This document shows positions 1 to 41,412 of a stretch of DNA of 41,412 nt, one piece after another. The position numbers were made by a program, and so were the translations under genes. The stretch's first letter is position 1; each line of letters opens with the position of its first letter. The stretch covers positions 1-41,412 of the forward strand of contig JAGGZE010000085.1 in the NCBI GenBank assembly GCA_021162205.1, written 5' to 3'. The DNA is from a bacterium. Its GTDB lineage: Bacteria; UBP14; UBA6098; B30-G16. The notes beneath the pieces are model-generated. The model did not search any database, had not been told where the DNA came from, and saw only the letters and a list, made by a program, of their open reading frames with translations.

Positions 1-119
1 AAATCGGTGCACTCGATAAACTTCGTTCCGATGCACAAATGGAAAATAAATCCCTCGAAGAACTTTTCGTTAAACTCACCGGCGGTGAAAAAGAAATAAA
101 TCTCTGGCACCATCTTTAA
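1..119 (+). CDS. C-terminal fragment of a protein, probably ABC transporter ATP-binding protein (5' end outside window)
   Basis: Frame starting at nt 3 reads IGALDKLRSDAQMENKSLEELFVKLTGGEKEINLWHHL* with TAA at 117-119. The 'SLEELFVKLTGG' tail resembles ABC ATPase C-termini. Confidence 0.55.
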   Translation, partial: IGALDKLRSDAQMENKSLEELFVKLTGGEKEINLWHHL

Positions 120-301
120 GATGTTTTTTTTGTGCAACTTTTCTGTCCCGACAAGTCGTGGTATTTCACAAGAGTGAAATTCATTTTCGCCGAACCCTTC
201 GGTTCTTTTTAATTTTTGAAATATTATTTTGCTCAAGTGGGTGCAACAGGGAATTGAGCGAAGCGAAAGGAAAGTTGCACAAAGAGAACACCCAAAGGGT
301 G
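111..301. repeat. Two head-to-head copies of a nested-hairpin intergenic element (partial + copy about 111-160; full - copy 241-301)
   Basis: CATCTT-T-AAGATG + T8 + GTGCAAC + CTTTTCTGTCCCGACAAGTCG on +. GTGCAAC AGGGAAT ... AGGAAA GTTGCAC AAAGAGAA CACCC-AAA-GGGTG at 241-301. Same linkers as the copies at 17623-18014 and 32654-32720. Confidence 0.7.
192..210 (+). terminator. Rho-independent terminator-like hairpin
   Basis: GAACC-cttc-GGTTC followed by TTTTT. Confidence 0.5.
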
Positions 302-326
302 GGCGAACGCCTGCCCGAAGGGTGAA

Positions 327-356
327 AAACTCCCCCAGATTTCTCCGGGGGAGTTT
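327..356 (-). terminator. Rho-independent terminator of the 381-5018 minus-strand gene
   Basis: 10-bp stem AAACTCCCCC/GGGGGAGTTT; reads into a T-run on the minus strand just past the stop codon. Confidence 0.75.
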
Positions 357-380
357 GCAATTTCAGTATTCAGAATAGAA

Positions 381-3300
381 CTATTTCACGAGTGTAACTC
401 TGGATGTAGCAGTGCGTCCATCTACAGTGAGTTTTATAAAATAGACACCGCTGTTCGCATCTTTTGCATCCCAATTAGTTGTGTAATGACCGCGTCCAAG
501 TTTACCCTGTCGAAGTGTAGCGATTCTGTTTCCAGAGATGTCATACACGCCGAGATTGACCATTCCATCTGTCGGGATATCGAATGCGATACCGCAGACA
601 GAATTGAATGGATTCGGATTCACAGTTAGAGCGAATGCCGCAGGTTTCACAGAACTTTCATCGACTCGTGTATTCACAATCGGTATCCAGTCGAGAATTC
701 CACCGAGAAATCTGCCAGCATAAGTAAGAGCAGTAACATAAATCGATGTATAAACTCTCTTGTAAGTATAGTGAACACCTACAATAGACGAATCGGCATT
801 AGCATAGAACACAGGTTGAGCCCCACCAATCGTTGCCAAAGCATCGACATAATGGTCGGCGGTTGTTTGGTAGGCATAATCGCTGCTCCATACCGAGCCC
901 ATATAGAAATCGGTATCCATACTGATGAATTCTACATTTCCAGTTGTGGAATCTGCACCTTCGGTCGCAGAGAAATAGAATCTATTAAGCAAATCTGTTG
1001 TGGCATAATCTTGAGCGAAATCCGGTCCGCTTATATAGACAAAACCATCGCCATCGATATAATCGACAAGCATAGTCTGCATTGCAGCACTCATATTCTC
1101 ATCGGATGCATCTCCGCGAACACCGAGAACTACGAATACAGCATCGTAATCATCGAGATTATAGCGACCGAGCAAACTAATATCCTCATCCTGGTCGGTC
1201 ATCGTAACAGCGGATACACCGATAGCTGCCAATGTAGTTTGCATATCCTCGGCAAATCCCGCTCCATTGTCGAAATCGATAAGAAGAAGAGCATTGTCGT
1301 CTGGAGTAACAGCAATCTCGACCTCGCAGTGTTCACTTGCAGGAGATTCACCGTCGTCGTCATAAACCGTAACCACATAGTAATCATAAGTTTCGCCATC
1401 GACTACATCGTAATCGTCGTAGGATACTTCTGTGGTATTGTCGAGAAGCAAACCATCACGATAAATATCGTAACTCGCTATAGTCAATGCTGTTGTCGGT
1501 TCTGTCCAGCTGATTTCAGCATGCAAAGATTCACCTGCCGCAAATGGACGGTCTGTCGGAGCGAAATCACAAATCAAATCCTCTGGTGGAAAATAATATG
1601 GCAATGTGATTTCGATTGTAGTATCCATATTCGCTGTGATTATTGTTTCAATTTCGGCAAAGTATTCATTCGACACGGTAATCGTGTAATCGCCCCAGTC
1701 CATATCATCGAAACATACGAGACCGCTCGGCGGAGTAACCTGCTCGGATGCAGGCGGCATCTGAACTAATGCGCCGCTGTTATCGGTTGCACCCTCGAGT
1801 GTAACATCGACACAAATCTGTATCGGAGCGCCGACAAGGTCGAAATCGAGTGTCATATCGGCATCGATAAGCAATGTAGTTTCAGCATCGGCATAGCCAG
1901 CATAACTCGCAGTAATCGTATGGAGTCCATAACTAACATCCATTGTATATTCACCGGCAGTATCGGTTGTCGTGGTCGGTGTGCCATCGACTGAAATCGA
2001 AATTCCCTCGGTTAGCACGCCATCGAGTGAACCTGTTCCGCTAACTGTCAATGGAATAGAAGTAATGTTGATATTGTATGCCATATCGCCCGCTACATCT
2101 ACAGTATCGAGATAATCGGGGTAGCCAGCATATGAAGCAGTTACTTCATAAGAACCAGCGGTCAAATGAACACAATATTCGCCATCGACACCTGAATAAA
2201 GTTCGGTCGGTCCAAATACTATATGAACACCGCCTTGAGCGACACCCGCGACATAAGTAGTTCCGCAGACATCGTATCCAAACGGAGTAAGTTCGAGGTC
2301 GAGAACTACATCGGCACCTGATATATCTACATTTGCGATAAGCGTATCATAGCCATCCGCTGTAACCATCACATCGTAAGTTCCATTTGGAAGACCACAA
2401 ACTTCATAAGAGCCATCGGATATTGTGAAATCGGAAAGTCCACCGACAACGACCTGTGCAGTTTCTATAGGAAGGTCGGTCAGTTCATCCGTAACAATAC
2501 CATTCACGCAAAATCTTGCGGTCGTATCGCACTCGGTAGTGTATTTCACATAAGCAATCTGTCCACTCGCAAGGTCGAGTCTATCGGTTTCATTCATAAA
2601 GACATAATCGTCATCGGCAGGTGCAGTTGCATAAGTTCCCGCAGCAATTTTCAGACACCACATAGAACTTACAGGAATATCATCGATACTCCATTGAAGC
2701 CAATTTGCAAGCGGTGTATGAGGTGGACCGGGAATAACCAATTTAATTTTCCATGTGTTCACATTGCAATTGTTTCGCATATCTGTCGAGAATTCTGTGA
2801 ATAAAGTGTCGCTGGTATCGGGATTGAGCGAAACAACACCGAATCCAATCGGCGGTGGCGCAGGAAAATCTAATCCGCTATCGAAACCATCGGTTGCATT
2901 GCTATCTGTCCCGATTGTCATCGTTTGGAATAGCAGCGAATCGGCAGTAGAATCGTAAGCGGTAAGATTCATCTCGAATATCGGTCCACAGAATCCACCT
3001 GTCGTGAATGTATAAGCCGTATCGAGTGTATGCGTAACTATATCGATGTCGCTGATACGAACATGGACATTATAATCCTCATTCAAATCAAAAAATCCCG
3101 GCGGGTCATAACATAAACGATAGCCATTCGGCAGAACAGTAGAAACAACGAAACCATCGCTGACATCTATACTATTGAGCCAAACCTGCAATGTTGTCGT
3201 ATCGACGCCGATATCATCGATGACATCGAAACAAATATTGTTTGAAATCGGCACAGCAGTTTCGCCGGCACCAGGGTCGAGATTCACAATAACGGGTGTT

Positions 3301-5018
3301 GCACCTTCACCTGTGCTGATTTCAGTCTTGAAATAAATAATTTCATCGCTGCCGACAGGATATGAACTGAACATACTCATATCGTCCCAGCTAACAGCGC
3401 CGCCTTCGAGACCATGCCCGACATAAAGTTTGAACTGGTATGAACCAAGTGAATCGGGTATCACAGCTGGATTCCAGGTGATATCGAAATCACCTGTTCC
3501 ACCTTGAACATGAACGGGCCAAATCTCTGTTGCCTGATGCAATGTGCGAATATCCTTAGAAAGCATCGTATCCATCACAGTCGGGTCATCCAGCGGGAAA
3601 TACGCATAAAATCCAGGCATGGGCCAACGAATCTGGTCATGTGAATCGAAACCAGTCAAAGCATCGTCGGACATCCCGAATGTCAGATACGATGGAACAG
3701 CATCGCGGTTTATAGTAACATCGAATTGCCACGGGACAAGGTCCTCGGGAAGAGGAACATAGAAATCTACCGTGATAGTCGTGCAGTTCGGAGCAAAATC
3801 GCAAACAGTAATATCGAGTGAATGCGGCATTCCTTGTGCCCAGCCATCGACAGGGAACGGTGGAATCACAACATTATATTCCTCATACATACCGATTCTC
3901 GTTGTTTCGATTTCTGCGGTTCGGTCGACACCATCGACAAAAGCCTGAATCGTAGTAATATCGACACCAAACTCGGCATCACGAACATTGAACGAAATTG
4001 CATCCATAAAATTAACAGTATCCATTATAGAAACATCGAGCGGCATTCCAGCATGAGTCCAGACCTCGAAATAAGGCGGGAACGAATCGATTTCGCCCAT
4101 CTCGAGCCGCGTTGTGAAACACCAGGTGAATGTATCCATAACAGTTCCAATGTTGTCTCGACCTGTTACGAAAAGACAAACCTGCGTAGTTCCAGGAAAC
4201 GCATCGCCGGGATGTTCATATACAAAATGATACCCGCCGCTACCTGTAATGGCAGTAAAAACTCCCAAACCTGTCAAATCGACAACCGAATCGAGCGTAG
4301 CATTATGAAACATAGCTGTTACGGTAACCGATGATAAATCGACACCCGAAACATCATCAACAATATTGAATAAAACCGAATCGGTTCGGCTAATACCCTC
4401 GGCACTGTCGCTTGGATAAATATTCACAACCCATGGTGGCAGATGGTCCACACCACCGACCATAATTGCATGAACAAGAATTTCATAGCCGGGTGAAAAT
4501 GTGAATGAATCAACAGTCGACATATCGACCCAGGTGGGTGTGTCATCGGAACCTATCGGACGAGCACCTATTTCGATAATTTCAGCTAAAGATTTTCCAC
4601 CGCTCGTATCTGTTGTATCCTCGACGAGAGGTAAATCATCGATTACCCAAGATACAAGTCTGTCGTATGGCGAAGTATCGCCTGATTCCCTAATACACCA
4701 AGTAGCATTATATCCGACACTTTCTACATCGGAGCTTCTAACATCGGATGTAAGATAAGGATCCATTCCAGCAGGAAAGCCATCGGTGCAAGGCGGAATT
4801 AAATAACAATAATAAGCACCGGGAACACCTGGAACAAGAGGAATATCAATCCCAGAATCGAAACAATCGGTTCCACGATAGTCCACTCCAAAATATAATG
4901 TCCTACTTGCAGCCCTATCTCCCGAATGAATAACTACTGGGTATGTCCAGTCCTGTGCGAAAACCCAACCTGCAAGAAGCAGAAGAAGGGTTGCTAAAAG
5001 CACGGTTCTTCTCATCAT
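381..5018 (-). CDS. Secreted multidomain surface protein with carboxypeptidase-regulatory-like repeats, an Ig-like/FN3-like region and a T9SS-type C-terminal sorting domain
   Basis: 1545 aa; N-terminal signal peptide (MMRRTVLLATLLLLLAGWVFAQ); CarboxypepD_reg-like stretches (VNGIVTDELTDLPIETAQVVVGG...); C-terminal FlgD-Ig-like domain (NPNPFNSVCGIAFDIP...GVYFIKLTVDGRTATSRVTLVK). Confidence 0.85.
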   Translation of the reverse strand: MMRRTVLLATLLLLLAGWVFAQDWTYPVVIHSGDRAASRTLYFGVDYRGTDCFDSGIDIPLVPGVPGAYYCYLIPPCTDGFPAGMDPYLTSDVRSSDVESVGYNATWCIRESGDTSPYDRLVSWVIDDLPLVEDTTDTSGGKSLAEIIEIGARPIGSDDTPTWVDMSTVDSFTFSPGYEILVHAIMVGGVDHLPPWVVNIYPSDSAEGISRTDSVLFNIVDDVSGVDLSSVTVTAMFHNATLDSVVDLTGLGVFTAITGSGGYHFVYEHPGDAFPGTTQVCLFVTGRDNIGTVMDTFTWCFTTRLEMGEIDSFPPYFEVWTHAGMPLDVSIMDTVNFMDAISFNVRDAEFGVDITTIQAFVDGVDRTAEIETTRIGMYEEYNVVIPPFPVDGWAQGMPHSLDITVCDFAPNCTTITVDFYVPLPEDLVPWQFDVTINRDAVPSYLTFGMSDDALTGFDSHDQIRWPMPGFYAYFPLDDPTVMDTMLSKDIRTLHQATEIWPVHVQGGTGDFDITWNPAVIPDSLGSYQFKLYVGHGLEGGAVSWDDMSMFSSYPVGSDEIIYFKTEISTGEGATPVIVNLDPGAGETAVPISNNICFDVIDDIGVDTTTLQVWLNSIDVSDGFVVSTVLPNGYRLCYDPPGFFDLNEDYNVHVRISDIDIVTHTLDTAYTFTTGGFCGPIFEMNLTAYDSTADSLLFQTMTIGTDSNATDGFDSGLDFPAPPPIGFGVVSLNPDTSDTLFTEFSTDMRNNCNVNTWKIKLVIPGPPHTPLANWLQWSIDDIPVSSMWCLKIAAGTYATAPADDDYVFMNETDRLDLASGQIAYVKYTTECDTTARFCVNGIVTDELTDLPIETAQVVVGGLSDFTISDGSYEVCGLPNGTYDVMVTADGYDTLIANVDISGADVVLDLELTPFGYDVCGTTYVAGVAQGGVHIVFGPTELYSGVDGEYCVHLTAGSYEVTASYAGYPDYLDTVDVAGDMAYNINITSIPLTVSGTGSLDGVLTEGISISVDGTPTTTTDTAGEYTMDVSYGLHTITASYAGYADAETTLLIDADMTLDFDLVGAPIQICVDVTLEGATDNSGALVQMPPASEQVTPPSGLVCFDDMDWGDYTITVSNEYFAEIETIITANMDTTIEITLPYYFPPEDLICDFAPTDRPFAAGESLHAEISWTEPTTALTIASYDIYRDGLLLDNTTEVSYDDYDVVDGETYDYYVVTVYDDDGESPASEHCEVEIAVTPDDNALLLIDFDNGAGFAEDMQTTLAAIGVSAVTMTDQDEDISLLGRYNLDDYDAVFVVLGVRGDASDENMSAAMQTMLVDYIDGDGFVYISGPDFAQDYATTDLLNRFYFSATEGADSTTGNVEFISMDTDFYMGSVWSSDYAYQTTADHYVDALATIGGAQPVFYANADSSIVGVHYTYKRVYTSIYVTALTYAGRFLGGILDWIPIVNTRVDESSVKPAAFALTVNPNPFNSVCGIAFDIPTDGMVNLGVYDISGNRIATLRQGKLGRGHYTTNWDAKDANSGVYFIKLTVDGRTATSRVTLVK

Positions 5019-5109
5019 TTTTCCCCCTTTTTGGTAATTTTTTGTTTTTGTTTCAATCGACTTAAAAAAACTGACTTAAAAAAAATATCAAATCTAAAAA
5101 CTTTAATGG

Positions 5110-5139
5110 GGGGTGGGACTTTTTGAAAAGTCCCACCCC
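5110..5139. terminator. Strong palindromic hairpin between two giant genes
   Basis: 14-bp perfect arms GGGGTGGGACTTTT / AAAAGTCCCACCCC with 2-nt centre, just downstream of the minus-strand stop at 5160. Confidence 0.65.
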
Positions 5140-5159
5140 AATTTTACGAGCACCGCTCT

Positions 5160-8100
5160 TTACTTGGAGAGTATCATTCTCTTTGTATCTTTGAAGGAGC
5201 CGGCTGTAATCTTGTAGAAATAAATTCCACTCGCCACAGTCGAACCACCATCATCGGTGCCATTCCAGACAACACTGCGATAGCCAGCAGTCTGCTCATC
5301 ATTCACAAGTGTATTAACCTTGTGTCCTGAAAGGTCGAATACCTCGATTCTGACATTCGCTTTCTCGGGAAGCTGGTAATTGATAACTGTTGCAGCATTG
5401 AACGGATTCGGGAAACTCTGACCGAGCTTATAAGCTGTCGGAATCGCCCTTCTCGCAACAACAACATTATAACTGCCCTGAGGAAGTGTCAGCTCTCCAA
5501 CCTCGCCGAGATTGATGAGGTCCTCTTTATACTGAATATAAACATCATATTCATCGGGAACATCGCTCAAATCTGCGGTCAAGGTGATTTCGCCTCTCGA
5601 AACGAGTGTCCAAGTAATTTTTCCACCCTCTGCACGATAATCATCGACATAGTATGAACCAATTCTTGCATCCATCTCATCCGGGAATGCAGGTGGAATA
5701 ACTACATCGGCCCCAGCATCGAAATTATCGGTTCCACCATCGGCAACACCGATAGTGAGTGTGCGGTTGAAATCATCATTGATACCGGACACATTCAACT
5801 TTGCCGACCACAATGGTGATGCAAAGCGTTTCTTGAGCGAAGTTACAGTCTTCGATGTATCTATCCAAAGTGAGCAAGCTTCATCGACGAAGACAAGATG
5901 ACCCTTGCAATGATTCAGCGTCAACACAGGCTGATATGCGTGTGCATCACAGTTATATTCCAGAACATTATCGGTCAACAGAACACCTGCTGGGTCCGTG
6001 CTGATAGCTGTTACAGGAACATCTGTCCACGGTGCACCGATAAGATTCCAACCCGGGCAGAGATTATGAACCATAAAGTCTGTCGCAGAATATGGAGTTC
6101 CACAAACCTCGATTGTAGTCTCCGCAGATGCGAACACCATATAACCATATTCGAGGTCGAGTGTATCGGTTACATCATATTGAATCAGATGAGTATCGCA
6201 CATCGTATAGACTTGCTGACCGAATACCGCATCGACTGTCGGGTCGTCGGGAACCACCGACAAAGCGACATAGTTCCAACCCGGGCAGAGATTCCAACTG
6301 CAGCAAACCAATTCTGGTTGCACAGGAACCAAAGCACAAGCTTGATTGCCAGCAAGGTCGGTTGCACATACGAGAACCGTATCCTGTGTGAATGTCGCAG
6401 GCTGCATCTCGACCGAACCATCATCGCCAACAGCGAAAGGTCCTGCAAGTAGTGTATCGCCTGTGGTATCATATACAGTAACGAGAACATAAGTTCCATT
6501 AACTGGGTCATAATATCCGCCACCGAGAAGATTATCGTCGATAGCATCGATATCAGCCTCGAACGAACCGACTGTCACGGTAACCAAATCACCATCGATT
6601 GTCGGCGGGTCGGTATCGATAAGGACAAATTTGCCCTCGGAACGAGAATTCTCTGCCTCGTCATAATCGAGTATGTTGCCAGCAGCGTCGCGACCCTTGA
6701 TTAGTATCTTCGCAAGTCCGTTCCCGTAAGGGTCATTAGATACTGTCCAGAGATATTCATAGTTGTTATTATTGAAGTAATTCCAGCGGTCGACATCTGT
6801 TGGAAGAATATCGTAACCACCATCGGGTTGATACCAGAACGAATATGTGAAATAGTATGGGTCGAGAGTCGTATGCCACAATCTTGCCTCGAGAAGGTCA
6901 TTCGGGTCATCTGTATCATAACCGTGATTAGGCATACCATCGATTGTCATTCTAAGGAAATCCCAATTTCTGGTATGTGAATATTGGTCATAAGAAATAT
7001 AACCCTCAGCAGTCGGAGCTTGGTCGAATATGGTCTGCAGCCAGGTTGCCTCGATTAAAATCGTGTCTGCATTGGTAACCCAAATATGCTCACCAGGAAG
7101 ACTGTCATTATAGCACCAGTCCATCGTGGTATAAGCACCGCCCGCATAGCGAAGCAGGTCGATTTTATATTCGGGGTCGTAGGTATCGAGCAAGACATAA
7201 GTCGGATTATCGGTAGAAACAGCAACTGTCGGTGAACCAACTGGGTGTTCCCAAAGTCTTACATCGATTTCCACAGGACCATCATATCTATTATCCTGGT
7301 CATCGACTGTCCAACTATAGATGAAGTAGCAGTGGTCTGCTCCGAGACAATCTGTGATACAAACGGTATCATCGATACCGAAACTCAGATGAAGCGCTCG
7401 GTTAGAACCGCTGATGTCTCCACCAAATTCATCATGGATGTCCATCCAGATACTATCTGTAAGACTATCGCCAGCAAACACCTCGAAGATGACATATAGG
7501 GAATCGCCCATATATCCACCCTGTTCGATGTAATCTCTGATGAATGGGTCTGTCGAACCAGATGTATAATCTGGATTATTGAATGTAGTAATCTGGAATC
7601 TGTGAACATAAGCACGAGCATCGACAATAGTGCTATCTATTTCGACCCATGCTGGATAATCGGGATAGAATTCCTCATCTGTCCACGGATAAATATCATC
7701 CGATGCAGGTTGTGTCGGATAATTGCAGGATGTTCTCATAAGAGCATCGGTGAAATTATCGCCACGAGCAACAAAGGATTCACGCGGAACGAGGAAGTAA
7801 TCTCGTGTGCAGCAGGTATTGTGCTGAACCGTGTTGGAACCTGTAGGTGAAGTCACACCGGACTGAATCGCTATTTCATTAGTAACTCGCCATTCGACCG
7901 TGTAAATTCCAGGAATAAGAATACCATAGCAGTTCCATGTATATTCGAGAACACTATCCGCACCATTATACCAGATTGTATCGGGTGCAGGAATATCGCT
8001 CACAGGAATATATCCACCAGTAACGGGGACTTCGAGACCTGTAAGCATATTAATCAGAACTATATCGACATAGTCGGCTTCCTGAATCATCGAGCCTTCG

Positions 8101-11100
8101 ATAGCAAATTTAACTGCACTCGTAGTAACAGGGAATACAAGTGTATCCGTTCCAGGAGGAACATCGCTCAAAATGCTCATTCTAAGTTCTGAACAGGTCA
8201 GGTCTTCATTGTCGATATAGATATTGCTATACTCATCTGATACATAAACATCGGGATAGAATCGTGAATAAATTCTAACCTCGACACTGGCATATCTCGT
8301 TCCAAGACCGGCATCGACAGCGAGGTCGAACGAATCACAAGGAATTCTTGCGAAATAGTATCCAGAAACACCATCATACCAGATATCTGTCGATGTCGAA
8401 ACATTATCGATTGTATAATGTTCCGCCGATGGTGCAGTCGGGTCTAATGATGCCCATATTGTATCGTGGAAATAGACGAAGAATACAATACTATCTGTGA
8501 TTGTCGGGTCGAAATCGAATGCGTTAATCTCGTTGCAGAAACTAACTGGAACGAACGCTGAATCACATTCAAAATAACCATCCTCATAGCCGGTTATTAC
8601 ATTAGGACCGCCGCCATAAGGAGTTTCCCAACTATCACTTTCAGAATTATCAAATTGCTCTGGTGTAGGCCAACCCATCGTCGGTGGATGATACTCGGTC
8701 TCGATTCTGAATGGATAAACATGGTCGACCATATTATTGCCAGCATTATCATCGAATCCTTGAATGCGAAGATTTGCAACACCATCCATAAGATTACCGC
8801 CTGCAATAACCATATAGCCAATCCATTCACGGTCGGTATTCCAACCAGGTTCGATATCGGAAAGACTTACATCTGGATGCTCGAACGAAATCGCATCTCT
8901 ATCCGATGGAACAGAACGCCATATCGGACCCTCACCGACAAGACTATAATCGGCATAGAGTTGAGCGAGTGGATAGAATCCTGCGCCTGTCTCGATTGGA
9001 ATAACAGGGAACCAATGCGTCCAACCCTCTGGCTGGAATCTAACAATGTGTCCTGTAAGCGGGTCGATATCGCGCATATCCATATTATCATTGAACCAAA
9101 TTCTCACGAACACAGTGCAAAGGTCGCCGAAATTAAATACACCGATAAGACTGTCCTGAGTGGAAACACCAGAATCCCACGGAAGACGGAACAGTGAAGG
9201 ATCCCATTCGGTGAATCCAGTGATGCCACCGATAACAGGTGTCGAATCGATTGGAGCACCTGTTGTGTCATAAGTATAATCCCAACCAGTAGTCTCACGA
9301 ATAGCAGTCGTAAATGCAATACCCTTAACGAAAGGTAATCCATTATCGAGACCCATCGGATGTGATTGGACAATCTGCTCATTTCCAAGTCTGTCCTGAA
9401 CAATAGCTTCTGCCCAAAGTGAATCTGCAATGAACAGTGTATCTTCATCGAGTATTGTCTCATAAACCGTGCCTGTTTCGGTATCTACACCATGGTAAAG
9501 TGTAATCGGGCTTGCGAGTATCATTGCTCTCGCAACCTGATTCTCATCGGCACAGTTGTGAATTTCTTTATACTCATTTGTATATAGATAATAAGTGCCA
9601 GGATTATAAACGAGTTCGAGTGACTCATCGAGATCGGGATGATAAAGATAGCGAAGAACATCGCTTCCCTCGACAACCGCTGGCAATGGCCAGGTAGTTG
9701 TCCAAGCAACATCCGTTCCACCACCCGAACAACCGACACCACTATCGATAATAGATTCGAGACGAACTCGAATTATATGATTGGTATCGTGTCTATATAT
9801 ACAGTTCACTTCTTCATAACCTGTGCCAGCCACGAGCGATGAGAAACGAGCAGCAGGTGGTTCCATATCCACTCGATATGCAAACGAATAGTAATGATAA
9901 TCTGCAATCGAATCGTTATCGACATAACCATCCGGCAAATTGAACTGGTTCGCATTTCTTGTGGCAATTCTAACAATAACAACGATGCTGTCGTTATTGA
10001 GGAATCCAAACACAGGAGCATCCCAGCTGATGTAGTTCGTATCTCCACCAGCACTAAGATTCTCATGACGATATGTAGATGGGTCGGATGTCGGGTCGAT
10101 TCTCAATACAGGTCCACCCCAATAAACATTAGTATCTGTGCTTGCAAGAACCCAGCTTGTTGTAACGGTATCGTAGAACATCACGGAATCGATAAGTGTA
10201 TCATAAACCGCACCGAGTTGATTGATAGGTCCGATTTGAAGAATTCCACCATCGACACAACCGTGAGTTTCGAGAGGAATCGTATCGCGAAGTGGTGTAT
10301 AGTGCAGCCAGCAATGTTCACAAGTGCAATCATACCAATCCTCATAGCTCCATACCTGTGTTCCAGCACTGTCGAACAACACTACACGGGCATACGGTGA
10401 ATGATTAACAACCGAATCGCTATATGGATGGTCACCACCGAGACATTCCCAGACTATAGAATCTGTGCAAGTCTGAATCTCGAATGTAATGAAATTAAGA
10501 CCCTTCGTCCAATCATCGAGCTGCGGGTCTGTTGTATAAGATGAAACAAGTCCACGCGAAATAATCGCATCTGCCGTATCGGTATCAGAAATTGGATTGC
10601 TTGGAATTACCCAATCATATCCAAGAACCTGGTCCATCTCTGCATACATTCCAGCAAGGTCTGGAGGATAATTAAACAGTTGTGGTGGGAATACATTCCA
10701 TCTCACCCAAGCTGAATCATTGAACCAACGAACCTCGGTTACATCGAGACTCGGCTGAACAACAAATGTCTCGTTGTGAACCTCATCCCAATTAGGATTC
10801 TCAAAATCACATCTTTGAGTATATGTCCGAGCAATAAGTCCGTTGCAATCATAATTATAAACAATCCCACCAGCACCGGCATAAGTATGAGCCGTGCATC
10901 GTTGACCTCTAACCGTAATCCAGGTATCATACTGGTCACAGGCATCGGTCGGGAAAGTGAAACAATCTTCATCGTGATACCAAGCATAGTAATCTGGACC
11001 TGATGCACCCGTGTATGGACCGACCCATGGTTCTGGTCTGGCTGTTGCGGGGAACCAAGGAGTGTTCGGTTCATCACCTGCGAGTATTTTAACATTCACA

Positions 11101-14100
11101 GTATCGTAAGGTTCGAAGAAATGGCAATCATAAGGACCATCACTGTCCCAGGAAAGAGTCAGGATAGAAGCGCGTTGAGGGTCATCCGCATCGCGCTTGA
11201 GAGAAACCTTAAGTTTCCTATTATCTCGAACCCAAGTGGTGCAGCAAGGAGATGGGTTGACACAATAAGCCATATCATCGCCCCAATATCCTGTGAAACC
11301 AGTTCCCGGACAAGATGTAAGATGATTTCCATCATGATAGACCAATGTAGATTCACCGACAGCGAGGTCGTTCACGAAGATGGTATCGCTGTTGTTGACA
11401 CTATCACCATCACAGTCCTCATTATCGGTAGTAGTAAGGAACAGGTCGATTGCCCCAATATTCGCAACATGTTCATCACACCATAATGGACCGACATGGT
11501 CAGAAATATCTGTAATTTTATATTTTGCCTCGAATGGGCACAAACTAAGCTGAGTAACAACATAAACCGGCGGTGTCGGGTCGACATAGAATGTGAACCT
11601 TGCAACCTGACGGTCATTAACTAACGGGTCTGGCCAAGCATCCGGGTCGAGTGTGTCTACTGCCCAATTCATACCTGGAACAAAATCCCTGAATGGGAAA
11701 TAATCTTTAGTCATACCATCATACCAAAGACCATCGGTAGATTCGCCACCCTCACAGAAAGGACAAGGACCGAATCCTGCCGCAGCATCTGTGCAAGAAG
11801 TATGTGCATTATCGGGAGTATATACAGTCACACAAACTTCGTCGCCAGGACGGAATTTTAATCCTGTCGGGTCGGCGGTCGGGTCGAATACGACACGAGT
11901 TCCCCACCATTCATCCGTTGCATTGTGATATCTGATTTTTTCAATCACAAGATTCTGGTCGCTGTTCACAGTATTCGGTGATGTTCTCGGATGACCGATA
12001 GAAGCGGTATGAATCGTGAAATTACGACCGCTCGCACCATTATATTGTGGATGCCAACTGCCATCGCAACCGCGAACTTTTAGATTCATTATAATAGAAT
12101 CTGAATTAACACCTGCAACACCATAATATCTTGGATTATAACCATCGGAAATTAAGTCGTTGTAATAATCGTGTCTATCGACATTGTTGAAACCGATTTC
12201 ATCGAATAAATCGACAGTAATAACCTGAAGTGTATCCGAAGTTACCCAATTATTCGGTGGATAAAACAGCGAATCGGGTGCGGTCGGACCGACAAGGTCG
12301 ATTCTCAAAATGCCGAGTGTATCGGGATGATAACCGAGAGCAGCATAACCAGGGCAACCAAATGCAGCTGGGTCCGCCATAACAGGAACATGGTTTTCTT
12401 CCATAGTGTTAGTTCCATAATTGGGGTCGTTTCCATTATAGCTGAATCCTGCGGCTCCGCACCAGCTTGCATCGCCAGATACCTGAAGGTCGATAGAACC
12501 AAAATCGAGGTCTGTGGGTTTCTGTGAACCCTGACCGAAATCGGGGTCGTCGAAGAATCTTGTGAACTCGACATAAACCTTATCGCCAGAACCTAATCTG
12601 AATAGGTCGGCATCGCCACGACGGAATGGCTCGAGTGTGTTATATATATTCTCGAAATTCACATAAAGTTCGCCACCCTGACCATTATTGTCTTCATCAA
12701 AATACACGCCGGGAGCAGATGAAACCATCGTTCCCCCACCTGGAGTGCAAAGACAAACATCGTAAGGAATAAGGTCGTCTTGCGTAACAGTGATTACATC
12801 GGTTCCAGTAGGAGCAAAGAAACCGGTCTCCTCAGAGCCGACGCCCTGACGAAGAATAGTGAATGTGATTTCAAAATCTCTCAAATTGAAACCGGAACCA
12901 CCCTCACCATTTGGATATGTAACTCCGTGATTCGTAACATCGTGAACATTGGAATATTGGTCATAAACACGAATGTGGAACATTGGAAGCGAATCGGCAA
13001 GCCATGTATAAGGAACTTGAGTTCCCTCGATAACATCGCTTCTGCGATAATTCGGTCCCGAACACGGAATCGGAAGAGTTCCATAATTGAAATATTCCTT
13101 CGTATCGTCATCGAGCCAATCATTGGATGGATAGCTGTTTGTCGGGCAAATAAGCTCTGCGGTCGGCGCAGAAAGGTCCACAACAAACTGCCAATTTACT
13201 TCTGTCCAATGCATAGGATAAGAATTGTAATCTGTTAATTCAGCGAAAACACCAGCACCAAATTCACAAGTATCGAATTGTGTATGGTAATTTCGGTTGA
13301 ATGCTCGAACAGTAACCTGAACGATAGAACCATCGAGGAAATCGGCAAGTTCATCCTCACTGCCATTGTTTCCAACGGCAATCCAGAATGAATCCAGACC
13401 GCAAGTATCGCGCAAATCGTGAACAACACCGATTTCGTGAGTCGCCACAGTTACATCTGTCCAATCGAGTTCATAACCACTGTGAGCGATACTCACAGGC
13501 GGACAACTTCCAGTGCTGTGGTTGTGAACACAGGTCGGAGGAATTCCAGTAGAAATCGCACCGAGCCAGCCATTACCGTGTCCACCATTATAAGTTTCAG
13601 GTGCGATACCATGAGCATGGTCCGGAAATTCCAGTGGATTCCAGAAAAATACCGAGTCGATACGGCAGGGGAAACCACCGCCATTCATATATCGAATCTC
13701 GACTATAACATAATCTACACAAGTCTGCTGGTCCTTTGTTTTGAAAGAAATCAACTGTGTGGAGTCAGCAGTATAAATGTAAAGGTCGCCATCTGCATGC
13801 ACAGGGTCGGAAATCGAACCCCATTCGTGAGTTGTCGCAGGGTCGAAACTATAAGAAGCCGACATTCCATCGACACCCTGAAGGTCCGAATGTGGACCAT
13901 TTGAACCGACTCTATTGTCGGGATAAAGTGCGAATACATAAGGTGGAATCGTATCCTGTCCGATAATCTGTTCCGCCTTGCTCCATCGTTGAGCTTCTGG
14001 AGTGCTTGGAACAGGATTATCTGGCTCGACTTCGACATGACCCAAAGGTGGCAAAGAACGGTGGTTTCTATCATCGTCTATATAACAATAAAAATCATCG

Positions 14101-15092
14101 GGGCCGGTGAAACCGACATAGAAAGTATCCATATCGGAGATACCTTCGATACCACCACCATTGGTTATACAACCATGACATCCTGTTGTTTGAAGCACAA
14201 TCCAAATTCTTCGGAAAGGAAGATATTCAGAATAACCGAGAACAGATGGAATTACAATCGAATTCTGAAAATAGACTACTGTTTGCCAACCGTAAAGTTG
14301 ATGACCATCAGCAACCCTATCGAGTGCTGGAACACGAATCCATCTATTGATAGGTGTAACACCATCGGGACCAAAAGTTGCTGGAAGGGTATCGAAAGTC
14401 CATGTAACAGCCGTGGGTTCACCCTGGTCGATATTATAAATTCTCTGGTCCACACCGAGTTGCTCGACAACACCATTTATATCGGTCTCGTCGAATATGT
14501 CGTTGAGCGAATGGTCGGTAACATGCCATTCATCGACATAGAACTGAACACCAGTGTAGTAATCTTTCGCCGAATCGGGATTGGAAGCTATATATGTAGG
14601 ATAATACATATCATAAGCATGCTGAGAGTTAATCGGTGCAATATCCTCGTTAGGGTCGAAATCCTGAGTGCCCCAAACAGTTAATTTCATACCGGCAACT
14701 CTGATTTGGTCCGTTGCGGCACGAAGGTCCATTCTGAGAACCGCTCTATCGGAACGGACACGAACCAAATCCTCATCGGGTGTAGATTCCATATCTATTC
14801 CCCACAGTCCATACACAGGGGTTTCCTCGATACTCATAGTAGGATGGTCTTGATAACCAATCCACTCATTAGCTCGAGCTGGAGTATAGCTACTTATTAC
14901 CGAGAAATCTGGAAGATACCAACTCGGAATTTGAGCTACACCGCCGGGACCTGTGCCTGGATACGGAGGCGTCCCCTCGACAATGTTGAATACATTAAAA
15001 TATTGCCAGTCACTTCCAGTCTGGGCGGAAACCGCACCAAACATCAGAAGAAAACTAACGAGCACTACAACAGCTACTCCTCTGCCTTTCAT
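5160..15092 (-). CDS. Giant secreted surface protein with T9SS-type C-terminal sorting domain
   Basis: ORF given as 5160-15221. The start at 15092 (MKGRGVAVVVLVSFLLMFGAVSAQ, signal peptide) is preferred because GGGAG lies just upstream. C-terminus has FPNPFNAATVINYQLPEKANVRIEVFDLSGHKVNTLV...GIYFYKITAGSFKDTKRMILSK. Confidence 0.85.
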   Translation of the reverse strand: MKGRGVAVVVLVSFLLMFGAVSAQTGSDWQYFNVFNIVEGTPPYPGTGPGGVAQIPSWYLPDFSVISSYTPARANEWIGYQDHPTMSIEETPVYGLWGIDMESTPDEDLVRVRSDRAVLRMDLRAATDQIRVAGMKLTVWGTQDFDPNEDIAPINSQHAYDMYYPTYIASNPDSAKDYYTGVQFYVDEWHVTDHSLNDIFDETDINGVVEQLGVDQRIYNIDQGEPTAVTWTFDTLPATFGPDGVTPINRWIRVPALDRVADGHQLYGWQTVVYFQNSIVIPSVLGYSEYLPFRRIWIVLQTTGCHGCITNGGGIEGISDMDTFYVGFTGPDDFYCYIDDDRNHRSLPPLGHVEVEPDNPVPSTPEAQRWSKAEQIIGQDTIPPYVFALYPDNRVGSNGPHSDLQGVDGMSASYSFDPATTHEWGSISDPVHADGDLYIYTADSTQLISFKTKDQQTCVDYVIVEIRYMNGGGFPCRIDSVFFWNPLEFPDHAHGIAPETYNGGHGNGWLGAISTGIPPTCVHNHSTGSCPPVSIAHSGYELDWTDVTVATHEIGVVHDLRDTCGLDSFWIAVGNNGSEDELADFLDGSIVQVTVRAFNRNYHTQFDTCEFGAGVFAELTDYNSYPMHWTEVNWQFVVDLSAPTAELICPTNSYPSNDWLDDDTKEYFNYGTLPIPCSGPNYRRSDVIEGTQVPYTWLADSLPMFHIRVYDQYSNVHDVTNHGVTYPNGEGGSGFNLRDFEITFTILRQGVGSEETGFFAPTGTDVITVTQDDLIPYDVCLCTPGGGTMVSSAPGVYFDEDNNGQGGELYVNFENIYNTLEPFRRGDADLFRLGSGDKVYVEFTRFFDDPDFGQGSQKPTDLDFGSIDLQVSGDASWCGAAGFSYNGNDPNYGTNTMEENHVPVMADPAAFGCPGYAALGYHPDTLGILRIDLVGPTAPDSLFYPPNNWVTSDTLQVITVDLFDEIGFNNVDRHDYYNDLISDGYNPRYYGVAGVNSDSIIMNLKVRGCDGSWHPQYNGASGRNFTIHTASIGHPRTSPNTVNSDQNLVIEKIRYHNATDEWWGTRVVFDPTADPTGLKFRPGDEVCVTVYTPDNAHTSCTDAAAGFGPCPFCEGGESTDGLWYDGMTKDYFPFRDFVPGMNWAVDTLDPDAWPDPLVNDRQVARFTFYVDPTPPVYVVTQLSLCPFEAKYKITDISDHVGPLWCDEHVANIGAIDLFLTTTDNEDCDGDSVNNSDTIFVNDLAVGESTLVYHDGNHLTSCPGTGFTGYWGDDMAYCVNPSPCCTTWVRDNRKLKVSLKRDADDPQRASILTLSWDSDGPYDCHFFEPYDTVNVKILAGDEPNTPWFPATARPEPWVGPYTGASGPDYYAWYHDEDCFTFPTDACDQYDTWITVRGQRCTAHTYAGAGGIVYNYDCNGLIARTYTQRCDFENPNWDEVHNETFVVQPSLDVTEVRWFNDSAWVRWNVFPPQLFNYPPDLAGMYAEMDQVLGYDWVIPSNPISDTDTADAIISRGLVSSYTTDPQLDDWTKGLNFITFEIQTCTDSIVWECLGGDHPYSDSVVNHSPYARVVLFDSAGTQVWSYEDWYDCTCEHCWLHYTPLRDTIPLETHGCVDGGILQIGPINQLGAVYDTLIDSVMFYDTVTTSWVLASTDTNVYWGGPVLRIDPTSDPSTYRHENLSAGGDTNYISWDAPVFGFLNNDSIVVIVRIATRNANQFNLPDGYVDNDSIADYHYYSFAYRVDMEPPAARFSSLVAGTGYEEVNCIYRHDTNHIIRVRLESIIDSGVGCSGGGTDVAWTTTWPLPAVVEGSDVLRYLYHPDLDESLELVYNPGTYYLYTNEYKEIHNCADENQVARAMILASPITLYHGVDTETGTVYETILDEDTLFIADSLWAEAIVQDRLGNEQIVQSHPMGLDNGLPFVKGIAFTTAIRETTGWDYTYDTTGAPIDSTPVIGGITGFTEWDPSLFRLPWDSGVSTQDSLIGVFNFGDLCTVFVRIWFNDNMDMRDIDPLTGHIVRFQPEGWTHWFPVIPIETGAGFYPLAQLYADYSLVGEGPIWRSVPSDRDAISFEHPDVSLSDIEPGWNTDREWIGYMVIAGGNLMDGVANLRIQGFDDNAGNNMVDHVYPFRIETEYHPPTMGWPTPEQFDNSESDSWETPYGGGPNVITGYEDGYFECDSAFVPVSFCNEINAFDFDPTITDSIVFFVYFHDTIWASLDPTAPSAEHYTIDNVSTSTDIWYDGVSGYYFARIPCDSFDLAVDAGLGTRYASVEVRIYSRFYPDVYVSDEYSNIYIDNEDLTCSELRMSILSDVPPGTDTLVFPVTTSAVKFAIEGSMIQEADYVDIVLINMLTGLEVPVTGGYIPVSDIPAPDTIWYNGADSVLEYTWNCYGILIPGIYTVEWRVTNEIAIQSGVTSPTGSNTVQHNTCCTRDYFLVPRESFVARGDNFTDALMRTSCNYPTQPASDDIYPWTDEEFYPDYPAWVEIDSTIVDARAYVHRFQITTFNNPDYTSGSTDPFIRDYIEQGGYMGDSLYVIFEVFAGDSLTDSIWMDIHDEFGGDISGSNRALHLSFGIDDTVCITDCLGADHCYFIYSWTVDDQDNRYDGPVEIDVRLWEHPVGSPTVAVSTDNPTYVLLDTYDPEYKIDLLRYAGGAYTTMDWCYNDSLPGEHIWVTNADTILIEATWLQTIFDQAPTAEGYISYDQYSHTRNWDFLRMTIDGMPNHGYDTDDPNDLLEARLWHTTLDPYYFTYSFWYQPDGGYDILPTDVDRWNYFNNNNYEYLWTVSNDPYGNGLAKILIKGRDAAGNILDYDEAENSRSEGKFVLIDTDPPTIDGDLVTVTVGSFEADIDAIDDNLLGGGYYDPVNGTYVLVTVYDTTGDTLLAGPFAVGDDGSVEMQPATFTQDTVLVCATDLAGNQACALVPVQPELVCCSWNLCPGWNYVALSVVPDDPTVDAVFGQQVYTMCDTHLIQYDVTDTLDLEYGYMVFASAETTIEVCGTPYSATDFMVHNLCPGWNLIGAPWTDVPVTAISTDPAGVLLTDNVLEYNCDAHAYQPVLTLNHCKGHLVFVDEACSLWIDTSKTVTSLKKRFASPLWSAKLNVSGINDDFNRTLTIGVADGGTDNFDAGADVVIPPAFPDEMDARIGSYYVDDYRAEGGKITWTLVSRGEITLTADLSDVPDEYDVYIQYKEDLINLGEVGELTLPQGSYNVVVARRAIPTAYKLGQSFPNPFNAATVINYQLPEKANVRIEVFDLSGHKVNTLVNDEQTAGYRSVVWNGTDDGGSTVASGIYFYKITAGSFKDTKRMILSK

Positions 15093-15346
15093 ATTCTTCT
15101 CCCTTCGGAAAAAGGTTTTACTTACTAACATCGACACTAACTTACCTACTGTGTCTACTCCCACATCATACCTCCTGTTTGGATATTTTGTTTCTTTGTC
15201 TCCATAATCGAATAATTTCAAAAATTATTCCCAAAAACTTTATCACATAACAATTACTTACCTGCCTCTATCACTTTCAAACTGCGAATTAAAATGCTTT
15301 TCACTAAAAATATTTTTCCGCTCTATCAAATATCAAAAACAAACAG

Positions 15347-15382
15347 AACTGCTCTCCCTCGACATCAGGGAGCAGTTTTTTT
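15347..15382. terminator. Rho-independent terminator hairpin, possibly bidirectional
   Basis: AACTGCTC(T)CCCT ... AGGGAGCAGTT followed by T-run; lies between the minus-strand genes. Confidence 0.6.
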
Positions 15383-15525
15383 ACTTCCTCGAACAAAGTG
15401 TTGGCACAATCTATTAAACCCATTTGTTATTGTCAAGCCATTTTTGAAAAACTTTTTCATTTCAATAAAATTTAATTAATAATACGCATAACTCCCTATA
15501 ATGTCAAGGAGAAACTTTTATCACC

Positions 15526-17055
15526 TCAGAAACCACTATACCAAAGCCTTGCCACAAAATCCATCTTAAGCTCCCATCTATTCTCATCATTTTTATCCAC
15601 ATTTTCGAGGTTTGAAATCTTTTCAAATTGAAATCTATTATATATCGAAAACTGACCAGAAAAATTCTTAATATCCCAATTTAGACCATCGAGCCAAAAA
15701 GATATTTCAAATCCCGTTCTACGCTCGACCACACCGGTCGGGAAATTTTCCGACCAATCGGTATCTAACCAGGGCTCTGTCCATATATCATCGATTCTAC
15801 CCTCGCCATTACGAATGTGATAAAGTTCTAAATAACCGCTATAAAATGAACCATATAGATTTGTCCTCGTCGAAATCTTATCGAAATCGTTTCCTAATAT
15901 AGCTCCCAACGGTTGATTTTCATAAAGATATCTATTCCACGGTTTTTCCTGATTAAATGTTCTCGGCAGCACCATTTCATATCTAAGCGATTGAGTTATA
16001 AAAACAGGTTTCGACATTAACGAATAATCCGCTTGAACAGCGAAACCGGCCTCGGTAGGTTCTCTATCCTCGGGAACTTCGTGGTCGATTTGAAAATCGT
16101 CTAAAATTCCTTCGGCGCGAAATCTAAAAGGCGGCATCAAAACTTTCATATCTAAACTCCAAAGTGTGTTGTCATCCCACGGATGATTCAATTGCTCGCC
16201 GTGAAATGCATAGAAAGGCATCAAATAATACATTTCGATTTGTCTGCCCATTCCTCCGAAAAGCATTAATTCCGAAAAACCGACCTCGAAATGTGTCCAT
16301 TTCAGTCGAACTCGATGAACTGCTATATACCTATTATATATATCCTTTATAGTATCTCGAATTTCCACATAATTATCGAGCTGTCCGATAGACCAAAATA
16401 CATTCAGATGATTCCCAAAATTGAATTCCGTCTGAATTCGCTCGTAAGGTTTATTTCCCGAAAATGCCATTCCAAGTCCTGTTTTAAGATAATCTTTCCC
16501 GATTTGAAAATAAGTATTTTTTCCACTCCAGCGAACATAAACCTGGTCGGATTTACCGGCAACTCGCGCCCAACGTGCGCCATAATAATTCGGGTTGGAA
16601 TAATATCCACTGTCCATACGATATACCCCGATAGACGACCATCTGCCATAAGTTCCGCCGACACCGAAATTCATTTTACCGAATTTATCGAACTTATCGT
16701 TCCATGAATTCTTCCTAAACCATACGCCGGGTGTCCACAGTGCAAAGCCATTATTTTTCACCTCGAATGGCGACAATAATCTATCGGTTCGTTCGGTCCA
16801 GAAATCATCGGAATTTGAATCGATAACATTTCGCATCTGTCTCATCGTATATGGGCTTATGCTATTTAATATCGGGACTTCCCCTCTCAATTCGAGTTCC
16901 TCGAAAAGCCAGTCGAGTTTATAATCGGGAAGCAGAACAAAATCGGGATTAGGTGAATCGAGCATATCGAGCAGTTCATCTATTCCACCGACATCCAATT
17001 CAGCACCGAAAACAAACAGAAAACCGATTATGATAACTGCAAAAATTTTCCTCAT
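15526..17055 (-). CDS. Outer-membrane beta-barrel protein, capsule-assembly Wzi-like
   Basis: 509 aa with signal peptide; strand-rich sequence with GMGRQIEMYYLMPFYAFHGEQLNHPWDDNTLWSLDMKVL, similar to Wzi-like barrels. Confidence 0.55.
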   Translation of the reverse strand: MRKIFAVIIIGFLFVFGAELDVGGIDELLDMLDSPNPDFVLLPDYKLDWLFEELELRGEVPILNSISPYTMRQMRNVIDSNSDDFWTERTDRLLSPFEVKNNGFALWTPGVWFRKNSWNDKFDKFGKMNFGVGGTYGRWSSIGVYRMDSGYYSNPNYYGARWARVAGKSDQVYVRWSGKNTYFQIGKDYLKTGLGMAFSGNKPYERIQTEFNFGNHLNVFWSIGQLDNYVEIRDTIKDIYNRYIAVHRVRLKWTHFEVGFSELMLFGGMGRQIEMYYLMPFYAFHGEQLNHPWDDNTLWSLDMKVLMPPFRFRAEGILDDFQIDHEVPEDREPTEAGFAVQADYSLMSKPVFITQSLRYEMVLPRTFNQEKPWNRYLYENQPLGAILGNDFDKISTRTNLYGSFYSGYLELYHIRNGEGRIDDIWTEPWLDTDWSENFPTGVVERRTGFEISFWLDGLNWDIKNFSGQFSIYNRFQFEKISNLENVDKNDENRWELKMDFVARLWYSGF

Positions 17056-17058
17056 AAC

Positions 17059-17571
17059 TTATTCCTCTAATAATTTCCTAAGCATTTGAACCTGCCGTCT
17101 GAGTTCTGCATTTTCAGATTCGAGTTTATCGATTTCATCCCGAGCATTTTTCTGATATTCGCTTTTCGGTTTCGATTTCTGCGCACTATTAGTCCCCTTG
17201 CAGGCATTAAGTTCACCGATAATCCCGCTCCAAAGCGATGCATCGAAACGCCACTGACTATCGGGATAATCTTTCAATAATTTCTCGAAACTTTCGACTG
17301 CATCGTTATATTGCCCGAGAACCGATTCGAGATAACCCTTTTTATACAATGCTTCATCGGCATATTCCCAGTCGGGGTATTTGTTCACAAGTTCGCTGAA
17401 TGCGAAATGTGCCTCGTTGAACCGATGTTCTTTCATAGCTTTCATCCCACGCTTGAAATATCCGCTCGGCGATTTGTCTGCACTGTAAAACCGCGGTGCA
17501 CAGCCGACAGCAAATAAAGCAACCAAAATCTCGACAATTATATAGTATGAAATTTTCCTAATCATATTCAC
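17059..17571 (-). CDS. TPR lipoprotein, BamD/YbgF-like
   Basis: 170 aa; lipobox-like LFAVGC; TPR units (FNEAHFAFSELVNKYPDWEYADEALYKKGYLESVLGQYNDAVESFEKLLKDYPDS); C-terminal coiled coil. Confidence 0.65.
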   Translation of the reverse strand: MNMIRKISYYIIVEILVALFAVGCAPRFYSADKSPSGYFKRGMKAMKEHRFNEAHFAFSELVNKYPDWEYADEALYKKGYLESVLGQYNDAVESFEKLLKDYPDSQWRFDASLWSGIIGELNACKGTNSAQKSKPKSEYQKNARDEIDKLESENAELRRQVQMLRKLLEE

Positions 17572-17622
17572 TTACATTGAATTTTTCTATTTAAGATACA
17601 TTATTTTTTTCATTATGCAAAC

Positions 17623-18014
17623 ACCTTTAAGGTGTTTTCTTTGCATTGCTTTTCTTCCCGATGGAATCGGGAATTCATTGCAATGCCAACTTAATATAAA
17701 TCATTATTTTCCTCCGAATAACCTTTAAGGTGTTTTCTTTGCATTGCTTTTCTTCCCGATGGAATCGGGAATTCATTGCAATGCCGACTTAATATAAATC
17801 ATTATTTTCCCCCGAATAACCTTTAAGGTGTTTTCTTTGCATTGCTTTTCTTCCCGATGGAATCGGGAATTCATTGCAATGCCAACTTAATATGAATCAT
17901 TATTTTCCCCCGAATAACCTTTAAGGTGTTTTCTTTGCATTGCTTTTCTTCCCGATGGAATCGGGAATTCATTGCAATGCCAACTTAATATAAATCATTA
18001 TTTTCTCCCGAATA
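17623..18014. repeat. Tandem array, 4 x 98 bp, each unit containing a small hairpin plus a nested double hairpin
   Basis: Units begin at 17623, 17721, 17819 and 17917 with ACCTTTAAGGTGTTTTCTTTGCATTGC...; each contains GCATTGC[TTCCCGAT-GGA-ATCGGGAA]GCAATGC; only a few substitutions between copies. Confidence 0.95.
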
Positions 18015-18249
18015 ACCGCATTTTCAAAATATCGCTAATCTTTCTACCCCATGTAGATATGATGAAAATTATAATCGCAAAAAATACGATAAAAAATCCA
18101 GCAGTTGCAAGAATCGATTCGAGAATGATTTTGCTGAAATCGTCGGATTTCAAAAGCGAGGGCGAATATATCATAATTCCCGCCCCGATAACGAACATAA
18201 CTATCGCTATCCACTGTTTCGAATTTATCTTTTTTAGAAAATTAAACAT
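17998..18249 (-). CDS. Small membrane protein of unknown function (two predicted TM segments)
   Basis: 83 aa; WIAIVMFVIGAGIMIYSPSLL and ILATAGFFIVFFAIIIFIIS hydrophobic stretches; last codons lie inside the last unit of the 98-bp array. Confidence 0.6.
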   Translation of the reverse strand: MFNFLKKINSKQWIAIVMFVIGAGIMIYSPSLLKSDDFSKIILESILATAGFFIVFFAIIIFIISTWGRKISDILKMRLFGRK

Positions 18250-18286
18250 TTTATCTCTATCGACTATCGAGGTCTGAAAACCTCTC

Positions 18287-19243
18287 CTACATATTGGTGT
18301 GTTTCTTTTTCAAAATTATCTCGTATCCACCGTAAATATTTCCACCGGAATTTTTAAGTTCCTTTTTAATTTGCGATGCTATAGTCGCTATTTGGTCTGG
18401 AGTAACAGCGGCGCGGTTCGGGTCGATATCGACAACCGCTATGGTAATTCCAAAAAATGGGAAAAATCTTTTGATACCGTGCCTATCGAGTCCCTCGATA
18501 CCGCCTCGTTCTATATCGCTTTTTTCATAAAATTTTGGAGCGGATTTTTTCACCGAATCGACTGCGAAATCCGCCATTGTTCGCATTGTATAGGGATTGC
18601 CGATAACGACGAAATCGTCTCCGCCGATATGCCCGAGAAAATCATCCGAACTGCCGACCTGTTCTATCGCTTCTCGCAAAGATTTCGCAACCAGTAAAAT
18701 CACATTATCGCCTTTCGAGAACCCATATCTATCGTTGTATGGTTTGAAATTATCGATATCGACATAGGCGACCGAGAATAGTTTTTTTTCACTTATCGCA
18801 TTCGAAATCGTTTTTATTATCTCATCATTGCCGGGCAATCCCGACAGCGGATTTGCCGAACGACTCGATTTAAGTCTTCGCAAAATGCTTCGTATCCGAG
18901 CGGAAATCTCGCGATAATCGATTTGGTCTTTCACAAGATAATCGTCTGCACCGCCATCGAAACCCTTGAGTTTATAACTTATATCGTCCATACAGGTGAG
19001 CAAAACCACAGGGATATGCGATGTCGAATAATCGCCTTTAATTTTCCTGCATACCTCGAGACCGCTCATCTGTGGCATATTGACATCGAGCAGGATTAAA
19101 TCGGGTTCGAGAGTTTTAGCGAGCTCGATACCCTCGATTGGGTCGTCGCAGGTTATCACCTCGAAATCGTTAGCTCGCAGTCTTGCCTGTAAAACCTCGA
19201 GGTTATTAATTTCATCGTCGATAATTAAAATCTTTTCCGCCAT
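18287..19243 (-). CDS. Response regulator with receiver domain and GGDEF-like domain (GGDDF motif)
   Basis: MAEKILIIDDEINNLEVLQARL...DLILLDVNMPQMSG (REC) followed by VAYVDIDNFKPYNDRYGFSKGD...GHIGGDDFVVIG. Confidence 0.88.
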   Translation of the reverse strand: MAEKILIIDDEINNLEVLQARLRANDFEVITCDDPIEGIELAKTLEPDLILLDVNMPQMSGLEVCRKIKGDYSTSHIPVVLLTCMDDISYKLKGFDGGADDYLVKDQIDYREISARIRSILRRLKSSRSANPLSGLPGNDEIIKTISNAISEKKLFSVAYVDIDNFKPYNDRYGFSKGDNVILLVAKSLREAIEQVGSSDDFLGHIGGDDFVVIGNPYTMRTMADFAVDSVKKSAPKFYEKSDIERGGIEGLDRHGIKRFFPFFGITIAVVDIDPNRAAVTPDQIATIASQIKKELKNSGGNIYGGYEIILKKKHTNM

Positions 19244-19268
19244 TTTTCACCTCTTATCAAATTCTTGC

Positions 19269-19286
19269 AGACGACTGAAGTCGTCT
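19269..19286. repeat. Short perfect inverted repeat, intercistronic
   Basis: AGACGACT-GA-AGTCGTCT between the polyferredoxin stop and the REC-GGDEF start. Confidence 0.65.
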
Positions 19287-19288
19287 AT

Positions 19289-20095
19289 TCAATTGCTCAA
19301 TTCCAAATTTTTTGCCGATTTTCTGCTTGCCCATTCCAAACCATTGCGCTGGCAAGATTTTATACAATCGCCACAACCGATACAATGAGCGCTTTTCACG
19401 ACTAATTCTTGCGTTATATCGATTCCCATCGGGCAGGATAAATTGCATAAATTGCAGTTATTGCATACCTCGAGATTTCTGACGACAGCATAATGAGAAA
19501 TCGGAGCGAAAGTTCCAAGCAATGCACCATATGGACAGATGTATCGGCAGAAACCTCGTTTGACTCGCAGAGAAAGCGCAAGCCATAGCAGAAGAATAAT
19601 AGCGGTCGCAATCGGGATATAAATTTTCCAGACAGCGCAAATCCAAAATGCTGGGCAAGCAATCTGACAGACAAGTGAACCCTTAACAATGGTGGCTAAT
19701 ACGATGAGTAATAGAACACCATATGAAAAAATTCTCATCTTCTCGTTGAGCCAGTGTGGGATTCGTTTTGAGCTAATATGCAATTTTTGCCCGATATTTC
19801 CCAAAAAATCGAAGAGCGTTCCCAATGGACAAATCCATCCACAGAAAATTCGTGGATAGATGAATGTAGAAATAATGCCCAGCAAACCGATTAAAATTCC
19901 CCAGACAAAAAATAGACCGCTACCATGTCTCAACATTAATATCGGGACCTCGATAACTGCCCAGGGACATAGATTATGCGTTCCAGCAAATCCCCATATC
20001 GACAGAACTAAAACGATGAAGGAAACCGCAAAAAAAACCTGAACTATCGAACGCACAGGATTATTGAAAAATAATCTTTTGTAATTAAATTTCAT
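19289..20095 (-). CDS. Membrane-bound 4Fe-4S polyferredoxin, NapH/NosR-type
   Basis: 268 aa, TM segments plus CGWICPLGTL, CRYICPYGAL and CNNCNLCNLSCP...CIGCGDCIKSC. Confidence 0.82.
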   Translation of the reverse strand: MKFNYKRLFFNNPVRSIVQVFFAVSFIVLVLSIWGFAGTHNLCPWAVIEVPILMLRHGSGLFFVWGILIGLLGIISTFIYPRIFCGWICPLGTLFDFLGNIGQKLHISSKRIPHWLNEKMRIFSYGVLLLIVLATIVKGSLVCQIACPAFWICAVWKIYIPIATAIILLLWLALSLRVKRGFCRYICPYGALLGTFAPISHYAVVRNLEVCNNCNLCNLSCPMGIDITQELVVKSAHCIGCGDCIKSCQRNGLEWASRKSAKNLELSN

Positions 20096-20218
20096 AATCT
20101 ATAATTATAAGAACAAAAACAGGTTTTGGCAAGTATTTATTTATTTTTTACAAGCTAAACTTATTATTCATTGTGACACAACGAGATAAATCGATTTCAC
20201 ATTCCTTGAAAATAATTC

Positions 20219-20246
20219 TTGTGTAATTCGATGAATATTTTATAAT
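20219..20246 (+). promoter_or_regulatory. Putative sigma70-type promoter for lemA
   Basis: TTGTGT - 16 nt - TATAAT, about 45 nt upstream of the ATG at 20292, in a divergent intergenic region. Confidence 0.4.
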
Positions 20247-20291
20247 CTTTCAGGTATTTATTCAAATATTTTTAATCGGGAGGTTTTTAAT

Positions 20292-20870
20292 ATGATGACC
20301 GCATCATTGATAATTTTGATAATTCTCGGACTTTTAGCGGCACTCGTCGTTATCGTCATCGCACTGATTGTAATCTATAATAAACTCGTTAGACTACGCA
20401 ATACCAGTGAACAATCCTGGAGCGATGTCGATGTCCAGCTTCAACGAAGATACGATTTAATTCCAAATCTTGTTGAAATTGTAAAGGGTTATGCTGCACA
20501 CGAGAAAAGCACATTCGAGGCGGTAACCAAAGCTCGCCAACAGGCAATTCAAATAAGTGGCGATATCGCAGCGCAAGCTCAAGCCGAAAATATGTTGACG
20601 AAAACACTTCGTCAACTTTTCGCTGTCGCCGAGGCATATCCCGAACTCAAAGCGAATGAAAATTTTCTCGACCTGCAAAAACAACTCGCAGAAATCGAGG
20701 AAAAAATTCAACTCGCCCGAAGATATTACAATGCAGTAGCGAGAGATATGAATAATGCGGTAGATATGTTCCCATCGAATATAGTGGCACATCTATTCCA
20801 TTTCGAGCACAGGGAATATTTCGAGTTAGAGGAACCCGAGGCAAAAAAAGCCCCAAAAATAAAATTCTGA
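20292..20870 (+). CDS. lemA: LemA family protein
   Basis: N-terminal TM then YNKLVRLRNTSEQSWSDVDVQLQRRYDLIPNLVEIVKGYAAHEKSTFEAVTKAR; SD GGGAGG upstream. Confidence 0.92.
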   Translation: MMTASLIILIILGLLAALVVIVIALIVIYNKLVRLRNTSEQSWSDVDVQLQRRYDLIPNLVEIVKGYAAHEKSTFEAVTKARQQAIQISGDIAAQAQAENMLTKTLRQLFAVAEAYPELKANENFLDLQKQLAEIEEKIQLARRYYNAVARDMNNAVDMFPSNIVAHLFHFEHREYFELEEPEAKKAPKIKF

Positions 20871-20872
20871 AT

Positions 20873-22231
20873 ATGAAATTTCTTGAAAAAGAAAACCCAA
20901 AAGATGCCATTATTTTCATTTCGATTTTTCTAATAACATTTTTATCGAGAATACCATTTTTAGGCCCCGGATATGGCGTAGATACAGATGGCTGGCGTGT
21001 TATCCGTGCTGGAAGATGGATAGCCAAAACCGGGTCATATCATTTTTCAAGACATCCTGGATTCCCATTTCAAGAATTTTTCTATTCTTTTTTATGGAAT
21101 AAAAGCGATTTTATATTAAATGGATTCACAGCATTATTCACCTCGATAGCCGTATTATTTTTTGCCCTTTCGCTTAAAAAACACGGTTTTAAACAAAAAA
21201 TTCTCCCTGCGATGATATTCGCTTTCGCACCCGTAGTTTATATCGCCAGCACAACAACTATGGATTATATGTGGGCATTAGCATTTATTATGATAGCATA
21301 CTATTGCATTTTAAGTAGAAAATATATGCTTTCAGCTTTATTTTTCGGTTTCGCTATCGGATGTAGAATAACATCGGGAGCGATGATTGTGCCATTCTTG
21401 GTTATGATGCTTGCAGAAAAGGATAAAAAAATATGGCTCAATATAATACTATATGGGATAATTGCCGGGATAATCACGACTATTTTATACATTTCTCCTT
21501 ATTTCACTTATGGATTGGGAATGTTTCATTTTCCATTCGGAGGAAAACCGCAAATCATACCTGTTCTAAAAGATTTCACGCAAAATTTCTGGGGAATACT
21601 CGGAACTATCGGAATTCTTATTACAATTATATGGACAGTCATCAAAATATCAAAAAATAAAAATATATATATCACAAAAATAAAAAATGTGAAACGAGAA
21701 TATATAGACAGTTGGGTTGCAACAATTATAATATTTTCGATTCTATATCTCGACCTGCCGCATGAAACCGGCTATTTAATCCCGATAATTCCATCTGTGA
21801 TATTTCTTGCTATTACATTTATAAATAGGAAAGCTTTTTATGTTATGTCAATACTCGTAATTTCATCTTCATTTGTAGATATTGGATTCTCCGGTATTAA
21901 AAAAGGAGCGATTTTCGAGGATAGAATCGAGAAACGAGAATCTATCGAAAAATCGAAAAAAATAATCTTGTTCTGCGAAAACAATCTGCACAAATCTGTT
22001 ATAATGGTAAAATCTTTCCTGCCACCAATCGATAAAATTCTCGAAGGGAATAAAATCAAAGATAAGAATATAATTTTCGAATATTTACTCGACCCGCAAA
22101 AATCAAAATACTATCATTATTTAGGATATAAAATTTATTATGTCCCTGAAATTAAAAGAAATTTGACAGATATCAATTTTGAAAAACTTGGTGCAAAACC
22201 ATTAAATATCCTACTCGAAAGCAATAACTAA
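20873..22231 (+). CDS. Polytopic membrane protein, GT-C/PMT-like glycosyltransferase-type fold
   Basis: 452 aa, many TM helices; N-terminal FLSRIPFLGPGYGVDTDGWRVIRAGRWIAKTGSYHFSRHPGFP resembles ArnT/PMT-type first loops. Confidence 0.5.
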   Translation: MKFLEKENPKDAIIFISIFLITFLSRIPFLGPGYGVDTDGWRVIRAGRWIAKTGSYHFSRHPGFPFQEFFYSFLWNKSDFILNGFTALFTSIAVLFFALSLKKHGFKQKILPAMIFAFAPVVYIASTTTMDYMWALAFIMIAYYCILSRKYMLSALFFGFAIGCRITSGAMIVPFLVMMLAEKDKKIWLNIILYGIIAGIITTILYISPYFTYGLGMFHFPFGGKPQIIPVLKDFTQNFWGILGTIGILITIIWTVIKISKNKNIYITKIKNVKREYIDSWVATIIIFSILYLDLPHETGYLIPIIPSVIFLAITFINRKAFYVMSILVISSSFVDIGFSGIKKGAIFEDRIEKRESIEKSKKIILFCENNLHKSVIMVKSFLPPIDKILEGNKIKDKNIIFEYLLDPQKSKYYHYLGYKIYYVPEIKRNLTDINFEKLGAKPLNILLESNN

Positions 22232-22388
22232 ATTTCAATATTAATCCAAAAACACTCATTTTTAGAATAAAAAAGTCTATTTATCACTTATAATGAGTAA
22301 ATACATAAAAAAAATTGAGCTTGCATACCATTTTTATACCATTATTTTGTTTTGGATTTTGTTCCATCATTTATCAAAAGGGAGTAAA

Positions 22389-24098
22389 ATGGATAAGAAA
22401 ACGATTATAGGTATAGTTCTAATCGCATTGATATTGCTTTTAACACCGGTTTATCAAAAATTTGTAGTTAAAACGATTCAACCGGAAAGCGAACCGCAGA
22501 CTGTCGATACACTGTCCGCGAACAAACCCAGTATTTCATCCACAGGCGATACGGTAATCACTCGGCATAAATTGACATCTCAGGATACCGCTGCATTAGC
22601 TGCCGACACTGCTGAAATCGATACTACGGGCAAAAAAATCGTTCCTCGAAAAATAACAGTTCATACGGATAAATACGATGTGGTTCTTTCCACGCTCGGT
22701 GGAGATATAATCTCCGATAAATTGAAAGATATAACCGATGGCAAGGGCAAACCTGTCGATATGTTCCCGCTACCATTGAGCGGACCGAATTTCGAACTCG
22801 TTCTTGTCGAAGGCAATAAAACGATTTCCACCGCAAGCGTAAATTTCACTGCGGATAAGGATTCGGTTTATCTCGATGAAAATAATCCTACCGATGCTAT
22901 CACGATGGTCGGTGTTTTGCCCGATGGCTCGATGGTTCAGCGTCGATACGAATTCGAGAATGGGAAATATCATATTATGCACAAAATCTTTGTTGTCGGC
23001 AAAGATTCCACTACGATTTTCACCGATGCAATATTATGGGTCAAAAGCGGTCTCTTGCCGACAGAGACAAATTTCGGCTGGGATATTCGCGAATTTGCCG
23101 CGCAATACAAAATTGCAGACGATGTCGATAAAGTTAAGCCATCGAAAAAGAAACCATCTACTGCAATAGATGGTGCTACCGATTGGGTCGGCAATACGAG
23201 TAAATATTTCACAACGATTCTGATACCATATAAACCCCTCGGTGCAAGCGGTATCAGAACAAATGTATATTGGTATCGCGATTCACTCGCGCAAAAGGAT
23301 ATTCCAATCGTTCAGTATGGACTTTATTATCGAATCGAAGAAAATAAATTCACAAAATCGCAGACAATTTATGCGGGACCACGCGATTGGTTCACACTGA
23401 AAGTATATGGAAGGAAACTCGGTAATATCGTCAGTCTCGGATGGTGGTGGCTTGCGCCTATCGCTCAATTCTTACTGATTCTACTCCGTTTTCTATATAA
23501 AGTGATTCCCAATTATGGATGGGTTATAGTTATCTTTACGATTTTAATGAAACTTGTTCTCACACCGATTTCACACAGTCAGCTTAAAAGTATGAAACGG
23601 ATGAAAAAAATTCAGCCCGAACTTCGAAGTCTTCAGGAACGATACCGTGAAGAACCGCAAAAACTGAATTCAGAAATGATGAAACTTTATAAGAAACGAG
23701 GAGTCAGCCCACTTTCGGGATGCCTTCCGCTTTTGGTGCAGATGCCTGTGTTTTTTGCATTATATCGTGCTTTGGCGAGTGGTTTCCAGTTCCGCGCTCA
23801 ACCATTCATATTTTGGATTAAGGATTTATCGCAGAGAGACCCATATTTCGTCTTGCCGATTCTTATGGGAATTACAATGTTTATCCAGCAAAAAATTTCT
23901 GTAACCGACCCGAAACAGAAAATGATGACATATCTTATGCCGATTGTTTTTCTATTCTTTTTCTATAATCTTCCCGCAGGACTCGTGCTTTACTGGACTA
24001 TGTTCAATATTTTGTCGGTTATTCATATGCTCTGGGTAGAGAATAAATGGATAGATAAAAGTGAAATATCGGCAGAAACCGCAGAAGCTATAAAGTGA
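22389..24098 (+). CDS. yidC: Membrane protein insertase YidC
   Basis: ORF given from 22293; ATG at 22389 preferred (GGGAG SD, MDKKTIIGIVLIALILLLTPVYQKF). C-terminal core: KLVLTPISHSQLKSMKRMKKIQPELRSLQERY...LYKKRGVSPLSGCLPLLVQMPVFFALYRAL. Confidence 0.95.
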   Translation: MDKKTIIGIVLIALILLLTPVYQKFVVKTIQPESEPQTVDTLSANKPSISSTGDTVITRHKLTSQDTAALAADTAEIDTTGKKIVPRKITVHTDKYDVVLSTLGGDIISDKLKDITDGKGKPVDMFPLPLSGPNFELVLVEGNKTISTASVNFTADKDSVYLDENNPTDAITMVGVLPDGSMVQRRYEFENGKYHIMHKIFVVGKDSTTIFTDAILWVKSGLLPTETNFGWDIREFAAQYKIADDVDKVKPSKKKPSTAIDGATDWVGNTSKYFTTILIPYKPLGASGIRTNVYWYRDSLAQKDIPIVQYGLYYRIEENKFTKSQTIYAGPRDWFTLKVYGRKLGNIVSLGWWWLAPIAQFLLILLRFLYKVIPNYGWVIVIFTILMKLVLTPISHSQLKSMKRMKKIQPELRSLQERYREEPQKLNSEMMKLYKKRGVSPLSGCLPLLVQMPVFFALYRALASGFQFRAQPFIFWIKDLSQRDPYFVLPILMGITMFIQQKISVTDPKQKMMTYLMPIVFLFFFYNLPAGLVLYWTMFNILSVIHMLWVENKWIDKSEISAETAEAIK

Positions 24099-24120
24099 TT
24101 TTTAATATTAAAATGAACGA

Positions 24121-25275
24121 GTGATTATGTTATACAAATCAGATAAACTCGATGAATTTTCCAGTTATGCCTTTTCAGAGCTCGATAGAATAAAACGAGA
24201 AGTCTCGGCAACACGGCGAGTTATCGATATGGGAATCGGCGACCCCGATATTCCACCGCCGAAAGAAATTCAGGGTGCACTCGTAACATCCCTCGGAGAA
24301 ATAAACACTCATCGCTATCCATCGTATAGTGGGAACGAGACACTTCGGAATTCGATTGTTCGCTTTTTCCTCAATCGATATAAAATTAAACTCGAAGTAG
24401 ATAAAAATATAGTCGTGCTTATCGGCAGCAAAGAGGGAATATTTCATCTTCCGTTGGCGATATTGAATCCCGGCGATATTGGAGCATACACCGAGCCGGG
24501 TTATCCCGTATATCGAGCGGGAATCGTTTTTGCCGGTGGAATTCCAAAACCTATTCCACTTCGCACAGAAAATAATTTTGTGCTTAATCCCGACGATATT
24601 CCCGATGGCACAAAACTTCTATGGGTCAACTATCCGAATAATCCGACATCGGCTACGGTATCGCTCGATTTCTGGAAAAATTTGGTCGAAATCGCTCACG
24701 ATAAAGGATTTCTAATCGCAAACGATGCGGCATATAATGAAATTTATTTCGGTGAACCCTCGCATTCGATACTGGAAATAGATGGTGCGATGGATGTTGC
24801 AGTCGAATTTCATTCGCTATCGAAAACTTTTTGTATGACCGGCTGGCGTGTCGGTTTCCTTGTGGGCAATAGTGAGGCAGCAAATTCGTTTTTGACACTG
24901 AAACGATATTTAGATTCCGGTGTGTTCGGAGCGGTTCAGGAAGCAGCGAAAAACGCTATCGACAATTACTGGACACTCGCCGAACCGATTCGCAAAATTT
25001 ATGAGCGAAGAGTTAAAATCTGGCTGAAAGCATTATACGATGCTGGAATCGAGGCGAATAATTTTGGCGGGACATTTTATGTATGGGCTAAAATCCCCGA
25101 TAAGTTCGAGAGTTCGGAACGATTTTGCACTCATCTTATCGAAAGAACGGGAATCGTAGCACTTCCTGGTTCCGCTATGGGAAAATGCGGCGATGGTTTT
25201 GTTAGATTTTCATTGACATTGCCCGACCGCGATATTCAGATGGCTATGAATTCGATTAAAAGGTGGAAAAACTAA
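24121..25275 (+). CDS. Class I/II PLP aminotransferase, LL-diaminopimelate aminotransferase-like
   Basis: MGIGDPDIPPP, GSKEGIFHLPLAILNPGD, WVNYPNNPTSA, FHSLSKTFCMTGWRVGF (PLP Lys). Confidence 0.85.
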   Translation: MIMLYKSDKLDEFSSYAFSELDRIKREVSATRRVIDMGIGDPDIPPPKEIQGALVTSLGEINTHRYPSYSGNETLRNSIVRFFLNRYKIKLEVDKNIVVLIGSKEGIFHLPLAILNPGDIGAYTEPGYPVYRAGIVFAGGIPKPIPLRTENNFVLNPDDIPDGTKLLWVNYPNNPTSATVSLDFWKNLVEIAHDKGFLIANDAAYNEIYFGEPSHSILEIDGAMDVAVEFHSLSKTFCMTGWRVGFLVGNSEAANSFLTLKRYLDSGVFGAVQEAAKNAIDNYWTLAEPIRKIYERRVKIWLKALYDAGIEANNFGGTFYVWAKIPDKFESSERFCTHLIERTGIVALPGSAMGKCGDGFVRFSLTLPDRDIQMAMNSIKRWKN

Positions 25276-25354
25276 AATTTTTTTCCAATCCTTATAATGA
25301 CTCCTGCAAAATTAAATTATCGAATATTTAACTTTTTTAATTACAATTCAAACA

Positions 25355-26341
25355 ATGAATTTGGAAAATTACGACATAGTGCTTCTCTATTCGGGTGGAC
25401 TCGACAGCAAACTTGCAGGAGCAATTCTGACAAAACTCGGCTTGAAAATTTTGAGTGTGAAATTTTTACATCCGTTCTCATCTGGACTATGGAAATCCGA
25501 TGATAGTTTAATTCGTGGCGAAGAACCATTCGATATTTTCGAGAAAAAACTCGGCGATGAATATCTCGAAATAATAAAAAAACCACACTATGGCTACGGT
25601 TCGAATGCAAATCCCTGTCTCGACTGCAAAATATATTTTATAAAAAAAGCTTGGGAAATAGCTTTTCAGGTTAATGCTAATGGTCTCGCTACTGGCGATG
25701 TTTTGGGACAGCGTCCGTTTTCTCAGCGGAAAGAGGCGATGAAACTTATCGAAAAACAAGCCGATGTCGAGGGCAAAATTGTGCGTCCATTGTGCGCAAA
25801 ACTAATGCCGCCATCGGAATTGGAAATATCCGGATTTATAGACAGAGAAAAACTATATGCAATAAAAGGACGTGGACGAAAAAATCAAATCGAGCTTGCA
25901 AAAGAATTCGGCATAGACGATTATCCATCGCCTGCGGGAGGATGTTTGCTCACGGACCCCGGATATGCGAAAAGATTTTTCGATGCACTCGAACACGATG
26001 AAATCACTCTCGAGACTACTCAGCTTCTTAAATTTGGAAGACATTTCAGAATCGATGGCAAAAAAATAATCGTTGGAAGAAATGAATATGAAAATGAAAT
26101 TTTAACTACTCATCGGAGTAAAAAAATTCTATCGCCAGTTTCAATTCCAGGACCTACAGCTTTAATAGATGCCGATAGTTCGGTTAAAACCGAACACATT
26201 TGTGCGAGCATAATTGCAAGATATTGTAAAAAAAAGCGTATCGAAAATATATCTGTCCAAATACTTTATCCCGATGGCATATCGCAAATTATTTCAGCAC
26301 CATCAGCCGACCCAATCGAACTCGATGAATATATAATTTGA
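25355..26341 (+). CDS. PP-loop ATPase, MnmA/ThiI-like tRNA thiolation-type protein
   Basis: LLYSGGLDSKLAG PP-loop; NPCLDCK; LATGDVLGQRPFSQR; DYPSPAGGCLLTDPGYAKR. Confidence 0.7.
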   Translation: MNLENYDIVLLYSGGLDSKLAGAILTKLGLKILSVKFLHPFSSGLWKSDDSLIRGEEPFDIFEKKLGDEYLEIIKKPHYGYGSNANPCLDCKIYFIKKAWEIAFQVNANGLATGDVLGQRPFSQRKEAMKLIEKQADVEGKIVRPLCAKLMPPSELEISGFIDREKLYAIKGRGRKNQIELAKEFGIDDYPSPAGGCLLTDPGYAKRFFDALEHDEITLETTQLLKFGRHFRIDGKKIIVGRNEYENEILTTHRSKKILSPVSIPGPTALIDADSSVKTEHICASIIARYCKKKRIENISVQILYPDGISQIISAPSADPIELDEYII

Positions 26342-26423
26342 TATAAAAAATTAAATAGAAAAAAACCTTGCAAGATTGATAATAGTAATTCATATTATTA
26401 AATTAAATATTTAACGACTTAAA

Positions 26424-26861
26424 ATGGAAGAATTTTTACCGAAAATTGAAGAAATAATCGCACCGATTGTAGAAAATTCGGGTTGTGAACTTGTGGATAT
26501 AGTAATCGCAGGTGTTGGAAACTCCACAGTATTTCGTATTTTCGTGGATAACAACGGTGGAATAACAATAGATAAAATTGCCAAATTGTCATCGAGAATT
26601 TCGCAGGCATTGGATAGCGAGAATATTTTTCCACACAAGTATTTTCTCGAGGTGTCATCGCCTGGACTCGATAGACCGTTGCGAACTGTTAGGGATTTCA
26701 AAAGAACTATCTCCGAAGATGTGCGAATCGTTCTCGATGATGGAAAAACTTATGAGGGAAAATTGCTCGATGCAAATTCTGAATATTTAATAATACTATG
26801 TGATAGTATCGAAAAAGAAATACCATTTAAAAATATTGCAGTTGGAAAAATTGTATATTAG
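26424..26861 (+). CDS. rimP: Ribosome maturation factor RimP
   Basis: ENSGCELVDIVIAGVGNSTVFRIFVDNNGGITIDKIAKLSSRISQALD...FLEVSSPGLDRPL; upstream of nusA. Confidence 0.93.
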   Translation: MEEFLPKIEEIIAPIVENSGCELVDIVIAGVGNSTVFRIFVDNNGGITIDKIAKLSSRISQALDSENIFPHKYFLEVSSPGLDRPLRTVRDFKRTISEDVRIVLDDGKTYEGKLLDANSEYLIILCDSIEKEIPFKNIAVGKIVY

Positions 26862-26873
26862 GAGGGAATACCT

Positions 26874-28238
26874 ATGCAGGAGGAAATTGCGAATTATCAG
26901 ATAATAGATGCTCTAAACGATATCGTCAGAGATAAAAATCTCGAGCCCGAAGTCATTCTCGATACACTGAAGGAAGCGCTTATATCGGCAGTGAGGAAAC
27001 GATATGGGACATCCGATAATATCGATGTCGATATCGATCCGGAACTTGGGAAAATAAACATCGTTGCGCATAAGACTGTCGTTACAAGAGTTAGTGAACC
27101 CGCTCTTGAAATTGCGAAATCCGAGGCAAAAAAAATTAGAGCGGATGTCAAGGTCGGCGATATTGTCGATTTAGAACTTAATCCGATAGAATTCGGCAGA
27201 AATGCCATTATGGTCGCAAAACAAAGTCTATTGCAAAAAATCAGAGAAACCGAACGCGAACTTATTTATGCCGATTATAGACATAAAATCGGTGAGATAA
27301 TATCCGGTATGGTATCGAGAATCGAACGCGGGAATTTTATATTTAATCTCGGTAAAACCGAAGGAGTAATTCCCCGCAACGAACAAATTCCCGACGAGCA
27401 TCTTCCGATAGGGAAAACGGCACGAGCTTATGTTAAAGATGTCAAGCGTGAATCCTCGGGGCCACAAATCGTTCTTTCTCGAAGAGCTCCCGAATTTGTT
27501 AAGAAACTTTTCGAGTTCGAAGTCCCTGAAATATACGAGGGTCGAGTGCAAATTGTATCTGTTTCCAGAGAAGCTGGTGAGCGTGCTAAAATAGCGGTAT
27601 ATTCGACAGACGATAGAATCGACCCTGTAGGTGCATGTGTCGGACTCAAGGGAACTCGTGTCCAATCTGTTGTAAAGGAACTTTCGAATGAAAAAATCGA
27701 CATTATACCTTTTTCGCCAGACCCCGAGGTCTTCATTCAAAAAGCATTGGCTCCATCCGAGGTGCTCGAAACTTATCTTTATCCCGATGAACATAAAATT
27801 GTTGTTATAGTTCCCGATGAACAATTATCGCTCGCTATCGGAAAGGGCGGTATAAACGCTCGTCTCGCAGCGAGACTTGTAGGATGGAGACTCACTATTT
27901 TTGGCGAGCAGCAATATAAATCTATCATTACTACACTCGATGAACTGGATATATTCACCGATAAACAAATTCAAGCACTGAAAAAATTCGAGATAGATAA
28001 TATCCAAAAATTATCTCGAATAAAAATCGAACTTTTACGCTCGATACCCGAAATCGGCAATTCAGTCGAAGATATAATAGTAGAAGTTCGCAAAAAGGTC
28101 GATGAACTCGAAGAACGAAATGCGTTCGTTACAAAAGATAAAGTGCTTGAAACATCATTGGAAAAGAAATTTTCTAATGATATTGCGGAAGAAAATGCAA
28201 AAATTGACGATGAAACCGATATCGATGAAACGAAATGA
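26874..28238 (+). CDS. nusA: Transcription termination/antitermination protein NusA
   Basis: 454 aa; S1 and KH domains (REAGERAKIAVYS, DPVGACVGLKGTRVQSVVKELSNEKIDII, LAIGKGGINARLAARLVGW). Confidence 0.97.
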   Translation: MQEEIANYQIIDALNDIVRDKNLEPEVILDTLKEALISAVRKRYGTSDNIDVDIDPELGKINIVAHKTVVTRVSEPALEIAKSEAKKIRADVKVGDIVDLELNPIEFGRNAIMVAKQSLLQKIRETERELIYADYRHKIGEIISGMVSRIERGNFIFNLGKTEGVIPRNEQIPDEHLPIGKTARAYVKDVKRESSGPQIVLSRRAPEFVKKLFEFEVPEIYEGRVQIVSVSREAGERAKIAVYSTDDRIDPVGACVGLKGTRVQSVVKELSNEKIDIIPFSPDPEVFIQKALAPSEVLETYLYPDEHKIVVIVPDEQLSLAIGKGGINARLAARLVGWRLTIFGEQQYKSIITTLDELDIFTDKQIQALKKFEIDNIQKLSRIKIELLRSIPEIGNSVEDIIVEVRKKVDELEERNAFVTKDKVLETSLEKKFSNDIAEENAKIDDETDIDETK

Positions 28239-28297
28239 TATTTGTAAAATTCGAGTAATATATTTTTTTAATACTCGGTGAAAAGAACGGAGGATAG

Positions 28298-30520
28298 ATG
28301 GCTACAAAGCGGATATATCAGGCAGCGAAAGATTTCGACTTAACGAGTAAGGCACTTGTTCAGCTTTTGCGCGATATGGGTTTCGAGGTTAAGAGCCATA
28401 TGAGTGTTTTCACCGAAAAAATGGCAGAAAGCATTAACCAACGATTGCATAAGGAAAAAGAAAAAGTTAAAAAGAAAGAAGAGAAAAAGGAGAAAATTCA
28501 GCGTGCTGCCGAGGTAAAGAGCGAAATAGGCAAATATAAAAAGCATAAAAAACGCCGAAAGAAGAAAAAAAATAAGGGGCACGATTATGCGGTGGAAATG
28601 CGAAAACTCGAGGCCGAACGGAGAAAACGAAGAGAAGAATTACTTAAAACTATCACAAAAGAAAAAGTTACCGATTCGGTGAAAAAAACACTCGCTCAAC
28701 TTTCCCAAACGAAAAAAAAGAAAAAGTATCATCGCAAAGCAGAGATTATCGAAGAGAAAATCACAGACCCTGATATTTTGCAGGTTCACGAATTTTTAAC
28801 GACACAGGAATTGGCGAAAAGACTCGATATCCCGCCAACCGAACTTGTCGGTTATTGTTTCAAGGAACTCGGGATTATGGTAACATTGAATCAGCGTCTC
28901 GATTTCGATACGATTTCGCTTATTGCAGAATCATTCGAGAAAAAAATTGAAAAAATATCTCCCGAGGCAGAAGAAATTATCGAGGAAGAAGAGGAAGATG
29001 AAACCAAATTAGTTCAACGAACACCTGTGGTTACGGTTATGGGGCATGTCGACCATGGTAAAACCACTCTATTAGATTACATTCGCAAATCGAAAGTCGT
29101 CGCAGGCGAAATGGGCGGAATCACACAGCATGTCGGTGCTTATACAGTCGAAACAGAATATGGTGTTATAACATTTATCGATACCCCTGGACATCGGGCT
29201 TTCACTGCGATGCGTGCGCGAGGAGCTCAGATAACCGATATCGTTGTGCTTGTGGTCGATTGGAAAGATGGTGTGATGCCGCAGACAAAAGAGGCGATAA
29301 GCCACGCAAATGCCGCTGGAGTCCCTATAATTATCGCTATAAACAAAATGGATTTGCCGGGTGCATCGACAGATAAAGTAATGCAACAGCTTTCAGAATT
29401 GGGACTTACTTGCGACCAATGGGGCGGCGATACGCTTTGCGTGCAAATTTCTGCTGTTAATGGAATGGGCATCGAAACTCTTATCGAATATATAATTTTG
29501 CAGGCAGAATTGCTCGAACTAAAAGCGAATCCGAACAAACCCGCGAGAGGTGTCGTTATCGAGGCGAAACTCGACAAAGGACGCGGTCCAATCGCTACCG
29601 TGCTTATTCGGCAAGGGACACTTTACAAGGGCGATTCTTTTGTTGTCGGAGTGCATTCTGGAAAAGTTAGAAACCTTTTCGATGAACGAGGAAAAATACT
29701 CGACAACGCAGGTCTGTCTCGTCCTGTGCGAATTATCGGTATCGATGGTGTGCCGACGGCGGGAGATAGTTTCTTCGTTGTCGAATCTGAAAAAGTTGCG
29801 AATGAAATATCATCTCAGCGAAGAACAATCAGGGAACAACAGGAAAGATACCGTGTTCAGAAAGTTTCTCTTCAAGATTTTTATCAAAAAGTCGAGGATG
29901 GCAAACAAAAATCGCTTCGAGTAATCCTTAAAGGCGATGTCGGCGGTTCTATCGAGGCTATTGCCGATATGCTCGCTAAAAGTGGAAATGAAAATATTAA
30001 AGTCGATGTTATTCATCTCGGTGTCGGCGCTATCACAGAAAACGATATCCTTCTCGCTGCGGCATCGGGCGGTATCGTTATCGGATTTAATTCGAAACCC
30101 GATGCACGAGCACGGGAAATCGCATATAGAGAAAAGGTCGAAATTAGAATATATAGCGTTATTTATGACATCGAGAACGATATTAAAAAAGCTCTCGAGG
30201 GTATGCTCGAACCCGAAGTCCACGAGGAATATCTTGGCAATGCGGAAATCTTAAAGGTTTTCAAGGTTTCCGGCAGTGGAAAAATCGCAGGTTTAATGAT
30301 TAATGAAGGTGTTGCTCGCAAGGGTGCTAATGTCAGAATTATCAGAGATGGCGAAGTTATCGGCAATGGCATAATCACCGATATCAGAAGATTTAAGGAC
30401 CAGGTTAAAGAGGTTATCGCCGGACTCGAATGCGGAATTATGATAGATGGTTTCAAGGATTATCAAGCTGAAGATAAACTCGAAATATTTGAAAAAATTA
30501 AAATTAAACAAACCCTGTGA
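28298..30520 (+). CDS. infB: Translation initiation factor IF-2
   Basis: VTVMGHVDHGKTTLLDYIRKSKV, FIDTPGHRAFTAMRARGA, NKMDLPGA. Confidence 0.98.
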   Translation: MATKRIYQAAKDFDLTSKALVQLLRDMGFEVKSHMSVFTEKMAESINQRLHKEKEKVKKKEEKKEKIQRAAEVKSEIGKYKKHKKRRKKKKNKGHDYAVEMRKLEAERRKRREELLKTITKEKVTDSVKKTLAQLSQTKKKKKYHRKAEIIEEKITDPDILQVHEFLTTQELAKRLDIPPTELVGYCFKELGIMVTLNQRLDFDTISLIAESFEKKIEKISPEAEEIIEEEEEDETKLVQRTPVVTVMGHVDHGKTTLLDYIRKSKVVAGEMGGITQHVGAYTVETEYGVITFIDTPGHRAFTAMRARGAQITDIVVLVVDWKDGVMPQTKEAISHANAAGVPIIIAINKMDLPGASTDKVMQQLSELGLTCDQWGGDTLCVQISAVNGMGIETLIEYIILQAELLELKANPNKPARGVVIEAKLDKGRGPIATVLIRQGTLYKGDSFVVGVHSGKVRNLFDERGKILDNAGLSRPVRIIGIDGVPTAGDSFFVVESEKVANEISSQRRTIREQQERYRVQKVSLQDFYQKVEDGKQKSLRVILKGDVGGSIEAIADMLAKSGNENIKVDVIHLGVGAITENDILLAAASGGIVIGFNSKPDARAREIAYREKVEIRIYSVIYDIENDIKKALEGMLEPEVHEEYLGNAEILKVFKVSGSGKIAGLMINEGVARKGANVRIIRDGEVIGNGIITDIRRFKDQVKEVIAGLECGIMIDGFKDYQAEDKLEIFEKIKIKQTL

Positions 30521-30612
30521 ATGTAATAGTTACTTGTAGAAAATACCTCCCGATGTCGATTTATATTGTATTCATTTTTCATTGATAATTTTACATTTTT
30601 CATTTAATAATT

Positions 30613-30894
30613 ATGATTATCGGTTCGAGAATTTTCGACCTGCACATACCGGGATGCAGGTCATTGAAAGAAAAACGAGCGGTGATAAAATCTTTGCGTG
30701 AAAGATTGCGGACAAGATTCAATATCTCTGTGGCTGAAATCGAGCATCAAAATCTTTGGCAGCGCTCGACAATAGCTATCGTTGCAGTCAACCAAAGCAG
30801 AGCATATATCGATGGACTATTCGACAAAATTCTCACTCTCATCGAACTGGAAAAGCGAATTGTAATCATAAATATCGAGACGGAGTTTCTATAA
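30613..30894 (+). CDS. DUF503 / YlxP-like protein
   Basis: RIFDLHIPGCRSLKEKRAVIKSLRERLRTRFNISVAEIEHQNLWQRSTIAIVAV; between infB and rbfA. Confidence 0.88.
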   Translation: MIIGSRIFDLHIPGCRSLKEKRAVIKSLRERLRTRFNISVAEIEHQNLWQRSTIAIVAVNQSRAYIDGLFDKILTLIELEKRIVIINIETEFL

Positions 30895-31250
30895 TGCAGA
30901 AAAAAACATCGAAAAGATTGAAGCAGGTTTCGAGTTTGATGGCTCAAATTATAAGTGAAATCGTTCAGAATGAGCTTTCAGACCCGCGCATTTCAGGGAT
31001 TGTTACTATTACGGGAGTTCATATTTCAGCCGATTTAAAAAATGCAGTGGTATATTTCAGCACACTCGGCGACAGCAATGCCTGGAATTCTATTGAAAAG
31101 GGACTCAATAAAGCGAGCGGGCGAATTCAACAGCTTTTATCTCAAAAAATCGTCCTTAAAGTTACACCGAAACTTCGTTTTCTCCCCGACCATACTATAG
31201 AAACGGCACAGCGAATAGAACAAATTCTCGATGAAAATATTTCTGAATAA
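30894..31250 (+). CDS. rbfA: 30S ribosome-binding factor RbfA
   Basis: ORF listed from 30756 but the ATG at 30894 overlaps the DUF503 stop (TAATG). KRLKQVSSLMAQIISEIVQNELSDPRISGIVTITGVHISADLKNAVVYFS. Confidence 0.92.
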   Translation: MQKKTSKRLKQVSSLMAQIISEIVQNELSDPRISGIVTITGVHISADLKNAVVYFSTLGDSNAWNSIEKGLNKASGRIQQLLSQKIVLKVTPKLRFLPDHTIETAQRIEQILDENISE

Positions 31251-31258
31251 ACAATAAA

Positions 31259-32224
31259 ATGGATAAAATACCAGAAAAACTCATCGATTTAATCGAGAAA
31301 AGCGATTCACTCGTATTGCTTTCACACAAAAATTCGGATGGAGATTCGCTTGGAAGTGTGATAGCACTCGAACGAGTGCTTTCAAAAATCGGCAAACATA
31401 TATATGTTCCAGCTCCTGTGGTGTTCCCGCAGAGGTATTCTTTTATGCACAAATACTCGAATGGCTGGGGGAATGTTCCCGATAAAATCGATGCTTTGCT
31501 CGCTGTCGATTGCTCGACCGCCGATAGAATCGATTGGGGCGATTTTGAAAAACCCGATAATGTTCCATTCGCAAATATAGACCATCACGATGGCAATAAC
31601 AATTTCGGCGATATAAATTGGGTGAATCCATCGGCTCCTGCCGCAGGAACTATGGTTTATAAACTTATTCGCTCGCTCGATGCCCCTATCGATAAAGAAA
31701 CAGCGAGTTCGCTGTATGTTGCGATTATGACAGATACGGGAAGATTTTCATTCAATAATACTAATTCCGATGCCTTAAAAATTGCAGGCGAACTTGTCGA
31801 GTTCGGCGCCGAGCCAAAATTTTTAACAACCAATATCTATTTCAATTTCTCTGAGGGTTATCTGCGAAATATCGGAATCGCATTGTTCAATTCCCGAAGT
31901 TTCCACAGAGGAAGAATATTATTTTTGACTCTCGATAGAGCTGCGATGCTTAGTTTCTCGACATCCCCCGAGGATTCCGAAGGAATTATAGATTTTGCGA
32001 TGTCGGTGCGAAATGTCGATGTAGCGGCATTATTTAAGGAAATCGCTCCTAATAATATTCGAGTTTCATTCCGCAGTCGAAGAGGAATAAATATTGCTAA
32101 AGTTGCTGAATATTTCGATGGCGGCGGTCATCCAAATGCCGCAGGATGCACTATTTTAAGTAATCTTGTTATGGCTCAAACCGCTGTATTGGAGAATATT
32201 CGGAAATTGCTCGGATATAGATGA
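31259..32224 (+). CDS. nrnA: DHH-family phosphoesterase, NrnA-like (nanoRNase/pAp phosphatase)
   Basis: LLSHKNSDGDSLGSVIAL, LLAVDCSTADR, NIDHHDGNNNFGDINWV, YFDGGGHPNAAGCTI. Confidence 0.9.
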   Translation: MDKIPEKLIDLIEKSDSLVLLSHKNSDGDSLGSVIALERVLSKIGKHIYVPAPVVFPQRYSFMHKYSNGWGNVPDKIDALLAVDCSTADRIDWGDFEKPDNVPFANIDHHDGNNNFGDINWVNPSAPAAGTMVYKLIRSLDAPIDKETASSLYVAIMTDTGRFSFNNTNSDALKIAGELVEFGAEPKFLTTNIYFNFSEGYLRNIGIALFNSRSFHRGRILFLTLDRAAMLSFSTSPEDSEGIIDFAMSVRNVDVAALFKEIAPNNIRVSFRSRRGINIAKVAEYFDGGGHPNAAGCTILSNLVMAQTAVLENIRKLLGYR

Positions 32225-32247
32225 TTTCAAAATAAGCGAGGATAAAA

Positions 32248-32529
32248 ATGATATTAAAAGATGAAAACACAATAGTTTGTCGATGTGAGGATATCACTCT
32301 CGCCGAGATTCGCGATGCAATCGAAAGAGGTTATACCGAATTCGAGGAACTTAAAAGATACCTTCGTGTCGGAATGGGACCCTGTCAAGGAAGAACCTGC
32401 ACTCCGATAATCCGACGAGAACTCGCAAAATATCTCGGCAAATCGCCCGCAGATATTAAAATACCGACCAAGCGTCCACCTATCGTAAATGTTCTTTTGG
32501 GAGCAATCGATGCAGGACGGGAGAAATAG
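32248..32529 (+). CDS. Stand-alone BFD-like [2Fe-2S]-binding protein
   Basis: 93 aa; IVCRCEDITLAEIRDAIERG...VGMGPCQGRTCTPIIRREL (CxC...CxxxxC). Confidence 0.85.
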   Translation: MILKDENTIVCRCEDITLAEIRDAIERGYTEFEELKRYLRVGMGPCQGRTCTPIIRRELAKYLGKSPADIKIPTKRPPIVNVLLGAIDAGREK

Positions 32530-32546
32530 TGATTAGTTTGGGAAAC

Positions 32547-32588
32547 AATTATCAATGTAGAATTATCAATTAACAATGAAAAATGAAC
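32547..32588. repeat. AT-rich dispersed intergenic motif
   Basis: CAATTATCAATGTAGAATTATCAATTAACAATGAAAAATGAA; similar wording (rc) at 30571-30608 and looser at 41184-41225. Confidence 0.4.
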
Positions 32589-32605
32589 CAGGCACCGCAC
32601 TCATT

Positions 32606-32625
32606 AGAGCCGTTCGGCTCTTTTT
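32606..32625 (+). terminator. Rho-independent terminator
   Basis: AGAGCC-gttc-GGCTCT followed by T-run, downstream of the BFD gene. Confidence 0.75.
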
Positions 32626-32653
32626 AATGGGTTTGAAAACTTTGATAACGCAG

Positions 32654-32720
32654 GCGTTGCAGGGAATGTCCCGACTTGTCGGGACAGGAAAGCAACGCAC
32701 AAAAAACACCCGAATGGGTG
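32654..32720. repeat. Single copy of the nested-hairpin element, abutting the stop codon of the next minus-strand gene
   Basis: GCGTTGC AGGGAAT [GTCCCGAC-TT-GTCGGGAC] AGGAAA GCAACGC ACAAAAAA CACCC-gaat-GGGTG, then TTA (minus-strand stop) at 32721. Confidence 0.85.
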
Positions 32721-33188
32721 TTAGTCGCTTATGATGAGGAGTGAATTTTCGATACCATTCTCGAAATCTTTAAGTGGATTATTTGGGTCCTCGACCCAAC
32801 TCGCTCCTTGGTCGATTACAAATTTATACTGGTATCTTCCCGATGGCAGTGGCAGAACGATTTCCCATATTCCGTCTTTATTGTCGTCTCGCATAATACC
32901 GGCAGATGGGTCGAATCGGTCGTATTCTTTGGTCCCGCACCAGCCATTGAAATTACCTGCGAGATTCATATAGTGTGCTGCTTTATTCTCATACTGGAAA
33001 ATTATATAGTGCATATTTTTCCCTGCGGAACTCATTTTGGCGGTATCATCGATAATACCGGAATATTTCGAGACATCGATTTCGTGAGGTGGTCGAAGTC
33101 GATTTTTAATTAAATTCCCGACACATCCAGTAATCGAAAATATCAGTAATACTGTAATAATAATTTTGCCGGTCGATATATACTTCAT
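32721..33188 (-). CDS. Lipoprotein with CBM48/AMPK-type glycogen-binding-like domain
   Basis: 155 aa; lipobox-like FSITGC; HYMNLAGNFNGWCG...DGIWEIVLPLPSGRYQYKFVIDQGASWVEDPNNP. Confidence 0.8.
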   Translation of the reverse strand: MKYISTGKIIITVLLIFSITGCVGNLIKNRLRPPHEIDVSKYSGIIDDTAKMSSAGKNMHYIIFQYENKAAHYMNLAGNFNGWCGTKEYDRFDPSAGIMRDDNKDGIWEIVLPLPSGRYQYKFVIDQGASWVEDPNNPLKDFENGIENSLLIISD

Positions 33189-33204
33189 TGTTCACCCCGA
33201 TATA

Positions 33205-35559
33205 TTAAAATCTCACACTTGCGAATAAATTTATTCCTTGAAACAGCGACATTCGTTCGAGTGCATCGATATACGATATTCCATTGTCGGACATCGTATC
33301 GTAAATCCATTCGGTTCTTCCTGTATATTGCCCTCGCAGATTATATGGACGCACGCCTGTGGAAATCTCGAATGAAATTCCATTTTTCGGTTCGTATAGA
33401 AATGCAAAATACGGTGCAAGAATCGATTTATCGACAATAGCTGTCGAATCGGTTATCTCGACACCGGAAACATAATCCTGTTTAATTTTTTTGTATAGAA
33501 TATCTCCCTCGACTGCAAATTTCTTCGTCAGATAGAATTTCGTATTGAAAATCAAATCGATTCCACTGAATTTCAATCGTTCGCTATCGCATTCCCCCGA
33601 TGAAATTATCGCCATCGATTTCAGCATCAATCTTTTATCGAATAAATTCAATTTAATATCGGGAGCGACACCGATATAATTATAATCGTCCTTATTTTTC
33701 TCATCGAATCCCTCGATATTCGCAGAAACAATTTTTCTATCGAATCCGACAGCACCTGAGAATTTAGTTCTATCGAATTTGCTCATCGTTTGGAATTCCA
33801 ATGTCGGTCGTCCTGTCGAACCATCGTTATGCTGTGGAATTATATATGTCTGGTTGCTGTCCATCGGGTCGTAATGCTCGATTTCAGCGGAACTTTGCAC
33901 ATAGAAATTCTTTGGCAGTTCGATTTTCAAACCGCCGCCGGCAATATATCCATTTTGCGTGCCGAGAGTTATATCCAATGTGGAATCGCCTGTGTTATCG
34001 TGATTTTCACGATTGCCGGCATCGATACTCGAACGATAATTCCAATTTATAAATTCACCATATAGCGAAATGAAATGAATCGGCACGATTGTCAAATCTC
34101 CACCGATACCTGTTTCGAGTGCTCCGAGGTCGAGCCAATCGGAATGAAGATTATGGTTGTCGTAAATCGAATCGAATAAGCTGTATGTTATCTCGGATGT
34201 CGGAAGCCACAACTGGTCTCGGTCGATTCTGAAATCTATTGCAGGCGATATGAAACCGAAATCGTTCGAGATTCTTCCAGCGAATACATCGGTGCCGTAA
34301 TCAGAAAAATCTGTCGGCTTATCGGCTCGAGCAACAGTTCTCATCCAGAAACCGACAGGTCTTCGCCCGAACCGATTTGAGAAATCGAGCGGGTCGGTAT
34401 CGAGTGTCCAATCTTCGAACACATTCCCAGCGAGTAAATTTACATTCGTTCCTTTGAAAATCGTTCTTTTCACAGTCGTTCCGAAAATGATTCCAGCGCA
34501 TCCAAGCCCGAATTTCTGCGGTTTCTCGAATGTGGGTTCATCATATTTATAATCGCCGACAAGTCCGAGCGGGTCACCGAGTATAAATATTTCTCTGTTA
34601 TAAAAGCCATCGAGTGCGAAATCTTGCGTGTTCAGTGAAATCCCGACAGAATCTATATGCAGATGAGCTTCATAAATTTTTTCGGCATCGAAAGTATTTA
34701 CATCGAACGAGCCGAATGCAGCGACACCCTCGGCAACATTAACCCGCAGGTTTATATCGACTTTGGCAAGCGGACGATAAAGTTTCCATCGATTGTCACC
34801 GTAGTATCCTCCTGGAAGGTCTCTATCGCGGAAAGTGAGCATATTAGTTACGAAAAGCCCGCTGAACAAAATCCGCGACGATGCAGTCGAATTGGGAAGC
34901 TTTTTCGCACCATCCGGATAAACTGCTGTGCCATCGCTGGCGATTTTAATGACCGAGTTGCCGAAATCTCCTCGCACAGTAGGATTCATCGGGTCGGTTG
35001 TCCAGTTGCCATCGACAACGAACTTATACTCGTATTCGCCGGGTTTCAGTTCGATTTTAGCGAACCAATTGCCATCGGATTGTTTTGTCATCTCTATTCC
35101 AGTGGGATTCCAATCTGTGAAATCGCCGGTAAGAGAAACCTCGCGAGCATCTGGGTCGAAATATGTGAACACTGCCTTGCCTTCGCTCGTTTTGGGTTTA
35201 TTCGATTCTGATTGAACTTTTTGCCCGACCGGTAAAACCTCGACAATCGAATTTATCCCGCCGTAGCCGTCATCTATTTTCTCGGGATTGTCGGTATCCT
35301 CTTTCCAGTTGCCATCGACAACGAATTTATATTGATATTTACCCGGTTTCAGTTCGATAACCGTTCGGAAAACACCGTCATCGCCCTTTTTAAGTTCATT
35401 AGCATCCTGCGACCAGTTATTGAAACTGCCACCGATATAAACCGTTTTCGCCGATGGGTCGGAGTATGTGAACTCGACTCCCTTGTCGGTGATTTCATAT
35501 CCCGCAAAAAGTAGGGAAAACACTTGTATTATAGTTATTATTATGAGAACTATTTTCAT
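33205..35559 (-). CDS. Outer-membrane beta-barrel protein with two N-terminal CBM48/AMPK-type glycogen-binding-like domains
   Basis: 784 aa; signal peptide; KTVYIGGSFNNWSQ...PGKYQYKFVVDGNWKEDTDNP and REVSLTGDFTDWNP...PGEYEYKFVVDGNWTTDPMNP; then strand-rich barrel ending in VRF. Confidence 0.8.
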   Translation of the reverse strand: MKIVLIIITIIQVFSLLFAGYEITDKGVEFTYSDPSAKTVYIGGSFNNWSQDANELKKGDDGVFRTVIELKPGKYQYKFVVDGNWKEDTDNPEKIDDGYGGINSIVEVLPVGQKVQSESNKPKTSEGKAVFTYFDPDAREVSLTGDFTDWNPTGIEMTKQSDGNWFAKIELKPGEYEYKFVVDGNWTTDPMNPTVRGDFGNSVIKIASDGTAVYPDGAKKLPNSTASSRILFSGLFVTNMLTFRDRDLPGGYYGDNRWKLYRPLAKVDINLRVNVAEGVAAFGSFDVNTFDAEKIYEAHLHIDSVGISLNTQDFALDGFYNREIFILGDPLGLVGDYKYDEPTFEKPQKFGLGCAGIIFGTTVKRTIFKGTNVNLLAGNVFEDWTLDTDPLDFSNRFGRRPVGFWMRTVARADKPTDFSDYGTDVFAGRISNDFGFISPAIDFRIDRDQLWLPTSEITYSLFDSIYDNHNLHSDWLDLGALETGIGGDLTIVPIHFISLYGEFINWNYRSSIDAGNRENHDNTGDSTLDITLGTQNGYIAGGGLKIELPKNFYVQSSAEIEHYDPMDSNQTYIIPQHNDGSTGRPTLEFQTMSKFDRTKFSGAVGFDRKIVSANIEGFDEKNKDDYNYIGVAPDIKLNLFDKRLMLKSMAIISSGECDSERLKFSGIDLIFNTKFYLTKKFAVEGDILYKKIKQDYVSGVEITDSTAIVDKSILAPYFAFLYEPKNGISFEISTGVRPYNLRGQYTGRTEWIYDTMSDNGISYIDALERMSLFQGINLFASVRF

Positions 35560-35571
35560 ATTATATCTCCC

Positions 35572-37032
35572 TTAAAAATATACTTTCAAGTATGCTTTAA
35601 TCTGTTTGTTTATTTCCTGTGTTGCATTAAAATTAACAAAATCGTCGTCGTTAGTCAAATCGTCGTTTGAATCGTCTGGATTGCCAAACTCGATGAAAAA
35701 ATCTGTGTTCGAGAATGCATGATATTGCATTTGAACAAAAACGGTCTGCCGAGATTCCGAAATCTCGTTGACATTCATCGCTCGCATATAAAGTTTCCAT
35801 TTCTCCGAAAGATTAGCATTAAGTTCGACACCGAACGCCTGAATCTCATACGGTGTGCCGAAATCTTTCCAGCGAAATTGCAATCTGACCTTAGCAAAAT
35901 AATCCTCGAATGAAATCTCATTGAAAAGCGTTGGATATATTTTATACGAATCATAATTTATATCCCAGCTGCGATAATATTTATAATATACTTTATATCT
36001 GACATCGTGAATAAATTCGATATATAATTCATTATACCAATCCTGACAGCGATACATTGGATTAGTTCTACTTTGCGGGAATGCTCTATTGAGCGGCGCA
36101 CGGTATTCATCATAACTCGATGTGAGATTTATCGCCTTAGTCGGGAAAAAATACGATGCGTTGATATTAAAACCCTGTTCATTAAATTTTTGCCCCTGGT
36201 CGTAGTCGTTAGATAGATACGACCTAAAATTTTCGCCGATATTTCGGTAGCTGAGTTTCAGTTCGATATTCGATATTCTGATATTTCGCATTTCAGCTTC
36301 GATAGCGAGATTTTTTGGATTTTCAGATTCATCGGGAATTCTGCTTTTTACAATTTCTGCAGCGCATCCAATATCGCCGAATCGTTTAAGGAATGGAACC
36401 GTTCGCCCGAGTGAAAAATAAGCATCGGTAGATACCACCGTATTGAAATTCTGGTCGCTTCCCGCCCAATCCTTGCGAGCGAGTGTCGATGAAATTCTGA
36501 ACTTATCGGAAAATAGGGGCAGATTCCATCGCAGAACATTAGCATCCTCACCACCCGATTGCGAATAGTCCGAATGGATAGCTTTGCCATAGATTTTCCA
36601 AAAATTCCAAAAATCCGTGCGAATTCCCTGTGCATTGCCGCCATCGTTGATTGTCCACTGTGAAACGAGTTCCATCAATCCCTGCGAGAACCAGAATCTA
36701 TTCTCCCTGCTAAATGCTATAAACTCTAATCCTTTGTCCCATCGAAATTTAGCGTGAGCTTCGAGCATATCGTAAATCGTGTATCGTTCGGCACGGTCAT
36801 TGTTGAGAAATTTATCCGATTCTGCACGAAATTTCAGATATGCTTCGATTCCACTATACGGTGTTCCAAGAAATCGCAGTTCGAGATTATTGTGCGGCTC
36901 GTTCATTTTCCATCGCAGATTGCCATCGATTGTGGTTATATTCTCGTAATAGCCCTCGATTTTAACCGATGCGAACGCAGGCAAAACCGCAACGGCAAAT
37001 AGTAAAATAAATATGTATTTTTTAATGTTCAT
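35572..37032 (-). CDS. Outer-membrane beta-barrel protein (porin-like), unknown substrate
   Basis: 486 aa; signal peptide; alternating amphipathic strands; C-terminal YLKVYF. Confidence 0.6.
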   Translation of the reverse strand: MNIKKYIFILLFAVAVLPAFASVKIEGYYENITTIDGNLRWKMNEPHNNLELRFLGTPYSGIEAYLKFRAESDKFLNNDRAERYTIYDMLEAHAKFRWDKGLEFIAFSRENRFWFSQGLMELVSQWTINDGGNAQGIRTDFWNFWKIYGKAIHSDYSQSGGEDANVLRWNLPLFSDKFRISSTLARKDWAGSDQNFNTVVSTDAYFSLGRTVPFLKRFGDIGCAAEIVKSRIPDESENPKNLAIEAEMRNIRISNIELKLSYRNIGENFRSYLSNDYDQGQKFNEQGFNINASYFFPTKAINLTSSYDEYRAPLNRAFPQSRTNPMYRCQDWYNELYIEFIHDVRYKVYYKYYRSWDINYDSYKIYPTLFNEISFEDYFAKVRLQFRWKDFGTPYEIQAFGVELNANLSEKWKLYMRAMNVNEISESRQTVFVQMQYHAFSNTDFFIEFGNPDDSNDDLTNDDDFVNFNATQEINKQIKAYLKVYF

Positions 37033-37046
37033 TTTTCAATAAAAGT

Positions 37047-37916
37047 TCAAAGTCCGAATTTCAATGAAAACTGATACCTATTTCCAAGAGTCCTTTGCGA
37101 AAAGAAACCGAAATCGAATGCCCATTTTTTAGCAAAAATTCCCATACCGAGACAAAGTCTGCCCTGTGAGAAACCACTGCGAAGTGCAATCGCATCGAAA
37201 AATGTAATCTCGCTACCGAAATTTATTTTTGTATCGGAGAAATCGCCATCGGAACTTTTAGCATCGAGTGAGAACAGTAAAAATTTCTGGATTCGATACG
37301 ATGTCCCGATTGTGATTGTGCGGTCGAGTTCATCGGCATCCTCGGTAGTCGAAATCAACGATACTTTCGGCGAGTTCACATTTTCGACAGTGCCAGAAAC
37401 ATTCATTCTGCCCGATGCTTTCCATAAAATCCCGAAATCGCCGGTTAAAACCATTTTACTCGGTGAAAATGCAGGGTCGCCATATTTCTCGTAGCCATCG
37501 GCGGAAACGATGAAACTTTTAACCGATACACCCGCCGAGAAATTATTAAACAATTGTCTCGCATAGTCGAGTTGCACAAGATTTTCACTATAAGTATTCG
37601 CCACAGCCAATCTATTCCATCCGAGACCGAATGCACCGATTTTCGAATTAAATGCAGCAGTGGATGAATACGATGACAATCCCTCGACAGAATACATCAT
37701 TGCATAATTTGCTGAAACCTCGATTTTTCTATCGGATAAAATTCCCGCAGGATTGATTAAAACAGCTTCGGCACCGGTTCCGATAGAATTGAATGCTTCA
37801 CCGAGAGACATCGCTCGTGTGCCCGAATTTGTGTAAATATCCATCGCCCATAAATTCACAACAAGCACGAGAATTGCGACTAAATATGTTTTTTTTATAC
37901 TCATTTTTTTTAACAA
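37047..37916 (-). CDS. PorV/PorQ-like outer-membrane protein
   Basis: 289 aa; NSGTRAMSLGEAFNSIGTGAEAVLINPAGI motif typical of PorV/FadL-like proteins; C-terminal FSLKFGL. Confidence 0.75.
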   Translation of the reverse strand: MLKKMSIKKTYLVAILVLVVNLWAMDIYTNSGTRAMSLGEAFNSIGTGAEAVLINPAGILSDRKIEVSANYAMMYSVEGLSSYSSTAAFNSKIGAFGLGWNRLAVANTYSENLVQLDYARQLFNNFSAGVSVKSFIVSADGYEKYGDPAFSPSKMVLTGDFGILWKASGRMNVSGTVENVNSPKVSLISTTEDADELDRTITIGTSYRIQKFLLFSLDAKSSDGDFSDTKINFGSEITFFDAIALRSGFSQGRLCLGMGIFAKKWAFDFGFFSQRTLGNRYQFSLKFGL

Positions 37917-37954
37917 TATCGAGACAAACTTTTTTCAAAAAACTGCAACTATTA

Positions 37955-40900
37955 TCATTTAATTATAACCAGCGCTACATTTTTTCTATCGTATCGCTCA
38001 TTTCCCTCGAACACATATTTGAACCGCACCGAAAGCAAATAAATTCCCATCGAGCAGTTATAATCGTCGTCATTTTTGCCATCCCAGATAATATTTTCAT
38101 TTCTTCCACACCAGACCTGATAGTTTCGAGCGAGTGTCCGCACAGGTTCGCCATTTATATCGAAAATATCCATATCGACATTGCCATCGTAGTTTAGAAT
38201 CAGCGTAATATTGGTTTCATCGCATATCCCATCGCCATTTGGCGAAAATGGATTCGGCGAAATATCGACTCCGGAAATCGGCTCATCGGAATATTTCAAT
38301 GTTTTCGACTCGAACAACCCAAAAATTGTGAATGTATCTATATTGAAATTCAATTCTATCGAATTAGAATGAATATCGTTCGCTCCACCCTGTGAAATCC
38401 AGACATCGGTTTGGGAATTTAATTTTGCTATCACAAAATTATTTTCATCATCGGAATCGAACTGCGAATCGGAATTTTCAAAATAATGGAATGACAAAAA
38501 TTGCGGGCTATCGAATGGCGACAAACCATTATCGGAATAGATATTCAGCATTCTGAATTGCACTCGATTCTCGATATCGGGCGATTTGAATTCATAATTA
38601 TCGGGAATATCCCAGTTCGCATAGCTTATAATAATCGTATCGATTCCCGCTGAAACATTACTTCGGTCGATTTGCAGAATCGTGCCATCGGGGAATTTTT
38701 CTGTCATCGTATCGGCAAAAGTGTTTGTCGCAATGCGATAGTTCACCGTATCGATTTCGGTAATCGGCGGAACAGCTCTTGTCGGCACAGGCGATACAGT
38801 CGAATATGGATACAAAGGTGCAACAGGTTCGGCAGTATCGGCGTAATCCTGCGGCTCGTATGCGATATTTCCCGATTGGTCCTCTGCCTCGAAATAGAAC
38901 TCGAAAGAATCTGAGTTGAGCGAATTATGCGGTATATCACCGACGAATGAATTTGTCAACTCTCTGAAACCGAGATTTACCTGCGTTTGCCAATCCGTTT
39001 CGCCGATATTCCGCCATAACAGTTTCGCCGATTTCACAGATACATCGTCCTCGATATTTACCTCGATATATACGCCATCTGTTTTAGATAGATGCTCGAT
39101 AGACGATGGAATTTCGTAATCGATAGATGGCGGCGAAATATCGTAACTTCGATGAGATTCCAACACAACAGGTGTTTCGATTGTGTAGTCGAGCATTCGC
39201 TCCTGAGTTCGCCCTTGTTCTTTGGGATTGCCAAACTGGTCGAGACCGGGCATCGCGACAATATCGATAATATTCGGGTCGATATCGCCATCGGCACCGC
39301 CATTGAATTGCCATTGGTTGTTCGTGCCGGCATTAACCGACCGAACGCCCTCGACACCCTCGCCATCGTGTCCGAGCATCAAAACGAGAAAATCCCATCG
39401 GTCGAACTGCGATGTGTCCGCCTGACCGAGATTATCTACAAATGCGGTTTTCGGCACTGTGATGAAAATCCTGTTATTTGTTATGTCTGTCTCGAAATCG
39501 AGCGATGACACATCCTGCGTGAAATTCGAGAAAATATCCTGCCCATTCGATGCTAAAATTCCTTTCCACCAGCCATCGATAGAAATCGCGAAATCCCATG
39601 CATCGGTAGCGGCGAAATCTGCATTTCTATTCGGCAGTGCGACTCTGGCTCCATCGCTGTGGCAGTCGATATAGATGTCTATTTTTTCGAGATTCATCGG
39701 CGGAAAAAATGGACTCCACCAGACAACCGACGAATCGGGAATTTTTACGACTCCAATCTCGAACTGGTATGCACACTCGCTTGTAAGGTCACGGATTTTT
39801 ACATATTTAATATCGAATGCACCATCGACAAACACCTGCTCGGTGGGATATAGATACCATCCAGGACCGTAGTCGTCGCCGGTAGAATCGTAGACCTCGC
39901 GGACTACACCTGCTTGTTCGAGTGTGATATTCAATTCTACAGGTTCATTTTGAGTAATCGCAACATTTTCGATTGTCTGCCCGATATAATCGGTCGATTG
40001 TGGAGCGATAACAATATCGTAAATCCCTGTGGGAAGATGAGTTATAGCATAATTTCCATCGTCGATTTCTGTTGTGTCGCCGATACCGTAAATAAATTCG
40101 CCTGTTTCATCGGTTGCGTATATTATCGTGGGGAAATCCGATGGCGAGATTGTGCCGTAAATCATTCCCCTATATGGTTCGAGTGTAAAATTCAAATTGT
40201 TTTCGCCGGATGAAATCACAAAATCTTGAATTGTATCGGGGACAAAACCGTTCGCATTTGCCACAAAATCGTATGTCGAATCGATTCGAACTCCTGCAAG
40301 CAAATAGTAGCCATCATCTGCGGATGAATTAGCTGTCGCGAAAAGTTCGCTTGTTCCGTCGATATATGCCTCGACCCAAGCCACAGGATAAGGCGGTTCG
40401 GCGAACATCGTATCATCGAACGAGACAGTTCCCGCAACAGCCGAGCCAGAATAATCTGGAATACCATCGCTGTCACTATCGACAACGATTGTGATTAAAC
40501 TATCGAGCAAGTTCGGTCCCTCTCCGCCATTCACAGATGAATTATCAGGGACAGCATCACAGGCACCGTAATCGTCGCCGCCAGCGATTATACCGACAAT
40601 TTTCAATCTTGCGCCATCGGGAACTATATTTTCTGCATCGGGATAAATCGAACTCCACCGGACAGCGATTTCCTGCTTATACGAACCGTCGGTGGCAACA
40701 TTGCGTCCCGATATTATTTCCACACTCGAACTGTCTGCAATCGAAAATACCGATGGAACTGCACCATTCCAGTCAGCGAGCATCAAATCGATACCGAGCA
40801 AATCGGGAAATGTGATATTCCGCGGATATGCTCCGGTATATCCTCTCGTGCTGTTGAAATCGTTCACTCCGCCATCGATACCCGTTTCGATATAAACGAG

Positions 40901-41164
40901 CATAACATTATCCGAGACGGTGAATTCCAATCCGATATAGAGAAAGTTAGCATCCCATGTAAGCCAAATATTATCGAAATCGTTCCCAGTTCCCCAATAT
41001 GAATCGTCGTCGGGGTCGTCGGCTAAAAGTTCATCGCTGTCCCAATCGTCGGGAGAAATCGAAATTACGCCATCGATTATCGGTGAATTATAAGGGTTCG
41101 CTAACAAAATTAGCGGAATTAAAAACAAAGTGAATAGAAAAAAATTTATGATTTTAAGATTCAT
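37955..41164 (-). CDS. T9SS-type secreted protein with CBM9-like N-terminus, carboxypeptidase-regulatory-like repeats, glucodextranase C-terminal-like domain and FlgD-Ig C-terminus
   Basis: 1069 aa; PIIDGVISISPDDWDSDELLADDP...FDNIWLTWDANFLYIGLEF; VREVYDSTGDDYGPGWYLYPTEQVFVDGAFDIKYVKI (Glucodextran_C-like); PNPFSPNGDGICDETNITLIL...GIYLLSVRF. Confidence 0.8.
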   Translation of the reverse strand: MNLKIINFFLFTLFLIPLILLANPYNSPIIDGVISISPDDWDSDELLADDPDDDSYWGTGNDFDNIWLTWDANFLYIGLEFTVSDNVMLVYIETGIDGGVNDFNSTRGYTGAYPRNITFPDLLGIDLMLADWNGAVPSVFSIADSSSVEIISGRNVATDGSYKQEIAVRWSSIYPDAENIVPDGARLKIVGIIAGGDDYGACDAVPDNSSVNGGEGPNLLDSLITIVVDSDSDGIPDYSGSAVAGTVSFDDTMFAEPPYPVAWVEAYIDGTSELFATANSSADDGYYLLAGVRIDSTYDFVANANGFVPDTIQDFVISSGENNLNFTLEPYRGMIYGTISPSDFPTIIYATDETGEFIYGIGDTTEIDDGNYAITHLPTGIYDIVIAPQSTDYIGQTIENVAITQNEPVELNITLEQAGVVREVYDSTGDDYGPGWYLYPTEQVFVDGAFDIKYVKIRDLTSECAYQFEIGVVKIPDSSVVWWSPFFPPMNLEKIDIYIDCHSDGARVALPNRNADFAATDAWDFAISIDGWWKGILASNGQDIFSNFTQDVSSLDFETDITNNRIFITVPKTAFVDNLGQADTSQFDRWDFLVLMLGHDGEGVEGVRSVNAGTNNQWQFNGGADGDIDPNIIDIVAMPGLDQFGNPKEQGRTQERMLDYTIETPVVLESHRSYDISPPSIDYEIPSSIEHLSKTDGVYIEVNIEDDVSVKSAKLLWRNIGETDWQTQVNLGFRELTNSFVGDIPHNSLNSDSFEFYFEAEDQSGNIAYEPQDYADTAEPVAPLYPYSTVSPVPTRAVPPITEIDTVNYRIATNTFADTMTEKFPDGTILQIDRSNVSAGIDTIIISYANWDIPDNYEFKSPDIENRVQFRMLNIYSDNGLSPFDSPQFLSFHYFENSDSQFDSDDENNFVIAKLNSQTDVWISQGGANDIHSNSIELNFNIDTFTIFGLFESKTLKYSDEPISGVDISPNPFSPNGDGICDETNITLILNYDGNVDMDIFDINGEPVRTLARNYQVWCGRNENIIWDGKNDDDYNCSMGIYLLSVRFKYVFEGNERYDRKNVALVIIK

Positions 41165-41255
41165 AGTATAAGAATAGAAACATTACTATTAAATGTAAAG
41201 TGAAAAATGCAAAATGAGCAATCCAAAAACAACCAATCGTCATCGTATATTATAT

Positions 41256-41412
41256 TCAGTTTCCTTGCAGCACGACGAATTTTATTTTAATTTCTCTATC
41301 GTTAGATACAAGGAAATATAGTCCGGGCGAGAAATCTTTTGTGCTTATTCGCATTCGGTTTTTGGGGATGTTTTTTACGAGTTTCCCCGATATGTCGTAT
41401 ATCCCGGAAGCT
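41256..41412 (-). CDS. C-terminus of another T9SS-type protein (5' end outside window)
   Basis: Minus-strand reading ASGIYDISGKLVKNIPKNRMRISTKDFSPGLYFLVSNDREIKIKFVVLQGN*, the usual type A sorting-domain tail. Confidence 0.75.
   Translation of the reverse strand, partial: ASGIYDISGKLVKNIPKNRMRISTKDFSPGLYFLVSNDREIKIKFVVLQGN

Follow-up and report, generated by a model that had tools for sequence, protein, structure and literature searches.

A family of nested palindromic repeats with hairpin layers that change as paired units

Introduction

What kind of element is the nested hairpin ending at position 32,720 of a 41,412 nucleotide contig from a bacterium of the UBP14 lineage? The contig (C43), analysed over its full length, is referred to here as the window. 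It belongs to a 2.57 Mb MAG that is 95% complete and comprises 185 contigs. The original prediction, made from the letters of the window, described three loci with conserved linkers and differing stems that still pair. It proposed a structured RNA or a protein-recognised DNA hairpin, and argued that a plain terminator would not need such covariation. A covariance model and a search for a linked RAYT gene were suggested as checks.

Results

The element is a nested hairpin with a terminator-like tail

We focused on the + strand copy at 32,654–32,720. It reads GCGTTGC-AGGGAAT-GTCCCGACTTGTCGGGAC-AGGAAA-GCAACGC-ACAAAAAA-CACCCGAATGGGTG, and the letters were confirmed at this place. The outer stem, of class R, pairs a 5' arm GCGTTGC (32,654–32,660) with a 3' arm GCAACGC (32,692–32,698). 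Between the arms, linkers L1 (AGGGAAT; 32,661–32,667) and L2 (AGGAAA; 32,686–32,691) form an internal loop. They flank the inner hairpin GTCCCGACTTGTCGGGAC (32,668–32,685), which folds as GTCCCGAC-tt-GTCGGGAC. An A-rich linker, ACAAAAAA (32,699–32,706), leads into the tail hairpin CACCCGAATGGGTG (32,707–32,720), which folds as CACCC-gaat-GGGTG. On the - strand, the A-rich linker is the T-run of a terminator-like site that includes the tail hairpin, and the tail adjoins the stop end of a - strand ORF (32,721–33,188). Upstream of the outer stem is a conserved head flank, TTGATAACGCAG (32,642–32,653), with the family consensus ~TTTGATTnAkCwG. Using ssDNA parameters, both strands of the copy form the nested hairpin and the tail hairpin (z = -7.0 and -6.4). 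The element had been drawn from 32,606. That position instead starts a separate terminator-like hairpin, AGAGCCGTTCGGCTCT (32,606–32,621, + strand), followed by TTTTTAA, at the opposite end of the composite unit.

The other two predicted loci have the same skeleton. At 241–280 (+ strand) is a copy with a class Y outer stem (GTGCAAC/GTTGCAC) and linkers AGGGAAT/AGGAAA, followed by the tail CACCC-aaa-GGGTG. The inner hairpin of this copy is weak (z = -2.5). The array at 17,623–18,014 consists of four 98-bp units on the - strand (17,643–17,686, 17,741–17,784, 17,839–17,882 and 17,937–17,980). Unit 1 has the outer stem GCATTGC/GCAATGC, linkers AATGAAT/AGAAAA, inner hairpin TCCCGATTCCATCGGGA and tail ACCTTaAAGGT. 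We also noted a decayed or hybrid copy at 122–192 (- strand), with a class C head (CGGCGAA AATGAAT TTCACTCTTGTGAA) and a class Y end (AGAAAAGTTGCAC). Its outer arms, with the 5' half of class C and the 3' end of class Y, no longer pair; it is a rare single-arm recombinant.

The source genome contains a large family of copies

The repeat unit of nested hairpins is about 80 bases long. A BLAST search with the 32,654 copy identified 67 places in its own genome. The covariance model, trained on 24 copies that all lie outside the window, recovered the 32,654 copy (E = 2e-12) and gave at least 150 matches in the source genome, all with E ≤ 4e-7. A structure-guided scan of sampled genome stretches, in which outer-stem pairing was required, catalogued 199 copies. 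Genome counts rest on these searches and sampled stretches. By outer stem, 90 copies are GCRTTGC (class R), 84 are GTGCAAC (class Y) and 25 are GGCGAC (class C). Classes R and Y have the head flank in common, as well as the A-run that leads into CACC or CAGG. Hence, they belong to one family and differ in their outer stems.

A count of nested hairpins that disregards sequence gave 202 per Mb in the source genome (G000) and 78 per Mb after shuffling; relatives, for which samples were small, were near background. Beyond the source genome, the covariance model found weaker copies only, 2 and 4, in two genomes of the same family. It found no copies in other family members, the remaining class or 23 more distant genomes. 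Viral contigs searched with two exact element patterns gave 0 matches.

Three loci of same-family relatives (L088, L090 and L087) have element copies or arrays next to the 3' ends of tRNAs; the array of L088, with three units (1501–1679), directly abuts a tRNA-Arg (1680–1755) at its 3' end. At L086 and L091 (G005) the element is enclosed by the two arms of a different palindromic repeat (CTCCTTTCTCCCC...GGGAGAAGG). The embedded element of L086 lies just past the IYDLRGNVV of a sorting domain, and the frame then hits a stop. Separately, a larger composite palindrome (for example GGGGGAACTTCTTTTGGCAAAGAAGTTCCCCC then CTAACGAACAAAGTTCGTTAG) appears to be another repeat family in gene gaps, seen at L042 (10900–11250), L047 (12100–12300) and L049 (3900–4080).

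Tails lie close to gene ends

Nearly all of the 199 copies lie between ORFs, in both orientations. There are often several per gap, with arrays of 4–5. The description of the element as intergenic therefore holds for most copies and fails for some, which form translated, in-frame parts of T9SS sorting domains. Genes were simple longest-ORF calls, so distances are approximate; by this measure, the outermost copies have a shorter tail-to-gene than head-to-gene distance (MWU p = 1e-5). Stop-facing tails are typically 13–40 nt away, with 18 of 30 within 40 nt and 20 of 30 within 61 nt. A further 23 outermost tails face gene starts. The 32,654 unit has a terminator-like hairpin for each strand: the tail with its T-run on the - strand and the upstream hairpin on the + strand. 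Judged by its sequence, the tail hairpin probably terminates transcription of the neighbouring gene.

Hence, the family might consist of bidirectional intrinsic terminators, selected at gene ends, with the nested hairpin as decoration. The two terminator-like hairpins of the unit, and the stop-facing tails no more than 40 nt from a stop codon, are as this would predict. However, 23 outermost tails point the other way, at gene starts. Furthermore, termination needs neither 4–5-copy arrays nor in-frame coding copies, and leaves the linked L1 and L2 types and the paired exchange of stems, described below, unexplained. We consider this explanation improbable. The earlier case against a plain terminator is supported, but the short hairpin is itself terminator-like and faces gene ends.

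Hairpin layers change as paired units

We assessed covariation in an alignment of 24 sequences. Pairing was found in 94.1% of cells, compared with 72.2% after shuffling (0 of 500 shuffles), and 14 of 19 base pairs had changes on both sides. Sliding the partners reduced pairing to 33–40%. The linkers recur across the catalogue as linked L1/L2 types: AATGAAT/AGAA (54 copies), AGGGAAT/AGGA (44) and AAGGAAT/AGGG (31). These are purine-rich and non-complementary. The conserved linkers, and differing stems that still pair, are thus as originally described.

The outer arms, linkers and inner arms are each tightly associated within their layer (z = 25, 36 and 40, respectively), and the excess information within a layer is about half of the smaller entropy. 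Association between layers is weaker but above zero. Hence, subfamily history contributes. Because the catalogue required pairing, we repeated the outer-arm test free of this condition. Exact arms then gave 150 same-class and 2 mixed combinations. We also compared copy pairs with near-identical flanks on both sides (n = 148). In 119 of these pairs at least one layer differs; 54 of the 119 share their outer stem and have wholly different inner hairpins. The outer stem, the purine internal loop and the inner stem each change as paired units. The predicted compensatory changes are therefore real in that stems covary, but most are exchanges of the whole stem; GCGTTGC versus GTGCAAC, for instance, is a stem replacement. 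Only GCGTTGC/GCATTGC looks like point compensation.

Mutation could also generate covariation. Template-switch correction, a known process (PMC7202029, PMC3820800), can perfect quasi-palindromes without selection or mobility. It predicts Watson-Crick compensation with no G.U bias and could cover the GCGTTGC/GCATTGC difference. Conversely, it should render L1 and L2 complementary, yet these remain non-complementary purine loops that change together. Hence, palindrome correction alone is insufficient. Nor does it fit the swapping of whole unrelated stems among copies with near-identical flanks. Template switching is already unlikely as the sole cause, and we regard a purely mutational origin of the covariation as very unlikely.

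A G.T pair on one strand is an A.C pair on the other, and an RNA transcribed from a single strand would be expected to favour G.U. Among outer-stem pairs, 1213 are Watson-Crick, 26 are G.T, 26 are A.C and 19 are other combinations. Since G.T and A.C are equal, there is no sign of selection for strand-specific RNA. Inner hairpins gave 34 G.T and 18 A.C; we set this aside as evidence because misregistered hairpins inflate G.T. Despite its strong paired covariation and conserved unpaired linkers, a cis-regulatory or small RNA kept by base-pair selection is thus highly improbable, given imperfect outer pairs with no strand bias, copies in both orientations beside many different genes and 0 Rfam matches anywhere in the window (Rfam scan, gathering score). 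Of the two possibilities first raised, the counts speak against the RNA, and the recognised DNA hairpin is favoured over a plain terminator. Strong base-pair covariation in repeats need not imply a functional RNA.

Some copies are translated within T9SS sorting domains

Many copies that seemed to be inside ORFs were in spurious ORFs within gene gaps, and only the sorting-domain cases were accepted. One copy is in an intact ORF (L053), near a Y1 transposase gene. The C-terminus of the encoded protein is a T9SS type A sorting domain (PF18962, 29.3 bits, cut-off 27; TIGR04183, 28.2 bits, cut-off 23). The source genome has about 50 matches to the T9SS sorting domain and, in the paralogues examined, two loops hold palindromic DNA in frame.

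Site 1 precedes (I/V)(Y/F)DLRGN and holds the nested element in C129, C149, C26, C121, C31, C55 and C9. Elsewhere, site 1 holds other palindromes, such as GTAGGGGTTTGGCGCGCCAAACCCTTAC and GAACAAGGGGTAACTACCCCTTGTTC. An empty site 1, exactly 42 nt long and free of palindromes, is seen in 12 of 14 domains of relatives and 4 of the 23 source-genome paralogues. Site 1 is longer in the remaining 19 of 23, and 7 of these 19 hold the nested element in frame. The C129 group exceeds the empty length by exactly 51 nt. Gains at filled sites are in whole codons, and no target-site duplication could be defined. Site 2 follows (I/V)(Y/F)DLRGN and holds the element in C29, C9 and C178, in a reading phase different from site 1. 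Every in-gene copy points the same way with respect to its gene. In an AlphaFold model of low confidence (mean pLDDT 61), both sites fall between predicted strands. One insertion, with its flanks, is common to several paralogues. Hence, independent in-gene events number perhaps 4–5.

Across the T9SS loops at L144–L183 (C129, C23, C91, C160, C125, C167, C120, C118 and others), several unrelated palindrome families are in frame. In the source genome, the two sorting-domain loops therefore look like hot spots for coding palindromes generally. The T9SS paralogues provide a natural assay of insertion, in which filled and empty sites can be compared.

A Y1 transposase gene adjacent to one copy

The search for a linked RAYT gene had a mixed outcome. 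The source genome has three Y1_Tnp genes. One of these, a single-copy gene encoding a 136-aa protein with a HIHFL motif, is ~50 bp from a copy. This protein scores 16.2 bits against NCBIfam REP_Tyr_transpos, for which the cut-off is 80. This gene is kept by 7 of the 8 family genomes, with weaker conservation in part of the class. Its orthologues also occur in relatives with no detected copies and, in G001, the gene is not beside a copy. Because the gene is kept vertically and is present in relatives that lack copies, its linkage to the element is not demonstrated. The Y1 (HUH) transposase is thus a candidate mobiliser only, possible but doubtful. MITEs are marked by terminal inverted repeats in common with an autonomous element and by target-site duplication; no autonomous partner element was seen for the repeat family.

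The other two Y1_Tnp genes, at L054 (C114) and L055 (C149), are near distinct palindromes of their own (GGTGGACTGAAGTCCACC and TGTAGGAGAGGTCTCCCGACCTC, respectively). This layout is as expected of a REP transposase with its repeats.

Discussion

The element is REP- or coding-palindrome-like and lies outside the described GTAG/CGTC REP superfamilies. REP and BIME sequences are short, high-copy palindromes of gene gaps that often occur in inverted or clustered arrangements, near ORF 3' ends and sometimes inside ORFs (PMC3733652). Our 199 catalogued copies resemble the RAYT-associated GTAG/CGTC superfamilies in being mainly extragenic, short and abundant. However, GTAG occurs in 1 of 199 upstream flanks and CGTC in 0 of 199 flanks, in line with the early impression that no known REP class applied. 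The present element also differs in its longer nested hairpin, A-run and tail hairpin, in stems that are exchangeable in every layer, and in that a cognate RAYT is not demonstrated.

Rickettsia palindromic elements (RPEs) are found between genes and in frame within protein genes (PMC10969869, PMC2229807, PMC3767692). Likewise, the repeat described here occurs both in gaps and in frame in intact genes, within PF18962/TIGR04183 domains. Compared by description rather than sequence, RPEs are ~100–150 bp and occupy many unrelated genes, whereas genuine in-frame copies of the present element were seen only in loops of T9SS sorting domains, where they use more than one reading phase. The RHE and DHE hairpins of mitochondrial DNA are also repetitive, intergenic and mobile-looking (PMC2800124). 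In the sponge RHE, stems are conserved and loops vary (PMC2800124); here, linkers are conserved and stems vary. Intrinsic-terminator-like repeats, such as the pneumococcal SPRITE named in PMC10969869, would share a terminator-like hairpin with a T-run. In the present repeat, that hairpin forms just one part of a larger nested structure. Searches of open-licence papers for such a combination, including palindromes inserted into T9SS sorting domains, gave no description of it, and on this basis the repeat is previously undescribed.

The family is probably a non-autonomous mobile palindromic repeat, similar to REP/BIME and Rickettsia palindromic elements. The mobile unit would comprise a 6–7 bp outer stem, a purine-rich internal loop and an inner hairpin, then an A-run and the terminator-like tail hairpin. 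Most likely, it spreads as a folded single-stranded DNA hairpin. We infer that a protein reads the conserved unpaired parts (the internal loop, flanking G and A-run) and not the sequence of the stems. Such recognition would leave stems free to change while still pairing. Known REP transposases recognise folded ssDNA via bulge or loop contacts (PMC8266576). Linked, non-complementary linkers are what internal-loop recognition in a folded strand would be expected to give. The layers are probably swapped, as paired units, by recombination between copies. Copies may persist where harm is small, in gene gaps, where the tail can act as a terminator, and in the two T9SS sorting-domain loops. Against mobility, the analysis revealed no target-site duplication, excision or transposition. 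There is also no dedicated linked mobiliser, the candidate Y1 gene being single-copy, vertically kept and below the NCBIfam REP-transposase cut-off.

A bolder proposal is a new composite class of mobile DNA, whose folded modules are swapped intact by dedicated single-strand recombination or transposition and repeatedly diversify the same two T9SS sorting-domain loops. We consider this unlikely. In our preferred reading, that of a mobile palindromic repeat, the family shows that an uncultivated lineage harbours REP- and RPE-like palindromic parasites, whose changes have left an unusually clear record. Replacement of layers as paired units, together with unpaired purine linkers, points to structure-specific recognition that could be tested with synthetic hairpins. 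The T9SS paralogues suggest selfish hairpins as a source of loop sequence in secreted proteins.

Follow-up and report, generated by a model that had tools for sequence, protein, structure and literature searches.

To our knowledge, the entry of polysaccharides across the outer membrane is understood almost only from the SusCD proteins of Bacteroidota and the porins of Proteobacteria. The five-gene cluster reported here resembles the Bacteroidota Sus system (SusC/D/E/F/G) in joining outer-membrane glucan-binding and entry proteins with starch hydrolases, and the SusE/SusF-type starch-binding lipoproteins have a role like the one proposed below for its lipoprotein. With the maltose/maltodextrin system of E. 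coli (LamB, MalS, MalEFGK) it shares the general plan of outer-membrane entry, a periplasmic amylase, a binding protein and import by MalFGK. Its first two genes recall the pairs SprB-SprF and PG1035-PorP, in which a gene for T9SS-tailed cargo stands before one for a barrel of the PorV/PorP superfamily; PorP-like barrels of P. gingivalis and F. johnsoniae hold type-B-CTD T9SS cargo on the surface, and sprB and sprF are neighbouring genes (PMC9143113). In the accessible part of Gong et al. (2022), one novel family is reported as neighbouring GH57 in Joyebacterota, Bacteroidetes and Latescibacteria, and both its GH57 neighbour and its suggested role in starch degradation are paralleled here (PMC9727166). 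The open literature, searched by the parts of the module, returned no description of the five-gene module; outer-membrane glycan acquisition loci are known as a kind, but this composition appears not to be.

The window, a stretch of 41,412 nucleotides, is the whole of contig G000:C43 from a genome of 2.57 Mb in 185 contigs. The cluster comprises five same-strand ORFs, named T9, PORV, BAR, FUS and LP, which are spaced by 38, 14, 12 and 16 bases in transcription order (Table 1). An earlier note on this DNA, made by reading the letters, had described five tightly packed genes of the outer membrane; with gaps of 12–38 bases the genes are real, their annotation is largely as claimed, and the outer-membrane location is supported. 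PORV starts with TTG, with an ATG four codons further in. Promoter-like hexamers were found upstream of T9 (consensus matches only), and the hairpin following LP is probably, judged from its sequence, the end of the transcript. The downstream neighbours, unrelated genes of the opposite strand, encode a BFD-like [2Fe-2S] protein and, by reading, DHH-family, RbfA- and IF-2-type proteins. Gene content, conserved gene order, co-occurrence with enzymes and importer, and SusD absence are established from sequence, and on these grounds the cluster is likely to form, at the outer membrane and cell surface, one half of an acquisition system for alpha-glucan (starch, glycogen or pullulan) that is independent of Sus.

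Table 1. Features of the cluster, with window positions, and related genes on other contigs of the source genome.
Feature	Position or contig	Strand	Description
T9	37955..41164	-	1069 aa; signal peptide, conserved N-terminal domain, CarboxypepD_reg-like, Glucodextran_C-like, T9SS tail
PORV	37047..37916	-	289 aa; PorV/PorQ-family outer-membrane barrel
BAR	35572..37032	-	486 aa; plugless outer-membrane beta-barrel, no known family
FUS	33205..35559	-	784 aa; two N-terminal AMPK1_CBM/CBM48, then beta-rich probable barrel
LP	32721..33188	-	155 aa; lipoprotein with one AMPK1_CBM/CBM48 domain
Terminator-like hairpin	32705..32722	-	directly after LP; 7-pair stem and T run; consensus scan only
GH57	C26:9335-11914		71% identical to the G009 copy
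MalE	C20		68% identity
MalK	C73		69% identity
CBM48-GH13	C157		61% identity
T9SS-tailed GH57-like protein	C185		1246 aa; 61% identity

T9 had been read as a T9SS-type protein with CBM9-like and glucodextranase-C-like regions. The glucodextranase-like part was confirmed by Glucodextran_C at residues 422-660 (Pfam, E 1.5e-36) and by a match of aa 398-668 to the structure of glucodextranase 1ug9; CarboxypepD_reg was also found (Pfam). The C-terminal sorting domain, a CHU_C/type-B-like tail, passed CHU_C marginally (27.7 bits, cut-off 27.0) and scored below the cut-off of TIGR04131 (NCBIfam), in keeping with the T9SS assignment. The N-terminal domain is conserved across loci; as a CBM9 it returned no Pfam match in T9 or in six homologues, and this part of the description is without Pfam support. 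The orthologue in G009, at the equivalent position, is 57% identical. Several distant carriers have a T9 reduced to the N-terminal domain and a C-terminal FlgD/T9SS-like tail, and what stays constant therefore seems to be a surface binder with a tail. SprA_N scored over the cut-off at G000:C31, indicating that the T9SS translocon SprA is encoded in the genome.

PORV was related to PorV_fam (NF033709; E 4.7e-14, 52.7 bits) and to PorP_fam (E 1.4e-4, 21.4 bits), in both cases below the cut-off (90, curated, and 90.55, respectively), so the description of the second gene as PorV-like holds as a resemblance with a score under the curated cut-off. Its orthologue in the distant genome G044 was over the PorV_fam cut-off with 129 bits. 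Within the class, close orthologues (E<1e-28) were confined to the eight cluster-positive genomes, and the T9-PORV adjacency is conserved among distant loci. From these sequence relations PORV is probably a shuttle or anchor of T9, and by analogy the simplest reading of the two genes is a dedicated cargo-anchor pair in which PORV would do the anchoring.

BAR matched no family in Pfam or NCBIfam, and a sequence search of the PDB gave no match. Its AlphaFold2 model (pLDDT 70) has 24 strands and no plug, for a predicted barrel of about 22-24 strands, and the Foldseek matches were large barrels only (TonB receptors, ushers, LptD; TM < 0.55). When BAR was considered as a maltoporin (LamB), neither a sequence match nor an 18-strand fold was found, the model having ~24 strands at moderate confidence. 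On this moderate evidence BAR would be a large empty barrel and is a natural candidate for the glucan pore.

FUS carries CBM48 domains at aa ~29-109 and ~126-207 (AMPK1_CBM, Pfam, E 1.8e-34, 118.3 bits) and LP a third (E 8.6e-7, 29.5 bits), both proteins passing the curated cut-off of 26.8 bits, as expected from the earlier reading of a barrel fused to two CBM48/AMPK-type domains and a lipoprotein with one more. A weak SusF_SusE match was also obtained for FUS (Pfam, E 1.3e-4). All three domains align with the AMPK beta1 structure 1z0n and keep its Trp, Lys, Trp and Asn positions, which we take to be the sugar contacts of that glycogen-binding domain. The alignment of FUS shows no variation at Trp49, Lys78 and Asn103 in domain 1, or at Trp150, Lys179, Trp186 and Asn201 in domain 2. 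The possibility raised beforehand that the E-set domains lack carbohydrate-binding residues was checked against 1z0n; the residues are retained in the three CBM48s, in support of a cluster directed at alpha-glucan. Structure prediction, which had been proposed as a check, was informative for BAR (moderate model) and for the well-modelled CBM48 domains of FUS, but gave no usable model of the FUS barrel region (pLDDT about 20-45), which, with the moderate BAR model, counts against the acquisition reading; by its sequence pattern and terminal Phe, the C-terminal part of FUS is probably a barrel. LP has a lipobox (...SITGC) that is conserved in relatives, and its orthologue in G009 is 60% identical. 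No acidic stretch follows the lipid-bearing Cys of LP.

Both ends of outer-membrane barrels are normally periplasmic. Because the CBM48 domains of FUS lie N-terminal to such a barrel, they are probably periplasmic, this being more likely than display on the surface. A CBM48 also occurs in a MalG-like permease of G044, inserted after the first transmembrane helix and ahead of the permease core, which by known MalG topology is presumably the first periplasmic loop. Taken together, the topology of FUS, the CBM48 of the G044 permease and the secreted GH57/GH13 enzymes would therefore make the periplasm the main site of glucan retention; of the proteins considered, T9 alone, possibly joined by the T9SS-tailed GH57-like protein, would be at the surface. 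Surface display, as proposed in the earlier note, thus applies mainly to the T9SS-tailed T9 and not to the FUS CBM48s, which probably face the periplasm.

Within the class, searches with FUS and BAR showed that the cluster is carried by G004 of the same family, by G009 and G012 of family f3 and by G013-G016 of family f4; in nine other genomes they did not find it. In G009 and G012 the order T9-PORV-BAR-FUS-LP runs unbroken into CBM48-GH57-CBM20 (856 aa), a MalE-type binding protein and MalF, continuing with MalG and MalK in G009, and with a CBM48-GH13 amylase and MalK in G012. In G013 and G014, a short membrane protein comes after FUS-LP, then GH57 and MalE. Within the class, every one of the eight cluster-positive genomes encodes the CBM48-GH57 enzyme, and seven of the eight encode MalE. 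Co-occurrence of cluster and CBM48-GH57 (8/8 vs 0/9, where absence refers to the CBM48 part of the enzyme only and GH57 without CBM48 is outside the scope) gave a naive Fisher p of 4e-5, which overstates independence because the genomes are related. MalE, MalK and GH13 are present without the cluster in G001 (59% complete), a point against the acquisition reading.

The cluster itself contains no catalytic domain, SusC/D or ATPase (Pfam/NCBIfam), and no glycoside hydrolase lies in the locus of the source genome, whereas the loci of many relatives do contain one. In the source genome, the genes for enzymes and importer are on separate contigs, unlinked to the cluster, which is a point against the acquisition reading. 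The absence of a hydrolase, SusC/SusD and ATPase stated in the earlier note is hence correct inside the cluster but not for the system, parts of which are present on other contigs and beside the modules of relatives. Signal-peptide-like starts were recognised in GH57, which has no T9SS tail, and probably in GH13 too. The C185 protein scored 24.9 bits with GH57 (Pfam, cut-off 21.2), with its G009 homologue below the cut-off; phmmer gave no match, hhalign against the other GH57 was not significant, and a profile search returned only a 4-alpha-glucanotransferase (E 0.37). It is called GH57-like because Pfam alone ties it to GH57.

SusD (PF07980) is missing from the class set (0 of 18 genomes), and no match exceeded the cut-off in 21 distant carriers, with a positive Bacteroides control. 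Neither BAR nor FUS matched a TonB Plug or TonB receptor (Pfam), and the non-Sus character claimed for the cluster is upheld by this missing plug together with the missing SusD. Elsewhere in the source genome there are seven TonB Plug matches; with TonB-dependent receptors encoded, another barrel could therefore carry the glucans, which again counts against the acquisition reading.

Far outside the class, a contig scan with the single BAR sequence gave no match, and an alignment was used as query instead. Of 386 genomes surveyed with the BAR profile, 28 matched, and 20 of these lie outside the class; together with G044, found via FUS, and a Krumholzibacteriota contig, found via BAR, these 20 gave a distant set of 22 loci, for which enzyme genes were no selection criterion and all ORFs were scanned with profiles built in this analysis. 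The CBM48-barrel follows BAR in 21/21 distant loci whose contig continues, in 15 PORV stands immediately before BAR, and the complete five-gene order is present in 12 of the 22. Genes of a Mal importer and/or GH57/GH13 lie within the fetched stretch of 15 of these loci; the fetched stretches of the other 7/22 hold no alpha-glucan enzyme or importer gene, a further point against the acquisition reading. On the Krumholzibacteriota contig, GH13, T9, PORV, BAR, FUS, LP, MalE, MalF, MalG and a T9SS-type GH57-like protein form one run. The 21 numbered carriers belong to 13 families (f28, f32, f69, f71, f72, f75, f102, f129, f136, f138, f161, f176 and f217), all sharing only the domain with the source genome, so that at least 13 carrier families lie outside the class; carriers include NCBI 'Zixibacteria' MAGs, other bacterial MAGs (some from vent sediment) and a Krumholzibacteriota MAG. 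The gene order was tested over relatives and distant loci and found conserved, and its retention across many families is therefore more than chance.

From these data we infer a substrate, a topology, a pore barrel and an order of steps, as follows. The type IX system would export T9, which the adjacent PORV would hold on the surface, where the polymer is bound and may be cut by the T9SS-tailed GH57-like protein encoded elsewhere. Maltodextrins would cross the outer membrane via BAR and/or FUS, and the CBM48s that FUS and LP carry would retain the chains at the periplasmic side. There, the signal-peptide-bearing CBM48-GH57-CBM20 and CBM48-GH13 would shorten them, and MalEFGK would take in the products.

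The cluster had at first been seen as a stand-alone complex for glucan capture, display or sensing, a view not supported here: the module of relatives is contiguous with GH57, GH13 and MalEFGK, and GH57, MalE, MalK and GH13 are encoded elsewhere in the genome. A surface complex for alpha-glucan capture, adhesion or sensing with no feeding pathway is accordingly unlikely, even though the cluster of the source genome is without enzyme or importer, T9 and LP are by prediction pure binding proteins, and some distant carriers (L114, L127) have nothing but the five genes in the fetched stretch. In addition to the physical linkage of GH57/GH13 and MalEFGK in many relatives, the presence or absence of the cluster fully matches that of the CBM48-GH57 enzyme in the class.

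The adjoining T9SS cargo and PorV-like genes would also suit FUS and the E-set domains as structural or assembly parts, T9SS plug-like and not sugar-binding, and T9SS_plug does match the E-set region (NCBIfam, E 1.9e-8, 33.8 bits, cut-off 100). AMPK1_CBM is far better on the same region (E 1.8e-34), the sugar-contact positions are kept and the locus travels with amylases, making such a role very unlikely. A role in exporting or remodelling an alpha-glucan that the cell makes itself (a capsule or a glycogen-like exopolysaccharide), BAR being the export barrel, is highly improbable: the alginate exporter AlgE is among the many weak Foldseek matches of the barrel, but the linked genes are a binding-protein-dependent importer and secreted hydrolases, and no glycosyltransferase or synthase is among the genes identified in the loci, where most unassigned ORFs are without annotation.

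With uptake of alpha-glucan as the preferred reading, T9-PORV-BAR-FUS-LP may, as a tentative and on balance doubtful extension, be an undescribed uptake machine equivalent to SusCDEF yet unrelated to it, in which the plugless BAR would pass long maltodextrins drawn by periplasmic CBM48s, and which would serve several uncultured phyla as their main path of starch entry. A module of this kind, free of SusD and carried by at least 13 families beyond the class, would offer a second solution to polysaccharide entry, and would give annotators a signature of alpha-glucan use in many uncultured bacteria, as well as a testable role for the orphan barrel family BAR and for the dedicated pair of PorV-like protein and T9SS cargo.

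Compared with the described systems, the module differs in several respects. The text of Gong et al. (2022), in its accessible part, describes no module (PMC9727166). Unlike SprF and PorP, PORV scores as PorV/PorQ and not PorP, and the T9 cargo, in contrast to SprB, is by prediction probably glucan-binding and not related to motility. The E. coli maltose system enters by LamB, whereas no LamB-like 18-strand maltoporin was found here and BAR/FUS appear as the entry; CBM48 domains are carried on barrel, lipoprotein and enzymes, and the surface binder is T9SS-exported. In contrast to Sus, the module is without SusD, neither barrel matches a TonB plug, and an ABC importer of the MalEFGK type takes over.

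Two further proteins in the window, both encoded on the minus strand, end in T9SS-type sequences. The C-terminal FlgD_ig/CHU_C T9SS-type tail was the sole Pfam match of the 3353-aa ORF, which from its sequence is probably a giant T9SS surface protein, and the 1545-aa protein carried a Por_Secre_tail T9SS signal, the tail type also found on the GH57-like protein encoded on another contig (C185) of the same genome. Full-length relatives of this GH57-like protein were present also in G005 and G007, both of which are cluster-negative, and a sequence search of the PDB returned no relative of it; it is possibly a surface enzyme from a remote GH57 branch.

Among the cluster-positive genomes of the same class, BAR and GH57 of the G012 MAG were each split by a frame change, which is probably an assembly error, as the pieces were 65-92% identical to the intact orthologues. 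In G013 and G014, LP and GH57 were separated by a gene for a single-pass membrane protein of ca. 180-210 aa.

Location of features in the window, on contig C185 and in the loci of other genomes
Feature	Location	Domains or source
1545-aa protein	window 381-5018	PEGA and carboxypeptidase-regulatory-like repeats, Por_Secre_tail
Giant ORF, 3353 aa	window 5160-15221	Pfam
FUS	window 33205-35559	
GH57-like protein with T9SS tail, 1246 aa	G000:C185, L086 20-3760	
BAR, split by frame change	L049 (G012:C102) 1220-2618	
GH57, split by frame change	L049 (G012:C102) 5286-7623	
Single-pass membrane protein, G013/G014	L050 8952-9506; L051 9566-10207	
MalG-like permease	L063 (G044:C21) 6814-8190	inserted CBM48
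864-aa protein	L063 (G044:C21) 13192-15786	six CBM48 copies

In the distant carrier G044, the BAR-FUS module adjoined the genes for the MalG-like permease, in which the CBM48 domain was inserted into the first periplasmic loop, and for the 864-aa protein. Within the CBM48 region of FUS, aa 29-97 matched the NCBIfam model "type IX secretion system plug protein" (E 1.9e-8, far below the cut-off), which suggests that the T9SS Plug protein may contain an E-set domain related to AMPK1_CBM.
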